Shown here: positions 1-64,000 of the stretch, one piece after another
Layout of the letters: every line of letters starts with the position of its first letter
Position numbering within the stretch: position 1 is the first letter of the stretch
DNA from: Terriglobus sp. TAA 43
Lineage (GTDB): Bacteria; Acidobacteriota; Terriglobia; Terriglobales; Acidobacteriaceae
DNA: 64,000 bases
Assembly (NCBI RefSeq): GCF_000800015.1
Contig: NZ_JUGR01000001.1
Coordinates: 2,232,001-2,296,000, forward strand
Reading direction: 5' to 3'
The notes under the pieces: model-generated
What the model was told of the DNA's origin: nothing
The model's database searches: none
Seen by the model: only the letters and a program-made list of their open reading frames with translations
Made by a program: the position numbers and the translations under genes

Positions 1-2
1 CG

Positions 3-842
3 AACTACGGTTCCGGAGCGTTTCACTCTCTGGCGGTGATTGATCTCGTGCATCATCAAGCTCTGACCGCCATCGATCTGGGAGCACTGACGGGACCGCA
101 TGGACTCACCTTTGTGGATGGCAAAGTATGGTTCACCGCTGAAGGCGCAAAGGTGATGGGCCGATACGACCCCGCTGCAGACAAAGTCGATCTCGTCGTG
201 GGCACGGGACAAAACCGCACGCACATGATTTCAGTCACACCGGGCGGCGATCACATCATCACCACGAATGTCAGTTCCGGCACAGTCAGTCTCATCGACA
301 AAGAGTCCGTCCGCATTCCCGGACCTCCGCCCGGCATGACTCCACCTCCGGGTGCTCCGCGACCTCCGCAGAGTGGCCCCGGAGCGCGTACCGACTGGAA
401 TCAAACCGTGGTGCGCGTAGGCAATGGCTCTGAGGGCTTCGACCTTTCACCTGACGGACGGGAGGTCTGGGTTGCCAATGCGCAGGATGGCACCATCTCC
501 ATCATCGACCGTCAGAGTAAAAGTGTGGTGCAAACCCTGCAGGTGAATGTTGCTGGAGCGAACCGACTGAAGTTCACACCGGACGGTCGTCGCGTTCTTG
601 TTTCAACCCTGAGCGGCTCCGACCTAACCATTCTCGACGCACATACCCGCAAGGTGGAGAAGCGAATTCCCATAGGGCACGGCGCCGCAGGCATCGTGAT
701 GCAGCCGGACGGCAAGCGTGCGTTCGTCGCCTGCTCACCAGATAACTACGTCGCCGTCATCGATCTGAATCAACTCACAATGACAGGAAAGTTTGCAGTC
801 GGCGACGAACCAGACGGAATGACATGGGCTGCCCGTCCTTAG
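3..842 (+). CDS. YVTN-type beta-propeller protein, 5' end cut by the window
   Basis: The reading frame is open from the first bases of the window (it reads ...NYGSGAFHSLAVIDLV), so the gene begins upstream; a GTG at 36 is an internal valine rather than a likely start. The visible 279 residues carry repeated 40-45-residue blades with the signatures LSPDGREVWVAN, FTPDGRRVLVST and MQPDGKRAFVAC, each followed by a hydrophobic strand ending in IID, ILD or VID. This is the YVTN/surface-layer beta-propeller pattern. A proline-rich insert (about residues 100-125) interrupts one blade. Such proteins are normally exported and act as binding or scaffold propellers; no catalytic residues can be named. 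The stop lies 13 bases before the convergent ABC transporter gene. Function unknown. Confidence 0.75.
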   Translation, partial: NYGSGAFHSLAVIDLVHHQALTAIDLGALTGPHGLTFVDGKVWFTAEGAKVMGRYDPAADKVDLVVGTGQNRTHMISVTPGGDHIITTNVSSGTVSLIDKESVRIPGPPPGMTPPPGAPRPPQSGPGARTDWNQTVVRVGNGSEGFDLSPDGREVWVANAQDGTISIIDRQSKSVVQTLQVNVAGANRLKFTPDGRRVLVSTLSGSDLTILDAHTRKVEKRIPIGHGAAGIVMQPDGKRAFVACSPDNYVAVIDLNQLTMTGKFAVGDEPDGMTWAARP

Positions 843-854
843 AGAAATAGAAAC

Positions 855-2816
855 TTAAAACTGCAACTGATCGACATTACCGCGATCGATCTTCAGCGGC
901 TTGCCCAGAATGATCTCGCTTCCCTGCACCGTCAGATCGCCCAGGCGTCCCGCATGGAACGACGTAGCGTTGGCCGGAATCTTCCCCTCCGCCTTCATCG
1001 TTCCGGCATAGACAGTCAGATAGCCAAGGTCCTTGGTGTTCCACAGATAGATCGCCTGCACCGTGCCGCGATGAATGTACGTACGGCAGATGCTCGGGAG
1101 CGAAAGCCCGATCACGTCAACATCCGAACGGCCGGATTGCTGCACCGCTTCAGCCGCTCCCGGGACAGCAGGCGCAGAGATTGCGATCACCATCTTCACC
1201 TGCGGATACGCCTTCAAAATCGTTTGCGTAGCGCTGAATGCTTTGTCGCGATCATCATCGCTGGGCTGAATAGTCGCCAAGCGCAGATTCGGATGCGCTG
1301 CTGCAACACGCGCTTTGATATTGCGAATCCAGTCATTCTGGTTCTCCGCACTCAACGCGCCCGTGACGATGGCGAAGTCACCTCCCTGGGGCAACAACAA
1401 CGCCGCTTCATCAGCAAGTGCAGTACCGATGCCTTCCGGCGTCGCCTGATTCAGAAAGTAATCGCGCGCATCTGTCTGCGCATCAGCATCCCAGGTCAGC
1501 ACTGCGATCCCATGTTCACGCGCCTTACGCAAGACCGTAGAGATGCTGCCCTTGTTTTCAACGGCAACCACAATCGCGTTCACGCCACGCGTAATCCAGT
1601 TTTCAACCAGCTCATTCTGCTGTGACGCATCCAGACTTGTAGGGCCGTCCCAGATCATGTTCACATGCAGCTCTTTCGCCGCTTCTTCCGCCCCAGCACG
1701 TGCACTAATGAAGTAAGGATCGCCCTTCGCCTTCGGCATGACAGCGACAGTGAGTTGCTGTGCACTGCCGCCATGTTTTCCACGCATCGCAAAGAAGACA
1801 CCGACTGCCAGAAGCGCAACCACGGCAACTGCAATCAGAGGCGTACGTTTTGTCGCTCCCGTTTCCGATGGTGCCTTCTTCCTGCGAAGCTGATCCGCCG
1901 AAACAATCAGCAGCAGCAACACGCCGGTCAACACACCGTTCAGTTCGCTCGGCAACGCCATCAGGTGCATGCCGTTCTGCAGCACGCTCAGGAAGAACAG
2001 TCCCAACAACGATCCGAAAATGGTGCCACGGCCACCAAAGACGCTGGTGCCACCTAAAACAATCGCTGCGATCGCCTGCAACTCATACCCGGTGCCAAGG
2101 TCTGACTTCGCAAGTCCAAGATGCGCAACATAAATAATGCCCGCCAGTGCCGCCACCAAGCCGGACAGGAGATAGATAAGTGCAATCCGCTTGCGTACAG
2201 GAATACCGGCATAGCGCGCGCCCTCTGCATTGAATCCGATTGCATACAGCGCGCGGCCAATCACGGAACGATGAAGCAGTACCCAATAGGCTGCCACCAC
2301 CAGCAAAAACAGCGGCAGTTGTACCGGAATCACCTTAAGGAAATATCCCTGTCCAAAGTGCAGAAACGCAGGCGAGAAGCCAGTGAAGCTCACAGCACCA
2401 TGCGTAATACCTTCCGCAATACCGCGATAAAGCGAATAAGTTCCCAGCGTGACGATGAGCGGCGGCAGTTGCAGCCCTGCAATCAGCGCAGCATTGATGC
2501 CACCCGCAACGAGCCCGATCAGTAGCGACAACACAATCGCAACACCCGTGTGCCAGTGCGCGCTTTGTGTCATCACGCCAAACAAAACAGCCGTGATGCC
2601 AATAGTGGAACCAACCGAAAGATCAATGCCGCCCGTAATCAGGATCGGCGTCAGCGCAACAGCCAGCAGCCCAAGCTCTACAGAGAAGCGCAGTACTTCA
2701 AAGAAATTTCCCCATGTCGCAAAACTCGGTGCGGATGCTGCGAAGAAGAGAATCTCCAATAGCAGCGCAATGAGCAATGCAATTTCATTCACAGAGAGAC
2801 GCGCGCGCTTAACCAA
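855..2816 (-). CDS. ABC sugar importer: permease fused to substrate-binding protein
   Basis: A 653-residue fusion. Residues 1-315 are an RbsC-type membrane permease (ITGGIDLSVGS near residue 60, the LGGTSVFGGRGT loop near 255, about ten membrane segments). Residues 326-344 form one extra membrane segment, and residues 355-653 are a complete periplasmic sugar-binding fold of the RbsB/RhaS class (TVAVMPKAKGDPYF start, 'VENWITRGVNAIVVAVEN', 'AVLTWDADA'). In ordinary CUT2 importers these are two proteins; here the extra segment would place the binding domain in the periplasm while tethering it to its own channel. TTG start at 2816 with GGAGGTGG just upstream, overlapping the preceding permease by 8 bases. 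Last gene of the transporter unit. Sugar specificity cannot be read from the sequence. Confidence 0.85.
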   Translation of the reverse strand: MVKRARLSVNEIALLIALLLEILFFAASAPSFATWGNFFEVLRFSVELGLLAVALTPILITGGIDLSVGSTIGITAVLFGVMTQSAHWHTGVAIVLSLLIGLVAGGINAALIAGLQLPPLIVTLGTYSLYRGIAEGITHGAVSFTGFSPAFLHFGQGYFLKVIPVQLPLFLLVVAAYWVLLHRSVIGRALYAIGFNAEGARYAGIPVRKRIALIYLLSGLVAALAGIIYVAHLGLAKSDLGTGYELQAIAAIVLGGTSVFGGRGTIFGSLLGLFFLSVLQNGMHLMALPSELNGVLTGVLLLLIVSADQLRRKKAPSETGATKRTPLIAVAVVALLAVGVFFAMRGKHGGSAQQLTVAVMPKAKGDPYFISARAGAEEAAKELHVNMIWDGPTSLDASQQNELVENWITRGVNAIVVAVENKGSISTVLRKAREHGIAVLTWDADAQTDARDYFLNQATPEGIGTALADEAALLLPQGGDFAIVTGALSAENQNDWIRNIKARVAAAHPNLRLATIQPSDDDRDKAFSATQTILKAYPQVKMVIAISAPAVPGAAEAVQQSGRSDVDVIGLSLPSICRTYIHRGTVQAIYLWNTKDLGYLTVYAGTMKAEGKIPANATSFHAGRLGDLTVQGSEIILGKPLKIDRGNVDQLQF

Positions 2817-3762
2817 GAGCCACCTCCGTGGAACGCTTACGGCGGTACTGGCTCAACGCATGAAAACTGACGGCAACAAGAATGATCGCGCCCTGCAACG
2901 CCTTTTCCCAATACGCGCTTACACCTAGGAACGTAAGCGCAGGACCGATGATGCCGAGCAAAATAACGCCGAGCAGCGTTCCCGTTATCGTTGCTGATCC
3001 ACCAGTAATCGCTGCACCACCAACAGCTACAGCCGCGATCACCTTTAACTCCATACCGAGGCCGCTGTTGCTCGGCACCTGCTGGAATCGCACTGCATTC
3101 AACGTGGCCGCAAGCCCTGTCAAAGCGCCCGTCAGGACAAAGACTCCGAAGACAACACGCTGCGTATTCAATCCCATCTGCTGTGCGGCCGCCGCATTCG
3201 ATCCCGTTGCAAAGATCGCTCGCCCTACACGCAGATTGCGCAACGCCCATGCGAATCCTGCAGTCATCAAAGCGGTAAGGATGAAAACACTCGCTGTGTA
3301 CGTGTGCGATGCCAAACCGAAACGCACAAACGATGCAGGCAATCCACCCACCCAAGCGCCCTGCGTTGCCCATCGCAAACCATCACGCAACGCCACCATC
3401 GTCCCCAGCGTGACGACAATCGAAGGGATACGAACCCATGCGGTCAGCGCACCATTCAACGCTCCGCAAGCGGCACCGGTAAGAATCGCCGCCAGAAGAA
3501 ATACGGGGGCAGGCGCACCCGCCTTTGCCGTAATACCCGCAACAATGCTGCACAGCGCAAAGATGGAACCAATCGAAATATCAATCTGTGCTGTAACGAT
3601 CACGGCCGTCATGCCCAGCGCAATCAACATCACCGGCATGTTCGCCAGGAACAGATCCGCAAGATTCTCCCCAGTGAAGAATCCCTGCACCGTGAACGCC
3701 AGCAGTAACAGCAGCAAAACGTTAGCTGCTGCAATCGCTATTTCCTGAGTATGGCGCTTCAA
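2809..3762 (-). CDS. ABC sugar transporter permease, RbsC/RhaP class
   Basis: A 317-residue inner-membrane permease of the CUT2 (ribose/rhamnose/xylose) family with about nine to ten hydrophobic segments. It has the family loop AQIDISIGSIFALCS near the N-terminus and the GGAAITGGSATITGT loop near residue 240. I chose a TTG at 3762, which overlaps the TGA of the ATPase gene (TTGA), because a GGAGG lies 8 bases upstream inside the end of that gene; the longer open frame to 3819 would run back through the ATPase coding region. It is translationally coupled to the ATPase and to the permease-binding-protein fusion. The importer therefore has two different permease subunits, as in rhamnose-type transporters, which supports a heterodimeric channel. 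Confidence 0.85.
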   Translation of the reverse strand: MKRHTQEIAIAAANVLLLLLLAFTVQGFFTGENLADLFLANMPVMLIALGMTAVIVTAQIDISIGSIFALCSIVAGITAKAGAPAPVFLLAAILTGAACGALNGALTAWVRIPSIVVTLGTMVALRDGLRWATQGAWVGGLPASFVRFGLASHTYTASVFILTALMTAGFAWALRNLRVGRAIFATGSNAAAAQQMGLNTQRVVFGVFVLTGALTGLAATLNAVRFQQVPSNSGLGMELKVIAAVAVGGAAITGGSATITGTLLGVILLGIIGPALTFLGVSAYWEKALQGAIILVAVSFHALSQYRRKRSTEVALG

Positions 3763-5282
3763 GCAGCATCCTCCGCTGCATGTCCGAAGGCCAGCGCCAT
3801 CAACCGCTCCTGCGTGCACGTATCACGTTGCAACACACCAGCAATCGTGCCCTGATGAAAGACGGCGATGCGATCGCTCATGCCCATCACTTCCGGCAGT
3901 TCCGACGAGATCAGGATCACCGCCATCCCCTGCTCTGCAAGTTCCATGATGAGTTCGTGAATCTCCGCCTTCGACCCCACGTCCACACCCTGCGTGGGCT
4001 CATCCAGAATCATGATCTTCGGCTTGGTGGCCAACCATCGCGACAGTGCCACCTTCTGCTGATTGCCACCAGACAATGATCCCGCTGTCACGTGCACATC
4101 CGGAGCTTTTACTCGCAAGCTTTCGCGATAGTGGTTCGCAAGTGCCTCTTCCGCATCGCGTTGAATCAGGCCGTTGCGTGATACCTGCGATAGGTCGGCC
4201 ATACTGATGTTCTGCGCAATCGGCATCTCCAACACCACACCGTGCTGTCGGCGATCTTCCGGAAGATAAGCAATGCCTGCGGCAACAGCATCAGCAGGTG
4301 AATCAATTTTCACCACATTGCCAAAAACAATCACATCGCTGCTTGCAGGAGTCAGCCCAAAGAGCGTGCGCGCAAGCTCTGTGCGTCCCGAACCAACAAG
4401 TCCGGCAAAGCCAAGAATCTCGCCACTGCGAACCTCGAAGGAGATATCCCTCAGCCCGACATCGGCATGATGCAAACCACTTACCTGCAATGCCACATCC
4501 CCAATGGGAACTTCACGCTTAGGGAACACACTTTCAATGGAGCGCCCCACCATCAGCTGAATCAATTCCGGCTTCGTGACATCGGACGCATGCCGCACGG
4601 CAACGGTTTCGCCATCACGCAGCACTGTGATGCGGTCGGCAATGCTAAGAATTTCATCTAGGCGATGTGAGATGTACACCATGGCCACGCCCTGCGAACG
4701 CAGCTTGCGAATCAGAGCAAACAGGTTGTTTACTTCGCGATCACTCAACAGCGCGGTGGGCTCATCCATCAGCAGTATCTTTGCTTCCGCGCTTATGGCT
4801 TTGGCAATTTCCACAATTTGTTGCTCCGCCATGCTCAACGTGTTCGCAAGACGATCAGGGTCAAGATCGCTACCAACCGCTGCCAGCAAACGGCGTGCAT
4901 TTTCGCGACGCTGTTTCCAGTTCACGCGAATGCCGCGCTGTCCCTGCTCCAAAGCAAGCGCAATGTTTTCTGCCACAGTTAAATCTGGAAACAGTGCAGG
5001 CTGCTGATAGATGGCGCTGATGCCCAGAGAACGAGCCATGTTGGGATCGTTCGTTCCCACCACATTGCCGAAGATTTTCAGCTCACCGCTGTCCGCCGTG
5101 ATGGCTCCCGTGATGACCTTCGTAAGCGTCGATTTGCCCGCGCCATTCTCACCAATCAGCGCATTCACTTCACCTGCGCGCAGGTCCAGCGAGCCATTGC
5201 GTAGCGCACGTACCCCCGCATAGCTCTTGGTCAGCGCGGACACGCGGAGAATCTCTTGTGGCTCAGCGGAAGCAGTCGGCAT
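3759..5282 (-). CDS. ABC sugar transporter ATP-binding protein, two nucleotide-binding domains
   Basis: A 507-residue cytoplasmic ATPase of the RbsA/MglA/RhaT type made of two fused nucleotide-binding domains. Domain 1 has Walker A GENGAGKST (about residue 44) and Walker B ILLMDEPTALL. Domain 2 has the degenerate P-loop GLVGSGRTE that is normal for this family, a canonical signature SGGNQQKVALSRW and Walker B IMILDEPTQGVDVG. The second permease starts at its stop codon (TTGA overlap). First gene of the transporter unit; a terminator-like hairpin lies between it and the isomerase gene upstream, so expression from the isomerase promoter is probably attenuated. Confidence 0.93.
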   Translation of the reverse strand: MPTASAEPQEILRVSALTKSYAGVRALRNGSLDLRAGEVNALIGENGAGKSTLTKVITGAITADSGELKIFGNVVGTNDPNMARSLGISAIYQQPALFPDLTVAENIALALEQGQRGIRVNWKQRRENARRLLAAVGSDLDPDRLANTLSMAEQQIVEIAKAISAEAKILLMDEPTALLSDREVNNLFALIRKLRSQGVAMVYISHRLDEILSIADRITVLRDGETVAVRHASDVTKPELIQLMVGRSIESVFPKREVPIGDVALQVSGLHHADVGLRDISFEVRSGEILGFAGLVGSGRTELARTLFGLTPASSDVIVFGNVVKIDSPADAVAAGIAYLPEDRRQHGVVLEMPIAQNISMADLSQVSRNGLIQRDAEEALANHYRESLRVKAPDVHVTAGSLSGGNQQKVALSRWLATKPKIMILDEPTQGVDVGSKAEIHELIMELAEQGMAVILISSELPEVMGMSDRIAVFHQGTIAGVLQRDTCTQERLMALAFGHAAEDAA

Positions 5283-5303
5283 GAATCGTCTCAGTTTCGC
5301 GGC

Positions 5304-5356
5304 AAAAAAAGAAGCGCCCTGCGGCGTACAAGCGTTATACCGCAGAGCGCATTCTT
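5304..5356 (-). terminator. Rho-independent terminator/attenuator between isomerase and ABC genes
   Basis: Inverted repeat with arms GCGCcCTGCGG (5314-5324) and CCGCAGaGCGC (5340-5350), extended by AAGAA/TTCTT outside. On the minus strand the hairpin is followed by TTCTTTTTTT (5304-5313 read in reverse). It sits between the stop of the fucose-isomerase-like gene and the start of the ABC ATPase gene, both minus strand, so it could lower transporter expression relative to the enzymes or end the first transcript. Confidence 0.7.
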
Positions 5357-5378
5357 CTGGCGAAACAGGACCGGTTGA

Positions 5379-6965
5379 CTACACGTGCACACCGCACAGG
5401 TGAACGGTAATGCCCAGCGCGGAACACATGGCGGCCTTAGTCGCCAACGCCTTCAGCGCCTCGTCGCGGCTGCCCGCATAGGTAATGCTGACATGGTTGG
5501 CGCGATGGCGCGCCATGAAGGCATCCCGGCTCACACCCTCCGTGACTGCGCTCACCATGGGCCACTGCTTCGTCGTTTCGTTCCAGCGTGCCTCGGTTTC
5601 GTCTTCCGGCAACGTAATGACCTTGGCCAATCCCAGATCGATGTGCATTGCGCCGCCTTCTACAAACACACGGCTCCAAACCACATCACCGGGGCGTCCA
5701 ATACCCTTCAGAGTGCCGCCGCCCAGTGGGAAATACATGGCAGGCTGGCGATCACTCTGCGAACCGGCATAGCCGCCCACAAAGTGGCTCGCCGGAGCGG
5801 CACCGGAAATCTGCCATAGCCATACGTAATCGTCGCCATACGGCTTGCCCCAACGAACATCATGCAGCGTGGTCGACGGATCAAGCCCCAACGCCTTCCA
5901 GCAGCGATTCGTAATGACGCCATCCACACCGGCGCACTCGTCCACTTCGTTGAAGTGCGGCAGCGCATCGCCTGCGTAGAGTTCGCGGCCATCGTCGCTC
6001 TTTACCGGAGGACGATCAGGATTGTTCAACAAACCTTCTACCAGGTCCGAAGCGGGAGCCAGGTCCTTCAATCCCTGCTGATATTGAATGCCCACGCTGT
6101 CACAGCCAAACTCATCGGCCATGCGCAGCGCGGCAATGTACATACGGCACTGTTCCAGAATCTGACGATCGGTCAATTCGCTGGCTTCGTCAGTGCCTGT
6201 GTTGAACTTCAGTCCTTTCGCATCCAGCCATGTGCGCACAGCCTGTGCGTCGGCGTCGCTCACGGTCCGCATACGCGCAAACAACGCCGACTGGCTCAGC
6301 CGCTCCTTGAAGAAGCCCGCACGATTCAACGGCTCATCATCAATGATGGCGTTGTACATGCCCATGCAGCCTTCATCGAAGACGCCCAGGATGATCTTCC
6401 GTTCCAGCAACTCCGCTGCCAGCTTCTGCCCCAGTGAGTTTGCATCCGCCGGAAGGTTGGCAGTATCCAGCAGTGCCACGTGGGACAGATCGTGTGTCAC
6501 ATTGCCGGTGGTAATCCACTCACGCAGACCGCGCAGAGCAAAGTCGTCAGTAAAATTCTCGCTCCACAGCGTGGAGAAACGAACACCGGCCTTCACCAGC
6601 GATCCATTCAGGTTCAACAGACCCACCAGTCCGGGCCACTGACCTGACCAGTTCGCCAGCGTCAGGATCGGCCCCTTATGCGAGCGCATACCCGGCAGCA
6701 CGTGATGCGTGTACTGCCACGCAGCCGTGGCGAAAACCAGCGGCGCATCCGCAGGGATATTCCGGAACACATCCATACCCATGCGCTGGCTCGAAATAAA
6801 GCCATGCCCAGCCTTTTCATCCACGGGAAATGCACGGATCAGTTCACAGCCGTTTTCGGCAAAGACCTGCGTTAAACGCGCTTCCAGTTCGGCCTGCGCG
6901 GGCCAACATACACGGTTTGCGCTCAGGCGAAGATCGCCGCTGGTGACGAGATAGACCTGCTTCAT
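5379..6965 (-). CDS. L-fucose/L-arabinose isomerase-like protein
   Basis: A 528-residue cytoplasmic protein of the fucose isomerase-related superfamily (COG2407-like). Family features are the N-terminal Rossmann-like region (VYLVTSGDLRLSANRVCW; PLVFATAAWQYTHH), the central FDEGCMGMYNAII block at about residue 207, the DSVGIQYQQGLKD region and the DECAGVDGVIT block near residue 340. Family members interconvert aldoses and ketoses with a Mn2+ ion. It is shorter than E. coli FucI (591 residues) and I could not assign all three metal ligands, so substrate and even isomerase activity are inferences. ATG overlaps the TGA of the DapA-like aldolase gene (ATGA), so the two are translationally coupled and probably act in one pathway. 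Confidence 0.75.
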   Translation of the reverse strand: MKQVYLVTSGDLRLSANRVCWPAQAELEARLTQVFAENGCELIRAFPVDEKAGHGFISSQRMGMDVFRNIPADAPLVFATAAWQYTHHVLPGMRSHKGPILTLANWSGQWPGLVGLLNLNGSLVKAGVRFSTLWSENFTDDFALRGLREWITTGNVTHDLSHVALLDTANLPADANSLGQKLAAELLERKIILGVFDEGCMGMYNAIIDDEPLNRAGFFKERLSQSALFARMRTVSDADAQAVRTWLDAKGLKFNTGTDEASELTDRQILEQCRMYIAALRMADEFGCDSVGIQYQQGLKDLAPASDLVEGLLNNPDRPPVKSDDGRELYAGDALPHFNEVDECAGVDGVITNRCWKALGLDPSTTLHDVRWGKPYGDDYVWLWQISGAAPASHFVGGYAGSQSDRQPAMYFPLGGGTLKGIGRPGDVVWSRVFVEGGAMHIDLGLAKVITLPEDETEARWNETTKQWPMVSAVTEGVSRDAFMARHRANHVSITYAGSRDEALKALATKAAMCSALGITVHLCGVHV

Positions 6966-7864
6966 GCTGCTTTACCTACCTTTGTGCTCACTACCTGTTT
7001 GGCCCAATCCGCAAACCACGTCTGCAAGGAAGCAATCTCTGATACGCGCTCGGCCGACAGGGGGAAAGGATAACTTGCGCGCGTAAATCCACGCACCTCG
7101 CTGGCCACTTTCAGGCCCCACGGCGTAGGCAGCGGATTCAAATGTTCAATGAATTCCTTCAACAATTCTTTGTTCAGCTCGTAGTTCTTGCTGCCGGGCT
7201 TGGAGGCAAACAGCTCCGTCATCAGCTCCGGAAGAGCACACGCCACACCCGACACGACGCCGTCACACACGCCCTCTTCCATTGCTGGGCACAAGGCGGA
7301 ATCATTGCCGATGATGCGCGTACCCGAAACCTTCTCCACCGTCATGGCGCGAACAATATCCAGCGACCCGCCGCTGTCCTTAATGCCCACAATGTTGTCG
7401 TGCGACCGCAACAGAGACAGCACAGTGTCCACCTCTAACCCGCTGGTGAACTGCGGCAGGTTGTACAGCAGTACCGGGATTGGCACCGCATCCGCAACGG
7501 CCATGGAAAACGCCCGCAGATCATCCTGCCGGTACGGGAAGAACGACGGCATGGGCAGCAATACCGCCTGCGCGCCGTGGTAGGCGGCAATCTTCCCGCG
7601 AAGCACGGCGCCGCGCACATCGCCCGCGCCAATTCCAACCAGAATCCGCGAAGACGGCGCGACGGCACGTGCCATCTTCAGGGTCAGGGCCAGTTCGTCC
7701 GGCGTGGCGTAGGTGAATTCGCCAGTTGCACCGTTAACGGCATAGCCCGTCATGCTTTCACGTTCAGGAAGGTCAAATTGCCTGCGCAGGCTATCGGTGT
7801 CGATTGCACCGTATTCGTTGCGAGGGGCCAGTAGGGCAGCATAAACTCCGCGGATTTGTGTCAT
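6962..7864 (-). CDS. DapA/NanA-family aldolase (dihydrodipicolinate synthase-like)
   Basis: A 300-residue class I aldolase of the DHDPS/N-acetylneuraminate lyase superfamily. Visible are the GATGEF motif at the dicarboxylate/keto-acid binding loop, the catalytic tyrosine in PVLLYNLP and the Schiff-base lysine in VGIKDSGG. True lysine-pathway DHDPS usually has GTTGE and sits with dap genes. Here the neighbours are a sugar isomerase and a sugar importer, so a 2-keto-3-deoxy sugar acid or related aldolase role is more likely. I chose ATG 7864 because it begins MTQIRGVYAAL, the normal family start; the frame stays open about 30 codons upstream without family similarity. First gene of the minus-strand unit, divergent from gntR. 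Confidence 0.85.
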   Translation of the reverse strand: MTQIRGVYAALLAPRNEYGAIDTDSLRRQFDLPERESMTGYAVNGATGEFTYATPDELALTLKMARAVAPSSRILVGIGAGDVRGAVLRGKIAAYHGAQAVLLPMPSFFPYRQDDLRAFSMAVADAVPIPVLLYNLPQFTSGLEVDTVLSLLRSHDNIVGIKDSGGSLDIVRAMTVEKVSGTRIIGNDSALCPAMEEGVCDGVVSGVACALPELMTELFASKPGSKNYELNKELLKEFIEHLNPLPTPWGLKVASEVRGFTRASYPFPLSAERVSEIASLQTWFADWAKQVVSTKVGKAA

Positions 7865-7921
7865 GGGAGGTCCGTTCAAAAATTTCCGATCGAAGGAAAT
7901 GTAGCAGACTCGTGTTCTGTA

Positions 7922-7929
7922 TGTCGACA
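7922..7929. promoter_or_regulatory. TGTCGACA palindrome, candidate GntR operator (site 1)
   Basis: Perfect 8-bp palindrome in the divergent promoter region between the DapA-like aldolase gene (start 7864) and the FadR-type gntR gene. The same ATGTCGACA occurs in front of the MFS gene at 10030. Its GT..AC core fits the general GntR-family operator style; binding is inferred. Confidence 0.4.
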
Positions 7930-7964
7930 ATTTGCACACACAAAGTCCGCGATACACTTGCTCC

Positions 7965-8729
7965 GTGCCCCGTCGCTCGAAAACACATCACCCCGGCCCC
8001 AAACCGTCCGTAAGGATGAAGGCGTACCAACTCATCCAACAGAAGATCGCCTCGGGCGAGCTTCGCGCCGGATCACTCCTTAGCGAACTCGCCCTTGCGC
8101 GCGAACTGGGCAGCAGCCGCACCCCCATCCGCGAAGCCGCTGGCCAGTTGTTGGCGGAAGGACTACTGGAACTTAGCCCGGGTGGCGGCCTCCTCGTGAC
8201 GCAACTCACACGTCAGGCCATCGTTGACCTGTATGAATTGCGCGAGGCTCTGGAAGTGTTCGCAGTCGGCCGTGCCGCGCAGAATGGTGTGCGGCCCGCG
8301 GATAAGGAGCGGCTGGAAGGTTTGCTGGCGGAAACACAGGTGTTGCTGAAAGAGTTGAAGAGCAGTGGTTCCGCAGAGCTAAACGCCGAACAGATGAAGC
8401 GGTTCACCGTTGCAGACCTCGGCTTCCACTCGCTTCTGATTCGAATCGCGTCCAACGCGCGCATCCTCAAGGTGGTCAATGACACGCGACTGATGATGCG
8501 CATCTTCGCCATTCAGCGTAGCGGCCATCGCCGCGACGAGTTGGAACGCATCCATCGCCATCACCGTGCGATTCTGCAAGCTGTTCTGCAGTGCAATCCT
8601 GAAGAAGCCCGACGTCTGCTGGCCGAGCATATTCAGGCCAGCGGAAGCGAACGATTGGAGCAATTCGATCGCTGGGAGCGCGAAAACCACCTTGCAGCGT
8701 TGGAATCCGCCACACCTTACGCGATGTGA
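7965..8729 (+). CDS. GntR-family transcriptional regulator, FadR/FCD subfamily
   Basis: A 254-residue DNA-binding regulator. The N-terminal winged helix (YQLIQQKIASGELRAGSLLSE...LGSSRTPIREAAGQLLAEGLLE) is classic GntR. The C-terminal all-helical FCD ligand domain shows FHSLLIRIASNARI and a late HHRAIL histidine, the usual metal/ligand site. FCD regulators typically sense sugar acids or related metabolites. GTG 7965 is preferred: it leaves a short basic tail before the helix. ATG 8016 is the alternative and would remove it. It is divergent from the aldolase-isomerase-transporter unit and ends 13 bases inside the convergent MFS gene, suggesting it controls both. Confidence 0.88.
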   Translation: MPRRSKTHHPGPKPSVRMKAYQLIQQKIASGELRAGSLLSELALARELGSSRTPIREAAGQLLAEGLLELSPGGGLLVTQLTRQAIVDLYELREALEVFAVGRAAQNGVRPADKERLEGLLAETQVLLKELKSSGSAELNAEQMKRFTVADLGFHSLLIRIASNARILKVVNDTRLMMRIFAIQRSGHRRDELERIHRHHRAILQAVLQCNPEEARRLLAEHIQASGSERLEQFDRWERENHLAALESATPYAM

Positions 8730-9979
8730 TCTGCTGTTGTGGCCTGCTTTCGCATGTTCCGCACCAACAGCAGAAGCACCACACCCAGGCAGAGGTAGAT
8801 GAGCGAGGTCGCGCTCATACAGACGCCCAGGCCATAGCGTCCCGCAGCCTTCGCAATCAGGATGGGCGCAAATCCGCCACCCAGCCATCCCAGCGAATTC
8901 ATCGTCCCCGCCGCCACACCGCGGCGTTCCACGGGAATTACGTCATACAACGAAGCGAAGATATTCGCGTCGTACATGCCCTTGAAAAACCCGAAGCCGA
9001 TCATTCCCACGATCAGTCCCGCCATGGACAACGACCATCCTGTGAGGAAGAGGAATGGCACCCCCAGGAACAAGCCTGCCGCCTGGATCAACTGGCGTCC
9101 ACCAGTAAGCTTCGATGCGAACCGATCGGCCAGCAAGCCGCCCAGCAAAACGCCCGTAACTGACGCCATCTGCAGATATGCTGTCGCGCTAAAACCTGCA
9201 TTGGCAAGGCTTAGGTGGAATTTGGTGTACAGGTAGGTGGGCAACCATGTCAGGAACACAACAGCGACGAAGTTCGCGCCAATGAACACGCAAATCAGCG
9301 TAAGCACGCGGCCGTTAGCCAAGACATTGCGCACGCCGCTAAAGAAGTCTGCTCGGCTTTCATTGTTGCTGGACGCTGTCTTCTCTGGCGGGTGACGCAA
9401 AGCCATCGCCAGAATCACCATCAACACGACTCCCGCAACACCGAAGATCAAGAAGGAACTACGCCATCCGTGTTCCTGCGCGATCAATCCTGAAAGTGCA
9501 CCGCCGCCGATGGTTCCGGCATACACACCAGACTGGTGGAGCGCCATGGCACGCGAACGGGTCGAAGCCGAGTGATACATACCGATCAGCGCCATCGCCG
9601 CGGGGAAATAGAAAGCTTCACCCAAGCCGCCAAGCGTTCGGAACAAAACCATGCTGCCGAAGCTATGGCACACCGCCGTTGCACCCGTCACCACAGACCA
9701 GAAGGCCAGCGCGCCAAGGATCACGTTGCGCGGAGAAACACGATCCGAAAGCCATCCTGCCAGTGGACCTGCAAGCGCGTACATCCACATGAACGACGAA
9801 CCCACCACACCCAATTGCAGATCCGTCAGATGCAGATCCGTACGCAACAGCGGAAAGATGGAGAAGATGGCCTGGCGGTCTGCGTAATTGCAGAAGCAGA
9901 CGCACCACAGCATGGCAATCAACCACCAGCGATACGAGCTGGCGTGGCCGTTCTTTGGATCATCAGAGGCTAGCGACAT
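8717..9979 (-). CDS. MFS transporter, sugar-acid/anion symporter type
   Basis: A 420-residue, about 12-segment major facilitator. The N-terminal half has CNYADRQAIFSIFPLL and GWLSDRVSPRNVI, the latter being the conserved cytoplasmic loop 2-3 motif. LGGLGEAFYFPAAMALIGMYH resembles the anion:cation symporter/hexuronate transporter (ACS, ExuT/UhpC-like) group, which carries sugar acids or organophosphates. Cytoplasmic loop insert at about residues 200-215. The 3' end overlaps the 3' end of the gntR regulator by 13 bases. A TGTCGACA palindrome shared with the gntR/aldolase promoter lies about 50 bases upstream of the start, so it is likely co-regulated. Confidence 0.85.
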   Translation of the reverse strand: MSLASDDPKNGHASSYRWWLIAMLWCVCFCNYADRQAIFSIFPLLRTDLHLTDLQLGVVGSSFMWMYALAGPLAGWLSDRVSPRNVILGALAFWSVVTGATAVCHSFGSMVLFRTLGGLGEAFYFPAAMALIGMYHSASTRSRAMALHQSGVYAGTIGGGALSGLIAQEHGWRSSFLIFGVAGVVLMVILAMALRHPPEKTASSNNESRADFFSGVRNVLANGRVLTLICVFIGANFVAVVFLTWLPTYLYTKFHLSLANAGFSATAYLQMASVTGVLLGGLLADRFASKLTGGRQLIQAAGLFLGVPFLFLTGWSLSMAGLIVGMIGFGFFKGMYDANIFASLYDVIPVERRGVAAGTMNSLGWLGGGFAPILIAKAAGRYGLGVCMSATSLIYLCLGVVLLLLVRNMRKQATTADHIA

Positions 9980-10030
9980 GAAACAGGCAACTCAAACATA
10001 GAAATGACCGCAGTCCGCAATGTGTACCAT

Positions 10031-10038
10031 ATGTCGAC
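10031..10038. promoter_or_regulatory. TGTCGACA palindrome, candidate GntR operator (site 2)
   Basis: Second copy of the 8-bp palindrome, 51 bases upstream of the MFS start codon in a 112-base intergenic stretch. See site 1 at 7922. Confidence 0.4.
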
Positions 10039-10091
10039 ACCCATGAGCAACGTACGAATTGGTGACAGATCTTCGCAGACTGTTTTCTCCA

Positions 10092-11195
10092 TTACGCCTG
10101 CGCGTCCGACGCGATTGTCGATTGACGAACCACCAGCGTGTGCGAATGGAGTATCTGACGGGACGGGAGATCCGGCTTTTGAATGCGCTCCAGCAGCGTT
10201 TTCACCGCAGTTTGGGCTAGTTCACGACAAGGCTGTCGCATCGTCGTCAGAGGTGGTGTCAACAACGTGGAGTAATGCACATCGTCAAAGCCCGCCACTG
10301 CAATCTCATCAGGAATCCCGCGCTTCAACTGCGCAAGTGTCCGCATGAGCAACGCTGCCGTTTGATCGTTGGAGCAAAGAATTGCATCCGGCTCCGAGAC
10401 TTTCAGCAGATTCGAAACGAACTTGGGATCAGCAGGATCGCCGAAGTACGGGATCTGGTGTCGGGCCTTCAAACCAAATCGACGCACCGCCTCACGACAC
10501 CCCAGGAGTCGAAGATCGGTGGTCGAAGGAAAGTTGTCGCGCGCGACAAAGCAAACCTTCTTGCGCCCCTGTTCCAGCAGGTGTGTCGTGATCGCAATCG
10601 AGGCTGCGACATTGTCGATACCCACCAGGTCAAACTCGCTGCGCGAAGGATATTCACCCAAATCGCGATCCAACAGTACGATCGGAATTTCCTGTTGGCT
10701 TAACTTATCCGCAAGCTTGCGATTCCAGTGGCTCCGATCCGGAATGGATTCAAACGGCGCAAAGAAAACACCATCCACTTTGCGAGCGATGAACTCATTG
10801 CAAAGCTGAAGCGCATCGCCGCCGGTCACAATGGGAGTCGTGGCATCACCCCACAACACGGCGCACCCAAGCGTCTGTGCGAAACGGGTGATCTCGTTGC
10901 AGATGGGATCAAGAATCTCTGTCTTACCCAGACCCGGCACGAAGATGCCGAGCGTATGCGTCTTTGCCGTTTGCACGACCGGTTCCGACGCCAGGTAATT
11001 CCCCGCTCCGGAACGCCGCACGATAACGCCCATCTGTTGCAATTCACGCAAAGCTCGAGCAGCCGTGGGCCGAGAAACTTTATAGCGCAAGCAGAGTTCT
11101 GTCTCGCTCGGAAGGCGCTTTCCACGCGCAAACTTCCCACTGAGAATGTCCCGCTGCAACCCCTCGAATACTGACATGTACTTGTGTGTCTTCAT
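10092..11195 (-). CDS. GntR-LacI hybrid transcriptional regulator (AraR architecture)
   Basis: A 367-residue regulator. Residues 1-70 are a GntR winged helix (VFEGLQRDILSGKFARGKRLPSE...VSRPTAARALRELQQMGVI). Residues 85-365 are a LacI/periplasmic-binding-type sugar sensor (LGIFVPGLGKTEIL, VDGVFFAPFES, DAILCSNDQTAALLMRTL, IAVAGFDDVHYSTLLTPPLTTM). This is the architecture of AraR, which represses sugar-use genes until its ligand binds. ATG 11195 (MKTHKY) matches the usual start of such proteins; the frame is open a little further upstream. A CCTGTAAGTACAGA palindrome lies 5 bases upstream of the start and overlaps the ribosome-binding region, suggesting autorepression. Divergent from fucP. Confidence 0.9.
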   Translation of the reverse strand: MKTHKYMSVFEGLQRDILSGKFARGKRLPSETELCLRYKVSRPTAARALRELQQMGVIVRRSGAGNYLASEPVVQTAKTHTLGIFVPGLGKTEILDPICNEITRFAQTLGCAVLWGDATTPIVTGGDALQLCNEFIARKVDGVFFAPFESIPDRSHWNRKLADKLSQQEIPIVLLDRDLGEYPSRSEFDLVGIDNVAASIAITTHLLEQGRKKVCFVARDNFPSTTDLRLLGCREAVRRFGLKARHQIPYFGDPADPKFVSNLLKVSEPDAILCSNDQTAALLMRTLAQLKRGIPDEIAVAGFDDVHYSTLLTPPLTTMRQPCRELAQTAVKTLLERIQKPDLPSRQILHSHTLVVRQSTIASDAQA

Positions 11196-11199
11196 TGAA

Positions 11200-11213
11200 C
11201 CTGTAAGTACAGA
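11200..11213. promoter_or_regulatory. Sugar-regulon operator, copy 1 (CCTGTAAGTACAGA)
   Basis: 13 of 14 bases of the proposed palindrome CCTGTA-AG-TACAGG, immediately upstream of the GntR-LacI regulator gene. Probable autoregulatory site. Confidence 0.6.
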
Positions 11214-11300
11214 TTTCCCCCTGCATCTGCTTGTCATCTCTATGAGACGAAGGCTAATGTTCGCTTTCGAAACCTATTTCATACGCCAGCTTGCACTTGA

Positions 11301-11314
11301 GCTATCAGTACAGG
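11301..11314. promoter_or_regulatory. Sugar-regulon operator, copy 2 (GCTATCAGTACAGG)
   Basis: 11 of 14 bases match the palindrome, with the right half-site TACAGG intact. It sits 15 bases upstream of the fucP start codon, between fucP and the divergent regulator gene. Confidence 0.5.
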
Positions 11315-11328
11315 TTCCGGAAGCAGCG

Positions 11329-12762
11329 ATGACAGATAATACGAACACAACTACAGAATTGTCCAAAGATTCCATGAACCCTGTAATCATTCGCACGGAA
11401 GCCAGTGCTGACAGCGCAGAGTCAGAAGTCCCATCTCTCAATGCAAGAGATCATGCAATGGCAAGCCACCATGTTCCTGCGCGATTAATTCCTGCAGGTG
11501 CAGTCCGGCCTTTTGCCTTGGTCGCTAGCCTGTTCTTCTTGTGGGGCATTCCGAACAGCATGAACGACGTGTTGATCCGTCAGTTCATGAAATCGTTCTC
11601 GCTGACTCGCTTTGAAGCGGGGCTCGTGCAGTCGGCTTTCTATCTCGGATACTTCGTTCTTGCATTGCCCGCAGGCTTAATGATGAGGCGCTACGGTTAC
11701 AAGCGCGGACTCGTCACAGGCCTATGCCTGTTCGCCGCAGGATGTTTTTTGTTTCTACCTGCAGCCATCTCTGGCACATACACTTTTTTTCTGGGGGCAC
11801 TATTCGTAGTTGCAAGCGGGCTCGCCTTTCTCGAAACAGCCTCCAACCCGTTCGTTGCACAGCTTGGCCCTGAGGCAACGTCAGAACGCCGCCTCAACCT
11901 GGCACAGGCATTCAATCCGCTGGGATGCATCACCGGAGTCCTGCTCGGCACAATCTTTATCTTCTCGGGCGTTGAACTTTCACCTGCGGAAGTGGCCGTT
12001 AAGCAGGCCGATCACACCTATGCAAGCTATCTGCACATGGAAACACTGCGCGTCGTCACACCATATCTGGTGATTGGCGGGATCGCGCTGGTGTGGGCTT
12101 TACTCATTGGCGCAACAACGTTTCCCAAGCTCGATGCGAATGATGAAAGCTGCGAAACTCCCAGCGGTAACTGGCGTTCGTTACTTCACAAGCCGCACTT
12201 TCTGTTTGGCGTCTTCGCACAGTTCATCCAATGCGGCTCGCAGGTTTGCATGTGGAGTTACTTCATTCAGTACTCCAAGGAATACGTAAACCTAAGCGAC
12301 AAAAAAGCAGGCCTTCTGCTCACCTGCATTCTGATCATCTTCGGCATTGGACGCTTCGTTTCCACTGCGCTCATGCAGCGCTTTAGTGCAAGCAGCCTTA
12401 TGACATGCTACGGCCTGACCAACGCGGGACTGCTTCTCTTCGCCATGTTTTTCCCCACATGGGCTGGCGTAATCGCACTCCTGCTGACCAGCTTCTTCCT
12501 TTCGGTGATGTTCCCAACCATCTTTGCGTTTGGAATTAAAGACCTCGGCCCCAACACCAATATCGGCGGATCATTCATCGTAATGGCAATCGTTGGCGGT
12601 GCCGTATTCACACCGATTATGGGATGGCTCGCAGAAACATTGCACAGCACCGCGCACGCCTTTGTAATCCCCATGCTGGGCATGGCTGGGGTTGCAGCTT
12701 ATGCAGCATACATGGGCCAGTACGAAAAGCGTCGCGTTGCAGATTGCGCGGCGCACGCATAA
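11329..12762 (+). CDS. fucP: FucP-like MFS sugar:proton symporter
   Basis: A 477-residue, 12-segment inner-membrane carrier of the fucose/glucose-galactose permease family. Hallmarks are FFLWGIPNSMNDVLIRQF in segment 1, AGLVQSAFYLGYF in segment 2, and FLETASNPFVAQLGPEATSERRLNLAQAFNPLG in segment 4 and the following loop, which is highly diagnostic of FucP relatives. The family imports L-fucose, glucose/galactose or similar hexoses with protons; substrate is not decided here. The start ATG 11329 gives a 60-residue hydrophilic N-tail, longer than E. coli FucP; ATG 11374 or 11458 are possible alternatives. First gene of a plus-strand unit with the secreted glycosidase-like protein and the aldolase, next to its likely regulator. 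Confidence 0.85.
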   Translation: MTDNTNTTTELSKDSMNPVIIRTEASADSAESEVPSLNARDHAMASHHVPARLIPAGAVRPFALVASLFFLWGIPNSMNDVLIRQFMKSFSLTRFEAGLVQSAFYLGYFVLALPAGLMMRRYGYKRGLVTGLCLFAAGCFLFLPAAISGTYTFFLGALFVVASGLAFLETASNPFVAQLGPEATSERRLNLAQAFNPLGCITGVLLGTIFIFSGVELSPAEVAVKQADHTYASYLHMETLRVVTPYLVIGGIALVWALLIGATTFPKLDANDESCETPSGNWRSLLHKPHFLFGVFAQFIQCGSQVCMWSYFIQYSKEYVNLSDKKAGLLLTCILIIFGIGRFVSTALMQRFSASSLMTCYGLTNAGLLLFAMFFPTWAGVIALLLTSFFLSVMFPTIFAFGIKDLGPNTNIGGSFIVMAIVGGAVFTPIMGWLAETLHSTAHAFVIPMLGMAGVAAYAAYMGQYEKRRVADCAAHA

Positions 12763-12885
12763 GTGTGATCTCTACTTTTGCTTGCGATTACTTCGCATGT
12801 CCGAACCAGTGAACAGCCGCACATGGAATTCTTCACGCGTACCTTGCGCACGGAAGAACCAGACGACACGGTGGGAGAAGGAACA

Positions 12886-15396
12886 ATGAAACGCAGATCT
12901 TTTCTGCAGGGAACAGCAGCATCGCTTGCAGTCTCCTGCATCAGTGGAAGCAGGGCGCTGTACGCGCTTGACAGCACTTTGACCGACCTGAATCGCTGTA
13001 CGGTGATCATTCCCACCTCACCTTCCAAACGCGAAGTCGTTGCAGCCGACATGGTGGTCGATGAAATCCTGAAGCACTGCGGTATCACGTGGACCAAGGG
13101 CAACAATGCGTCTGCAGGCACGGTAAAAATCTATCTAGGCACACGCAACAACTGGCATGGACTTGGCTCGGCCGTCTCCAGTGTTTCTGCGAAAGCTGCA
13201 AAATTACCCGCCGAATCCTATGCCATTGCCACAGGCAATGACGGCGGCAGCCCTTGGATTGCAGTGTGTGGCAGCGATGAACGAGGCCTCATCTTCGGCG
13301 CAGGGCGCATGCTGCGCTCGCTCCGGCTCACACGCCGCGCTGTATCCGGCGACCTGAAGGTAATGAACTTAACCAGTTCGCCGCACTACACAGTGCGTGG
13401 TCATCAGCTTGGCTTCCGTCCGAAAACGAACGCATACGATGCGTTCACCGTGGAGATGTGGGATCAATACATCCGCGAACTTGCCATCTTCGGAACAAAC
13501 ACGGTGGAACTGCTGCCGCCTATCACGGACGATGATGCAGACAGCCCGCACTTCGCTATTCCGCCGCAGCAAATGATGATCGAAATGTCACGCATTTGCG
13601 ATAAATACGATCTCGATGTTTCCGTATGGTATCCCGCCATGGCCAAGAACTATGGCGATGCGCAAACCGTCGACGCAGAAGTGAGCAAGTGGGCCGAGGT
13701 TTTGCGCGATCTTCCGCGCGTGGACGTAGTATTTGTTCCCGGCGGCGATCCGGGGCACACTGAGCCCAAATACATGCTGGCGTTGCTGGAAAAGCAGAAG
13801 GCCAGCTTGCGCAAGACACATCCCAAGTTGCAGATGTGGATGTCGCCGCAATCGTTCAATGCGGAATGGCTCGCTGACTTTTTGAAGCTGGCAGCAGATC
13901 CGCATACACAGTCATGGCTTGACGGCATCGTCTTCGGTCCGCAGAACAGAAGCTCCATCACAGAACTGCGCAAGTCACTTCCCGCAAAGTATCCGATCCG
14001 CTTCTATCCGGACATTACGCACAGCATCGAGTCGCAGTACTCCATCAACAACTGGGACATCGCTTATGTTGTCACCGAAGGACGCGAAATTATCAATCCG
14101 CGTCCTGAGATTGAGGCTGCCATTCTGCGTTCGATGTTGAAGGACACAGTCGGCTTCGTCAGTTACTCCGAAGGCGTCAACGACGACGTAAACAAGTTCG
14201 TCTGGAGCCTCGTCTCCTGGGATCCGAAGATGCCTGCCACAGACGCTGTTCGCGACTTTGGCAATTACATCATCGGCGCGAAAGATGGTTCCGCATACGC
14301 GCAGGGCCTCCTTGATCTGGAACACAACTGGGAAGGTCGACTTGCAACGAATGAACTCGTCGATGTGACGTTGCAGAAGTTCCTTTCCATCGAGAGAACA
14401 GCCTCGCCTTTCTTACTGCAAAACTGGCGCTGGCAACAAGCATTGTTCCGCGCCTGCTGTGATGCATACGTGCGCAGACGTTTGCTCTTTGAATCGGGCG
14501 AGCTTGCACGCGCGCAAAGCGTGTTGGAGCGCATCGAAGACTTCGGTTTTGCCTCCGTTCCATGGGGCACAGGAGGCAAGCCGGAACCGATACCCGCTAA
14601 CGGTATTGATCCACAAAATCTCGTAGATGAAGCGATTGATATTTTGCGGAAGGCCGCCGTGGTGCAGATCGCTCCCGCACTCCGCACACGAATCAGCGAG
14701 CTTGGCTATGGACTGTTCCAGGGCATCCATCAGCAACTTTCGGTAGAACGCTTCCAGGGCGAAGGCGTGGAACGTGGCGCACCGCTCGACACGATCGACC
14801 ATCCAGTAACGGATGCCCCTTACTTCCTTAAGCGACTTCGCGCGTTGAGTTCCATTGAAGTGCAGGAAGAAAAGATTAGTGCGATTCGCGCTCTGCTGAA
14901 TCGCACCAACCCCGGCCCCGGTGGCTTCTATGATGAATTAGGCAACATCACCAACCGGCCGCATCTCGTCATCGAAAACGTCGAAGGTGACTTTGACTTC
15001 CGCCGCTCGACACACGTTGGAACAAACTATCCCGACCGCTTCGGTGCCGATGAACCAATGGCATGGAAGCATTGGGCTGAAAGCCTCTATGAAGAGCCGC
15101 TGAAGATGCACTACACAGGCCTTGATCCGAATGTGGAGTACAGCCTTCAGGTCGTGATTTCCGGCGATTCGAAGAATGTAAAGACGAAGCTGATGGCAAA
15201 TGAGTCCACTGAAGTTCATCCAATGCAGCTGCGTCCGTGGCCACCTGCGCCGCAGACATTCGCGCTTCCCAAATCAGCAACCGCGTCAGGCGAGCTTCTG
15301 CTCACGTGGACGCGTGAAGCCGGCCTCGGCGGCAATGGCCGCGGATGCCAGGTCGCTGAAGTCATGTTGAAACCCGTTGTCAAGAAGGAGGCGTAG
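12886..15396 (+). CDS. Secreted glycoside-hydrolase-like protein, unknown activity
   Basis: An 836-residue exported protein with a twin-arginine signal (MKRRSFLQG..., cleavage about residue 27). Residues 30-165 look like the alpha/beta domain found in front of GH20/GH67-type barrels (paired 'ESYAIATG' and 'VCGSDERGLIFGAGRMLRSL' strands). Residues 170-480 resemble a TIM barrel (RGHQLGFRPKTNAYD, IFGTNTVELLPP, LDVSVWYPAM, VFVPGGDPGH, KLQMWMSPQSF). Residues 480-700 are helical and 710-836 form a beta-rich tail. The GH20 catalytic Asp-Glu pair and GH67 acid motifs are not recognisable, so the barrel may use another mechanism or substrate. Start chosen at ATG 12886 because of the Tat signal and the AGAAGGA ribosome site. 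In a fucP-aldolase unit, pointing to an oligosaccharide. Confidence 0.65.
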   Translation: MKRRSFLQGTAASLAVSCISGSRALYALDSTLTDLNRCTVIIPTSPSKREVVAADMVVDEILKHCGITWTKGNNASAGTVKIYLGTRNNWHGLGSAVSSVSAKAAKLPAESYAIATGNDGGSPWIAVCGSDERGLIFGAGRMLRSLRLTRRAVSGDLKVMNLTSSPHYTVRGHQLGFRPKTNAYDAFTVEMWDQYIRELAIFGTNTVELLPPITDDDADSPHFAIPPQQMMIEMSRICDKYDLDVSVWYPAMAKNYGDAQTVDAEVSKWAEVLRDLPRVDVVFVPGGDPGHTEPKYMLALLEKQKASLRKTHPKLQMWMSPQSFNAEWLADFLKLAADPHTQSWLDGIVFGPQNRSSITELRKSLPAKYPIRFYPDITHSIESQYSINNWDIAYVVTEGREIINPRPEIEAAILRSMLKDTVGFVSYSEGVNDDVNKFVWSLVSWDPKMPATDAVRDFGNYIIGAKDGSAYAQGLLDLEHNWEGRLATNELVDVTLQKFLSIERTASPFLLQNWRWQQALFRACCDAYVRRRLLFESGELARAQSVLERIEDFGFASVPWGTGGKPEPIPANGIDPQNLVDEAIDILRKAAVVQIAPALRTRISELGYGLFQGIHQQLSVERFQGEGVERGAPLDTIDHPVTDAPYFLKRLRALSSIEVQEEKISAIRALLNRTNPGPGGFYDELGNITNRPHLVIENVEGDFDFRRSTHVGTNYPDRFGADEPMAWKHWAESLYEEPLKMHYTGLDPNVEYSLQVVISGDSKNVKTKLMANESTEVHPMQLRPWPPAPQTFALPKSATASGELLLTWTREAGLGGNGRGCQVAEVMLKPVVKKEA

Positions 15397-15402
15397 ACCC
15401 CA

Positions 15403-16236
15403 ATGTCCAATGAATATGCCGCAGATCGGCACCCATCCTCTAGCGACACGTGGAGTGTCGTGCGCGAAAGACTGAATGCGGGCGAGTTTGTCCTGGGCAT
15501 GACCGTCACCTCGAACAACGTGGAGACAGCAGCGCACGCTGCCACGCTCGGCTTCCACTTCCTCTGGTGCGAGATGGAGCACTCTTCCCTCTCGCTGGAA
15601 TCGTTGCGCACGATGGTACTCGCTACGCGTGGTTTGCCGGCACCCGTGTTCGCACGCGTTCCATGGCCTGAGGTGTGGCTCGCCAAGCGCGTTCTCGATC
15701 AAGGTGTGCAAGGTGTCATCTTCCCCTTCGTCTCCGATGTAGAGCGCGCACGGAAGGCTGTGCAGGGCTGCCACTATCCTCCGTTCGGACGCCGCGGTTC
15801 AGGTGCAGGTCTCGCAGTCGCCACATGGCCCGCACCGGGCAGCTATTACGACTCCGCAGACGCCAACGTGCTGGTGGTATGCGTAATCGAAGAAGCAGAA
15901 GCTGTGGAGAGGATTGAAGAGATTGCCGCCATGCCCGGCATCGACGTCATCTTCATCGGCGTCAGCGATCTGTCCTTCTCTCTGGGCCTGCGTGGCCGTC
16001 AGGATGAGCCTCTACTGGAAGAAGCTATTACGAAAATCGTTGCAGCAGCACAGCGCAACGACAAATGGCTTGGGCGCCCCGCAGGCAGCGCAGAAGATGT
16101 GCGCCGCTTTCACCAGCAGGGTTTCCAGTTCTTCCAATCCTTAACGGAATTGGGACTGATGAAGCTTGGCGCCAAAGCCCTTCTGGAACCGCTGGGAATC
16201 AAAGACAAGCCGCAGGAACAAACAACCTTCTACTAG
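15403..16236 (+). CDS. HpcH/HpaI-family class II aldolase
   Basis: A 277-residue cytoplasmic aldolase of the HpcH/HpaI family, whose members (2-keto-3-deoxy-glucarate aldolase, 2-keto-3-deoxy-L-rhamnonate aldolase, HpaI) cleave 2-keto-3-deoxy acids to pyruvate and an aldehyde using a divalent metal. Visible family motifs are LWCEMEHSSLSLE (metal/active-site region), YPPFGRRGSGAG (signature loop), VVCVIEEAEAVERIEEI (metal-binding glutamate) and VIFIGVSDLSFSLG. Starts 6 bases after the glycosidase-like gene with GGAGG inside that gene's end, so the two are co-translated. A second, mechanistically different aldolase (DapA-type) is encoded at 6962-7864. The exact substrate is open; rhamnonate-type keto acids are a reasonable guess. 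Confidence 0.85.
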   Translation: MSNEYAADRHPSSSDTWSVVRERLNAGEFVLGMTVTSNNVETAAHAATLGFHFLWCEMEHSSLSLESLRTMVLATRGLPAPVFARVPWPEVWLAKRVLDQGVQGVIFPFVSDVERARKAVQGCHYPPFGRRGSGAGLAVATWPAPGSYYDSADANVLVVCVIEEAEAVERIEEIAAMPGIDVIFIGVSDLSFSLGLRGRQDEPLLEEAITKIVAAAQRNDKWLGRPAGSAEDVRRFHQQGFQFFQSLTELGLMKLGAKALLEPLGIKDKPQEQTTFY

Positions 16237-16256
16237 TCCGTGCCAACCCATCACAA

Positions 16257-16293
16257 ACAAGAAGGCGGATGCAATTTGCATCCGCCTTCTTGT
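16257..16293. terminator. Bidirectional terminator between aldolase and alpha-mannosidase genes
   Basis: Perfect inverted repeat of 18 bases (ACAAGAAGGCGGATGCAA and its complement) separated by one base, so the RNA hairpin has about 16 usable pairs. It lies in the 62-base gap between two convergent genes, with T-rich sequence on the plus strand side and A-rich on the other. Confidence 0.75.
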
Positions 16294-16298
16294 TGTTC

Positions 16299-19200
16299 CT
16301 ACTTAGCTGCTGGTTGCGTGCTTTGCGTATGCCACATACTGTTGCCGCGTGATGGATAAACCAGACGCACAGTGTTGATGGAGTAAGGCTCGGCGTTGAA
16401 TTCAACTTCATTTCCGTGCAGAGCGACCTGCGCACTGGAGTCCTTTACAGGCTGCTCCATCAGGTTGGTCTCCGTTGCCTGTGTTGCGCCCGCGGGAATA
16501 GTGATCTTCGCCCGCGTCTTTTCGCCCGCCCATTCATAAAAGCGGACTGTGAGGCTGTCATCATCCTCGCTCTTCTTGATCGCTGTCACAACGATGTTGT
16601 GCTGTGCAGCATGAACAAGAGAGTGATTCGACGGGAGGTCGCCGCCATGCGCAATCGCCTGCACAGCCTGCATCGGATAGTTAAATTCGTATCCACGCAG
16701 AACTGTATCGGCCTGCTTCCACGTAGCAGCATGCGGATAGAGCGAGTAGCCGAAGTGGTGATGACCACGGTCAGCCGTTGGATCGGGATAGAGCGGTGCA
16801 CGCAACAATGACAGGCGAAGCGTATTGCCAAGCGCATCGTATCCGTACTTCGAATCGTTGATAAGGCTCAAGCCATGCTCGCTATTGCCCAGGTCCGCCC
16901 ACTTCTGTGCTGAGACCTCAAAGCGCGCGGCATCAATGGCATTGTCACGCGTAGTAGGACGCTCGATGCTGCCGTACGGAATTTCATACGTTGCATTCGC
17001 GCTGGTTGCAGTGAGCGGGAAACTCGCTTTCAGCAGCACGTGAGTCTCATGCCAATCAATGTCATTCACCACGTCGACACGAGGCGAGTTGGCATACAGG
17101 GTAATGTCCTGCACAAAGGTGGACTTGCTCCAATGCCGCTTGATCTGAATGACGGAACGCAGTGGGCCGTGCTCGATTGTTTGGATGCTGTCGAGTTGTG
17201 TGATATCGGTTTCGTTCTTGTCGTATCCCTTGTCGATATTCCACGCGTCTTCAACACGGATGCTGTCGAGATTTACTTCCGTCAGGCCGCGGCCCAAGTC
17301 AACAAATGTCTCAAGCTTGTTGCCACATTGGTCGGGAGCGATGCTCTCAAACTTTGTGTCCTTGCGATACAGGCTCGTAATGCATCCAGTCTTCGGATCA
17401 AGCGTGACGCGCAGCAAGTTGTTTTCCAGCGTTGTGCCATGTACAGAAAGATCGCTTGGGACCGCGCGCTGACCGGGAACGGCATGCAGCACGGTGTATC
17501 CAATCGCGGGTACACTCTTCGGCTTCAGCAATAGCTGATATGTGTTGGTCACCTTGTCCTGCGACAACACCTGCATGGGTACGGGTTGATTATTCGCGTC
17601 AAGCACGCTGATGCCGGCCGGTGTTGCATGTGGCATCTGCACCGTGGCGGTGACCGCATCTGAACGATCCCAGCTCAGGCTGTTCCACACAATGACAGGA
17701 ACGCCCGGCTGCGCTGCCGTGTTGATGTGGTGCTGCAACTCGCTGATAGCATTCTCCTCAGCTTCATTGGCGATGCGATGCGCTTCGTCGTAGTCATGCT
17801 TTGCATCGACATATGCTGCAGCAATCGCAGTCCCCGATGCGACATCATGAAACTCGTTGAACGCCTTCTTCTTCCATGCCTGCGTGAAGGATTCACCGGG
17901 ATAGTTCAGTCCACTCAGCCATGCGAGCGACGAAAACTTCTCCGCATCCAACAGCCACTGATCACTGCGACGCATATGGGCCTTCTGGTCGCTGTGTGTG
18001 GTGTAAGTGCCGCGATGATGCTCGAGATAGATTTCATCGTTCCACACAGGCAGGCTGATCTTGCCCGCAGCAGATGCTGGCAACCGCGTGTTTCCTGCGG
18101 CAAGCGTTTTGTAGTTCCAGACGGGCATGCCAGTCGTAGCTACCTGCGCATTCATGTCATCAAAGAATGCCTGCGACGTACGGAACTCCACACGCGGATA
18201 GACACGCTTCGGGTTTGACCAGTTGATGCCGTTCTGAATGGCCGTGCGTGCATCGTAGATATTGAGACGGCCAAGGCTGGGTCCGTAGACGTGCATCAGT
18301 TGCTTCTGGCCTGGGTTCAGTTCTATCGCAACAGCCGCGTCATGCGCAATCTCAGACGCTTCCGTGTCTTTCACGATGTCGTGCGGGAAGTACGAAAGCA
18401 CACGGCTGCCATCCGGTGACTGCCACCAGAAAAGTTTTAGCGGCAATTGATTCGTGTCGTTATAACGGAGCTTCTGCGTAACGAAGTAATCGATACCGGA
18501 CTTTTTATAAATCTGCGGAAGCTGCCAGTCGTAACCGAAGGAATCAACGTTCCATCCAATCTTGACGTCATAGTTGAACTTTTTCTGGAAGTACCGCTTG
18601 CCCAGCAACAACTGGCGCACCTGCGATTCGCCATCGGTCATGTTGAGGTCGGGCTCAATCCACATGCCGCCCACCGGCTCCCAACGCCCTTCCTTCACAC
18701 GCTTCTGAATCTCGCTGAACAGTGCAGGAAACTTCTCTTCGATCCACTCGTAGTACTGCGCGCTGGACTGCGAGAAGATGTACTGCGGATATTCGTGCAT
18801 CATCTCAATCGCGCTGGCGAACGTGAAGTGGACCTGATCAACACCTTCAGAGGCAGTCCACAACCAGGCCGCATCAATGTGTGCGTCGCCGGTAAGTTGG
18901 ATGAAGAATTTCTTGAGCACCGGTTGCAACGGCTCCAGCGCAGCTTGTGCCTTAACCATGGAAGCATCAAAAGCAGCCTGATCGTTGTGATCCAGCGCGC
19001 TCAAATTAACAGAAGATGCTGCTGCATCCAGAAGCTTCTCCTGAGCTGCGAGCTGATCCTTATCTGAGATAAGAGCTGGCAGAAGCTCTGCCGCTGAAGC
19101 AAGCTCCGTAGCAAGCGCAGTCGGATCCGGACGATTCGGCACAAAGTTCACATCAACATAAGCACCTTCAAAATGCTTGATGTCCGTGCTCGGCGGCATC

Positions 19201-19691
19201 TTCACCGCGATCAGAATCTTGTCGCCAGGCTTCGCGCTATCAATGACAGTGCGTGGTCCAATGTATGTTCCTTCTGTGTCCTTACGGCCGTTGTAATAGA
19301 TCACTTCATACAGGTACCCGCGGCCCGGGCCATAACCACCGACGTCCACTTTGAACGTAATGCGCGCGCCCGTTAGATCGTAGCCATTCAGTGTCTTCGG
19401 CACCTCGATCCACCGACGAATCCAAATCTCTTCCTTCGGCGCAACAAACGGAAGCTTGATCGTCTTCCAGTTAGAAGTATCGAGGGCTGGGTTTTCACCA
19501 TGTTCAATCGGCCCTTCGTGATACTGCCATTCGCGCGCGTCGAGCGATGCAAACGAGGACAGCCGCTGCACAACAGCTTGCCCCTGTGGAGAGAACTTGT
19601 AAGAAGGCGCAACGTTGGACTGCGCCATCAGCGGCACAGCGAGAGTCGCAACGGAGGCGAGCACGGCAAGGAAACGCGGCGTGGAATACAT
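16299..19691 (-). CDS. Secreted alpha-mannosidase, GH38
   Basis: A 1130-residue exported enzyme with a Sec signal (MYSTPRFLAVLASVATLAVPLMAQ). Residues 50-185 form a jelly-roll-like domain. The GH38 catalytic domain begins near 263 with TGDAHIDAAWLWT (zinc ligands His271 and Asp273) and continues through GGMWIEPDLN and GWNVDSFGYDWQLPQI, whose Asp383 corresponds to the retaining nucleophile. The long C-terminal beta domains match the length of full bacterial GH38 proteins. Retaining alpha-mannosidases release mannose from alpha-mannosides. Minus strand, 186 bases after the TonB receptor gene and probably in the same PfkB-receptor-mannosidase unit. The signal peptide suggests periplasmic or surface action on imported or bound mannosides. 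Confidence 0.93.
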   Translation of the reverse strand: MYSTPRFLAVLASVATLAVPLMAQSNVAPSYKFSPQGQAVVQRLSSFASLDAREWQYHEGPIEHGENPALDTSNWKTIKLPFVAPKEEIWIRRWIEVPKTLNGYDLTGARITFKVDVGGYGPGRGYLYEVIYYNGRKDTEGTYIGPRTVIDSAKPGDKILIAVKMPPSTDIKHFEGAYVDVNFVPNRPDPTALATELASAAELLPALISDKDQLAAQEKLLDAAASSVNLSALDHNDQAAFDASMVKAQAALEPLQPVLKKFFIQLTGDAHIDAAWLWTASEGVDQVHFTFASAIEMMHEYPQYIFSQSSAQYYEWIEEKFPALFSEIQKRVKEGRWEPVGGMWIEPDLNMTDGESQVRQLLLGKRYFQKKFNYDVKIGWNVDSFGYDWQLPQIYKKSGIDYFVTQKLRYNDTNQLPLKLFWWQSPDGSRVLSYFPHDIVKDTEASEIAHDAAVAIELNPGQKQLMHVYGPSLGRLNIYDARTAIQNGINWSNPKRVYPRVEFRTSQAFFDDMNAQVATTGMPVWNYKTLAAGNTRLPASAAGKISLPVWNDEIYLEHHRGTYTTHSDQKAHMRRSDQWLLDAEKFSSLAWLSGLNYPGESFTQAWKKKAFNEFHDVASGTAIAAAYVDAKHDYDEAHRIANEAEENAISELQHHINTAAQPGVPVIVWNSLSWDRSDAVTATVQMPHATPAGISVLDANNQPVPMQVLSQDKVTNTYQLLLKPKSVPAIGYTVLHAVPGQRAVPSDLSVHGTTLENNLLRVTLDPKTGCITSLYRKDTKFESIAPDQCGNKLETFVDLGRGLTEVNLDSIRVEDAWNIDKGYDKNETDITQLDSIQTIEHGPLRSVIQIKRHWSKSTFVQDITLYANSPRVDVVNDIDWHETHVLLKASFPLTATSANATYEIPYGSIERPTTRDNAIDAARFEVSAQKWADLGNSEHGLSLINDSKYGYDALGNTLRLSLLRAPLYPDPTADRGHHHFGYSLYPHAATWKQADTVLRGYEFNYPMQAVQAIAHGGDLPSNHSLVHAAQHNIVVTAIKKSEDDDSLTVRFYEWAGEKTRAKITIPAGATQATETNLMEQPVKDSSAQVALHGNEVEFNAEPYSINTVRLVYPSRGNSMWHTQSTQPAAK

Positions 19692-19824
19692 ATCTTGGGT
19701 CCACCTATTGTGTTGGGCTGAAGCTCAACCGTCGGACTGCGTTCCCGATCGATTCGATAGACTCAGCATCCTTCGTACGGGAAAGGGCGGAGATGCCCAA
19801 AGGCCATCACCGCCCCTCCTTAAT

Positions 19825-19868
19825 AGAACCCGCAGCACCGAAATGTAAAGGTAACTGCGGGGTTTTCT
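19825..19868 (-). terminator. Weak terminator-like hairpin after the TonB receptor gene
   Basis: Arms AACCCGCAG (19827-19835) and CTGCGGGGTT (19855-19864) with a 19-base loop, followed on the minus strand by TTCTATT. It may only partly separate the receptor gene from the mannosidase gene. Confidence 0.35.
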
Positions 19869-19877
19869 AGTTCGATG

Positions 19878-22800
19878 TTAGAACTCGACCTTCATCGAGA
19901 ACTGGATGAACCGCGGCAGATTGCTCTGGTCCATTGCACCTGCAATCTTGCCAAAGTTTCCGTTGTTCACGTCAGAGATTGGGCCGTTAAAGAACTGTGG
20001 AGAGTTGAAAGCGTTGATGAAGTCAGCACGGAAGGCTGCATTCACATGCTCGGTGATTTTGTTGTTCTTCGTGAGTGAGATATCGATGTTGTGCACGCCC
20101 GGCAGGCGAACGCTGGAGAGACGCGTTTTCCAGGTTTGCAACTCATTCGCCTGACGAACGCGCCACACAGCCGTTTCACCGCTTTGGCAGGTACCGTTTA
20201 CAGACCCGCAATTATTGAACCAACGAGCCAGGGTCGGATTCGCCAGAGCGGGATTGCCAATTGGCACAGAGTTCGTGCTGTTCGTCAGATCAAGCGGCAT
20301 ACCTGCCTGCAGACGTACTAGCGATCCCATATCCCATCCGCTGATTGCCCAGCGTACCGGAGCTACCAGATGCGATCCATAGGCGCGATTAGAGCCAAAG
20401 GGTAACTGCCACAGAAGGCTGATCTGCATGTTACGCGGAATGTCCCACGCTGCAATCACCTTCTGCAGTTGCGTGTCCTGAGGGTTCGAATAGAGCTTCT
20501 GATCCAGCTGCTTGGACATGGTGTATTGCACCGAGAAATCCAGGCCATAGGACAGGCGCTTCTGCAGCACAAACTGAGCGGCGTTGTAGCTGGAAGTTCC
20601 GATGGGAATGTACTGCTCTGTGATACCGCTGGTGCCTGTAATTGTGCCCACGAGGAACTGCGGGTACGGTGCCAACAGCTGCTGCCGCTGAACCGTTGCA
20701 CCGTTCAATGCCGTTCCAGGAAGCAGACCAGCAAATGGATTTGCGACGCTTGCCGTCAGGTAAGCATTGCCATAACCGATTGCGCTCAGAGGAACTGCGT
20801 TGATCTGATGGTTAACGGGCAGACGTCCGAAGCGCGTTCCCACATACGACGCGGTGAACAGAAAGTCCTTGGGGAACTGATGTTGAACGCCAAAGGAGAA
20901 CTGCTGTACCGTGGCCGGTTTCGCATTCTGGCTTGCATACGAGAAGCTCTGTCCCAAGTAGGTCTTCAGACCGTTGGATGCGTAGGAAGGTGCCTGAACG
21001 CTGCTGTTTGGGAACGGATCGGTCAGCGTGTTCGCCGGAACACCTGCCGAAACCGACGTGACCATGTTGGTCGTGTAGCTGAAGCCAGGTGCTTCGCCTG
21101 GATCATTCACAACCTGTCCATAAAGCAATCCATAGCCGCCACGCAGCACGGTATTTTTATCAACCTGATAGGTAGCGCCGAAGCGCGGTCCCAGGTTACC
21201 CCACTTCTGATTCGTAACGTTGCGCGGTTGCCCATTGACACCGGCAAATACCAGGCCGCCGTAAAGCGATTGTCCCGGAACAGCCAACGGATTTGGGGTC
21301 GACGGATTGAAGGTTGCCAATCCGTTGAACCGGTCGGTAAGTGGTCCTTGATAATCCCAGCGCAGTCCCACATTCAGGGTCAGATTCTTCCGGACGCGCA
21401 CATCGTCCTGGAAATACAGCGAGAACATCTTTACCTGGCGTGTTGGGAAGCTGTTCACGTCGATAGAGCCCGATTGTGGTGTGCCCATCAGGAACGAAGC
21501 AATCGCATTGCCCGATGTGGAATTTACAGCGTTAGGATTCGAACCAGTGAACTGCTGGTCAAAAACGAACTTGCCAGAGCTATTACCAGGGCTTTGCACG
21601 TTGTTACGCAGCAGTCGCATATCAATGCCGGCTGTCATATTGTTATTGCCAGCGGTCTTAGCTACCGAAGCGCCAATCGTGTAGTTGTAGCTCGTGGTGA
21701 TGTTCGGCGGAGTTGCGCCTGCACCGTTGTAGTTAGCCCAGGTAAATTGCGGGAAGATGTTTGCTGCTTGACCAGCGAAGCCGGACGAGAATCCGAGTGC
21801 GCTGGGTCCCGTTCCCACACCTTGAGATCCACCACTTGCCGACTTGAAACGCTCAAGACCGACACGTACGGTAGCCACGGTCGTTGGATTCACGATCCGA
21901 GTAAGCTGTACCGTTCCGTTGTGGTTTTCACGTGTAAACGGATTATTCGTGCTCGTATCCGCAATGTTCAGAGCGGAAGTTGTCGAGTAACGGAAACCAC
22001 GTGCTTCCGTGAGCGAGTTACGAGAATAGCGCCCGAAGATACGCGTCGCATCGCTCATGGTGTAGTCCACGCGCACCGTATTTTCCGGAAAGTAGTCAGT
22101 AAACTTACGGCTGCCAGGGCCATTCGTCAGGTTATTCAGCCCGGTAATAGGAGCATTTTTAACATTGCCAGAAGGAACCATCGACAGGACCTTCAGAGCA
22201 ACGGGATTCATCGGACGGCTGAGGTTCTTCAGGTTGTTTCCCGGAACCGGAGTACGCGTCAACACACCATTTACGGTTGTCGTCGAGAAAGGATCATAGA
22301 TCGTTATCAATTTTCCGTTTGCATCAACCGTCTGCGAGAAGTCGCCGACCTTCTGCAGATCGGTCGGCACGGAAACAACAAACGGATCCGGGATGCTCTG
22401 CCGAAGATCTTCAAACGTATACGCGGCAAAGAGCTTGTTCTTCAGGATGGGCCCGGTAATGTTGAAGCCGAAGATGTTGATGTGCGAAGAAGAACGCGGT
22501 TGTCCGGTGTAGTTGCTATTGAAGGTATTCGCGTTGAGAACCGTGTTCTGGAGGAACTCCCACGCAGACCCATGGAACTGGTTCGTACCACTCTTGGTCA
22601 GGATGTTGGTAATACCACCAAGCGACCATCCGTATGCAGCGTCGTAGTTCGTGGTGTGCACACGCACTTCGCTTGTGGCTTCCTGCGTTGGAATGTAGGA
22701 GGCTGATGCACCGTTCTGGAGGGCGCTCATGCCATCCACCAGAATTTCGTTCGTGCTATTGGGTGATCCGTTAACGGAGATGCCCGACGTACCTGCAATA

Positions 22801-23333
22801 TCAAATGCACGAAGACGTGTATCGGATGACGTGACCAGAACGCCAGGTACGGAGAAGATCGCCGAAATAGGATTGCGACCCTGCGTTGGCAGAGCCATCA
22901 ACTTCTCCTGCCCCAGCGCTGTGGACTGTGTAGCAGTCTCTGTCTCAAGCTGTGCAGCGGACGCTGTCACGGTGACGTTTTCGCTCACGTTACCGGGAGT
23001 AAGGGTGAAATCGATGGCAGCACGCTCAGCAATTGCAAGCTGCACACCATTGCGGATGCTCGTGGTGAACGAGGGCTGCTGAACGGTGATGGAATATTGT
23101 CCCGGGTTCAACGCGACCACGTGATAGTAGCCGTCTTCACCAGTAACCGTCGTCGAGGATACACCTGTCTGGACATTCAGGACGACGACCTTGGCGCCCG
23201 GCAACGCAGCGCCACCGCTGTCTGTTACCTGACCATCCAGCGTCGCCTGTGTGCCCTGCGCGAACAGCGGAGCGGAGCACAAAAATACGAGAGATGCCAG
23301 CCCTGGGAGGGACCGTGTAGAACGAAAGTACAT
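19878..23333 (-). CDS. Oar-like TonB-dependent outer-membrane receptor
   Basis: A 1151-residue outer-membrane protein. It has a Sec signal (to about residue 25), then a carboxypeptidase-regulatory-like/SdrD-B-like domain (TQATLDGQVTDSGGAALPGAKVVVLNVQTG), a plug-like region with LPTQGRNPISAIF and INGSPNSTNEILVDGM-type sequence, and a long barrel with many 'NLTLNVGLRWDYQGP'-type strands. It ends in an aromatic residue (SMKVEF), as barrel proteins do. This Oar-type architecture is characteristically expanded in Acidobacteriota. It likely imports or binds oligosaccharides for the co-encoded alpha-mannosidase. CTGGAGG ribosome site 7 bases before the ATG. Downstream of the PfkB kinase gene (179-base gap). 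Confidence 0.93.
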   Translation of the reverse strand: MYFRSTRSLPGLASLVFLCSAPLFAQGTQATLDGQVTDSGGAALPGAKVVVLNVQTGVSSTTVTGEDGYYHVVALNPGQYSITVQQPSFTTSIRNGVQLAIAERAAIDFTLTPGNVSENVTVTASAAQLETETATQSTALGQEKLMALPTQGRNPISAIFSVPGVLVTSSDTRLRAFDIAGTSGISVNGSPNSTNEILVDGMSALQNGASASYIPTQEATSEVRVHTTNYDAAYGWSLGGITNILTKSGTNQFHGSAWEFLQNTVLNANTFNSNYTGQPRSSSHINIFGFNITGPILKNKLFAAYTFEDLRQSIPDPFVVSVPTDLQKVGDFSQTVDANGKLITIYDPFSTTTVNGVLTRTPVPGNNLKNLSRPMNPVALKVLSMVPSGNVKNAPITGLNNLTNGPGSRKFTDYFPENTVRVDYTMSDATRIFGRYSRNSLTEARGFRYSTTSALNIADTSTNNPFTRENHNGTVQLTRIVNPTTVATVRVGLERFKSASGGSQGVGTGPSALGFSSGFAGQAANIFPQFTWANYNGAGATPPNITTSYNYTIGASVAKTAGNNNMTAGIDMRLLRNNVQSPGNSSGKFVFDQQFTGSNPNAVNSTSGNAIASFLMGTPQSGSIDVNSFPTRQVKMFSLYFQDDVRVRKNLTLNVGLRWDYQGPLTDRFNGLATFNPSTPNPLAVPGQSLYGGLVFAGVNGQPRNVTNQKWGNLGPRFGATYQVDKNTVLRGGYGLLYGQVVNDPGEAPGFSYTTNMVTSVSAGVPANTLTDPFPNSSVQAPSYASNGLKTYLGQSFSYASQNAKPATVQQFSFGVQHQFPKDFLFTASYVGTRFGRLPVNHQINAVPLSAIGYGNAYLTASVANPFAGLLPGTALNGATVQRQQLLAPYPQFLVGTITGTSGITEQYIPIGTSSYNAAQFVLQKRLSYGLDFSVQYTMSKQLDQKLYSNPQDTQLQKVIAAWDIPRNMQISLLWQLPFGSNRAYGSHLVAPVRWAISGWDMGSLVRLQAGMPLDLTNSTNSVPIGNPALANPTLARWFNNCGSVNGTCQSGETAVWRVRQANELQTWKTRLSSVRLPGVHNIDISLTKNNKITEHVNAAFRADFINAFNSPQFFNGPISDVNNGNFGKIAGAMDQSNLPRFIQFSMKVEF

Positions 23334-23512
23334 TGTGTTGCCTCCAGTTAAGTTGGTCGCGGACGAAGTGTTTCTGCAAAGAAAACTGCGGCAAATAACA
23401 CAATCAGGAGCTTCGTCTACGAATTTTGGGCACTGCTCACCCGGGCCGGTCGGGCGAAAGTTGCTTGCGCCGTTTGACCAGGCTGCTCAGTACTCGATGT
23501 TGAGTGGTCGCT

Positions 23513-24592
23513 TTACGGGTATCGCACTCCCGCTGCTGCCAGAATTTCGGCCGGCGACGCGGTGCCGGTCGTTTGAAGCTTTTTCACGGTCACGGTAGCC
23601 GCAAGGTTTGCCAGCGTGGCAGCCTGCAACGGTGTTGCCCCTGTCGCCAGGGCGGCAGCAATCGTTGCAACCACGGTGTCTCCTGCGCCTACTGTGTCGA
23701 TCGGGCTTTCAATAGGCCATCCTGCGATCAACGAAACTCTTCCATCGGCCGCCACGGCGATTCCCTTGTCACCGCGTGTAATAAAGGTCGGCTTGGAAGT
23801 GCGTTCGTAGATACGTGTTGCAAACTCGATGGCTCGTTCATCTTCATGCAGCGATTCAGGAGCTTCATTGAGAAGCTTTGCTGCTTCGCCCATGTTCACC
23901 TTCAGAAGAGCACCGGAGAATTTCTCCAGGTGGTGGCGTGCGTCCACAAGGAACACAGCCTTCTTCGAACTTGCAATGATGTCGTTCAAACGTTCAATCA
24001 GCTTTGGCGAGGACACACCGGTCTCTACCTGCTGATTGAGAATCACCACATCGTGCTTCGCTGCAGCGCTCTCCAATCGCTCCAGCAAACGTTCCGTAAC
24101 GGATTCGCTCGATTCATTAAATCCACCGAAGTCGATCCGGCCTTCTTCCAGATTTCCGATGCATGGCTTGGCATAAACCATGGTTTGCCATGCGGCATCC
24201 TCGATGACATCGCAACTGCAATTGCGATAATCCGTCAGCATGCTATGCATCACTGCTCCGAATGGATCGGTACCACTGATGCCGATAGCCTGAACATGCC
24301 CTACATTCAGCGCTGCCAGATTCGCAACCACATTGCCAGCGCCGCCGAGTGAGTACCTCTGCCGTTGTACGCGCCGCACCTTCAGGCCTGTCTCCAGCGA
24401 ATACTCCTCTTCGCCTTCATGCAGGTCCCAATAGGCATCAATACAAAAATCACCAAAGACCGCCAATGAGCTTGACTCCATACGAGTCAGAACAGACGAG
24501 AACCATTGATGAACATCTTCGGAGGCGCGTAGCCCCTCTTTCGTGACCGGCTTGGCGGCCTCTTGTTGGTGTTGTTTTTGCACGTAAAGCAA
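23513..24592 (-). CDS. PfkB-family carbohydrate kinase (RfaE-type)
   Basis: A 359-residue sugar kinase of the ribokinase/PfkB superfamily. It has the N-terminal strand LAVFGDFCIDAYWD, the sugar-binding GGAGNVVANLAAL motif, NQQV, and the C-terminal ATP/anion-hole signature DTVGAGDTVVATIAAAL with catalytic Asp. Closest in layout to the kinase half of heptose enzymes (RfaE/HldE), but no cytidylyltransferase domain follows and the neighbours are sugar-uptake genes, so it may phosphorylate a hexose or deoxyhexose product. A TTG at 24592 or GTG 24583 are the likely starts; the first ATG (24481) would leave almost no sequence before the first strand. A regulon operator lies 45 bases upstream. Confidence 0.85.
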   Translation of the reverse strand: MLYVQKQHQQEAAKPVTKEGLRASEDVHQWFSSVLTRMESSSLAVFGDFCIDAYWDLHEGEEEYSLETGLKVRRVQRQRYSLGGAGNVVANLAALNVGHVQAIGISGTDPFGAVMHSMLTDYRNCSCDVIEDAAWQTMVYAKPCIGNLEEGRIDFGGFNESSESVTERLLERLESAAAKHDVVILNQQVETGVSSPKLIERLNDIIASSKKAVFLVDARHHLEKFSGALLKVNMGEAAKLLNEAPESLHEDERAIEFATRIYERTSKPTFITRGDKGIAVAADGRVSLIAGWPIESPIDTVGAGDTVVATIAAALATGATPLQAATLANLAATVTVKKLQTTGTASPAEILAAAGVRYP

Positions 24593-24918
24593 ACTATGAG
24601 GACGTAAACATGACTGGCAAGCACGCGACCGGAAAAGCTGTACTTACGTGCTATGGAGGATGTGACGGCGAACTCCGGACCCGTCTGAAATAAGAGGAAT
24701 CGCGCGGGTTCATGCGCTGAACAGCCCCAGATACAGCACCTTGGTTATTCTTAGTGCATTAAAAGTGAGTACGGTATTTGTCTTGAATATTTGAGCCAAT
24801 ACCAACTGCTGCCAGTACGCCTGTAAGTACAGGAAAAGGGGTAAGTGAGAACACATGCAGGACGCTCACACATTACTTTGGAATTTGTCTGCTTAAACCA
24901 ACAAACAAGAGGAGTGCA
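24593..24918. promoter_or_regulatory. Divergent promoter region with two regulon operators
   Basis: A 326-base gene-free stretch between the PfkB kinase (minus) and the endonuclease/phosphatase-fold gene (plus). It holds two copies of the sugar-regulon palindrome: GCTGTACTTACGTG at 24637-24650 (11 of 14, kinase side) and the perfect CCTGTAAGTACAGG at 24820-24833 (about 85 bases before the plus-strand gene). I see no small open frame with a ribosome site. Confidence 0.6.
24820..24833. promoter_or_regulatory. Sugar-regulon operator, copy 4 (perfect CCTGTAAGTACAGG)
   Basis: Perfect 6-2-6 palindrome. It shares CCTGTAAGTACAG with the site at the regulator's own promoter (11200), 13.6 kb away. Copy 3, the imperfect 24637-24650 site, is on the other side of the same intergenic region. 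Confidence 0.6.
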
Positions 24919-25797
24919 ATGGAACCGCTGCAAGTATGGTCTCTCAACGGGGAACGTTTTATAGGTGATACTCCCGAGGAGATACCATCGACAGTTAACT
25001 GGCTCAAGGGCTTATCAGATCCCGATGCCGTGGTTCCTGACGTTCTTTGCCTGCAGGACTTTCGCGCCAGTATGGTTGCGTATCTCAGCCCACTGCCTTA
25101 CTTCTCATTTGTTCCTATGACCATTCAGAGCTTCTGGGGCAAACGAGAATCTCTCGGCATCTGCATCGCATCACGTTGGCCCATCGATGAAATTGAAATC
25201 CATCACACATGGGGCGACGGCGTTGTACGCGACCTGGAGGGCGTAGGCGAAGACAACCAACGCACGAAGCCGCTCGATGAATCCGACGCACTCATCCTCA
25301 AGACGCAGAACCGCATCGCGGTTGCCTGCAGTGTGCATCGTCCCGGTGATGAAAAGCCCTTTCGCGTTGCCACGCATCATGGCTTCTGGGTACGTGACGG
25401 CATCCCCACTGCAAACCAGATGGACAGTACCGTTTCCGTCTGCCGCTTCCTCGAAGAACAAGGAAAGCGTTATGGCGGTTTGCTCTACGCAGCCGATTAC
25501 AACCCGGACAAAGAGGGCAACGTACTACGCACGTATGAGCAATTCGGCGGCGTGGATTGTGTCCCGCTCGAAATACAGACAACCCTGGCTACGCATCATC
25601 CTGCGTACCGCTTTGGCATTCGCTCCGATTGCATGATGGTCTGGCCCGACAGCGAAGGGCAGTATCACTATGCCGTCGAAGATATTCACCTGGACCCAAC
25701 TCCCGGCAGCGATCACGATATGCTCTGCGGCAGAGTCAGCTTTCTTGATGCACCGCTGGAGAATACCTTCGGACATCTGACCGCCATCTGCCGATAG
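24919..25797 (+). CDS. Endonuclease/exonuclease/phosphatase-fold protein
   Basis: A 292-residue protein with the order of motifs of the EEP superfamily (metal-dependent phosphodiesterases and phosphatases): an N-terminal 'VWSLNGE' strand with the Asn, VLCLQDF where the family has QE, ATHHGFWVRDG with the His, YAADYNPD corresponding to (G)D-x-N, and SDHDML as the terminal SDH. The metal-binding glutamate appears to be aspartate here (LQD). No signal peptide, so cytoplasmic. GAGGAG ribosome site. It follows a regulon operator that it shares with sugar genes; what phosphoester it acts on is unknown. Convergent with the TRIC gene, 4 bases apart. Confidence 0.65.
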   Translation: MEPLQVWSLNGERFIGDTPEEIPSTVNWLKGLSDPDAVVPDVLCLQDFRASMVAYLSPLPYFSFVPMTIQSFWGKRESLGICIASRWPIDEIEIHHTWGDGVVRDLEGVGEDNQRTKPLDESDALILKTQNRIAVACSVHRPGDEKPFRVATHHGFWVRDGIPTANQMDSTVSVCRFLEEQGKRYGGLLYAADYNPDKEGNVLRTYEQFGGVDCVPLEIQTTLATHHPAYRFGIRSDCMMVWPDSEGQYHYAVEDIHLDPTPGSDHDMLCGRVSFLDAPLENTFGHLTAICR

Positions 25798-25801
25798 ACG
25801 T

Positions 25802-26419
25802 TCAACCGGCGATGGGCAGGTTCCAGTGGAAATGCACCGCCGCCATGCGCGTCACAAAGCAGCAGACAATCCCTGCCAAATCCGCCATCGGCGGCTTAAT
25901 GCCAGACTTCCGCAGAGTGACGGTAACGGCAGCTCCAAGAAGAGCCGCAGCCGCATAAACATCCGCCTTCAACACATTCGGAATCTGATTGATCAAGACG
26001 TCGCGAAGAGTGCCACCACCAACCGCCGTCAGTCCACCCAGCATCGTTGCCATCAGTGGATGAATACCGTATTCAATCGCCTTGGTGGCACCGGCTACCG
26101 CAAAAAGACTTAGACCCGCCGCATCCAGAACCTGCACCCAGCCCTCGCCGCTGGCGGCTATGGATGTGCGCAATGTGAAGACGATCAATCCCGCAACCAG
26201 AGCGGTGGCCACATAGCGCCAGTCGCGCATGGCATTCGGAGGCGTCGCGCCCAGCAAAAGGTCGCGCACAATACCGCCGCCCAATGCCGTAAGAAACGCA
26301 ACCACCAGAACCCCAAGGAGATCCAGCCGAACATGTACGCCAGTGGTGGCTCCTTCGGCGGCGAAAAGAGCGGTGCCGATCAGGTCAAGAAACAGCAAAA
26401 GGTGGTCGCGCACACGCAT
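25802..26419 (-). CDS. TRIC-type (YadS/UPF0126) cation channel-like membrane protein
   Basis: A 205-residue integral membrane protein with two tandem copies of the family unit: LLLFLDLIGTALFAAEGATTG...FLTALGGGIVRDLLLG and LDAAGLSLFAVAGATKAIEYG...LGGLTAVGGGTLRDVLINQ. The paired GGGxxRD motifs are diagnostic of the YadS/trimeric intracellular cation channel family, about seven membrane segments in total. Bacterial members conduct monovalent cations; the physiological role is unsettled. ATG 26419 (MRVRDHLLLFLDL) chosen because the family starts right before the first membrane segment. Confidence 0.9.
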   Translation of the reverse strand: MRVRDHLLLFLDLIGTALFAAEGATTGVHVRLDLLGVLVVAFLTALGGGIVRDLLLGATPPNAMRDWRYVATALVAGLIVFTLRTSIAASGEGWVQVLDAAGLSLFAVAGATKAIEYGIHPLMATMLGGLTAVGGGTLRDVLINQIPNVLKADVYAAAALLGAAVTVTLRKSGIKPPMADLAGIVCCFVTRMAAVHFHWNLPIAG

Positions 26420-26607
26420 GTGCCCCACTATAAAGTGCCGTGCCACTTTACGACGCAATGCAATCTATCGGACATATTCATTTGCCAAACAAATTTCGGC
26501 GAGCGTCTACTCGCTAATACAGACTTCCGAGTCGCTCAGACATTGGCTACGCCTGTCCGGCCCGTGCATTTACACGCACTTCAACCGTTGGCAAGGAGGG
26601 GGTTCCC

Positions 26608-26847
26608 GTGGAAGCCGTCAGCACCCAAGCGCTTGCGTACTCTCATCGAAAAAACCCAAATCAAACGTACGACTCCATCTGCCACCGCTGCTTCTCCACA
26701 GTGGCGACGGAGAGCAACGAGAGTGCCCTCGCAAAACACGAACAGCAGCATGAGTGTGGAGCGATGGCCCAGGCCCGGACGCTGATGCATAAAGACACAT
26801 ACATGTCCGCCGGACGAATGATTTCCTCTTCAGTAGACGCTGCCTGA
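26608..26847 (+). CDS. Small CxxC protein, putative zinc-binding
   Basis: A 79-residue protein beginning with GTG at 26608, preceded by an exceptionally good ribosome site AAGGAGGGG at 26593-26601 (6-base spacing). The middle carries SICHRCFSTVATESNESALA followed by KHEQQHEC, i.e. C-x2-C ... H-x3-H-x-C, a plausible single zinc site. I recall similar short 'SICxRCF...' proteins in Acidobacteriota genomes, but cannot confirm that here. It occupies an otherwise gene-free stretch between the TRIC gene and the M1-like gene. No function can be assigned. Confidence 0.55.
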   Translation: MEAVSTQALAYSHRKNPNQTYDSICHRCFSTVATESNESALAKHEQQHECGAMAQARTLMHKDTYMSAGRMISSSVDAA

Positions 26848-26862
26848 AAGGCCGCCCTTCCG

Positions 26863-29121
26863 TTAACGCAGCGGTGTCGGAGCGATCGTGATGGAGCGAC
26901 GATGAAGCGACGTTCCTGCCTCCGGCACGCTGCCATCATTCACCAAAACCTCTGCCGGCTCTGCTTCAAACGGAATACGAATCGTGGCCTTGCCGTGTGC
27001 GGGAACGCGTAGCGGAAGTGTGTTGGTCAGCGTTCCGGCGCGCACAGTCACAGGGACCTCAGCATCAGTTCCGCCGGTGTTCTGCACCTCGACCGCAACA
27101 AGCCATGAACCTGCCTGTGCCACTTCCTTATCACCGCCCCAGCGGGCGCGAGGATCATCCGTTGGTGCCTGCACTTCTCTGCCAATGGGACCGCCGTAGG
27201 CTTGCTGATGCTGCGGCAGCAGGTTTGCAGGTGCTGTGGCGCGCTCAATTTTGCGCGGCGCAATCGCCGCAATCTCCAGTTGCGGCAGCGTGCCGGTGCC
27301 CTGAATCCAGTTCTGGAAGAACCAATCCAGCTTTTTCGTTCCGGCAACCTGCTGCACCATCTGTTCGAAACTCGCGGTCTCCTGTGCAGCAGACCCGGGC
27401 GTATTTTCCTGCTTCAATCGCCAGCCGGACAACGCTCCCTGCAGAGATTCCTCGCCAACAATGTTTCGCAGCATCTGCAGCACGTAAGCAGAACGCACAC
27501 GCGCACATGAAAGTTGTGTGCAAGTCGATAGCGACGTAACAGGGCCATCCACAACCGGCGCGTCCGACGAAGAAGAACTCATCTGCGGCGCGGCATCCGC
27601 ATCCATCTGCCGCAAGCGCTTCGATTCCGCCGCCAGTCCAGCGAGCGCCGTGCTGCGGTCATTGCCGCGTTCGGCCCACAGAGCCTGCATAAACTCCGGA
27701 ATGCCATCACGAAGCCATGCAGCATCAAGACCATCCGGGAGCCACGCCGACGTCAGCGGCACCACCAGCGAAGGCGCAATCGCCGCAGGCTGCGCCGTGC
27801 GCAACGGAGCCACCAGGAGCGCGCCATCCGCATACCCGGCAGCATCGGGAATCGGCAGATCAATCACATCCAGCGGACGCGACGGCTTGGGACCCAGCCA
27901 CTGTTCCAGCATCGGGCGTACTCGCGCAGCAGTTTCGCCAATCGAAGCAGCACGATCTGCCGCATCCGTGACGACACGCACCAGGCCGCCTGCCACTTCC
28001 TGAGGCGCAGCCAGCGTCACGAACAACGAAGGCGTGCGAGGCCCCAGCTTGGCCATCGACCATGTCGCCGTGGCAACTCCCTCTGCAGCAGCGGTCAGGT
28101 GCTGACGATTGCCACAGAAGAATGCTGCATCCGGCTGCGCACCCTCATATTCCAGCGTGAGATGAAGCGCAAAGGCGCTCTCCACTTCGCGCGCGCGGCT
28201 CGCCTCCACAGTTTTCGGCACGGCCGCTCCATCTTTCAGAAGCGCAGGATCGCCGGTAACGGGATACCACAGCACATTCCCCAAACCGCGCAGGCCGGTA
28301 AAGGCGTCCGTAACCGTGTCCCAATCCGTGCGAACGGCAACTGCCGAGGGTGCTCCCAGCTCCAGCAGGCGCGCCCCGCTTGCCGCGATCGTGCCACCGT
28401 AATAGAGATCCAGCTTTGCGACAGCACCCGGTGCAAGAGCTTCCGGCAGAGTGAACACACCCTCGGAAGCAACACCCGTATGATCCAGATCGTCGCGGAG
28501 ATGATGCTGCTCCAACTTGAGCGGACCACCCTGGGCAATCCGCGCGCTCTCCCATTTCAACGCGCCAGAAACCTGCAACGCAATCGTAGAAAGCGGCTGC
28601 GTTCCAGTGTTCTTCACCGTGACCTGCGCACGAACTTCGGCAAGCCCGGTGTGTGTATTGAGATGAAAATCCAAATCGCGCGCAGCAACAAGAGGTGCGC
28701 GACGCGCCTCCGCTGGCACCTGCGCCGCAGCAGCAAGATCCGCTTCCGTAACAACCAGAGGCGACACAGACGCCACCGCGTCCTCAGAGCTACTGGAAGA
28801 CGACTCCGCAGATACTGTCTGTGACGGCTCTACCGGTGAGGCATCGTCATCTGCCGCATCATCGGGCGAACGTCTGCGCAAACGTGGCGGATGCGCACTG
28901 GAAGAAACTCCGGGTTTCGCCGGGGTAACGGCAGGCTGCTCCGCTTCCGGCGCAACAGGCTCTTCGTGGCGCTCAAACAGCACGGTGCCCTTCGACGCAG
29001 GCTGCTGTTGTTGTTCCGTCTGCGGTTGCGGTTCAGTTTGCTGAGCGAAAGACGCAACAGGCAGCAGCGATGCCGCTGCAAGCAGATACGGAACGAGCCG
29101 GTGTGGATGGGAATGCGACAT
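26863..29121 (-). CDS. Secreted M1-peptidase-like protein lacking the zinc site
   Basis: A 752-residue exported protein with signal peptide (to about residue 26) and a Gln/Pro/Ser/Asp-rich linker (30-115). Residues 145-250 form a beta-rich domain like the N-terminal domain of M1 aminopeptidases (LDFHLNTHTGLAEVRAQVTVKN). A helical region follows (380-620) with WLRDGIPEFMQALW at 469-482, which aligns with the WL-x-EG-x-A-x-Y helix of M1 enzymes. The HExxH zinc motif that should precede it is absent (VPLTSAWLPDG instead) and the third zinc ligand Glu is Asp. The last 130 residues form a beta domain. Probably a pseudoenzyme or binding protein of the envelope. Downstream of rlmB on the same strand, 23 bases apart. 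Confidence 0.65.
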   Translation of the reverse strand: MSHSHPHRLVPYLLAAASLLPVASFAQQTEPQPQTEQQQQPASKGTVLFERHEEPVAPEAEQPAVTPAKPGVSSSAHPPRLRRRSPDDAADDDASPVEPSQTVSAESSSSSSEDAVASVSPLVVTEADLAAAAQVPAEARRAPLVAARDLDFHLNTHTGLAEVRAQVTVKNTGTQPLSTIALQVSGALKWESARIAQGGPLKLEQHHLRDDLDHTGVASEGVFTLPEALAPGAVAKLDLYYGGTIAASGARLLELGAPSAVAVRTDWDTVTDAFTGLRGLGNVLWYPVTGDPALLKDGAAVPKTVEASRAREVESAFALHLTLEYEGAQPDAAFFCGNRQHLTAAAEGVATATWSMAKLGPRTPSLFVTLAAPQEVAGGLVRVVTDAADRAASIGETAARVRPMLEQWLGPKPSRPLDVIDLPIPDAAGYADGALLVAPLRTAQPAAIAPSLVVPLTSAWLPDGLDAAWLRDGIPEFMQALWAERGNDRSTALAGLAAESKRLRQMDADAAPQMSSSSSDAPVVDGPVTSLSTCTQLSCARVRSAYVLQMLRNIVGEESLQGALSGWRLKQENTPGSAAQETASFEQMVQQVAGTKKLDWFFQNWIQGTGTLPQLEIAAIAPRKIERATAPANLLPQHQQAYGGPIGREVQAPTDDPRARWGGDKEVAQAGSWLVAVEVQNTGGTDAEVPVTVRAGTLTNTLPLRVPAHGKATIRIPFEAEPAEVLVNDGSVPEAGTSLHRRSITIAPTPLR

Positions 29122-29144
29122 GAAAATCTTCAGAAAATGGGCGG

Positions 29145-29936
29145 CTACGAGCCGAGACCCTTCCGTGGCTTGGACGCCTTCGCGGGCGGTTCGGCAGCAG
29201 GACGCTGCTTGACCCGACGCTGCCGCGCGGCCTCATACATCACGACCGCCCCCGCAACCGACACATTCAGCGACGGCACAGCACCCGCCATCGGGATACG
29301 CAGGAGGAAATCGCAAGTGCGCTTCGTAAGGTCGTGCAGGCCCGCACCCTCGCGCCCCATCACCAGGCAGATGTCGGCGTTGAAGTCGAACTGGTCGTAG
29401 TCCATGGTGCCGCGCTCGTCGAGCCCGACAATCCAGATGTTCTGCTTCTTCAGGTCCTCGAGCGATCGCACCAGATTCGTAACTTTAGCCACGCGAACAT
29501 GCTCGGTTGCCCCGGCAGACGCCTTCGCCGCAGCCCCACTCAGGGGAGCCGACCGGCGCTCGGGCAGCAATACGCCGTCCACGCCAGCACCATCCGCCGT
29601 ACGCAGAAGGGCACCCATGTTGTGAGGGTCTTCCACTCCATCCAGGGCCAGAAAGAACCGCTTCGCTTCGCTACCCGAATAAATTAAGTCTTCAATCGTC
29701 AGCAACTTGCGTTCTTTAAGGAATGCCACCGCACCACCGTGGTTTTCACTCCGGCTCATGCGCTGCAGCTCTTCCCGGCTGCCATGGCTCACGCGGACGC
29801 GCGCCGCACGGCACAGGTCGAGCAGGGCGGCCACACGCGGATTGGCGGGGCCGGAAAGGACGGTGATATGGTCCAGGTCTTTGGGCCGTACACGGACGGC
29901 TTCGGTGACGGGATGGAGCCCGAAGAGAATCTCCAT
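29145..29936 (-). CDS. rlmB: 23S rRNA 2'-O-methyltransferase RlmB-like (SpoU/TrmH family)
   Basis: A 263-residue cytoplasmic methyltransferase of the SPOUT class. Residues 1-75 are the SpoU substrate-binding domain (MEILFGLHPVTEAVR). The catalytic knot domain has motif 1 LDGVEDPHNMGALLRTADGAGVDGVLLP, motif 2 ICLVMGREGAGLHDLT and motif 3 RIPMAGAVPSLNVSVAGAVVMYEAAR. RlmB methylates the ribose of G2251 in 23S rRNA in the peptidyl-transferase region using S-adenosylmethionine. A basic Lys/Arg/Ala/Pro tail of about 25 residues extends the C-terminus. Divergent from the ECF sigma gene. Confidence 0.92.
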   Translation of the reverse strand: MEILFGLHPVTEAVRVRPKDLDHITVLSGPANPRVAALLDLCRAARVRVSHGSREELQRMSRSENHGGAVAFLKERKLLTIEDLIYSGSEAKRFFLALDGVEDPHNMGALLRTADGAGVDGVLLPERRSAPLSGAAAKASAGATEHVRVAKVTNLVRSLEDLKKQNIWIVGLDERGTMDYDQFDFNADICLVMGREGAGLHDLTKRTCDFLLRIPMAGAVPSLNVSVAGAVVMYEAARQRRVKQRPAAEPPAKASKPRKGLGS

Positions 29937-30063
29937 ACTCCCAGTCTACGCGGAGGCAATCCTCCCCGGAAAATAGAGCTTTTCATCCGCCGTTCATCCA
30001 CCCTAAAATGGATGGGCCGGACCGCATTGCACACTTCGTGTACTTCAGGGACAACTTTTCCAC

Positions 30064-30777
30064 ATGCTGAAAGAAAATTCTTTCGGGAGCCGCGTCTTTT
30101 CCGAGCAACCCCGCGTCAACAATGATGTGCAGGGTGCTTTGTCCATTACGGCGGCAATGCTGGAAGCCAGCGAGCAGGAAAACGCTGCGATTGCGTACGG
30201 CCTGAAGCAGCAGGATCCTGAGTTGCTGGATCGCCTGATCGACACCTATCAGCACCGCCTGATGCGTTACCTGACCTTCCTCACCGGCAAGCGTGAAACC
30301 GCTGAAGACCTGTTCCAGGAGACCTGGATGCGCGTGCTAATGCGCGGCGCACAGTACAACGGCAAGGCCCGCTTTGATACGTGGTTGTTCACCATCGCCC
30401 GCAACCTTGCCATTGACCTTTCGCGTAAACGCACAATGGCATCGCTGGATGAACTGCAGGACCCGGGCAATGACGAGCGCCCCTTTGAGATTGCGATTGA
30501 CGGACCTTCGCCGTTTGAGCAGTTTTGCTCCCGTGAAGATGCCGCAGAAGTAAGCGCCGTGCTGCTGGACCTGCACGCGTCCTACCGCGAAGTGCTGGTT
30601 CTGCGCTTCCATGAGGAAATGGCGCTGGAAGAGATTGCAGCTGTCACGAAGTCCCCGCTTTCCACGGTGAAGTCGCGTTTGTATCGCGGCCTTGCTGCGT
30701 TAAAGCCGCAGATTGAGAAGCTCCGTCGTGAGCGGAACCTCGTCCCAAGGACGGCCGCTCAGGGAGGGCTCTCTTGA
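30064..30777 (+). CDS. ECF-family RNA polymerase sigma factor
   Basis: A 237-residue sigma-70-family factor of the extracytoplasmic class. Region 2 is LLDRLIDTYQHRLMRYLTFLTGKRETAEDLFQETWMRVL...FDTWLFTIARNLAIDLSRKR. Region 4 is LHASYREVLVLRFHEEMALEEIAAVTKSPLSTVKSRLYRGLAAL. It has an unusually long N-terminal extension (about 45 residues before region 2) and an acidic linker between regions. It is immediately followed by two membrane proteins, which by position are candidates for its anti-sigma/sensor partners. Confidence 0.93.
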   Translation: MLKENSFGSRVFSEQPRVNNDVQGALSITAAMLEASEQENAAIAYGLKQQDPELLDRLIDTYQHRLMRYLTFLTGKRETAEDLFQETWMRVLMRGAQYNGKARFDTWLFTIARNLAIDLSRKRTMASLDELQDPGNDERPFEIAIDGPSPFEQFCSREDAAEVSAVLLDLHASYREVLVLRFHEEMALEEIAAVTKSPLSTVKSRLYRGLAALKPQIEKLRRERNLVPRTAAQGGLS

Positions 30778-30779
30778 GC

Positions 30780-31154
30780 ATGGCAATTTCGGAGGACCCG
30801 CGCACCCCAGGTTTTGATGCACGCGCGGCGGTGGTTAACCGTACCCACCGCGTTATCCGCCAGCGTGCCAATGCCATGCGGGAGCGCAAGCGTACTACCC
30901 GCGATCTGATTGTTCCGTTCGTTGTCTGCTCGGCTCTTCTGCTTTTCATTGCAGCCGCCGTGCTGCACGTAACGGATGAAAGCATCTCCGACATCGCCGG
31001 TATCTGGAAACGCATTGTGGATCTGGGCGCGGATGCGGGCAGCGAAGTAAGTCTGCTGTTGCTTTGGTTTCTGCCTCTTTCGGTTATCACTGCTGCAGTA
31101 GTACTGCTCCGCCGCAATCGTCGTCCGTCGGACCGCAATGACAAGGTAAGGTAA
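30780..31154 (+). CDS. Two-segment membrane protein, candidate anti-sigma partner
   Basis: A 124-residue protein with a basic cytoplasmic N-terminus (about residues 1-43, ARAAVVNRTHRVIRQRANAMRERKRTTRD) and two membrane segments (44-63 and 90-110) followed by an Arg-rich tail. ATG 30780 lies 2 bases after the sigma gene's TGA; a TTG at 30774 would overlap it. Its tight coupling to the ECF sigma gene suggests an anti-sigma role, but there is no zinc-finger (HxxxCxxC) anti-sigma domain. I do not recognise the family. Confidence 0.7.
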   Translation: MAISEDPRTPGFDARAAVVNRTHRVIRQRANAMRERKRTTRDLIVPFVVCSALLLFIAAAVLHVTDESISDIAGIWKRIVDLGADAGSEVSLLLLWFLPLSVITAAVVLLRRNRRPSDRNDKVR

Positions 31155-31159
31155 GGCCC

Positions 31160-31714
31160 ATGGTGTGGAAGACGGAACGTAGCCAGCGACCGGACGTGGA
31201 ACAGAGCGACGACGAGCTGAAAATGATTCCGCTCTGGTCGGTCATCCTGTCCGTCATGGTGTTCGCCGGTATCCAGATGCTCAGCTATGGATATTTTGGT
31301 GGCCCCCCTCCCGGTGGACCCCGCCATGGCAATCCCATCATGCATGCCATTGGCAGCTATAGCTGGGGAGCCGCTCTGGCCAGCTATGTTCTGCTGATTG
31401 GTTACATCAGCCGCGATGTGAAGCGTCGCAATATGCGTCCCGCATTGTGGATGCTGATTGTGCTGGTCATGCCCGGCGGCATCGGCGCCATCGTTTACTT
31501 CCTGTTGCGCCAGCCCATTCTGAGCCGCTGCCCCTCATGCCGCACAGAAGTCGCCAGCGACTTCCACTTCTGCCCGCAGTGCCAGTTCCAGATGAAGCCG
31601 GTCTGCGGTCAGTGCTTCCGCGGCGTGCACATCACCGATGTGTACTGCACCAACTGTGGCCATGACCTTGCAGAAGACGCCATGCCCGCACGGCTGCGCT
31701 CCTACAGCGACTAA
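31160..31714 (+). CDS. Membrane protein with C-terminal double zinc ribbon
   Basis: A 184-residue protein. Three hydrophobic segments (residues 22-43, 67-85, 95-117) end in a PLDc_N-like stretch (LWMLIVLVMPGGIGAIVYFLL). A cytoplasmic tail carries four CxxC pairs (CPSC, CPQC, CGQC, CTNC), i.e. two zinc ribbons. A glycine/proline-rich loop (GGPPPGGPRHG) lies between the first two segments. Starts 5 bases after the preceding gene with GTAAGG as ribosome site, so it is third in the sigma operon. It may be a membrane scaffold or signalling component; no enzymatic motif is visible. Confidence 0.75.
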   Translation: MVWKTERSQRPDVEQSDDELKMIPLWSVILSVMVFAGIQMLSYGYFGGPPPGGPRHGNPIMHAIGSYSWGAALASYVLLIGYISRDVKRRNMRPALWMLIVLVMPGGIGAIVYFLLRQPILSRCPSCRTEVASDFHFCPQCQFQMKPVCGQCFRGVHITDVYCTNCGHDLAEDAMPARLRSYSD

Positions 31715-31872
31715 CGATCAGTCTCGCATCGCCGCCCCAGCGGATACCCATAACAGTCATAGTTGTCACCCATAGTTGTCCCCAAACGTACCTGCCGGAA
31801 ACTTCCGCAGCGATTCGGCATACGTTGCGCGTACTTGCTACAAAGGATGGAAGTCTTTCTTTGGAGCCCCCT

Positions 31873-33945
31873 ATGCGCTTTCTGACCGTTGCGCCGTTTG
31901 TCCTGTTTGCCGCGAGTGTTTCCGCACAAAATCTGACCTCGCAACCTGCACCCACCGGCGCACAGAAGCCATTGGTACCGCTGGAGACATTGCCGTACTC
32001 ACCAGTGCTGAACCTCACCAGCCTGGACCGCAGCGTGAATCCCTGCGACGACTTTTACAAATTTGCATGTGGCGGCTGGCAGAAGAACAATCCCATCCCT
32101 GCCGATCAGTCCGCATGGAGCGTCTACGGCAAACTGACTTACGAGAACCAGCAGTTTCTTTGGGGCATTCTGCGCGATGCCGCAGCCATGAAAGATCGCA
32201 ATGCCACCCAGCAGAAGATTGGCGACTACTTCGCAGGCTGCACCGACGAACCTGCAATTGATAAGCGTGGTTTCGATCCAGTAAAGCCCGCACTCACCCG
32301 CATTGCAGATTACAAGTCACGTGAAGCCCTGCTGAAAGATCTGCCCGCCTTCGCAGTCGATGTGGATGGTTCGTTCTTCTTCAACGCCGGTTCTACACAA
32401 GACCCGCAAAACGCAAACGACGTCATCGCCGGCGAAGACGCGGGTGGGCTCGGCCTGCCCGACCGTGACTACTACCTGAAGACCGACCCGAAGAGCGTAG
32501 AGATTCGACAGAAGTACGTCGCCTACATCGAGAAGCTGCTCACCATGAGCGGTGAATCCGCAACACAGGCAAAGACCGATGCAGACGCGGTGATGAAGCT
32601 TGAGACTGCGCTGGCAACAGCGTCGCTTTCGCGCGTGGATCGCCGCGATCCCTACAAGATCTTTCATCGCCTCACGCTTGCCGACCTGCAGAAGCAGGTC
32701 CCTGCGGTGGATTGGGCACACTTCTATCAACTCGCCGGAGCGCAGAGCTTCACCACGCTGAACATCTCGCAGCCAGAGTTCAACAAGGCTCTGCAACAAC
32801 AACTCACAACGGCACCGCTGAATACGTTGAAGGCTTATCTACGCTTCCACGCTCTGACCTCGGCCGCACCACAGATGAGCAAGCCCTGGCGCGAAGCGCA
32901 GTTCGACTTCTTCAGCCACTACCTGCGCGGCGTTCCCTCCATGTCACCACGCTGGCGTACATGCACACGCCAGGTGGATGACTACATGGGTGAGGCACTG
33001 GGGCAGGAGTTTGTGCGCCGCACCTTCTCCGCGGACACACGCGCAAAGACGCAGTTGATGACCAATCTCATTGAAGACTCTATGAAGCAGGAGATTGAGC
33101 ACCTCGACTGGATGAGTCCTGCAACAAAGGCCGAGGCGCTGAAGAAGCTGAAGACCATTCGCAACAAGATTGGTTATCCCGATCATTGGCGCGACTATTC
33201 GAAGCTGACCGTTACAAGCAACGATTACTTCGCCGATTATCACAACGCAGTGATGTTCGAAAGTGAACGCGACTTTGGCAAGATCGGCAAGCCCGTAGAT
33301 CGCAATGAATGGATGATGTCACCGCCGACGGTAAACGCTTACTACGATCCGCAGATGAATGACATCAACTTTCCAGCGGGCGTTCTGCAGCCACCGCTGT
33401 ATGAAGCAAAGGCCGACGACGCGCCGAACTACGGCAACACCGGATCAACGATTGGCCATGAATTAACGCATGGTTTCGACGATCAAGGACGCCAGTTCGA
33501 TGCAGAAGGAAACCTGCGCGACTGGTGGACAAAGGAAGACGCAAAGGGCTTTGAAGACCACATCAACTGCCTGCGCGATCAGTTCGCCGCATACACCGTT
33601 GTCGATGACATTCACATCAACAGCAAGCTGACAAGCGGTGAAGATGTAGCCGACCTCGGCGGCACGTTGATTGCTTACATGGCGTGGAAGAAAGCAACCG
33701 AAGGCGAATCGTTAAAGCCCGTTGACGGCTTCACACCAGATCAGCGCTTCTTCGTCGGATTTGCGCAGTGGGCGTGTGAGAGCCAGCGACCGGAACAGCT
33801 TCGTATGAATGCGCTTACCAACGAACACTCGCCGGGCTATGCACGCATCAATGGCATTGTGGTGAACATGCCGGAATTTGCGAAAGCATTTCAATGTGCA
33901 AAGACAGCGCCCATGGTGAAAGCCAACGTCTGTAGAGTCTGGTAA
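31873..33945 (+). CDS. Secreted M13-family zinc metallopeptidase (neprilysin-like)
   Basis: A 690-residue exported endopeptidase with a Sec signal (MRFLTVAPFVLFAASVSAQ). Family hallmarks are DRSVNPCDDFYKFACGGW near the mature N-terminus, NAYYDPQMNDINFPAGVLQPP, the zinc/catalytic motif GHELTHGFDDQGRQFD (HExxH), SGEDVADLGG carrying the third zinc ligand, and the C-terminal end CRVW, which is typical of full-length M13 proteins. Cleaves peptides, presumably in the periplasm or outside. ATG 31873 chosen over an upstream in-frame GTG because the signal peptide begins there and TTGGAG precedes it. Monocistronic. Confidence 0.95.
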   Translation: MRFLTVAPFVLFAASVSAQNLTSQPAPTGAQKPLVPLETLPYSPVLNLTSLDRSVNPCDDFYKFACGGWQKNNPIPADQSAWSVYGKLTYENQQFLWGILRDAAAMKDRNATQQKIGDYFAGCTDEPAIDKRGFDPVKPALTRIADYKSREALLKDLPAFAVDVDGSFFFNAGSTQDPQNANDVIAGEDAGGLGLPDRDYYLKTDPKSVEIRQKYVAYIEKLLTMSGESATQAKTDADAVMKLETALATASLSRVDRRDPYKIFHRLTLADLQKQVPAVDWAHFYQLAGAQSFTTLNISQPEFNKALQQQLTTAPLNTLKAYLRFHALTSAAPQMSKPWREAQFDFFSHYLRGVPSMSPRWRTCTRQVDDYMGEALGQEFVRRTFSADTRAKTQLMTNLIEDSMKQEIEHLDWMSPATKAEALKKLKTIRNKIGYPDHWRDYSKLTVTSNDYFADYHNAVMFESERDFGKIGKPVDRNEWMMSPPTVNAYYDPQMNDINFPAGVLQPPLYEAKADDAPNYGNTGSTIGHELTHGFDDQGRQFDAEGNLRDWWTKEDAKGFEDHINCLRDQFAAYTVVDDIHINSKLTSGEDVADLGGTLIAYMAWKKATEGESLKPVDGFTPDQRFFVGFAQWACESQRPEQLRMNALTNEHSPGYARINGIVVNMPEFAKAFQCAKTAPMVKANVCRVW

Positions 33946-34048
33946 TCGGACGCGGTTCTCTTTTTTGCACAACAGGCAACGAGAGGACCGCGACCTTTGC
34001 TCCAAGTGTGTGTCCACTTCAATGCAGTTCGGAAGTGAGGGAGCACGA

Positions 34049-34405
34049 ATGAACACAAAGACACGTATCGCAACACTCGTACTTGGCGCCGGCATGATCG
34101 CCGCGCCTGCAGCACTTTTCGCTCAGGGCCCACCGCCACCGCCGCCAGGCTACGGCCAGGGACCCGGACGTTGGGATGCACCCCCTCGCGAATATACCCG
34201 CGATATCCAGCGCCAGGGTTATCGTGATGGCTTGTACGGTGCGCAGAAGGATTTTGAAAATCATCGCCGCCCCACAGTGATGAACCGCGATGAGTATCGC
34301 AACTATCGCGGACCAGATCGCCGTGGCTACCAGTCTGCTTTCCAGCGCGGCTACAACGCTTGGTGGGGCCACCAGCGTGGACCAGGTGGACCTCGCCCTT
34401 ACTAA
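34049..34405 (+). CDS. Small exported Gly/Arg/Tyr-rich protein
   Basis: A 118-residue protein with a clear signal peptide (MNTKTRIATLVLGAGMIAAPAALFAQ) and a mature part rich in Pro, Gly, Arg and Tyr. It includes PPPPPPGYGQGPG and internal repeats of the form RDIQRQGYRDGLYGAQKDFENHR and RRGYQSAFQRGYNAWWGH (a GY-x-x-G/AF helix repeat). I associate this repeat type with small periplasmic proteins of Acidobacteriota, function unknown. GAGGGAG ribosome site 5 bases before ATG 34049. Followed by a strong terminator. Confidence 0.7.
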   Translation: MNTKTRIATLVLGAGMIAAPAALFAQGPPPPPPGYGQGPGRWDAPPREYTRDIQRQGYRDGLYGAQKDFENHRRPTVMNRDEYRNYRGPDRRGYQSAFQRGYNAWWGHQRGPGGPRPY

Positions 34406-34420
34406 AAACTCGTGAACATG

Positions 34421-34453
34421 AGAAAGCCCGCACAGGATGCGGGCTTTCTTATT
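34421..34453. terminator. Bidirectional rho-independent terminator
   Basis: Perfect 12-bp stem AGAAAGCCCGCA/TGCGGGCTTTCT with a 5-base loop and a T-rich tail (CTTATTTC), between two convergent genes. Confidence 0.85.
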
Positions 34454-34480
34454 TCTGGTCGCTATCCGATGCGACCACTC

Positions 34481-35137
34481 TTAGCACGAACGATACTTGT
34501 CGTTGAAACGGCGGCCTGCCTCCAGCATGACGATGGTTTCGCCCATACGCTTGTCGCGCGTCTCTTCCTTCTTCGCCGTAGTGATCCATTCGAGATATTC
34601 GCGTTTGCAACTGGGCGGCAGCGCCTCAAAGTTTGTCTTTGCGCTCTTCGATTTCTTCAGCAGAGCGGCGAACGCATCCGGCAGTTCAATCTCTTGCCGT
34701 GTACCTTTGCGCGTGCGGCCTTCCATCGCCGAACCAGCTTCGCCTTTGCGAATTAACTCGGCTGCATACTTCACATACTTCGATAGCTCCTTCGGAAGAT
34801 CCTTCACGGAAGCAATCTGCCCGATGCTGCCCGCACCCTCCACCTTCGGCATCCCCTGCGACTGCAGGTACTCCGGCATCTTGGGGGACCAGAAACCGAA
34901 GCCGCAGTAATTCTTGAACGCCGCCATGAAACAAAGATTCTCGCCGTTCAGCGTGAAGAACGGGCGACTCCACTTCACCTCTTCCACGGCTTCAGGAACG
35001 GCCGTGTGCACCATCTGTCGTAGATGTTCCAGGATCGGTTTCGCATACTCAGGAGCCTTCGCAATCTGCGCGTCGATGCGCGAATCGAAGCTTTGCGCCG
35101 AGGGCTTTTTCGTGGGAGATTTCTTCGCCGTTGCCAT
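34481..35137 (-). CDS. YdeI/DUF1801-type protein
   Basis: A 218-residue cytoplasmic protein. Residues 20-130 form the YdhG/DUF1801 fold (ILEHLRQMVHTAVPEAVEEVKWSRPFFTLNGENLCFMAAFKNYCGFGFW). The C-terminal 60 residues are the YdeI-type bacteriocin-protection/OmpD-associated tail (DAFAALLKKSKSAKTNFEALPPSCKREYLEWITTAKKEETRDKRM). The biochemical role is unknown; YdeI homologues are linked to stress and antimicrobial-peptide tolerance. A lysine-rich N-terminus (MATAKKSPTKKPSAQ) precedes the domain; ATG 35137 is chosen because of it. Confidence 0.85.
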   Translation of the reverse strand: MATAKKSPTKKPSAQSFDSRIDAQIAKAPEYAKPILEHLRQMVHTAVPEAVEEVKWSRPFFTLNGENLCFMAAFKNYCGFGFWSPKMPEYLQSQGMPKVEGAGSIGQIASVKDLPKELSKYVKYAAELIRKGEAGSAMEGRTRKGTRQEIELPDAFAALLKKSKSAKTNFEALPPSCKREYLEWITTAKKEETRDKRMGETIVMLEAGRRFNDKYRSC

Positions 35138-35317
35138 GATGGCGGCAGTATATCCGCAACACATTCGTCTGCTAACGGAAACCACTGAAATCCGGCGACA
35201 TCGTCACCGCGCACATCATTTCAGTTCCATGAAAATTCCCCTTGCATACGGCCTGCTCGCAGGAGCACTATCCTTGTCACCCCTGTGGCTGTGGCTCCCC
35301 TGGGAAGGAGGGTTTCC

Positions 35318-36094
35318 ATGGTTCGCTCCATTTGGCTTCCTCTGCTTTTCACGCCGTTCCTGCTGTGGGCGCAGCAGGTTGTTCCTCCTGCAACAGAAAC
35401 GCCCGTCGTTCCGGCAGTCCTGACCGATAAACCCGTCGACACCGCATCCACCCTGCCACCCACGGAAGGTCTGGCAGACACGCTGGCGGTGCGCGGACGT
35501 TATCTCGCCGCAATTCATGTTTATGAGCAGCTTCCCCCCACCGCACCCGTCCTGAACAAAATGGGCATCGCCTGCGAACACATGTTCATGTGGGATCGCG
35601 CACGTACCAGCTTCGAAGGCGCCATCAAGCTCAATCCAAAGTACGCCGAGGCTTACAACAACCTCGGGACGCTTTCGCACAGCCAGGGCGACCTGCCACG
35701 CGCGGAGAAAATGTATCGCAAGTCGCTGAAGCTGAAGCCTGACGATCCCAACACGCACCAGAATCTGGGCACGCTGTATTACGCGAAGCGAAACTTCCGC
35801 AAAGGCGACGCGGAGTATCGCAAGGCACTCGCGATTGATCCGGGAATCCTTGAACGCAGTGCGAATCGCGGCATTCCCTCAAATTCAAAAGTGAAGAGCG
35901 CCAGCGAAATCCACTATCACCTGGCCGCAACTTACGCGCAGGCAGGCAGCCAGAAGATGGCACTCGACTACCTTCGCAAAGCCATTCTGGAAGGCTTCCG
36001 CGATCGCAACCGTCTCATGCACGACAAGGAATTCGCAGACATGAGAACCAACGACGCCTTCCTGGCTATGGTCGAAGACATGCAGAAGAACTAG
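35318..36094 (+). CDS. Exported TPR-repeat protein
   Basis: A 258-residue protein with a signal peptide (MVRSIWLPLLFTPFLLWAQ) and at least three tetratricopeptide repeats between residues 85 and 195 (ARTSFEGAIKLNPKYAEAYNNLGTLSHSQGDLPRAEKMYRKSLKLKPDDPNTHQNLGTLYYAKRNFRKGDAEYRKALAIDP). A fourth, divergent repeat lies near the end (LAATYAQAGSQKMALDYLRKAI). TPRs form protein-protein interaction scaffolds; partner unknown. GGGAAGGAGG ribosome site 6-7 bases before ATG 35318. Monocistronic, with a terminator downstream. Confidence 0.85.
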   Translation: MVRSIWLPLLFTPFLLWAQQVVPPATETPVVPAVLTDKPVDTASTLPPTEGLADTLAVRGRYLAAIHVYEQLPPTAPVLNKMGIACEHMFMWDRARTSFEGAIKLNPKYAEAYNNLGTLSHSQGDLPRAEKMYRKSLKLKPDDPNTHQNLGTLYYAKRNFRKGDAEYRKALAIDPGILERSANRGIPSNSKVKSASEIHYHLAATYAQAGSQKMALDYLRKAILEGFRDRNRLMHDKEFADMRTNDAFLAMVEDMQKN

Positions 36095-36119
36095 CCCCTC
36101 CCTCACGTCCTCGAGGGCG

Positions 36120-36150
36120 AGCGGCTTCACCATTGCGTGAAGCCGCTTTT
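36120..36150 (+). terminator. Rho-independent terminator after the TPR gene
   Basis: Perfect 11-bp stem AGCGGCTTCAC/GTGAAGCCGCT, 6-base loop, followed by TTTGCTT. Confidence 0.85.
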
Positions 36151-36227
36151 GCTTGGGCCAAAACGAGCTACAAATCCACGCAGCAGCCAGCCTTTGATAC
36201 AAAGGACATCGCAAGTAGGGAGAAGAG

Positions 36228-37748
36228 ATGAGCACAGTGTGGACACGGCGACAGATGTTGCAATACACAGCGATAACCGCGGCTGGAGTGGTCTTCCGCC
36301 CGCTTCTCGCGCAGACATCGAACAACCGCCCACAGGTGAAGACAAAGCTCGGAACACTGGCTGGAGAAGAAACCGACGGCATCCGGCGTTTTCTCGGCAT
36401 TCCCTTCGCACGACCGCCCATCGGCGCACTACGCTTTCGCGCACCCCAACCCGCGAAGCCATGGAGCGGCGTGCGCGACGCCACAAAGTTTGCCGCCAGC
36501 GCCATGCAGCCCAGCCACCCCAACCAAAACGAAGACTGCCTCTACCTGAACGTCTATGCGCCCTCAAAGGTAGACAAGCCACTCCCTGTCTTCGTGTGGA
36601 TTCACGGTGGCGGATTCACCGGTGGCAGCCCCGTCGATGTCGACGGCGCCGTCTTCGCCAAGGACGACGTCATCATGGTCACCGTTCCGTATCGTCTGGG
36701 CGTCTTCGGCTTTCTCGACTGGTCGCCCTTGCTCGGTGCGGACTATGCGGATAGCGCAAACAATGGCCTGCGCGATCTCGTGATGTCGCTGCGTTGGGTG
36801 CATGAAAACATCGCTGCCTTCGGCGGCGATCCCACACGCGTCACTATCGGCGGACAATCCGCAGGTGCAAAGCTGACAGCATTCCTGTTGGCTGTAGAAG
36901 AAGCGCGCCCCTACTTCTCCGCGGCAATCTCTGAGAGCGGTGGCGGCGAACGCATCCTCGATACCGCAGGCGCCCATCACGTCACAGAAGCCTTCGCATC
37001 GCAGCTGACCGAGCGTAGCCCCGCTGCGATTCTTGCGTTGCCCTCGCAACAACTCATCGCACTGCAGGAACGCATGATCCAGGCCGCGCCAGGCAACTTT
37101 CCTCTGCGCGTACAAGGCGGCGGCCAACTGCTACCGCATCGCGCCATACCCGCCATCGCGGCAGGTACCTCACGCGGCAAACGACTGCTCATCGGCACGT
37201 GCCGTGATGAAAGCGCCTTCTATCTCGGCGAGCACGCCGCAGAGCCCAGCACGCAAAAGCGTCTCGGTAACTCCACGGAAGCGCAGTTCCAGGCTATCCT
37301 CGCGAAGTACGCCGCAATCTATCCGCAAATGTCTGTTGCAGACCGTAACATCCGCGCTCTCACCGCCGAAGAGTACTGGGTGCCAAGCATCCGTGTAGCA
37401 GACGCACACAAGAAAGGCGGTGGCAGCGCAACCTACTTCTATCGTCTTGACGAGACCGCAGCCACCGGCCCGCACAAAGGCACCAGCTACCACGCGTACG
37501 ACATCGGTTACGTCTTTGAGCATCTCGCCACCGGCGAACCACCTGCAGCGCAGACACTCTCCAAAGAAATGCACACGGCATGGGTGAACTTCATCAAGGG
37601 CAACGCCCCCGCGGCAACTGGCCTGCCCACATGGCCACAGTGGGATGCAAAGCAGCGCGCCACCATGCTCTTCAACGCAACAAGCCAGGTACAGCAACAA
37701 CCCGCAGAGGCAGAACTGCGCCTGTGGAATGGCTTCTCCTTTTCTTAA
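36228..37748 (+). CDS. Secreted type-B carboxylesterase
   Basis: A 506-residue alpha/beta-hydrolase with a twin-arginine-like signal (WTRRQMLQYTAITAAGVV). It has the type-B carboxylesterase start (TKLGTLAGEETDGIRRFLGIPFARPPIGALRFR), EDCLYLNVYAP, the oxyanion loop WIHGGGFTGGS, the nucleophile elbow TIGGQSAGAK (Ser in GxSxG), a CRDES glutamate and SYHAYDIGYVFEH supplying the histidine. The elbow has Gln where Glu is most common (GQSAG versus GESAG), which is seen in some family members. It hydrolyses carboxylic esters; natural substrate unknown. GTAGGGAGAAGAG precedes the start. Confidence 0.92.
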   Translation: MSTVWTRRQMLQYTAITAAGVVFRPLLAQTSNNRPQVKTKLGTLAGEETDGIRRFLGIPFARPPIGALRFRAPQPAKPWSGVRDATKFAASAMQPSHPNQNEDCLYLNVYAPSKVDKPLPVFVWIHGGGFTGGSPVDVDGAVFAKDDVIMVTVPYRLGVFGFLDWSPLLGADYADSANNGLRDLVMSLRWVHENIAAFGGDPTRVTIGGQSAGAKLTAFLLAVEEARPYFSAAISESGGGERILDTAGAHHVTEAFASQLTERSPAAILALPSQQLIALQERMIQAAPGNFPLRVQGGGQLLPHRAIPAIAAGTSRGKRLLIGTCRDESAFYLGEHAAEPSTQKRLGNSTEAQFQAILAKYAAIYPQMSVADRNIRALTAEEYWVPSIRVADAHKKGGGSATYFYRLDETAATGPHKGTSYHAYDIGYVFEHLATGEPPAAQTLSKEMHTAWVNFIKGNAPAATGLPTWPQWDAKQRATMLFNATSQVQQQPAEAELRLWNGFSFS

Positions 37749-37914
37749 AAGCTGTAAGCCTCGGGTTTCGGAAATACATAATCTTCACAAATTCTCATTT
37801 TCCAGCTAGTTAATCGTTTGACTAATGCGGTATGCTTTCGCTGCCACAAAACAGTCGCCACTGCCTGTGCGCAAACATGCGACGACTGTTCGGCACACTA
37901 GGGAGATGCTGTTC

Positions 37915-39330
37915 ATGACGTACCTGCCGCGTTCCGTTACTCGCCGTTCCCTCCTTGCTTCGCTTGCCGCCACCACGGGCTACGCCGTAGCGCAGAAAGT
38001 GATTCCCGGAATCCCAAACGTTGGCATCCGCTCAGACAACAACGCTGCGCGCACTGAATGTGGCGTGGGCGCGTTGATGCCCTGGGCCGACGGCCTCTAT
38101 GCCGTCACCTACAACTCCTCCGGCAAACGCACCGGCACTGGCCTCGGCCTTTATCGACTCGAAGACGATCTGAAGATTGAGGCGCTCGACATGCCCAACG
38201 GTGTGTACGCCAATCGCTTCATTCATCACGCCAGCAACCAGTGCATCATCGGCCCATACATCATTGATTCCACCGGTAAGTGGCGGCGCATCGAAGGCCT
38301 CGTGGAACATCGCCTCACTTCTACAATGCCGCATCTCACTGATCCGAAGAACCGCGTCTACTTCATGACGATGGAAGGCCTCATGTTCGAGATGGATGTG
38401 AACGACCTCAAGCCACGCCTGCTGACCGATCTCACAAAGGATATGAGCATCAAGGCACAGCCACACTTCAAAGGTGGCTACACTGCGCAGGGTCGCGTTG
38501 TCGTCTCCAACAACGGCTTCTTCGCTTACGGCGAAACTCAAGCAGGTCTCTTCGAGTGGGACGGCAAAGGCCCATGGAGACGCATCAGCGACAAGCCGCA
38601 CATGGACGTGGCTGCACGCGAAAACATGGGCAACGTGATGTTCGCCAGCGGATGGGATGAGAAGTCTGTACTTTTCCGCGCGCTCGTCAAAGGCGAGTGG
38701 CAACTCTACCGCCTGCCCAAGCCCTCACACGCGTTCGAGCAAGGTTGGCAGACCGAATGGATGCGCATCCGCGAAGTGGAAACCGAGCATTACATGATGG
38801 ACATCCAGGGCATGTTCTATGAGCTGCAGCCCATCGCATTTGAAGATCGCATCTGGGGCGTGAAGCCCGTCTGCCAACATCTGCGCATCATCCCTGACTA
38901 CTGCAGCTTCCGCGGCATGCTCGCACTCGGTGGAAACGAAACCACACCCAACAACGACAACAACGCTGTCGTTGGCCAACCGCAAAGCGGCATCTGGTTT
39001 GGCAAAACAGATGACCTATGGTCATGGGGCAAGCCAAAAGGATGGGGCGGTCCATGGCGCAAAGACATGGTCAAAGCGGGCGAACCATCAGACCCGTTCC
39101 TGTTCACCAGCTTCGAACACAAGATGCTTCACCTCATCAGCGACAAGGCAGGCACCGTTGAAATCCAGATTGACTTCCTCGGCGACGGCACTTGGGTGAA
39201 GTACGAAACAGTGAAGCTGGCCGCAGGCGAATATCACCCCGTCATCTTCCCCGAAGGCTTCAGCGCACAGTGGACACGCCTCGTCCCTGGCGTCTCCGCA
39301 AAGATGACCGCAGAGTTCATGTTCACCTAA
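37915..39330 (+). CDS. Exported protein of unknown function, propeller-like
   Basis: A 471-residue exported protein with a twin-arginine signal (RSVTRRSLLASLAATTGYAVA). I do not recognise the family. The sequence is rich in short beta strands with aromatic ends (GLYAVTYNSS, GLGLYRLEDD, FFAYGETQAGLFEWDGKG, SVLFRALVKGEWQLYRLPK, GIWFGKTDDLWSWGKPKGWGGPW) and resembles a beta-propeller, followed by a beta-sandwich-like tail (VEIQIDFLGDGTWVKYETVKLAAGEYHPVIF). ATG 37915 is preferred over ATG 37906 because AGGGAG is 9 bases away. Stands alone between the esterase gene and a terminator. Confidence 0.6.
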   Translation: MTYLPRSVTRRSLLASLAATTGYAVAQKVIPGIPNVGIRSDNNAARTECGVGALMPWADGLYAVTYNSSGKRTGTGLGLYRLEDDLKIEALDMPNGVYANRFIHHASNQCIIGPYIIDSTGKWRRIEGLVEHRLTSTMPHLTDPKNRVYFMTMEGLMFEMDVNDLKPRLLTDLTKDMSIKAQPHFKGGYTAQGRVVVSNNGFFAYGETQAGLFEWDGKGPWRRISDKPHMDVAARENMGNVMFASGWDEKSVLFRALVKGEWQLYRLPKPSHAFEQGWQTEWMRIREVETEHYMMDIQGMFYELQPIAFEDRIWGVKPVCQHLRIIPDYCSFRGMLALGGNETTPNNDNNAVVGQPQSGIWFGKTDDLWSWGKPKGWGGPWRKDMVKAGEPSDPFLFTSFEHKMLHLISDKAGTVEIQIDFLGDGTWVKYETVKLAAGEYHPVIFPEGFSAQWTRLVPGVSAKMTAEFMFT

Positions 39331-39358
39331 ATCTCTGTATGCAACTCTGGAATAAAAA

Positions 39359-39398
39359 AACGCAGCGTTCACTACGAACGCTGCGTTCTTGTTTTTTA
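39359..39398. terminator. Bidirectional rho-independent terminator
   Basis: Perfect 12-bp stem AACGCAGCGTTC/GAACGCTGCGTT with a 5-base loop, flanked by A7 on one side and CTTGTTTTTT on the other; serves two convergent genes. Confidence 0.9.
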
Positions 39399-39406
39399 AC
39401 GAGCGC

Positions 39407-39820
39407 TTACTTCACGCGCTCGCGAATCTCCGTGCGCACCAGATACAGAAAGAACACCATCGAAAACGCCGCAGGTAACAGATACCCCGGCTGACGAGTT
39501 TGAAAAAACAGCGTCGCATTACCCAGCGAATAGAAGAAGCATCCGCCCAGCAACAACGCCCATCCCCAGCGCTTCAAACGCAAAAATCCGAACACACCAA
39601 TCAGAATCATGGTCGCCACAGTAAGGATGGCGTACAGCGCACTGGTGCGGAACTGGTCGCGATGCGCAATGACATTGATCGCATTCGCCATCGACACAAA
39701 CAGCATGAAGATGGCGATCATCGCCATGCCCGGCAACATGCGTGGGCCCTTCGATCCTTCAATGTCAGGCCGCACCGAACCCGGCGGCAGCTTGATGCGT
39801 TTTACTTCCTTCTCGCTCAT
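39407..39820 (-). CDS. Four-segment membrane protein, unknown
   Basis: A 137-residue protein with a short charged N-terminus (MSEKEVKRIKLPPGSVRPD) and four hydrophobic segments (about residues 28-50, 60-82, 87-108, 112-130). No recognised domain. It is last in a minus-strand unit after an alpha/beta hydrolase and a cytochrome c lipoprotein; the gap to the cytochrome gene is 14 bases. It may be a membrane partner of that cytochrome, but this is positional inference only. Confidence 0.65.
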   Translation of the reverse strand: MSEKEVKRIKLPPGSVRPDIEGSKGPRMLPGMAMIAIFMLFVSMANAINVIAHRDQFRTSALYAILTVATMILIGVFGFLRLKRWGWALLLGGCFFYSLGNATLFFQTRQPGYLLPAAFSMVFFLYLVRTEIRERVK

Positions 39821-39834
39821 CGTCTCTTTTCCAG

Positions 39835-40179
39835 TTACAGCGTCTTCAGGTAAGCCAGGATCGATGCAATGTCATCCGGCGAAACCTGCCCACCCAGCGG
39901 CGGCATCATGCCCCGCCCATGCTGAATGGTCCATGTAATACGTTCATCGTTTGCAGGCGCACCGCTTTGCAGATATGGGTTCTTGTAGACGCCCAACAAC
40001 GAAGGACCATGCAGCGATCCCGTTTCGCGATCGTAATGACACTGCGCGCAATTCTGCTGATAGGCAACGTAGCCCGCATGTTCCTGCGGTGTCAGTTGGT
40101 TCAGCGGCTTCGGCGGCGGCACAGTCTTGCAACCCATCAACGCCACGCAAACTACCGACATCAGCAGCAGTCGCTTCAC
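39835..40179 (-). CDS. Class I cytochrome c lipoprotein
   Basis: A 114-residue exported monoheme cytochrome. The lipobox LMGC (Cys17) marks it as a lipoprotein, the CAQCH heme site is at about residue 44, and GRGMMPPLGG supplies the axial methionine. The C-terminal helix VSPDDIASILAYLKTL is typical of the fold. It carries electrons at the membrane surface; redox partner unknown. GTG start at 40179 overlaps the TGA of the hydrolase gene (GTGA), so translation is coupled. Confidence 0.9.
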   Translation of the reverse strand: MKRLLLMSVVCVALMGCKTVPPPKPLNQLTPQEHAGYVAYQQNCAQCHYDRETGSLHGPSLLGVYKNPYLQSGAPANDERITWTIQHGRGMMPPLGGQVSPDDIASILAYLKTL

Positions 40180-41480
40180 ACCGCACGCTCCCGCATCTGC
40201 TTATAGGCCTTGTGAATGAACGATCCCATGTACCAGCCGTCAATGTACTTGTACGGCGTCTCGCCCGTCGTGTAATGCCCACACGGCAACACACGGCTCA
40301 CAAAGTTCACACCACGCTTGCGGAAGTTGCTGAGTACATCCAGCGAAAACTCGCGCAGGAATGTCAGGTCCCACGGCGCATAAATCACCAGCGTCTGCCG
40401 CGTCTTCTCCGCAGCAAAGCGATCCATCACACTCATCGGACTGATCGACGTAAAGAGGGCGCGCACCTGTTCCTGAGTCAGCCCTTCGCGTTCAAACGCT
40501 GCACGAATATGCCTTGTGCTCTGCCCTGTCCAAACCACATCACCAAACCACGTCGACGCATGATTGAACGCACACACCTGAATACGCGGGTCAAAAGCCG
40601 CAGCCATGAAGCTGTAGCAGGAGCCAAGCGACGTACCTAACACACCGAACTGCTCATAGCCCTGCGCCTGCAACCAGTCCACGCAAGCGCGAATATCCAC
40701 CACAGCCTGACGGCAAGCGGCAATCGTACGACCAATGTTGCTGCTCACCGCATAGTCGCTGCGTTCCAACTCAGCAGGCCGACGGATATCGTGATACGGT
40801 TTCGACAACCGCAGTCCTGCGATGCCGAACTTGTTGAAGATGGCACACAACGCGTTATGGCTGAACGCATCTGCATTCCACTGCGGCATCACCACGATGG
40901 CCTGTTTCTTACGCTTCGGATCTTTGTGTGCAGGCTCCGGATACCACCGCGCATTCACCGCATCATTCTCGGGATACTTCGAGTGCACAGGCGATGTGAA
41001 CCGCAGAAACTCCGCCTTGTTCAACTTCCCGCTCGCAGCATCGTCCTTAAGCTGCTGGTCCTGCGCCAGCGTCTCCGGCCTGACATTCGTCGGGAATAAC
41101 TCCGGGTGTCGATGTTCCAACCGAAAGTCCGTCGGCACGGCGTAGCCGTAGAACTCCGCATTGCGCGCGACGATCTCTTCATTCACGCGCATCATGCGGT
41201 CCAGCGCATCCGCCGTGGTCAACTGTCCGGCCATGTCCAACCGATGCGACTCCGCGGCCAGCTCGCTAAAATCCGCAAGCCAGTCAAAACCCCACTCCAG
41301 CGGCCGAACCACGCGATTGGTATCGCGTGTTGTCAGTGCCGTCTCCCAGCGGATCATCCAATCCGCATACCACTTTCCAAGCATCTCTTTTAGGATATCT
41401 GACCACCCGGGACGTTGCAGCAGCGCACACAACTTGTTGATGAGCCAATCGCACTTGAAAAATTCCGTGCCGATTCGCAC
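40176..41480 (-). CDS. Alpha/beta hydrolase, ABHD18-like
   Basis: A 434-residue protein. The N-terminal 190 residues are mostly helical (RWETALTTRDTNRVVRPLEWGFDWL). The C-terminal half is an alpha/beta-hydrolase: strand AIVVMPQWNADAFSHN, LRLSKPYHD, the nucleophile elbow VLGTSLGSC (GxSxG), then LVIYAPWDLTF carrying the likely acid and LPCGHYTTGETPYKY the histidine. It resembles the ABHD18/DUF2048 group, whose substrates are largely unknown. No signal peptide. GTG 41480 gives the longest form; the exact start is uncertain. First gene of a unit with cytochrome c and a membrane protein. Confidence 0.8.
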   Translation of the reverse strand: MRIGTEFFKCDWLINKLCALLQRPGWSDILKEMLGKWYADWMIRWETALTTRDTNRVVRPLEWGFDWLADFSELAAESHRLDMAGQLTTADALDRMMRVNEEIVARNAEFYGYAVPTDFRLEHRHPELFPTNVRPETLAQDQQLKDDAASGKLNKAEFLRFTSPVHSKYPENDAVNARWYPEPAHKDPKRKKQAIVVMPQWNADAFSHNALCAIFNKFGIAGLRLSKPYHDIRRPAELERSDYAVSSNIGRTIAACRQAVVDIRACVDWLQAQGYEQFGVLGTSLGSCYSFMAAAFDPRIQVCAFNHASTWFGDVVWTGQSTRHIRAAFEREGLTQEQVRALFTSISPMSVMDRFAAEKTRQTLVIYAPWDLTFLREFSLDVLSNFRKRGVNFVSRVLPCGHYTTGETPYKYIDGWYMGSFIHKAYKQMRERAV

Positions 41481-41598
41481 AGAAGGGGTATGCTTCCCAC
41501 CAACAAAAGAATCTGCTTCTTCGCCTTCAGTTTCCGTGGGATGCTCCGCGGCAACTCCAGACGCCTTTCGTAACGTTGTTTCGTGAGGAGATGTCTAA

Positions 41599-41805
41599 AT
41601 GGGTCTTTCCTGGAAAAAGTCTGATACGCACATCCACTTGTCCGGCGCGAACAAGCGCCATAGCGGAATTCACACCGTCACGCCTACTGCCAAGGCAACG
41701 GAAACAACTCCTAAAGAAAAACGCGGCTCTCCGTTTGGTGAACTGCAATTTGGCCCCGAAGCAGGCGCTCCGCCAAAATCGTACAAATCCATCCTGGGGC
41801 TGTAA
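41599..41805 (+). CDS. Small hypothetical protein, 68 residues
   Basis: A short hydrophilic protein (MGLSWKKSDTHIHLSGANK...) preceded by TGAGGAG about 9 bases before the ATG. It is basic at the start, with a KSYKSILGL end; no cysteines, no membrane segment. Codon use is like neighbouring genes. No family recognised. Confidence 0.55.
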   Translation: MGLSWKKSDTHIHLSGANKRHSGIHTVTPTAKATETTPKEKRGSPFGELQFGPEAGAPPKSYKSILGL

Positions 41806-42135
41806 TGTCCTCTTCTTAACTAGCTTTTCTCTGCCGTTCGGTCGTCTAGCCCCTGCTCCCACATTCTGCATTGCCCAAGCCCCGGCACACTTCCGGGGCA
41901 TCCTATTGCGCGGTATTTTCTGCAAAACCACCGAACTCATAGCGTTACCGAGTTTGTTCCGCTTCCCGAAATCAGGCAAGATTTTCTCTTCTTTTCAGGC
42001 AACTCGTTGAAACCCCTGTAAATAAAGGCTATTTCGCTCGTTCCGAGGCATCGGAGCAAAATCCAAGCTGCATCCCAGACATTGCGCGGTGAAAAAGAGC
42101 AGCAGATGAGTGCTCCCGCGACGGAGGAAGTACCA
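41806..42135. other. 330-base gene-free region with one hairpin
   Basis: No convincing gene. A hairpin GCCCCGG/CCGGGGC with a 7-base loop lies at 41879-41899; it lacks a good T-tract, so termination is uncertain. The rest probably holds the promoter and leader of the glycine-zipper lipoprotein gene at 42136. Confidence 0.4.
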
Positions 42136-43146
42136 ATGATTTCCCTGAAGAGTTTTGTACAGCCCATGGCTGCGCTTTCCCTGGTCGCCTGCATGACCAC
42201 AGGATGTTCACATCAGCAGAGCGCGATCGACGCGGCCAAGAAGGACGTTACCGCCACTGGGCAACCACAGGAAGTGGTCTACGCGGAACCAGACGGCAGC
42301 ACCACCCTGACGATGGTCACACCGCCAGCACCTGGCGCCAGCGTTCCTACCACGGTCCAGTCCACAGTCCCAGCCGGCACCACTCCCACGCAGGGCCTGC
42401 CAGACTGGAGCCAAGGCATCCACCCGGCACCGCGCCATGCGGCGCGATTCAAAGCACCGGGTGTGATGGTCGAAGGCACAATCACGCAGACAGCCACGGC
42501 TCCCGCAGCGGCCCCGGCGTATAGCAGCGCAACGCCGACAGCGCCAATGACAACGGCAACCACCACACCAGCACCGGTGTTCGTCCCTGCCGACATCACA
42601 ATCCCCGCAGGAACTTCGCTGGCCATCCGCATCAACCAGCGAATCGACGTGAAGCACGCACGCATCGGCGACCGCTTCACCGGCGACCTATCGGAGAGCG
42701 TCACGCGTGACGGCAAGGTCATCCTGCCGCGTGGCACCGACGTGCGTGGTGTGGTCGACGCAGCCCACCGTCGCGGCCACTTCAAAGGCCGTTCGGTACT
42801 TGAACTGCGCCTGACCTCGATCGTGCACGACGGCAAAGCCTACCCGGTACAGACCGCAGACTTCGTCGCCAGCAAAAAGGGTAAGGGCAAGCGCACCGCA
42901 GGCTGGATCGGCGGCACCGCTGGAGCAGGCATGCTCATCGGCGGCATCGCCAGCGGAGGCGTCGGCCTGCTCGCAGGTGGACTTGCTGGGGGCGGCCTCG
43001 GCACCGTCATCGCAGGCACCACGGGCAACCGCGACATCGTCATCCCTGCGGAATCGCTCGTTCGCTTCCGCCTGGAAGACGACCTGACGGTCAGCTCCAC
43101 ACCGGAAACGGCAACGGTCGCGGATAATCGCCCCGTCACGAACTAG
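42136..43146 (+). CDS. Glycine-zipper lipoprotein
   Basis: A 336-residue exported protein. The signal ends in a lipobox-like LVAC (about residue 20). A Thr/Pro/Ala-rich low-complexity region (40-150) follows. A beta-barrel-like domain (152-245) with ITIPAGTSLAIRINQRIDV, RIGDRFTGDLSESV and KVILPRGTDVRGVV comes next, a module I have seen often in Acidobacteriota envelope proteins. Then a glycine zipper (about 255-295, GGTAGAGMLIGGIASGG...) that could insert into the outer membrane, and a short repeat of the first motif (DIVIPAESLVRFRLEDDL). GGAGGAAG ribosome site before ATG 42136. Function unknown; likely envelope structure. Confidence 0.75.
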   Translation: MISLKSFVQPMAALSLVACMTTGCSHQQSAIDAAKKDVTATGQPQEVVYAEPDGSTTLTMVTPPAPGASVPTTVQSTVPAGTTPTQGLPDWSQGIHPAPRHAARFKAPGVMVEGTITQTATAPAAAPAYSSATPTAPMTTATTTPAPVFVPADITIPAGTSLAIRINQRIDVKHARIGDRFTGDLSESVTRDGKVILPRGTDVRGVVDAAHRRGHFKGRSVLELRLTSIVHDGKAYPVQTADFVASKKGKGKRTAGWIGGTAGAGMLIGGIASGGVGLLAGGLAGGGLGTVIAGTTGNRDIVIPAESLVRFRLEDDLTVSSTPETATVADNRPVTN

Positions 43147-43192
43147 AAGAACAATTCCCTCCCCCAGAAGGAAAAAGTAGTGCTTCCCTCAA

Positions 43193-43221
43193 AGGGGCCT
43201 CAAAACGAGGCCCCTTATTTT
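43193..43221 (+). terminator. Rho-independent terminator after the lipoprotein gene
   Basis: Perfect 9-bp stem AGGGGCCTC/GAGGCCCCT, loop AAAAC, tail TATTTTG. Confidence 0.85.
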
Positions 43222-43231
43222 GTCACCTGCA

Positions 43232-43711
43232 TTACATCTCGCGGTCGTAGAACGCCGGTGGCTCAATCCCCAGCGAACGCAGGTACACATACCCCTGTCC
43301 GCGATGATGCACCTCGTTCTCCAGCACATAGAACAACAACTGAAAGCCCTTCATCTCCCACTGCCCAAAGGCCTTCATCGTTTCGCTGAAGCGTCCCAGT
43401 GGGATTAAAGGAAACTCCTTATCAAGTTGCGCTGTCTGGGCGTCCCACTCAGTCAGCAACCCCTGCTTGGTGGTCGGCTTGGCATGCTCAAAATGCTCCC
43501 ACTTCAGCGTCGTCATCCCACGCACCGTGGGCAAAGCCATGCCAAGAAACTCGTTGCCCATCTCTCCAAACGTACGCATGCCGCCAAGGCTGTACGTGAA
43601 CAGCTTGTCCTCGGGAAATGCCTCAAACATTTTGCGTGTAAGCCGGCGATGCCCCTGCCAATGCGTCAGAAACTCCTCGGGTGTCACTACGGTGGTCAAT
43701 TCGGTTGTCAT
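43232..43711 (-). CDS. DinB-family protein
   Basis: A 159-residue four-helix DinB/YfiT-type protein. HWQGHRRLTRKMFEAFPEDKLFTYS and LGMALPTVRGM are typical of the N-terminal helices, and VLENEVHHRGQGYVYLRSLGIEPP supplies the conserved His-x3-His helix (HHRGQ) that binds a divalent metal with an upstream histidine. DinB proteins are thiol-dependent or metal-dependent transferases or hydrolases; substrate unknown. ATG 43711 chosen because GGGAGGAG lies 4 bases upstream; a much longer open frame continues upstream but overlaps the regulator gene. Divergent from the WYL regulator, which may control it. Confidence 0.88.
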   Translation of the reverse strand: MTTELTTVVTPEEFLTHWQGHRRLTRKMFEAFPEDKLFTYSLGGMRTFGEMGNEFLGMALPTVRGMTTLKWEHFEHAKPTTKQGLLTEWDAQTAQLDKEFPLIPLGRFSETMKAFGQWEMKGFQLLFYVLENEVHHRGQGYVYLRSLGIEPPAFYDREM

Positions 43712-43801
43712 GGTGCTCCTCCCGCCCATCGATGGGCACGAACACCAACATATTCGGCATTCACGACAGTCCCTGTCGTAAATTGGGAACACACTTTCCC
43801 T

Positions 43802-44758
43802 ATGCAAGATCCCGTCATGCGCGTGCGCACGGTGCTTGAAATTCTTCAGGCACGCGACAGTGTCTCGGGCGCGGAACTCGCGCGGCGCCTTGAGGTCGAC
43901 CTGCGCACGGTGCAGCGATACATCGTGCGTCTCAAAGACCTCAGCATTCCCATCGACTCCACACCGGGAGTCGGCGGAGCCTACCGCCTGCGTCCGGGCT
44001 TCCGCTTGCCTCCGCTGCTGCTTACCAACGAAGAGGCGTTTGCGCTGTCGCTCGGCCTGCGCGCACTCCGTCAGATCGGTCTCGAAGCCTTCGCACCTGC
44101 GACGGAAGGCGCACTCGCCAAGCTGGAACGCGTGCTTCCCCACGCCCTGCGCGAGAGCGTACGCGTTGTCGAAGACACCGTCGCACTTGAGCCAAGCATG
44201 TGGACGGTTCCAACCTCCGTCTCCTGCCTCATCGCAGCCGCGACCGCCATCCGTGCAAGCAAGCGCATCCACTTCCGCTATGAGTCGCATGCCAAGGAAG
44301 AGTCCAACCGCGAAATAGAACCCTACGCAGTTCTCCATGTCGACGATCGCTGGTACCTCATCGGCCATTGCCTCACACGCAAGGCGATGCGAACCTTTCG
44401 CCTGGACCGCGTCACCGACTTACGTTCCGTCAACCAGACTTTCGTGCGTCCGCAAGACTTCGACGCACGAGCCTACATGGCCCAAAACATGCCGTTCGTG
44501 CAGTCGCGTTATCAGGTCGACGTTTGGGTCGAGATGTCCGCCGAAGAAGCGCGACAACACTTCGCACTATGGCGCGTGAACCTCGAACCGGAAGACAACG
44601 GTGTACGCATGCGATGCGGTCGCGACACCCTGGACATGTTCGCAGCCATATTGCTCACACTGAATCGCCGCATCGTAGTCCACAGCCCAAACGAACTACG
44701 CGAGACTTTCCGACAACTCGCCCAGCGCGGCGAAGCCGCCGCACAAGACAACGCGTAA
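43802..44758 (+). CDS. WYL-domain transcriptional regulator, DeoR-type HTH
   Basis: A 318-residue regulator. The N-terminal winged helix is VLEILQARDSVSGAELARRLEVDLRTVQRYIVRLKDLSIPIDSTPGVGGAYRL (HTH_11). Residues 150-230 hold the WYL domain (KRIHFRYESHAKEESNREIEPYAVLHVDDRWYLIGHCLTRKAMRTFRLDRV), followed by the WCX C-terminal extension. WYL domains sense small ligands or nucleic acid states. The DinB gene is divergent 90 bases away, a common arrangement in which the regulator controls the DinB gene. Start ATG 43802; ATG 43817 is a possible alternative. Confidence 0.92.
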   Translation: MQDPVMRVRTVLEILQARDSVSGAELARRLEVDLRTVQRYIVRLKDLSIPIDSTPGVGGAYRLRPGFRLPPLLLTNEEAFALSLGLRALRQIGLEAFAPATEGALAKLERVLPHALRESVRVVEDTVALEPSMWTVPTSVSCLIAAATAIRASKRIHFRYESHAKEESNREIEPYAVLHVDDRWYLIGHCLTRKAMRTFRLDRVTDLRSVNQTFVRPQDFDARAYMAQNMPFVQSRYQVDVWVEMSAEEARQHFALWRVNLEPEDNGVRMRCGRDTLDMFAAILLTLNRRIVVHSPNELRETFRQLAQRGEAAAQDNA

Positions 44759-44800
44759 TAACAATCCAACCTATCGAATGATAGCCACGGACGAAGATCG

Positions 44801-45208
44801 TTATCCCTGAAGAGTGACAAAAATCTCTGATCGAATCTTCCAGCCAGCGGATGTTCGCCGCCACATCGCAGCATAGCTGCCGGTATACGCGACGGAACCA
44901 GACGGCAGCGTTGCGACCCAACTGCCATGCTCGGCAGCCAAAGCCTGATCGTCTGCGACATGGATAGCCTCAGGCGTGCGCACATACGTCATGCCCTCTT
45001 TCGGACGGTCGAAGCCTATTTTGAACAACCGCAGATATTCGGCACGCGATGCGACGAACGTTCCATCACCAATGACGCCCACGTAGTCCTCACCAAGCGA
45101 GGCTCCAACGCCAACCAGATTCCGCCTCGCAATCGCACGATTGGAGTTCTCTCGGGCGCGTCGAATCTCCGCTTCATCCGACTCTCTGTCCAAACCTGTC
45201 TCATGCAT
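44801..45208 (-). CDS. SnoaL/DUF4440-like NTF2-fold protein
   Basis: A 135-residue protein of the NTF2-like superfamily: an N-terminal helix EAEIRRARENSNRAIARRNLVGVGASLGEDYVGVIGDGTFVASRAEYL, then strands PEAIHVADDQALAAEHGSWVA and GSYAAMWRRTSAGWKIRSEIFV. The fold forms a cone-shaped pocket used for binding or isomerase-type chemistry; no specific catalytic set is identified. ATG 45208 chosen (AGGGATCAG upstream); no signal peptide. Convergent with the WYL regulator gene, 42 bases apart. Confidence 0.8.
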   Translation of the reverse strand: MHETGLDRESDEAEIRRARENSNRAIARRNLVGVGASLGEDYVGVIGDGTFVASRAEYLRLFKIGFDRPKEGMTYVRTPEAIHVADDQALAAEHGSWVATLPSGSVAYTGSYAAMWRRTSAGWKIRSEIFVTLQG

Positions 45209-45295
45209 GTTGCTCTGATCCCTGTGAAGCAAATAACACCGTATCGCAAATAGCGAAGCGCGTACGTAACAAGCGTGAAACGACACGCAGCAGAG

Positions 45296-47476
45296 TTACT
45301 TCATCTTGATGCCCGACGGAGCAAAGTTCTCACCCTTCAGATACGTACCCAGACGAATCGGGCCGGTGTGCTCTACCGTGATCACCCGCTCCATCTTTTC
45401 CCCCGGCTTGAGCGAAAACGAAATCTCCTTCGGCGTCACAATCCTGCCACTCACGCCCGGCTCCATCCACAAGTCAAACACTCCACTTCGCGCGCTTCGT
45501 CCCTGGTTTTCGATAACCAACTTCGCCTGCGTCGGGCTCACCTCCGTGAGGCGACGCGCAATTACCGGCGTATCGATATCGAGACCCATGCCCTTCACCC
45601 AATCCGGATTCCACACCGCATTTTCCGGATGAACCTGGTTCCCCGCCGAGTCCATGTTCTTCTCCTCGGTCAGCTTGTCGTAGTACGCGACCCACACCCT
45701 ACACCAACACTCGTTGTTGTGGATGACATTGCGCATCGGCAGCCCCGGCGGCTGTTCCAGAAAACCCACCAGTTGCGGATAGCGGCTGCGCCACGGCTCT
45801 TCCTTGTAAGGCATCGCCTTCAGTCGGTTCAGCAGTGCCGGATTGGTGCCGTCAAAGTAAGCCTTCTGCCACCCCATACCGCGCGCGTCAAAGTGGATGC
45901 CCATGTCGTCATCCACAAACTTGTTCTCCTCAAAAATGTTGTCGCTGCCGCCACCAATCTTTGCGCCGCGAGCAGCTCCACGAATTACATTGCCAACCAC
46001 ATAGGACCCACTGGATTCGTCATCCAAATAAACGGCGTTGATGTCTCCCAGCCCGAGGTTGTGAAAGTAATTGCCGCGCACCGTGTTGCCACGTTCCGTC
46101 GTGTCCGCGCCAATGTAGTACGCGCTCGCATCGGCGGTCTCCATCGCCACGGTATGAATGTCGTTGCCTTCAATCACGTGGTCATTGCCATGCACCCATA
46201 TGGCGAAGTGCGGAGCATGATCAATCGTGTTGCCCACAACGCGATTCCCAACACCCGACACATTGATTCCCGGCGTATACGTGCGCGACCAGCGCGCATA
46301 GTCATGAATATGATTGCGTGCCGCAACGTGCCCGGCAGCGGTGAGAGTCTTGCGGTCTCCACCGTCCAGAACGATGCCTCCATCGCCTATATCGCGAATC
46401 TCCGAATCTTCTACCGCATCCGCAACTCCACCGTGGATAACCACGCCTGCGTTGCCAACGTTGGCAATACTGCAATGCGTAACGCGGTCATGACTACCGT
46501 CACGAATCACAATCCCATCAGCCCGCGTCAGAGCAAAATCAAGATCACGAAACTCTACATACGATGCGCCTTCGATACTCACAAGCGGCGTATCCAGCAG
46601 CGAAACCTCAGTGACTCCAGAAGCGATGGGAGACGGCGGCCAGAAGTACAACACACCAGCCTGTCGATCCAGGTACCATTCGCCCGGTTCGTCCAACTCC
46701 TCCAGAACATTCACAACCTGCCAGCGCTGTCCGCTCCTGTAGTTGTAGTTAGGATTCGGCGCTGCGGTATCGATGAGATGATGCGTCGTGTCGATATGCG
46801 TGATGCGCTCGTAATGATCGGCCCAATCGTAGTACCAGTAACCGTGAACCCACGCATCAGGGGCGTTCACCCATCGCGCAGCGCGTTCACCCTCATACGC
46901 AAACTGGTTCTGCGCTTTGTCTTTGGTGGCTGCATCTGTGTAAGCCCAACCAACGTTCGGCCAACGTGCCAGCGTCATCGGCCTGTTGTTAAAGAACAAC
47001 TCCAGCGCCGCAATGTTCGGCCTTCCCATGCCGCGCGAAAGAATCTGGCCATAGCTGGTGATCCCCTGCGCGCGTAAATCAGCACGCAGAATCTCTCCCC
47101 GCCACTTCTTGAATTTCCGTACCGGCGCGCCACCAACAATCCGCACCTTCTCTCCCGCCACTGCACGATAGACCACAGGTGCACTCGAAGTCCCACTATC
47201 GATGGAGGTCAGCGTAAATGCCGATGTCCTGCGGTAGTACCCGTCGCGCAGCCAGATCGTGATGGGAGCATCATGCTTCGCGGCACGCGCTGCATCGCGT
47301 GCGCGTTCCAATGAAGCAAAGGGCCGTGCCTTCGTGCCGGGGTTCGTGTCTGCACCTTTCGGTGAAACATAAAACTCTTCACCGCAAACCTGTACCGCAG
47401 AACAAAGCGCCAGAAGAACAAGAACCAAAACAGGTCGTAGGTATCTCAAGATCAAAGCAACGCCCCCAGATGACAT
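45296..47476 (-). CDS. Secreted right-handed parallel beta-helix protein
   Basis: A 726-residue exported protein with a signal peptide (LRYLRPVLVLVLLALCSAVQVCG) followed by FYVSPKGADTNPGTKARPFASLERARDAAR, the usual start of the beta-helix family. Residues 280-560 contain repeated coils (GIVIRDGSHDRVTHCSIANVG, GVVIHGGVADAVEDSEIRDIG, GIVLDGG, NRVVGNTIDHAP, NHVIEGNDIH, NTVRGNYFHNLG), the parallel beta-helix seen in polysaccharide lyases and GH28/GH110-type glycosidases. The last 100 residues form an Ig-like or beta-sandwich tail. No catalytic residues can be assigned. GTG or ATG 47476 region is the likely start. Probable cell-wall or plant polysaccharide-active protein. Confidence 0.8.
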   Translation of the reverse strand: MSSGGVALILRYLRPVLVLVLLALCSAVQVCGEEFYVSPKGADTNPGTKARPFASLERARDAARAAKHDAPITIWLRDGYYRRTSAFTLTSIDSGTSSAPVVYRAVAGEKVRIVGGAPVRKFKKWRGEILRADLRAQGITSYGQILSRGMGRPNIAALELFFNNRPMTLARWPNVGWAYTDAATKDKAQNQFAYEGERAARWVNAPDAWVHGYWYYDWADHYERITHIDTTHHLIDTAAPNPNYNYRSGQRWQVVNVLEELDEPGEWYLDRQAGVLYFWPPSPIASGVTEVSLLDTPLVSIEGASYVEFRDLDFALTRADGIVIRDGSHDRVTHCSIANVGNAGVVIHGGVADAVEDSEIRDIGDGGIVLDGGDRKTLTAAGHVAARNHIHDYARWSRTYTPGINVSGVGNRVVGNTIDHAPHFAIWVHGNDHVIEGNDIHTVAMETADASAYYIGADTTERGNTVRGNYFHNLGLGDINAVYLDDESSGSYVVGNVIRGAARGAKIGGGSDNIFEENKFVDDDMGIHFDARGMGWQKAYFDGTNPALLNRLKAMPYKEEPWRSRYPQLVGFLEQPPGLPMRNVIHNNECWCRVWVAYYDKLTEEKNMDSAGNQVHPENAVWNPDWVKGMGLDIDTPVIARRLTEVSPTQAKLVIENQGRSARSGVFDLWMEPGVSGRIVTPKEISFSLKPGEKMERVITVEHTGPIRLGTYLKGENFAPSGIKMK

Positions 47477-47590
47477 CCCCGCGTTGACACCTGCGCAAAG
47501 CTTCACACCCTACGCGACGGCCATGGGATAACCCAGCAATTCTGTCATGCTGTCCGGTAGGTCAGTATCGGCAAGCGTTGCAGTGTTTGA

Positions 47591-48019
47591 TCAGGCGGAA
47601 ATGCATCCGGCGCTCGACATCTGCTTGTAAGCGCGCAGCATGATGACGACGCCGATGAGATTGAGCAGTGGTGGCGGCAGCAGAAGAAACCAACCCAACG
47701 TCGTGAGCGAATGTGCGGTGACGATGACGTAGGAGATGTCGGTAAAGAGATCGGAAAAGCGAACTCCGGCCTCGACAGCCAGCCAGACAGGTTGTCTTTT
47801 CCAGCGCCAGAGCGTGATGGCCTGGGCAAGCGCGAAAGCAATCCACTGTCCGGCGGAGCGACGCAGGAATGCCACGTCGAAACCCATGGGAAGAGCGTGA
47901 TGGAAGAGGCGAAACCAGAGGTCGGGCGCGATCCAGGAGATCACGAAGAGCAGCGTGTCCTCAATCAACGCGCCCCAAAGATAGACGAGGATCAGAATGC
48001 GCAGAGGGCGTCCGATCAT
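47591..48019 (-). CDS. Hypothetical four-segment membrane protein
   Basis: A 142-residue hydrophobic protein with segments at about residues 8-30, 45-68, 78-100 and 105-130 (LRILILVYLWGALIEDTLLFVIS...TTLGWFLLLPPPLLNLIGVVIM). No recognised domain. Alone between the beta-helix gene and tRNA-Pro. Confidence 0.6.
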   Translation of the reverse strand: MIGRPLRILILVYLWGALIEDTLLFVISWIAPDLWFRLFHHALPMGFDVAFLRRSAGQWIAFALAQAITLWRWKRQPVWLAVEAGVRFSDLFTDISYVIVTAHSLTTLGWFLLLPPPLLNLIGVVIMLRAYKQMSSAGCISA

Positions 48020-48138
48020 GCCGTGATCGTCTCACAGACACATAGTTCGGAGTCCAGTCAAAAAGCAACACGACGCAGACGTACCGCAACGAATACGGCA
48101 AACGCGGATGCATGATGTTCGATGGGGAAAGGGTTTGA

Positions 48139-48215
48139 TGGTCGGGGCGGAGAGATTCGAACTCCCGACCCTCTGCTCCCAAAGCAGATGCGCTACCAGG
48201 CTGCGCTACGCCCCG
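48139..48215 (-). tRNA. tRNA-Pro, anticodon TGG
   Basis: 77-nt cloverleaf including an encoded CCA. Acceptor CGGGGCG pairs with CGCCCCG plus discriminator A, the D-arm is GCGCAGCCTGGTAGCGC, the anticodon arm CTGCTTTGGGAGCAG carries TGG, and the T-arm is GGGAGTTCGAATCTCTC. Reads CCA, and CCG/CCU by wobble if modified. Confidence 0.97.
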
Positions 48216-48251
48216 ACTGTCGCTATTTTACCTTCATTGGGGGCTTCCACA

Positions 48252-48833
48252 TCAATGGTGCGCGCCCATTGCGAAGAAACGTCCTGCAATGTAGGCCAGC
48301 AACACGATGGGAATGGCCAACAGGAGCATCATGCCCATGAAAAGGGCACCGAGGAAAAGCCAGTCAGAGAGTTGATGGCGGCGGCGTTGCTGTGGGGTGG
48401 CTCCCCTCACTGGGATGGATGGGGCACCCTCTTTGTAGACGGGGATGGTGCCGACCGACCGCTCTAACAACATGAAGTTCTTACGGTTTGCCTTCCATGC
48501 AATGTCGAAGGCGTCGCCCAGGATGGGTACCGTGCCCACGATGGTTTCAATGGCCACGTTAGCGAACATGCGTGCCAGCGTGACGCGGGGCACTCCGCGC
48601 AGCCATGCGGCCAGAATGATGATCCACGAGGCCATGGCGCCCAACACGTCGCCGATGCCGGGGATCAGGCCGATGATGCCGTCAAGACCGAAACGAATCT
48701 GCGTGCCGGGGATGCGCAGGTAGTCATCCAGCAGGTGCGAGAGTACGTCGAGGTTGCGGTCGCTGAAGAAGTCGCCGCCACCGCCGAAGCGTGGGCGCAG
48801 GATTTCGGGCTCGGAGGTGGGACGTGGCGGCAT
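48252..48833 (-). CDS. DUF4112 membrane protein
   Basis: A 193-residue protein matching DUF4112: [43 protein letters not shown], then [39 protein letters not shown], which are the two duplicated P-x-x-G-D helical hairpins of the family. A C-terminal membrane segment follows ([24 protein letters not shown]). Function unknown throughout the family. Between tRNA-Pro and the acyltransferase gene. Confidence 0.9.
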
Positions 48834-48873
48834 CGCTTTGTCTATTCAACTCGCTTTCCCGCCACAGGGAAAG

Positions 48874-50097
48874 TCACACCCGCAGGAAGATGCGTTTGCG
48901 ATAGAACGGCAGCACGATGAGCCATGTGACCAAGACGGCGATCATGCCATAGCAAAGCTCCGGCCAGCCGTGCCCCGGGATGAGCCAATCCAGCTTGTAA
49001 TGCAGGGTGCGCAGTATGTTTCCGTCTGCGCTTTTGACCTGCGAAAAGATGGGCGGCAGCAGTTCCGACACCATGTACGCCAGGATGGAGTTCGTGCCGA
49101 AGACCATGAGCGGCTTATAGATAGCCGGTGCTTCGTTGGCGGCGAGGCCGGAGCGGCCCCAGCGCTTGGCATCGATGATGTAGACCGAGGCGGCCAGCAG
49201 GAGCAGGCTGAGTCCGCCTGCGAGGAGCGAGAACGAGCTGGTCCACAGCTTTTTGTTCAACGGGAAGACGATGCTCCACAGCAGGCCTGAGGAAACCAGC
49301 ACGATGCCAGCGACGGCGATTCCTGCGGCCTTGCAGGCGTTGGAGCGCCTGGTGCGGAGCCACATGCCCGCCAGCACGCCGTAAAGGGCGGTGCTGATGG
49401 CCGGGAGCGTGGAGAGCAGGCCCTCGGGGTCGCGGACGCGCTGGTAGAGATGCTGCGGCGCGAAGATGGCGCGGTCAATGTACGAGGTCAGGTTGCAGTT
49501 GGGATCGTTGATGGGGATTTCGTGCGTTGGGATGCCGCAGCCGGGGACCGGAACGTAACGCATCAGGAACCAGTAGCTGATAAGGCAGGCGATGGCGATG
49601 ACAGCCTTGTCTTTCCATCCGGAGTGCAGGAGGCAGAGCGTTCCAACGATCAGGTAGCAGATGGCTGTGCGCTGCAGCACGCCGTAGAAACGGATGCTGT
49701 CCAGATGCTGGAAGGGAAAGGTGTTTACGATGAGCCCGAATAAAACCAGGATGGCGGAACGACGGAGCGTGTGCAGGAACAACGTGCGTCGTGAGGCGCC
49801 CTTGGCGAGACGCGCGGCCATGGATAAGACGACTGACAGTCCCACAAGAAACAGGAATGTGGGGAAGACAAGGTCGGTCAGGGTGAAGCCGTTCCACTGT
49901 GCATGACGCAGTTCGAAGAAGCCCTTGTTTCCAGGCTGATTGTTGACCAGAATCATGACCGCAATCGTGAGTCCACGGAGTAGATCGACGCTTAATAACC
50001 GCTCTGTACGCGGTGCTTCTACCGTGGCGGTGCGAACAATATCGGAATCAGGCGTCCGGGCAAAATCCGGATCAGCAGTGGCGGCATTCACGGGCAT
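48874..50097 (-). CDS. Heparan-alpha-glucosaminide N-acetyltransferase-like membrane acyltransferase (DUF5009)
   Basis: A 407-residue polytopic membrane protein with about ten segments. The family signature SVDLLRGLTIAVMILVNNQPG is in the first segment, WNGFTLTDLVFPTFLFLVGLSVVLSM follows with the conserved 'DLVFP', and FGTNSILAYMVSEL is late. Related to lysosomal HGSNAT and bacterial NagX, which use acetyl-CoA to acetylate amino sugars across a membrane. In bacteria such proteins are found with peptidoglycan and N-acetylglucosamine genes; no such context is seen here. ATG 50097 chosen; the frame extends a little further upstream. Confidence 0.85.
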   Translation of the reverse strand: MPVNAATADPDFARTPDSDIVRTATVEAPRTERLLSVDLLRGLTIAVMILVNNQPGNKGFFELRHAQWNGFTLTDLVFPTFLFLVGLSVVLSMAARLAKGASRRTLFLHTLRRSAILVLFGLIVNTFPFQHLDSIRFYGVLQRTAICYLIVGTLCLLHSGWKDKAVIAIACLISYWFLMRYVPVPGCGIPTHEIPINDPNCNLTSYIDRAIFAPQHLYQRVRDPEGLLSTLPAISTALYGVLAGMWLRTRRSNACKAAGIAVAGIVLVSSGLLWSIVFPLNKKLWTSSFSLLAGGLSLLLLAASVYIIDAKRWGRSGLAANEAPAIYKPLMVFGTNSILAYMVSELLPPIFSQVKSADGNILRTLHYKLDWLIPGHGWPELCYGMIAVLVTWLIVLPFYRKRIFLRV

Positions 50098-50152
50098 GGA
50101 GGAAGCATAAGGCCTGAGAAGGGCTTTTGGATGGTACAATCGAACCTGTAAT

Positions 50153-50229
50153 GGCGGCTATAGTTCAGGGGGTAGAACGCGGGGCTGTGGCACCCGATGT
50201 CGAGGGTTCAAATCCCTCTAGCCGCCCCA
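50153..50229 (+). tRNA. tRNA-His, anticodon GTG
   Basis: 77-nt cloverleaf with encoded CCA and the extra 5' G expected for His. Acceptor GGCGGCTA pairs with TAGCCGCC, the anticodon arm GGGGCTGTGGCACCC carries GTG, and the T-arm is GAGGGTTCAAATCCCTC. Confidence 0.97.
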
Positions 50230-50240
50230 AGAATTAAGCA

Positions 50241-50272
50241 ACGGACACCCTACAAGGTGTCCGTTCTTCTTT
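50241..50272 (+). terminator. Terminator after tRNA-His
   Basis: Perfect 9-bp stem ACGGACACC/GGTGTCCGT, 6-base loop, tail TCTTCTTT. Confidence 0.8.
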
Positions 50273-50294
50273 GCAGTGTGAGACGCTGTTGGGC

Positions 50295-51017
50295 ATGGCT
50301 CTCTTCGCAGGCACCTCTGGCTGGGCGTATGCAACGTGGAAACCGGGGTTCTACCCGGACAAGCTGCCGCAGAAACGGTTTCTGGAACATTACGCCACTC
50401 GGCTGAACTCCGTTGAGGTGAATTACACCTTTCGCGCGCTGCCCACGGAGACACAGCTTGCCGGATGGATGGAGGCTGCGGGGCCGGATTTTCGGTTCTC
50501 GTTCAAAGCGCCTGAGGTCATTACGCATCGCAAACGGTTGAAGGAGTGCGGCGACTCGGTTGACCGCTTTGTAACTGCGCTTACGCCGGTTCGGAACGCG
50601 GGCAGGATGGGTGCTTTGCTGTTTCAGTTGCCACCCAACTTCAAAGCAGACGTGGCCAGGCTGGAAGACTTCCTTTCCCTGCCCCAGATGGCGCATGCCG
50701 GTCGGGTGTGTTTCGAGTTCCGCAATGTTTCGTGGTTCGACGAGGCGACGTGGAGTGTGCTGCGTCGATTTAACGCTGCTGTGTGCATTGCGGAAAGTGA
50801 AGACCTGAAGACCCCTGAGGTTCAGACCGCCACGGACTTCGCCTGCTATCGACTGCGTATGGCAGGTGGCTATGACGATGTCATCCTCGCCGACCAGGCT
50901 GCGAAGTTTCACGCGCTGGCGGCGGATCGGGATGTGTTTGTGTATTACAAACACGAGGACGATCCAGCGGGACCGCTGGCAGCGGAAGCGATGCGCTTGC
51001 AGGCTGCCGAGCTCTAG
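50295..51017 (+). CDS. DUF72 family protein (YecE-like)
   Basis: A 240-residue TIM-barrel-like protein of the DUF72 family: LFAGTSGWAYATWKPGFYPDKLPQKRFLEHYATRLNSVEVNYTFRALP at the start, FSFKAPEVITHRKRL, GALLFQLPPNFKAD, VCFEFRNVSWF, and FVYYKHEDDPAGPLAAEAMRL at the end. The family is widespread, and its activity is not established. ATG 50295 gives the conserved start; a TTG at 50271 is possible. Overlaps the end of the convergent small gene by 4 bases. Confidence 0.93.
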   Translation: MALFAGTSGWAYATWKPGFYPDKLPQKRFLEHYATRLNSVEVNYTFRALPTETQLAGWMEAAGPDFRFSFKAPEVITHRKRLKECGDSVDRFVTALTPVRNAGRMGALLFQLPPNFKADVARLEDFLSLPQMAHAGRVCFEFRNVSWFDEATWSVLRRFNAAVCIAESEDLKTPEVQTATDFACYRLRMAGGYDDVILADQAAKFHALAADRDVFVYYKHEDDPAGPLAAEAMRLQAAEL

Positions 51018-51274
51018 AAGTTGCCGCGAAACCCGAGTGTGCGAAGTTTGGTGCGGTTCAGCGTGGCATGAATGCCGTCGTGCGGGAAGCTGGACCATGT
51101 GCCGACTTCGGCCGCGGTGAGGGCTCGGAGTGCTTCGGCCTCGTTGCGGAAGCGCACCGGACGCAGGTGACGCAAAGCGTGGTCCGGACCGGGTGAGTCT
51201 CCGACGAGTTCCGCGTACAGCCACAGGCCCATGCCGAGCATGCGTAGTTGCAAATGAAAGAAATGTTGGTCCAT
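51014..51274 (-). CDS. Small hypothetical protein, 86 residues
   Basis: A small basic protein (MDQHFFHLQLRMLGMGLWLYAEL...NRTKLRTLGFRGNF). Codon choice on the minus strand (mostly CTG/CTC, GAC, CGC, GGC) matches neighbouring genes, which argues that it is real. No domain recognised; no signal or cysteines. Confidence 0.5.
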   Translation of the reverse strand: MDQHFFHLQLRMLGMGLWLYAELVGDSPGPDHALRHLRPVRFRNEAEALRALTAAEVGTWSSFPHDGIHATLNRTKLRTLGFRGNF

Positions 51275-51348
51275 CCGGCTCTAACGTAACGCATCCGGTA
51301 CGCTAATGCCACACACGCCACTTTACGCATCCAAGCGTGCAGGACTCT

Positions 51349-53058
51349 ATGCAGACTTACGCTCGTCGACTTGCTCTTGTACTTGCCTTCACTCTTCTTC
51401 CCCTTTCCGGCTGCAAACGCACGCACCAGATCATTCATCACGCCACCAGCAGTGAACCGGATTACACGCCGCAAATTCTTGCGGATATTACGCCGGGGCA
51501 CATCGACGGGATGAAGTATCCAGACTTCACCGACATTCAGGCGCAGGTGAACAACCTGTATGACATGCGTGATGTGGATGCTCTGTGGGTGAAGAGTGGA
51601 AAGCCCACCGCTCAGGCAGATACGATGCTGCAGGAGTTTTCGAACGCGATGCAGCGCGGTCTGCGTCCGGAAGACTATGACGCCAGCCGATGGGATGAGC
51701 GTGTGGCGAATTTGAAATCGCCCGAGGGCGCTGCGCTGTTTGATGTAGCGCTCACCGTCAATGCAATTCGGTATCTCAACGACCTGCACGAGGGCCGCAC
51801 GAATCCTGCGCACTTCACCTTTGGCGTGAAGGGTTACAACGAGAAGAAGATCGATGCGGTCACGATCCTGAACACGCAGATCATTGACGCTTCCGATGTC
51901 ACCGCTGCAGTGGATGCTGCGGAGCCGCAGTCGCTGCAATACAAGGCGTTGAAGACGGGGTTGAAGAAGTACCTTGATCTGGTTCCGCAGGATCACTCAG
52001 ATCCTCTGCCTGAGATGAATCCGAACGCGAAGTCCATTGCGATTACAGCGGGCTATCCTGCTCTACAGTCGTTGCAGCAGAAGCTGACTTTGCTGGGCGA
52101 CTACAGCGGCGATGCGAATGCCACCGCTTCGTCGGCGGATCTGACGGAAGCGCTGAAGCACTTTCAGCATCGTCATGGTTTGAATGAAGATGGCAAGCTT
52201 GGCAGCGCCACGATTGATGCGTTGAATACGCCGGTTACTGCGCGGGTTACGCAGATCGTGGACTCGATGGAGCGTTGGCGCTGGCTGAATGATGACTATC
52301 AGAATGCCGCGATCATCGTGAACCTGCCAGAGTTTGAGTTGCGCGCGTTTGAAGGCACAGGCAACGATCATCACGAAGTGTTCCGCATGAATGTGGTGGA
52401 CGGAAAGAGCGATGACGACACGCACCACACGCCTGTGATTGCTGACCAGATGAAGTATCTGGTCTTCCGTCCCTACTGGAATGTGCCGCCGTCGATTGCG
52501 CGCAAAGAGATCATTCCGCATATGCAGAAGCAGCCGGGATATCTGAGCGCGAAGAACTACGAGACGGTGGATCTGAAGGGCAACGTAGTTTCACCGAACA
52601 TTGCTGCGATCGATAAGGGTACGCAGATGGTGCGGCAAAAGGCAGGCACTTCGAACTCACTGGGATTGGTGAAGTTTATGTTCCCGAACCAGTTCAACGT
52701 GTATCTGCATGACACGAATGAGAAGGCGTTGTTCACACGCACGCGTCGCGACTACTCACATGGTTGCGTTCGTTTGCAGGACCCGCCGAAGATGGCGAAC
52801 TGGTTGCTGCGCGATAACTCGAAATGGGATGAAGATTCGATTGCTGACGCTATGAACGATGGTCAGGACAACAAGACGGTGTTGTTGCCCAAGCCCATTC
52901 CGGTTGTGGTTTTCTACGGCACGGCATGGAGCGACGATGGCGAGATGCACTTCTTCCGCGATATGTACGGCTATGACGATGACCTGGAGAAGACGCTGAA
53001 CGGTGGACGGCCTTATCCACAGAAGCCGATGAAGGCAGTGACAGAGAAGGACGCATAA
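51349..53058 (+). CDS. L,D-transpeptidase lipoprotein (YcbB-like)
   Basis: A 569-residue envelope enzyme. The signal ends in a lipobox LSGC (about residue 21). A helical scaffold domain (60-220) comes first, then a peptidoglycan-binding-type domain near 225-290 (YPALQSLQQKLTLLGDY...EALKHFQHRHGLNEDGKLGSATIDALN). The YkuD catalytic domain (300-520) has the active-site motif SHGCVRLQDP with the nucleophilic cysteine and the preceding LHDTNEKALF. Layout and length match YcbB/LdtD proteins, which form 3-3 cross-links in peptidoglycan. ATG 51349; an in-frame GTG 12 bases upstream is less likely. Terminator follows. Confidence 0.93.
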   Translation: MQTYARRLALVLAFTLLPLSGCKRTHQIIHHATSSEPDYTPQILADITPGHIDGMKYPDFTDIQAQVNNLYDMRDVDALWVKSGKPTAQADTMLQEFSNAMQRGLRPEDYDASRWDERVANLKSPEGAALFDVALTVNAIRYLNDLHEGRTNPAHFTFGVKGYNEKKIDAVTILNTQIIDASDVTAAVDAAEPQSLQYKALKTGLKKYLDLVPQDHSDPLPEMNPNAKSIAITAGYPALQSLQQKLTLLGDYSGDANATASSADLTEALKHFQHRHGLNEDGKLGSATIDALNTPVTARVTQIVDSMERWRWLNDDYQNAAIIVNLPEFELRAFEGTGNDHHEVFRMNVVDGKSDDDTHHTPVIADQMKYLVFRPYWNVPPSIARKEIIPHMQKQPGYLSAKNYETVDLKGNVVSPNIAAIDKGTQMVRQKAGTSNSLGLVKFMFPNQFNVYLHDTNEKALFTRTRRDYSHGCVRLQDPPKMANWLLRDNSKWDEDSIADAMNDGQDNKTVLLPKPIPVVVFYGTAWSDDGEMHFFRDMYGYDDDLEKTLNGGRPYPQKPMKAVTEKDA

Positions 53059-53077
53059 GCATCCACACAAAACGAGG

Positions 53078-53108
53078 AAGGCCCGGCTGCTTGCCGGGCC
53101 TTCGTACT
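53078..53108 (+). terminator. Rho-independent terminator after the L,D-transpeptidase gene
   Basis: Perfect 10-bp stem AAGGCCCGGC/GCCGGGCCTT with loop TGCTT; the T-tract is weak (CGTACTTT). Confidence 0.75.
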
Positions 53109-53127
53109 TTATGCGGGAAGCAATCTA

Positions 53128-53673
53128 TTAGTGCTGCGCTTCTTCCAGCTTGTTGATCTGGTCCGGCGTGAGTTCGCCGCGAATCTGCAACTGCATGTGT
53201 GTGTATGCCTGCTCCAGTTCGGCGCGCGCCTGTGCTGTGCGTTGAATCTCAGTGAAGAGGTCGTTCTCTGATGCGTTGTTGCTGCGCTTCAGTGCATCCA
53301 GCTTGGACTGCTGTTTTACAAACGCGTCGTAACGCTGCTGGAGCGTATCGCGGTTCTGCGAGAAGACCTGATCCATGCGCTTCTGCTGGTCGCCGTTCAG
53401 GCCCAGAGATTTCGCAACACCTTTGTTGTCCCACCAGCGACCAGCGACGCCGTTGCCGTGCGAGTTGCCGCCGCGCATACCGCCACCGGAACCATCACCG
53501 TGGGGCATACCGCCACCGCGCATGCCACCCATGCGGCCACCGCCGCCGGGCATGCCCATGCCGCCGCCAGGTCCGCCACCGCCTGGGCCACCGGGACCCT
53601 GCGCGTACGCCACTGTTGCCGCCATTATCAGGCAGCCAATCAGCAGTATCCGGCTATTGCGTCCCAGCGTCAT
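53128..53673 (-). CDS. Periplasmic Spy/CpxP-like protein, Gly/Met-rich
   Basis: A 181-residue exported protein with a signal peptide (MTLGRNSRILLIGCLIMAATVAYAQ). A long Gly/Met/Pro/His-rich low-complexity stretch (about 26-75) follows. A helical domain (80-180) with KSLGLNGDQQKRMDQVFSQNRDTLQQRY and RGELTPDQINKLEEAQ is the Spy/CpxP/heavy-metal-resistance (Metal_resist) type. Such proteins act as periplasmic chaperones or metal sensors. It is third in a minus-strand ECF sigma-anti-sigma operon, starting 25 bases after the anti-sigma stop, which suggests a signal-sensing or output role. Confidence 0.8.
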   Translation of the reverse strand: MTLGRNSRILLIGCLIMAATVAYAQGPGGPGGGGPGGGMGMPGGGGRMGGMRGGGMPHGDGSGGGMRGGNSHGNGVAGRWWDNKGVAKSLGLNGDQQKRMDQVFSQNRDTLQQRYDAFVKQQSKLDALKRSNNASENDLFTEIQRTAQARAELEQAYTHMQLQIRGELTPDQINKLEEAQH

Positions 53674-53697
53674 TGGTCCCTTCAATCGAGCTTGCTA

Positions 53698-54201
53698 TTA
53701 CTCTGCACTTCCATGATGCCGTGTCTCGGCATTCTGTGCACGCCCTAAACCGAGCGCATCCACCGGCAGAGCACTTCCTGTATTCAGTGCGGAATCAATC
53801 GATTCCAGCAGAGCGTTATCGTCAGCAAGCTGCTGCTGCGGACTGGCCTGCGCCACGGCAGGAATTGTTTGCTGATCCATGGCCGTCTCGTCGCCGGGAA
53901 CACCCGTAAAGTGCAGGACGCCGACCGTGACCGACATGATGGCGACAGCGGCCATGGCCCACTGCGGGGCGACAACCCAAAACTGACGTCGACGGGCAGC
54001 CGTGGCCAGCGAAGGCTGCGCGGCGCTGCGACGCTCTGCCCAGGCCAGCGTTTCTGAACGGTAGGTGTCCAGAGCGTCCTTCATCTCAGAAAGCTCCGCC
54101 GTTTCGTCCGAGGCATGGTGGTGCGAGACGAGCATTTCGCAGAAAAGCTCGTCGCTGAGGTGTTCCGAGGAATCCATCGGGTTCTGTTCGTCTTGTCTCA
54201 T
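53698..54201 (-). CDS. Single-pass membrane protein, probable anti-sigma factor
   Basis: A 167-residue protein with a cytoplasmic part (1-75, acidic then Ala/Arg-rich), one membrane segment (about 78-98, VVAPQWAMAAVAIMSVTVGVLHF) and a periplasmic tail. Its ATG overlaps the TGA of the ECF sigma gene (ATGA), which is the usual coupling of a sigma factor to its anti-sigma factor. No zinc-finger anti-sigma motif is visible, although two histidine/cysteine clusters occur near the start (LFCEMLVSHHH). The role is inferred from position and topology. Confidence 0.7.
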   Translation of the reverse strand: MRQDEQNPMDSSEHLSDELFCEMLVSHHHASDETAELSEMKDALDTYRSETLAWAERRSAAQPSLATAARRRQFWVVAPQWAMAAVAIMSVTVGVLHFTGVPGDETAMDQQTIPAVAQASPQQQLADDNALLESIDSALNTGSALPVDALGLGRAQNAETRHHGSAE

Positions 54202-54788
54202 ACCCGTTGCCCTCCTACACGTGCCCGAACGGATTTTACCGCGCGATGCAGGTGTGTTTTCACCGTATTTACCGGCATATTCATTACTTCGGCAATTTCA
54301 GCAAGGTCCATCTCTTCGATGAAACGAAGGAGGAAGACGGTGCGCTGATTTGGCGAAAGTCCCTCCATCGCCTGATGCACCTGCAGGGCCTGCTCGCGTG
54401 CCAGCAGCGTGCCTTCCGGGGAAGAGCCGCTGCTGCGCAGGTGGTTTGCCATTTCGCTGGCGTCCACCGAGGACGCGCCAGCCTTCTTCCAGAACTTGAA
54501 CTTCTGCGTACGCGCGTGGTCCCGGATCAGATTCACCGCGATGCCCGTGAGCCAGGTGTTCAGGCTGCAATCGCCGCGGAAACCGGCACGATTGCGGTAA
54601 GCCTTCAGCAGAGCGTCCTGCACGATCGTGTCTGCCAGATCCTCGTCCCGCACGCTGGCCATAACGAAGCGCAGGAGCCGAGGACGGTAGTTCCGCGCCA
54701 GCGTGTCGATGTCGTCCAGCTCGGTGACGACAGAAACCTGTTCCCGGATTGCAAATTTCAACACGTCGGCATGAAGTGTAACCGCCAT
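54198..54788 (-). CDS. ECF-family RNA polymerase sigma factor
   Basis: A 196-residue sigma factor. Region 2 is LARNYRPRLLRFVMASVRDEDLADTIVQDALLKAYRNRAGFRGDCSLNTWLTGIAVNLIRDHARTQK. Region 4 is GLSPNQRTVFLLRFIEEMDLAEIAEVMNMPVNTVKTHLHRAVKSVR. I chose ATG 54788 (MAVTLHADVLKF); a longer frame upstream carries no sigma sequence. First gene of the sigma/anti-sigma/Spy-like operon, divergent from the phytochrome unit. Confidence 0.92.
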   Translation of the reverse strand: MAVTLHADVLKFAIREQVSVVTELDDIDTLARNYRPRLLRFVMASVRDEDLADTIVQDALLKAYRNRAGFRGDCSLNTWLTGIAVNLIRDHARTQKFKFWKKAGASSVDASEMANHLRSSGSSPEGTLLAREQALQVHQAMEGLSPNQRTVFLLRFIEEMDLAEIAEVMNMPVNTVKTHLHRAVKSVRARVGGQRV

Positions 54789-55060
54789 AGCGCTATGTCC
54801 TGTAGGGGCAAATAAGAAAACTTTCCTGTCCCGAAAATTGCCGGGGTGCAGGCATAGTGATCGCACAACGTCCGACGAGGCTTTTCGGGTGTGGGAGTAC
54901 ATTTCGGTCGAATTTTGAGGATTCGGGGCAGGAAACCGGCTCACACTTTGCTTCCCTGCCCGTCGCGCGGGTGGCGGGATTGCCGCGTTTCTGTGGCCGA
55001 AAAGGATGCCCCGTGGGCTTTCCTTCGAGGTGGGAGCGCCAAGTACCATGGAAGAACACG

Positions 55061-55636
55061 ATGGATACCGTTTTCCTCCGCAATCAGACCCGAGATGAGC
55101 ACAACGCTACAGAAGGCACCGTACCGTTGATGGATCCGTCGCTGACGCTGCCCCGATACGGCGACGCCCTGAGGCGCATGTATCGGATTGTTCGTGCGTG
55201 GGATAGCTGGGCGGATGCCCATGCCCCCGGTGATCTCCGCCCTATTCTGCACACGCGCCGCCGGGCCAGCTTGCTGGCGGACGACCTGACAACGCTTGGG
55301 TTTCCCACACCTTCGGACGAGGAAGTGCCGCATCAACGCATGGAATCGACCGCGGTGGCAGGCGAGGCTCGCGCTGTTTTCCTTGGGCGGATGTACGTGA
55401 TGGAAGGCTCCACGCTGGGTGGTCAGCTTCTGGCTCGGCACGTGGAAGAGCAATTGGGCCTTTCCGAAGGCGCGGGTGACAGCTACTTCCGCGGCTATGG
55501 CGAAGCTACGGGCGAACGCTGGCGGCAGTTCAAATCATTTTTGGAAGAGTTGCCGGATGAGCAGGCAGATACAGTAGTGGCTAGCGCTAAAAACATGTTT
55601 GCGCTCTTTGGGGAAGCGATGTCGCAAACAATCTAA
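55061..55636 (+). CDS. bphO: Biliverdin-producing heme oxygenase
   Basis: A 191-residue heme oxygenase of the bacterial BphO type, which opens heme to biliverdin, CO and iron. Visible are LRNQTRDEHNATE with the proximal histidine (His14), RMYRIVRAWDSWADAH, and YVMEGSTLGGQLLARHVEE, where GSTLGG is the distal-helix glycine motif. It supplies the chromophore of the phytochrome encoded directly downstream (81-base gap). ATG 55061; the frame is open upstream but without similarity. Electron donors are not encoded nearby. Confidence 0.9.
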   Translation: MDTVFLRNQTRDEHNATEGTVPLMDPSLTLPRYGDALRRMYRIVRAWDSWADAHAPGDLRPILHTRRRASLLADDLTTLGFPTPSDEEVPHQRMESTAVAGEARAVFLGRMYVMEGSTLGGQLLARHVEEQLGLSEGAGDSYFRGYGEATGERWRQFKSFLEELPDEQADTVVASAKNMFALFGEAMSQTI

Positions 55637-55717
55637 GTATCTTGATTTGCGCATATCAAAATGCAGCGGCACTCCTTCCGTCTATCTTCTTTACGCGCCA
55701 CACGTAATCGCCATCCT

Positions 55718-58327
55718 ATGAAAGACATGCCGAAGCACTCCCCCTCCATGCCGCTTGCAATTGACACGGATGATTGCGCCAATGAACCGATTCGCATTCC
55801 TGGCTCGATCCAGCCACACGGGTTTCTGCTGGGATTGGATGAAGATCAGGAACACATCGTGGTGGCAAGCGAGAATGCAGCGGATTCGCTACGCACGCCT
55901 TTCAAGCTGATTCTGAATGCTTCCATTGAACTGCTGTTCGACCGCGAATTGCTGAGTGCGATTCGTCAACAGAAGTGCGCCGTGGAACCGGAAGGCATGG
56001 TCACCTACGTTGGCTCGTTCCGTGTGCGCGATGAGCTGTATGCCGTGATCTCGCATTGCGTGGAAGGCAAACGCATCCTGGAGTTTGAGCGTCAGGATCG
56101 CCTGGTGAGTTCGGAGATGATGAACTCCATCATCACGAACTTTGTAGGAACGCTGTCCAAGCTGGAGACGCAGCAAGAGCTGTGCGATGCAATTACTGCG
56201 CAGGTGGCGCAGCTCACGGGCTACGACCGCATTCTCCTTTACAGCTTTGATGAAGAAGGCCACGGCACAGTGCTCTCGGAGCAGAACAATGGACGCCTGC
56301 CCAGTTACCTTGACCTTCGTTTTCCTGCTGCTGACATTCCGCGGCAGGCGCGTGAGCTTTACCTGCAGAACACCGTGCGTATCATCCCGGATGCTTACGC
56401 AACACCATCGCTCCTGCGCGCAGTGAGCGAAGTAGCGCCGCACATTCTTGACCTTTCGTTGGCTGTGCTGCGCTCGGTATCGCCAGTGCATATCCAATAC
56501 ATGAAGAACATGGGCACGGTATCTTCCATGTCCATTTCCATTGTGAGTGAAGGGCGGTTGTGGGGTCTTATCAGCGGACACCATTCCGAACGACGTTCCG
56601 TGCCCTATCTGGTTCGATCGGCCTGCGACATGCTTTCGAAGCTGGTTGGAACGCAGCTTACAACCTTCCGTACGAGGGCGCGGCTAAACACTCTGACGGG
56701 CTTTCATGCGGTGCAGCGACAACTACTGACTGACATTGCTGCGCAGTATGACTATCTGGATGTGCTTTCAACGCAGATGGAGTCGCTGCAACAGATCACT
56801 GCTGCTGCAGGCGTAGCGCTGTCAATTGATGGAAAGACTCATGCGGCTGGAACTGTTCCAGCAGACGCGGACATCAATCGCATTACGCACTGGCTGGATA
56901 GACACGCAAAGAATGAAATCTATGTCACACGTGAGTTGAGCAAGGATTTGCCCTGGGCGGTTGACCTTGCCGATACAGCGAGTGGCCTGATGGCGATTCG
57001 CATCTCGGATGTGCGCCAACGTTACATCGTTTGGTTTCGGCCACAGGTCGTGCGCACTGTGACGTGGGCGGGCGAGCCCGGTAAGCCCGCTGGTCCCGAA
57101 CACTTGACTCCTCGCAAATCGTTCGAGAAATGGCGCGAGATTTTTCATGGCCAAAGCATTGTGTGGACAGAGGCGGAGATAGAATCTGCTCGCGAATTTC
57201 TTGCCGCCATTACGACCATCTCGTTGCGGCGCGCGGAAGAAGAGGCAGAGCTTTCCAATGCGCGTTTTGAACAGTTGACGCACGCTCTGCCGGAGAAGAT
57301 CTTCACTGCGGATGACAGCGGGCGACTGATCTACGTGAATGGCCGTTGGTTGGAGCAGGGGCTTGGCAAGCAGGGTGTCTGGTACGGCGAAGGACGCCTG
57401 GAACCCGAGGATCAGACGCGTGTGGAGCGGGTTTGGCAGAATGCTGTACACACTGGCGAGCCATTTGAAGAAGAGGTACGCATCCGTAGCGGCGAACCAA
57501 GGACGCTGCGGTGGAACATGGTCCGCGTGGTTCCCTTTCGCCGTAAGAGTGGCGAACGCGCTGGCTGGATTGGCTCTGTGATCGACCTTACAGAACGTCG
57601 CGAACGCGAGGCCGCACTGCGCATGACAGAGAAGCTGGCCCTGACCGGCCGCATGACCTCTGTGATTGCGCATGAGATCAACAATCCGTTGGAATCCATT
57701 ACGAATCTGCTGTTCCTGGTGAGACACGACCTTCCGCAGAACGCGCAGTCCCAGCAGTACCTGGCACAGGCAGAAGGCGAACTGGAACGCATCTCGGGCA
57801 TCACTCGCCAGACGCTCCGCTGGAGCCGTGAAAATTCGCAGGGAGCAGAGATCTTCGTAGCTGGGGTTCTGTTCTCTGAGGTACTGAGACTGTTCCGGGG
57901 AAAGATACTGAACCGCAATGTGACCGCGACCGTCCGTGAGGGACAGGACATGTCCGTATTCGGCATTGTGGGGCAGATCCGCCAGGTGATCGCCAATCTT
58001 GTTTCAAATGCTGTGGACGCAGCCCGACTTGGCGGTAACGTTTGGCTTGAAGCGCGTTCACTCAACAATGGCGGTGTAGAACTCATTGTGGGTGATGACG
58101 GCGTGGGTATGACGGAAGAACAGCAGCGCCAACTCTTCGAACCGTTCTTCTCCACGAAGGGCGACCTTGGCAACGGCCTGGGACTGTACATCTCTGAAGA
58201 GATTGTGGAACGGCATGGGGGAGCCATTCGCTGCACGAGCGCTCCTGGCGAAGGGTCAGTGTTTTGTGTCTCGTTGCCGTCGGCTCCAGCTGGGGCCACA
58301 ACGAATCGCGCCTCGGCGGAAGCATGA
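55718..58327 (+). CDS. bphP: Bacteriophytochrome histidine kinase
   Basis: An 869-residue red/far-red light sensor kinase. The PAS domain carries the biliverdin-linking cysteine (Cys20 in DDCANEPIRIPGS). The GAF domain (about 140-310) has the family PASDIP motif in the form PAADIP (203-208, Asp206 kept), His258 in SPVHIQYMKNMG and GHH at 287-289. The PHY domain (320-500) has the tongue PRKSF (465-469). An additional PAS domain (517-628) precedes the HisKA H-box AHEINNPLES (His652), and the HATPase_c domain has N (ANLVSNAVDAA), G1 (VGDDGVGM) and G2 (GNGLGLYIS) boxes. No response regulator is encoded next to it. Coupled to bphO. Confidence 0.95.
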   Translation: MKDMPKHSPSMPLAIDTDDCANEPIRIPGSIQPHGFLLGLDEDQEHIVVASENAADSLRTPFKLILNASIELLFDRELLSAIRQQKCAVEPEGMVTYVGSFRVRDELYAVISHCVEGKRILEFERQDRLVSSEMMNSIITNFVGTLSKLETQQELCDAITAQVAQLTGYDRILLYSFDEEGHGTVLSEQNNGRLPSYLDLRFPAADIPRQARELYLQNTVRIIPDAYATPSLLRAVSEVAPHILDLSLAVLRSVSPVHIQYMKNMGTVSSMSISIVSEGRLWGLISGHHSERRSVPYLVRSACDMLSKLVGTQLTTFRTRARLNTLTGFHAVQRQLLTDIAAQYDYLDVLSTQMESLQQITAAAGVALSIDGKTHAAGTVPADADINRITHWLDRHAKNEIYVTRELSKDLPWAVDLADTASGLMAIRISDVRQRYIVWFRPQVVRTVTWAGEPGKPAGPEHLTPRKSFEKWREIFHGQSIVWTEAEIESAREFLAAITTISLRRAEEEAELSNARFEQLTHALPEKIFTADDSGRLIYVNGRWLEQGLGKQGVWYGEGRLEPEDQTRVERVWQNAVHTGEPFEEEVRIRSGEPRTLRWNMVRVVPFRRKSGERAGWIGSVIDLTERREREAALRMTEKLALTGRMTSVIAHEINNPLESITNLLFLVRHDLPQNAQSQQYLAQAEGELERISGITRQTLRWSRENSQGAEIFVAGVLFSEVLRLFRGKILNRNVTATVREGQDMSVFGIVGQIRQVIANLVSNAVDAARLGGNVWLEARSLNNGGVELIVGDDGVGMTEEQQRQLFEPFFSTKGDLGNGLGLYISEEIVERHGGAIRCTSAPGEGSVFCVSLPSAPAGATTNRASAEA

Positions 58328-58436
58328 GGCTTTTGCCTGGATGGCTGATTTCGTGCCGCACCGTGTACAATCTAACCTGACGCATGGGAGATAAACCCTG
58401 CGCTGCCTCACCGGTGGCGCCTCCTGTGATCTCCGT

Positions 58437-58513
58437 CGGGACGTGGCTCAGCCTGGTAGAGCGCACCCTTGGGGTGGGTGAGGTCGCTAGTTCGAATCTA
58501 GTCGTCCCGACCA
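58437..58513 (+). tRNA. tRNA-Pro, anticodon GGG
   Basis: 77-nt cloverleaf with encoded CCA. Acceptor CGGGACG/CGTCCCG with discriminator A, anticodon arm CACCCTTGGGGTGGGTG with GGG, T-arm CTAGTTCGAATCTAG. Second proline tRNA in the window. Confidence 0.96.
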
Positions 58514-58931
58514 TCAATTTCTGTGGCTTAGCGATCTTCGCAATGGCTCTATCTGCCTCTTGTGGCTGATAGGGCCATTCGCCATTTGCTTCTTCGTTTC
58601 ATGCTGGTTGTGTTCGTACGACGGCAATGCGCAACGTTGTCTTGTGATCTCCGAGGATGACTCTCATCATGCCTCCAACAAAGAAAGAGGGGGCAGCTCA
58701 AAGAGCCGCCCCGGAGGAATGTGACAGATGCACCTTCCCTCTACTGAAAGACCGATGCAAGCCTGTTCACGAAGCGAGATAGTTCGATACATGTACTAAC
58801 CCCCGATGTAAAAACCAGATTCCAAAGGGAGTCGCTAACGCGATATCGCTTTAGGCGATGTTCGGTTGGCGCGATATCGACCGCGGAGCAGGTATCGTCG
58901 CGTCTTGAGCGGCATGTATCATTTTGGGGTC
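58514..58931. promoter_or_regulatory. 418-base region with hairpin, candidate leader ORF and paired palindromes
   Basis: No large gene. It contains a hairpin GGGGCaGCTC/GAGCcGCCCC (58690-58712) directly followed by GGAGG and a 23-codon open frame at 58728-58799, and two copies of CGCGATATCG (58839-58848 and 58870-58879), 31 bases apart. The palindromes precede the membrane-anchored winged-helix-like gene at 58932. Confidence 0.5.
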
Positions 58932-60212
58932 ATGTCTCAAACACGTATGCGGGAATCGGAAGATGTTGACGCTTCCCATTCTCTCGCTCGTGCGAACGAA
59001 CTCCTGATTCGCCAGGAGCTTGCATCTCTCCTCAAACATCCGCTATTTGCAAAGAGCAAGCGGTACCCCAAATTCCTTCGATTCATTGTTGAGAAAAGAC
59101 TTGCGCAAGACCTCGCAAGTCTGAAGGAGCGGGTCATTGGAATCGAACTTCTGGGCAAGAAGGGCGACTATGACAACGCCGCTGATCCCGAAGTAAGAAA
59201 TATCGCATCCGAAGTTCGCAAGCGTCTTAGTCTCTACTACCAGAACAATCCCGAACATCAGGTACGCGTTGAACTGCCGGCGGGGTCATACATCCCTCTG
59301 TTCCATGGGCTTGCGCAGACATCGACAGAGATCGTGACGCCGACAGAGATCGTGCCAGATGAGGTGATCGAGGATTCCACCCATACAACAGAGGCAGAGG
59401 CGATTCGCTCAGAAACGCCTGCCCAACCAATGCGCCATGATCGCTGGCTGCTGGCTACTGTCGCCGTGCTCGTCGTACTCGTGGTGCTGGGTTCAATCTT
59501 AGGAGTGCGTTCCTGGCGGAACGGCCGCAATGCAACAAGACAAACCGTTCTGGATCAGTTCTGGATGCAGATGTTCCATTCAGGTTCTCCTGTTGTCCTG
59601 GTCATTGGCACCCGCGGTGCCCGTCAGGCAGCCTCAAATACGAATGATCATTCCGTAACGCCAAGTGCCGCGAGCCCGCCCACCGTATCGATCGATAGCG
59701 CCGCTGCTCTGAGTCGAATCACCGTATTCCTTAGCACCCACGGAGAGAACTACGAGATTCATCCCGCACTGGAAACGCAATACGCAATACTTCGCGAACA
59801 CCCCAGCGTTCTGATTGGTGGCTTGAACAATGCCTGGGTACTGCGGCTGCTCGATCATGCCCGGTATCGCATGCAATTCGACAGCAAGAGTGCACGAAGC
59901 TCCGTCTTGGATACGACAACGGGACGAAGCTGGATTGGTCCGCAATTCGGAGTGGTGGAAGCTGCTGAACACATGGACTACGCGATCGTTGTTCGCGAGA
60001 AAGACACGACGACAGGCGAGAACGTGATCATCGTTGCAGGGCTTGGTAGTGCTGGCACCGTTGCTGCTGCAGAGTTTGTGACGGACGCGAAATATCTGCA
60101 GCAACTCAGTCCCGCTCGCATGGGGCAAAACGTGGAATTAGTACTGGCAACCGACGTGATTGACACAGTACCAGGGCCACCTCACATCATCGCAACGCAT
60201 TCCTGGCGCTGA
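58932..60212 (+). CDS. Membrane-anchored protein, Acidobacteriota-type N-terminal domain
   Basis: A 426-residue protein. Residues 20-115 form a conserved domain (ASLLKHPLFAKSKRYPKFLRFIVEKRLAQDLASLKERVIGIELLGKKGDYDNAADPEVRNIASEVRKRLSLYYQ...VRVELPAGSYIPLF) that I associate with many Acidobacteriota signalling proteins and that looks like a DNA- or nucleotide-binding helical module. One membrane segment follows (about 175-196). A C-terminal extracytoplasmic domain (205-426) has repeated beta strands (VVLVIGTRGARQ, SRITVFLSTHGENYEI, IVVAGLGSAGTVAAAEFVTD). Two CGCGATATCG palindromes lie just upstream. It may be a one-component membrane sensor; no function is established. Confidence 0.65.
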   Translation: MSQTRMRESEDVDASHSLARANELLIRQELASLLKHPLFAKSKRYPKFLRFIVEKRLAQDLASLKERVIGIELLGKKGDYDNAADPEVRNIASEVRKRLSLYYQNNPEHQVRVELPAGSYIPLFHGLAQTSTEIVTPTEIVPDEVIEDSTHTTEAEAIRSETPAQPMRHDRWLLATVAVLVVLVVLGSILGVRSWRNGRNATRQTVLDQFWMQMFHSGSPVVLVIGTRGARQAASNTNDHSVTPSAASPPTVSIDSAAALSRITVFLSTHGENYEIHPALETQYAILREHPSVLIGGLNNAWVLRLLDHARYRMQFDSKSARSSVLDTTTGRSWIGPQFGVVEAAEHMDYAIVVREKDTTTGENVIIVAGLGSAGTVAAAEFVTDAKYLQQLSPARMGQNVELVLATDVIDTVPGPPHIIATHSWR

Positions 60213-60375
60213 GCCTAATCTCCAATTCCCGATTGCTGACCGGGCCATTTGCCTTTTGAACTCTTCCCTTCAGCTTGCTTTCATCTTCGTTGGTTAAGCT
60301 GTTGTCGTATCAACACAAGCGAAGCTGTCGGCTACCTCTTCATGGGGACAGCAGGAGTCTTGTGCGGAAGGCAGG

Positions 60376-60945
60376 ATGATGGAGATTACATCTCGCGGTC
60401 TTTGGACACTGATTCATGGCATGGGCTTTGGCGCGCTGTTTCTTCTGGCGTGTTCTGCTGCCATCTATCAGCTGTGGACGATCTGCCGCAACAACGGAAC
60501 GTCTGACGACCATACGGACGCTGTACTGAAGTGGTATCTGCTGGCCATGGCTCTGCTGGCGTGGCTCTCTGTTCTGAGCGGGACGTATGTTGTCTATCCC
60601 TGGTATCGCGCCGTTGCCCCGGCTGGCACACATGATCTGACGCTGTATCCGCAGCTTCTACTGAAGTCGAGTCCCACGACGATTAGTTGGCACACGCTTG
60701 GCATGGAATGGAAAGAACATGTCGCGTGGCTGAGTCCCATTGCCATGACTATGGCCGCCGTGACGTTTTTCTATTACGGTCGCGATCTAAGAAACCAACG
60801 CTATCTTCGCAGCGCTGTGTTGTGGTTCACCATTGTGGCGTTCGCTTCGGCAGCAGTGGCGGGAACATGGGGCGCCATGATCAACAAGTACGCACCAACA
60901 GTCGGTGGGAACGTCTACTCGTTTTCGCAAGGGGAGGCGAAATGA
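60376..60945 (+). CDS. Four-segment membrane protein, unknown
   Basis: A 189-residue membrane protein with hydrophobic segments near residues 7-30, 50-72, 115-135 and 142-165 (GLWTLIHGMGFGALFLLACSAAIY; LLAMALLAWLSVLSGTYVVYPWY; WLSPIAMTMAAVTFFYY; SAVLWFTIVAFASAAVAGTWGAM). Charged motif VKWYLL/GMEWKEHVAW in loops. No recognised family, though the layout is similar to cytochrome-related or DUF2231-like membrane proteins. GGAAGGCAGG ribosome site at 3-base spacing. Its end overlaps the next gene by 4 bases, so the two are coupled. Confidence 0.7.
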   Translation: MMEITSRGLWTLIHGMGFGALFLLACSAAIYQLWTICRNNGTSDDHTDAVLKWYLLAMALLAWLSVLSGTYVVYPWYRAVAPAGTHDLTLYPQLLLKSSPTTISWHTLGMEWKEHVAWLSPIAMTMAAVTFFYYGRDLRNQRYLRSAVLWFTIVAFASAAVAGTWGAMINKYAPTVGGNVYSFSQGEAK

Positions 60946-61277
60946 ACTCTTCTACAACCGAGACCCGTTCCTTGCCGAATGGCGCAGGCGCCGCCGCAAC
61001 ACTTGCTGCCGGAGTTGGCTCTGCCGTCCTCGGCGTGCTGACGCTTGCCGGTGATAAAAGCCCAGCCATCAAGAATGCGCTGATCTTCTACCGGCCGACC
61101 GGTGCCCTGTCCGGTGTCACCACGGTGACGATTGCCGTGTGGCTGGCAACCTGGCTGGCGCTGCATCGCCTGTGGTCAAAGAAAGACGTGAACGTCAGGA
61201 AGATTGTGACGGTAGCTTTTGTATTGCTTGCCGCAAGCTTGCTGCTGACGTTCCCACCGTTTCTCGATGCGTTCTAA
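60942..61277 (+). CDS. Small three-segment membrane protein
   Basis: A 111-residue protein whose ATG overlaps the stop of the preceding gene (ATGA) with GGGGAGG just upstream. Segments at about residues 20-38, 58-78 and 88-108. Translationally coupled partner of the four-segment protein; probably a two-subunit membrane assembly. Function unknown. Confidence 0.7.
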   Translation: MNSSTTETRSLPNGAGAAATLAAGVGSAVLGVLTLAGDKSPAIKNALIFYRPTGALSGVTTVTIAVWLATWLALHRLWSKKDVNVRKIVTVAFVLLAASLLLTFPPFLDAF

Positions 61278-61281
61278 CGCC

Positions 61282-61836
61282 TTAACGCTTCGCTAGTTCA
61301 CGTTCGATGGCCTGTGTAAGAACAGGCGAATCGGGCAGAGTGTCGGGCGAGAAGCGTGCCACTGGCGCGCCTTCACGGCTCAACAGGAACTTCTCAAAGT
61401 TCCAGAGGAGCTCGGGCTCCTCATTTGGCTTTACGCCGAATTTGACCAGACCATCCACCATCGCTTGTTTGCCTGCGCCTTCTGAGCTGGGCTGAGCTTC
61501 GATCATGGCTGCATAGAGCGGATGCTTCGAAGGCCCCACGACGGTGATCTTCGAGAACATGGGGAAGTCCACACCAAAGGTGCTGCGACAGAATTGTTGA
61601 ATGTCGTCGTTAGAACCTGGCTCCTGGCCTGCGAAGTCGTTCGCAGGAAAGCCCAGAACCTCAAATCCGGCATCGTGATAACGCTTGTAGGTCTTTTCCA
61701 ACGCATCGTACTGGGGCGTCAGGCCGCACTTTGAGGCGACATTCACAATCAGCAGCACCTTGCCGCGATATTCACCCAGCGTGGTGACGGTGCCATCCAT
61801 GCGTGTCAGAGGAATGGAATACAGATCGAAAGCCAT
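61282..61836 (-). CDS. Glutathione peroxidase family protein
   Basis: A 184-residue thioredoxin-fold peroxidase: LLIVNVASKCGLTPQYDALEKTYKRYHDAGFEVLGFPANDFAGQEPGSNDDIQQFC carries the active-site Cys (position of selenocysteine in animal enzymes) and the FPANDF motif. LLWNFEKFLLSREGAPVARFSP gives the Trp-Asn of the catalytic tetrad. It reduces peroxides with thioredoxin or glutathione. ATG 61836 (MAFDLYSIPL) chosen; ATG 61848 is possible. Separated by a terminator from the hypothetical gene upstream. Confidence 0.94.
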   Translation of the reverse strand: MAFDLYSIPLTRMDGTVTTLGEYRGKVLLIVNVASKCGLTPQYDALEKTYKRYHDAGFEVLGFPANDFAGQEPGSNDDIQQFCRSTFGVDFPMFSKITVVGPSKHPLYAAMIEAQPSSEGAGKQAMVDGLVKFGVKPNEEPELLWNFEKFLLSREGAPVARFSPDTLPDSPVLTQAIERELAKR

Positions 61837-61891
61837 GGCATCCAGCATAAAGCCGGTGCCGCGAAAACACCGACCAGCTTGGAAAACAGTG

Positions 61892-61940
61892 AAATAAAAC
61901 GGCGGGCGAATGGATCCTGAATGGACCATCCGCCCGCCGC
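61892..61940 (-). terminator. Rho-independent terminator between the hypothetical gene and gpx
   Basis: Arms CGGCGGGCG (61900-61908) and CGCCCGCCG (61931-61939), extended by ATGG/CCAT inside, followed on the minus strand by TTTTATTTC. Confidence 0.75.
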
Positions 61941-61948
61941 AGTTGAAT

Positions 61949-62434
61949 TTAGATCGCAGCTGCCAGAGCAGTCTTTTGGCGGCGCTTCTTGTATGCGGCC
62001 AGATCGTCCTGCCACGAACCCAATGCAATCGCCAGCGGAGATTCCTCTTCGCGCAACGCCTGCTGCTGGAGATAGTTCACCTTTTTTCCGAAGACTGACA
62101 TGCCTTCGGTGGAACGAAGCGCGGAGGCCGCAGCTTCTACTTCCTCAACCGATGCAGCCGTCTCATCGTGCTGGCAGAGGTTGTCCGTCCAGCCTTCGGG
62201 ACGGAATGAACGTGGAAGCTCGCTCTCCTGATACTCGATGCCGGAAGCCGCCAGCGACTTTGCTGTTGCTACCAGCGTTTCGCGCTTGGTTGCCATCTTC
62301 TTTACGGCAGCCTCTCGCAGAGTTTCGGTCGCGAAGACCTCATGCTTCTGCAGGTGGATCAGCTTACGATCGTAAAGATCAATTTCGCGATGTAGATCAC
62401 GAAGGTAGTACTTATCCTGCACAACTACGCGCAT
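61949..62434 (-). CDS. Hypothetical helical protein
   Basis: A 161-residue hydrophilic, mostly helical protein (LRDLHREIDLYDRKLIHLQKHEVFATETLREAAVKKMATKRETLVATAKSLAAS, then EVEAAASALRSTEGMSVFGKKVNYLQQQALREEE) with coiled-coil character. No cysteine pair or membrane segment; no family recognised. ATG 62434 chosen. Alone between a terminator and the cold-shock gene. Confidence 0.6.
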   Translation of the reverse strand: MRVVVQDKYYLRDLHREIDLYDRKLIHLQKHEVFATETLREAAVKKMATKRETLVATAKSLAASGIEYQESELPRSFRPEGWTDNLCQHDETAASVEEVEAAASALRSTEGMSVFGKKVNYLQQQALREEESPLAIALGSWQDDLAAYKKRRQKTALAAAI

Positions 62435-62603
62435 CCGATGTGCTCCTGGCCCCAACGGCCCGATGAAATTTGTGTCTCCGAACATGCAGAGGAACCCGGA
62501 AGGTTCTGAGTGGGGGAGGGCAGTCCTCCTGCATGCACACAGTTGGTAAGATGCGCATTTCGTCGTACGCGTCAGTCGACGTGAATTTTCTGTTGCAAAC
62601 GCG

Positions 62604-62632
62604 AAGAGGGCGACCCGAAGGTCGCCCTCTTT
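62604..62632 (-). terminator. Terminator after the cold-shock gene, UUCG tetraloop
   Basis: Stem GAGGGCGACC/GGTCGCCCTC closed on the minus strand by TTCG, giving a C(UUCG)G tetraloop, followed by TTCGCG; the T-tract is weak. Confidence 0.75.
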
Positions 62633-62651
62633 CCATCAGAAACTCTTAGAG

Positions 62652-62852
62652 TTAGACGGGCTGTACGTTCTCAGCCTGCCAGCCCTTCGGTCCCTTCACC
62701 ACGTTGAAGCTCACGCGCTGGCCTTCCTGCAGCGAGCGGAAACCCTGAGCCTGAATTGCGGTGTGGTGAACGAATACATCCTCGCCGTTGTCGCGCGAGA
62801 TGAATCCAAAACCCTTAGCGTCGTTGAACCACTTCACATTACCCTGTTCCAT
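62652..62852 (-). CDS. Cold-shock protein, CspA family
   Basis: A 66-residue OB-fold RNA/DNA-binding protein with RNP1 GFGFI and RNP2 VFVHH motifs ([36 protein letters not shown]). Full family length. It prevents RNA secondary structure, often at low temperature. The 233-base gap upstream gives room for the usual long cold-shock leader, though no cold-box was identified. Confidence 0.96.
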
Positions 62853-63085
62853 TGCCTTGTCCCTGTCCTAATACTTCGTTGGTGTTTCGCTGAATCTCTC
62901 AATACAGGTTTTGCAAGTGCGTTTGGGCAGGGCGAGCAAAGAACCAAAACTGAGGGTCAAACGATTGCGAATAGCGTAGCACAAACCCTCGGAATGGCAG
63001 CGACTTTTTCGCAGCTCATTCCGTCTAAACATAATGCCGCCTGATATTTGCACCATTCCTGTTGCAAATCAGGGATTCCCTCTTC

Positions 63086-64000
63086 TTAGAAACCGGGGAC
63101 ATTCACTGCATGATAAATCATTTCCATAATACGCAAATCCTTTAATCCATCTTCCCCTGGCGCAATGGTGTCCCGGTTCTCACGCACGGCAGCGGCTAGC
63201 TCTTCAGCTTCCAGCCGGAACTCCGGGAAATCCAACTCACGAACCTTAATTTCCATGGGACGGCCGTAAGACGGGTTATGGACCTTACCCCGAATGCGAT
63301 ACGGTTCCTGCCAGCGGAAGGCAGGCGCCATGAACGCGCTGCCGAACTCCCCGGTGATCCGCAGGGTGTCGGAGATGTCCCGCTCATACGAAGAGACGCA
63401 GACTGCGCGCGCGCCCGACGGAAACACGCTTGTCCACCGCACCTCACGCTCCATGCCATTTGCGTCGCAGGTGGCGGACGCCTCTTCCACGGCGATGGGT
63501 TCTTCACCCAACAGAAAGCGCGCCGCGTTCAGGGGATAAATCCCTACATCCCAGAGAGATCCACCGCCGGCGAGAGAGCCCTTGTCACGCCAGCCGGATT
63601 TAAGCTTGAATCCAAATCCGCTTTCGATACGCAACGATGACTGCGGGCCAAAGGTGCCCTGCCTGATCAGTTCGCGCAGATGCTGGTGCGGCATGGTGTG
63701 CGGGCAGCGATAGGCAATGCCCAGTCGTACGCCTGCGTTGCGGCACGCGGCGATCATCGCTTCCGCGTCGGCGGAGGTGGAAGCCATGGGCTTCTCGCAC
63801 AACACATGCTTCCCTGCTGCTGCGGCGCGCTCTGTGTATTCGCGGTGCAGGCTGACGGGCAGCGCCAGGTACACGGCATCTATCGACGGATTGTCAGCGA
63901 TCCGGTCAAAGTCAGCATAAGAATAGGTGGCATCGGCACTATATTTCTTCGCGATGGCGCTCGCTTTTGCGGGGTCGCCACTGACCACCGCCGACACACG
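63086..64000 (-). CDS. Gfo/Idh/MocA family oxidoreductase, N-terminus cut by the window
   Basis: The last 304 residues of an NAD(P)-dependent sugar or polyol dehydrogenase. Reading continues past base 64000, so the Rossmann start (GxGxxA) is missing. Visible are DAVYLALPVSLHREYTERAAAAGKHVLCEKPMAS, with the EKP catalytic lysine, AYRCPHTMPHQHLRELI, SLWDVGIYPLNAARFLLGEEP with GIYPLN, and ELAAAVRENRDTIAPGEDGLKDLRIMEMIYHAV, the usual end. Substrate is not decidable. Confidence 0.93.
   Translation of the reverse strand, partial: RVSAVVSGDPAKASAIAKKYSADATYSYADFDRIADNPSIDAVYLALPVSLHREYTERAAAAGKHVLCEKPMASTSADAEAMIAACRNAGVRLGIAYRCPHTMPHQHLRELIRQGTFGPQSSLRIESGFGFKLKSGWRDKGSLAGGGSLWDVGIYPLNAARFLLGEEPIAVEEASATCDANGMEREVRWTSVFPSGARAVCVSSYERDISDTLRITGEFGSAFMAPAFRWQEPYRIRGKVHNPSYGRPMEIKVRELDFPEFRLEAEELAAAVRENRDTIAPGEDGLKDLRIMEMIYHAVNVPGF

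Follow-up and report, generated by a model that had tools for sequence, protein, structure and literature searches.

The window analysed here, a stretch of 64,000 nucleotides from Terriglobus sp. TAA 43 (contig NZ_JUGR01000001.1, positions 2,232,001 to 2,296,000), contains an island of predicted sugar genes together with two regulators of the GntR type and four copies of a 14-base palindrome, which we treat as putative operators. The features, in window coordinates, are:

7921-7931: candidate palindrome of the FCD regulator, ATTGTCGACAT (GT-N2-AC), kept in three genomes
8013-8729, plus strand: second regulator, GntR-FCD type (PF00392, PF07729), predicted start; a rival binder of the sites
10092-11195, minus strand: GntR-LacI (AraR-like) regulator, 367 aa (PF00392, PF13377), with close relatives in 3 of 398 genomes of the family, its own included
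11200-11213: putative operator 1, CCTGTAAGTACAGA, 1 mismatch, 5-18 nt 5' of the regulator ATG at 11195
11301-11314: putative operator 2, weak, GCTATCAGTACAGG, 3 mismatches, ending 14 nt 5' of the likely fucP ATG at 11329
11329-12762, plus strand: FucP-like sugar:H+ symporter, predicted start (TIGR00885, 373.6 bits vs 280.4)
12778-15396, plus strand: protein of uncharacterised function, possibly a glycosidase; the longest ORF gives 872 aa, with the true start probably further in
15403-16236, plus strand: HpaI/HpcH-type aldolase (PF03328)
16299-19691, minus strand: GH38 alpha-mannosidase-like protein (PF01074, PF07748)
19878-23333, minus strand: TonB-dependent-receptor-like outer-membrane protein (PF25183, PF13620)
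23513-24592, minus strand: PfkB-type sugar kinase (PF00294), start uncertain (TTG 24592, GTG 24583 or later)
24637-24650: putative operator 3, weak, GCTGTACTTACGTG on the plus strand, 3 mismatches (minus-strand match), upstream of PfkB
24820-24833: putative operator 4, perfect palindrome CCTGTAAGTACAGG, 0 mismatches, ending 85 nt 5' of the EEP-like ATG
24919-25797, plus strand: EEP-like orphan protein, 292 aa (PF03372 below cut-off), in 3 of 150 relatives

The regulator encoded at 10092-11195 consists, as the first-pass annotation had proposed, of a GntR winged helix at the N-terminus (PF00392, 55.1 bits; cut-off 27) and a LacI/periplasmic-binding sugar domain at the C-terminus (PF13377, Peripla_BP_3, 109.1 bits against 26.5). 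PDB entry 3tb6 (arabinose repressor) matches residues 165-360 with 2e-9, and other LacI-type chains score higher. The related genome G008 lacks one base between 11195 and 11237, which disfavours a longer reading frame. With the start at 11195, the site at 11200 lies just 5' of the regulator gene.

On the opposite side of this first divergon, the genes for FucP, the 872-aa ORF and the HpaI-type aldolase follow one another on one strand. A second fucP model, NF007524, stayed below its cut-off (354 vs 427), and the FucP similarity starts near position 120 of the long ORF product, a start later than 11329 being possible. With the likely ATG, the description of operator 2 as lying just before fucP holds. 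For the 872-aa ORF no Pfam family was found at 1e-3, and the matches to GH20b and GH67N were weak. In the second divergon, the gaps between the PfkB and TonB-type genes and between the TonB-type and GH38 genes are 179 and 186 bp, and a scan of both gaps for promoter-like sequences gave no match; the three genes may, tentatively, share one transcript. The product of the divergently oriented gene is described here as EEP-like only. PF03372 reached 15.9 bits, under the gathering score of 24.5. The ADYN and SDH stretches, candidate EEP signatures, are invariant in three orthologues. A structure model from the single sequence had a pLDDT of 36.6, and a PDB sequence search gave no match.

The island had been described as containing only two divergent promoter regions. 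A third, at about 7865-8012, separates a DHDPS-like gene on the minus strand from the GntR-FCD regulator gene on the plus strand (starts predicted), and none of the 14-mer sites is found there. This second GntR-type regulator had not been considered in the first-pass annotation. The assignment of ATTGTCGACAT to the FCD protein is likely rather than certain, since shuffles expect 1.12 matches per window at up to one mismatch. The half of the island with the ABC transporter, isomerase and DHDPS-like genes, which is devoid of the 14-mer, probably answers to the FCD regulator.

A rescan of the window returned the four palindrome copies at the positions and with the quality originally reported (0, 1, 3 and 3 mismatches). 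With both strands listed and up to three mismatches allowed, ten match rows were obtained, compared to a shuffle mean of 1.94, and ten rows were reached in 0 of 100 shuffles. Six of these rows come from the four named sites. The others lie at 21407-21420, within the TonB-like gene, at 42015-42028, which is intergenic and accounts for two rows, and at 61313-61326. For 42015-42028 there is a single place with the same 14 letters in the related genome G003 (L070), and BLAST matched none of its surroundings. When the two intergenic regions (11196-11328 and 24584-24918) were simulated with a Markov model, a 14-mer common to both at 13/14 or better came up in 43 of 4,000 runs, and one as palindromic as that observed in 0 of 4,000. 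Four distinct positions with up to three mismatches are present in the two regions, against a simulated mean of 0.039; at least two occurred in 0.13% of the simulations and at least four in 0 of 3,000, figures which serve as guides and not as formal probabilities because the motif was picked post hoc.

A promoter-like match upstream of the regulator (11365-11336, minus strand; 0.3 expected by chance) would make operators 1 and 2 part of the regulator's leader. Near PfkB, a second match (24620-24593, minus strand; 0.6 expected by chance) would leave operator 3 upstream of its -35 element, a position which fits simple repression less well.

Conservation of the sites was assessed in relatives. 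Two genomes of the same genus, G003 and G008, hold the whole island with the tested genes in the same order, and the island proteins are 85-99% identical, partial matches at the ends of the stretch included. Across the three genomes, the second divergon shows 13 of 14 invariant columns for operator 4 (20 of 20 for 24821-24840) and 12 of 14 for operator 3, while only 32.5% of the columns of the spacer 24651-24819 are invariant. Conservation also extends past the sites towards the genes (74.5% for 24584-24634 and 80% for 24834-24918), so that constraint on leader or promoter could explain part of this footprint. Operators 1 and 2 are identical in all three genomes; their conservation alone says little, as the first divergon is 94% invariant throughout. 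The phylogenetic footprinting suggested in the first-pass annotation speaks for the sites in the second divergon, which are kept beside a variable spacer, and tells little about those in the first. The spacing of the sites is 100-101 bp in the first and 180-183 bp in the second divergon of the three genomes.

The regulator itself is 95-96% identical among these three genomes (G000, i.e. the genome under study, G003 and G008). Counting the own genome, a near relative is present in 3 of 19 genus genomes (E<=1e-110) and in 3 of 398 sampled family genomes (E<=1e-102; up to five candidates scored per genome). A looser search (E<=1e-60) matched 27 of 150 relatives. The search for related loci returned two, both distant. 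One genome, G051, carries a cassette with FucI-like (82%), 872-aa (76%) and HpaI-type (81%) proteins as well as DHDPS-like and MFS genes; the 19.9 kb read there contained neither a match to the regulator nor a site at up to one mismatch, and the regulator homologue of this genome (43%) is located on another contig.

We further examined how specific the motif is genome-wide. The 4.95-Mb genome has a single exact CCTGTANNTACAGG, at 24820. At up to one mismatch there are 13 places, compared to 8 for a reversed control; the corresponding numbers for G000, G003 and G008 are 13, 11 and 10, with controls of 8, 13 and 7. Three of the 13 places in G000 (L001, L006, L008) overlap no ORF of at least 90 aa, and the only ORFs overlapping the 11200 site are start extensions of its two neighbours. 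At up to two mismatches the motif is at background (153 places vs 176 for the control), and only near-exact sites are therefore informative; a degenerate genome scan was for this reason discarded as a way of finding the regulon. Background frequency, which had been put forward as an argument against the proposed regulon, was thus found for the degenerate motif but not for the near-exact sites paired at the island.

The exact 12-base core CTGTANNTACAG has 6 copies in G000, 4 in G003 and 7 in G008; the remaining 16 genomes of the genus, several of them fragmented assemblies, together have 18, vs 80 for the reversed control. Two exact copies 13.6 kb apart at the island are found in 3 of 19 genus genomes, precisely those with the regulator. 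As the three genomes are close relatives of one clade, this co-occurrence counts as one evolutionary event. Elsewhere in G000, CTGTANNTACAG is situated inside a 441-aa ORF (1228240), upstream of a 711-aa ORF (1967260; G003 and G008 list no place with the same centre) and across the stop codon of a 3-keto-disaccharide-hydrolase-like gene (2561541; kept in G003). Five of the seven places in G008 are outside the island, four overlapping ORFs, one being the leader described below, and one place (1335174) is at the end of a DUF885 gene; a positional match between the outside places and a place in G000 could be demonstrated only for the leader.

This leader (G000:C1:2566137) is unlinked to the island and has an exact CTGTACCTACAG 29-40 nt 5' of the ATG of a gene for a 409-aa protein, for which no Pfam match at 1e-3 (longer ORF) and no NCBIfam match at 0.1 was obtained. 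Its neighbours in this sugar cluster are GalT, GalK, PMI-like, GH67, MocA-type and 3-keto-disaccharide-hydrolase-like genes. All 3 of the 3 genomes that have the regulator carry the site, compared to 0 of 9 orthologues from genomes without it, which is a lead only, since strong conservation among the three extends to the leader anyway. The promoter also keeps a palindrome TGAGACGTCTCA, common to three genomes without the regulator. An action of the regulator beyond its island through this site is possible but doubtful; if true, a repressor specific to this lineage would have gained hold of an older promoter that is under separate control.

As to the class of regulator, the core of the sites has GT and AC separated by four nucleotides, a palindromic arrangement that is present in the sequence as in the ara box consensus At(T/A)tGTaCGTAcaa(A/T)T (PMC4218819). 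GntR-family sites have a GT...AC pattern in common, with 4 nt between the two in most HutC-type and 2-3 nt in FadR-type sites (PMC4494728), and the geometry observed here is compatible with a GntR protein of the HutC/AraR type. Nine of the 10 letters of the AraR core tGTaCGTAca (PMC4218819) recur in the core TGTAAGTACA; the outer bases are CC/GG here, unlike the A/T-rich ara box given there, and for this reason we call the protein AraR-like and not an AraR orthologue. As described in the same source, B. subtilis AraR resembles the present system in combining a GntR DNA-binding with a C-terminal sugar-sensing domain, in having a box at its own gene, in the use of several palindromic boxes (two in 3 of 5 promoters for AraR) and in governing uptake, polymer breakdown and catabolism together, which is a prediction in our case. 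The target genes of the two systems differ. HutC proteins carry another C-terminal domain than the LacI/periplasmic-binding domain of this regulator. Their regulons share the GT-N4-AC palindrome, and in their divergons double sites likewise each lie close to their own operon (PMC4494728).

The upstream regions (300 nt 5' of the start) of 26 homologues were scanned for the site. It was found at up to three arm mismatches in three of them, L055 (1, at -159), L024 (3, at -24) and L048 (3, at -41), L024 being a 48% paralogue on contig C3 of the same genome with CCTGTCACTGCATG in its upstream region. AAGTTGTA, located within 200 nt, is common to 7 of the 26. The recognition helix SRPTAARA is shared by the three close regulators and occurs in 0 of the 26 aligned homologues (38-48% identity). 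Set against the AraR sequence, it would keep R41 and have alanine in place of R45.

Other explanations have to be weighed against an operator function for this regulator. The sites may belong to another factor, i.e. the FCD regulator, the paralogue on C3 or an unrecognised protein. We consider this unlikely. The FCD regulator does reside in the same island, and a GT...AC pattern is shared among GntR-family sites (PMC4494728), but the spacing of 2-3 nt reported there for FadR/FCD-type sites differs from the 4 nt seen here, and the FCD promoter, devoid of 14-mer sites, has its own conserved GT-N2-AC palindrome at 7921-7931 (1.12 expected from shuffles). The three arm mismatches of CCTGTCACTGCATG at -24 leave some resemblance at the paralogue, whose recognition helix, however, differs. 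Even less probable is that the same sites and the same regulator serve activation or mixed control and not plain repression. Operators 1 and 2, within 5-28 nt of start codons, are in a blocking position (with promoters that are predicted here), and AraR, the closest described relative by architecture, is a repressor (PMC4218819); activation would agree with operator 3 upstream of the promoter-like match 24620-24593 and with operator 4 at 86-99 nt 5' of the EEP-like ATG.

The least probable view is that there is no operator at all, leader or promoter elements being conserved for another cause and the common 14-mer being coincidental. Conservation extending beyond the sites, the background frequency of the motif at up to two mismatches and the 43 of 4,000 simulations with a common 13/14 word all point this way. 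A common word that is also palindromic did not arise in 4,000 simulations, arguing against coincidence; moreover, Rfam gave no family match at the operator regions, and shuffled versions of the EEP-like leader fold about as well as the leader itself (z 0.25).

We therefore favour, with a probability of roughly 0.7, the reading that the GntR-LacI regulator encoded nearby uses the 14-base palindrome as its operator and would control the two divergons as a repressor. Most likely, a sugar-sensing repressor binds one palindrome in two control regions and thereby switches import and breakdown genes jointly. A regulator dimer would bind CCTGTANNTACAGG through its GntR winged helices, and repression would most likely be released once a sugar binds to the LacI-type domain. 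Each divergon would have one strong and one weak site, which may cooperate, the strong ones near the regulator and EEP-like genes and the weak ones near fucP and PfkB. Predicted targets are the regulator gene itself, the fucP, 872-aa and aldolase genes, PfkB and the EEP-like gene; the TonB-type and GH38 genes downstream of PfkB are probably controlled together with it. The three mismatches in each of operators 2 and 3 speak against this reading, as do the sites upstream of three homologues whose recognition helices differ. The earlier proposal of one regulon gains from the chance test, the kept sites at PfkB and the EEP-like gene and the restriction of paired CTGTANNTACAG copies to genomes with the regulator, but the degenerate motif fails as a genome-wide marker.

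Overall, the palindromes probably form a local set of AraR-like operators, a kind that is already known. Limited literature searches found no published report of this operator set; the circuit type is ordinary and is newly predicted here in a small group of related bacteria. The analysis provides a concrete list of predicted operators and targets of a GntR-LacI regulator that is confined, in the sampled genomes, to three related species. The 872-aa protein, the GH38 enzyme, the TonB-type receptor and the orphan EEP-like protein are predicted to be tied to one sugar signal, which would narrow the search for their substrates. With outer bases unlike those of the AraR box and a recognition helix unlike that of 26 homologues, the system may also serve as a small natural experiment on site choice by GntR proteins.

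The 12-base core of the island palindrome, CTGTANNTACAG, is rare in the 16 genomes of the genus that lack the GntR-LacI (AraR-like) regulator, where it was found at 18 places as compared to 80 for the reversed control. In the three genomes possessing the regulator, the corresponding numbers are 17 and 16.

Other palindromes and shared motifs were also detected. In the leaders orthologous to that of an unlinked sugar-cluster gene, the palindrome TGAGACGTCTCA is located directly downstream of a TTGACA/TACGCT-like promoter (L127, 11000-11200, minus strand, and L135-L140) and is preserved in 6 of the 12 leaders. It is probably the operator of a different regulator. GTTGTATA is common to the upstream regions of five of the 26 homologous regulators (L036, L038, L040, L041 and L045), where it may serve a sister group as operator or promoter. 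Within the island itself, the following features were located in the window:

7865-8012, the island's third divergent promoter, accompanied by a GntR-FCD regulator
7921-7931, palindrome ATTGTCGACAT within this promoter
12778-15396, plus strand, 872-aa ORF

The gap of the TonB-like and GH38 genes contains a hairpin (19760-19850, minus strand; z -2.66 on folding against shuffles, with an equally good fold reached by 3 of 200 shuffles), which is mostly kept among the three genomes and is a possible attenuator, terminator or processing site.

For the 872-aa ORF, a Pfam search at 1e-3 returned no family. The ORF is present in 19 of 150 relatives, in several of which it is adjoined by HpaI, MFS or FCD-regulator genes, and it possibly represents an undescribed glycosidase family.
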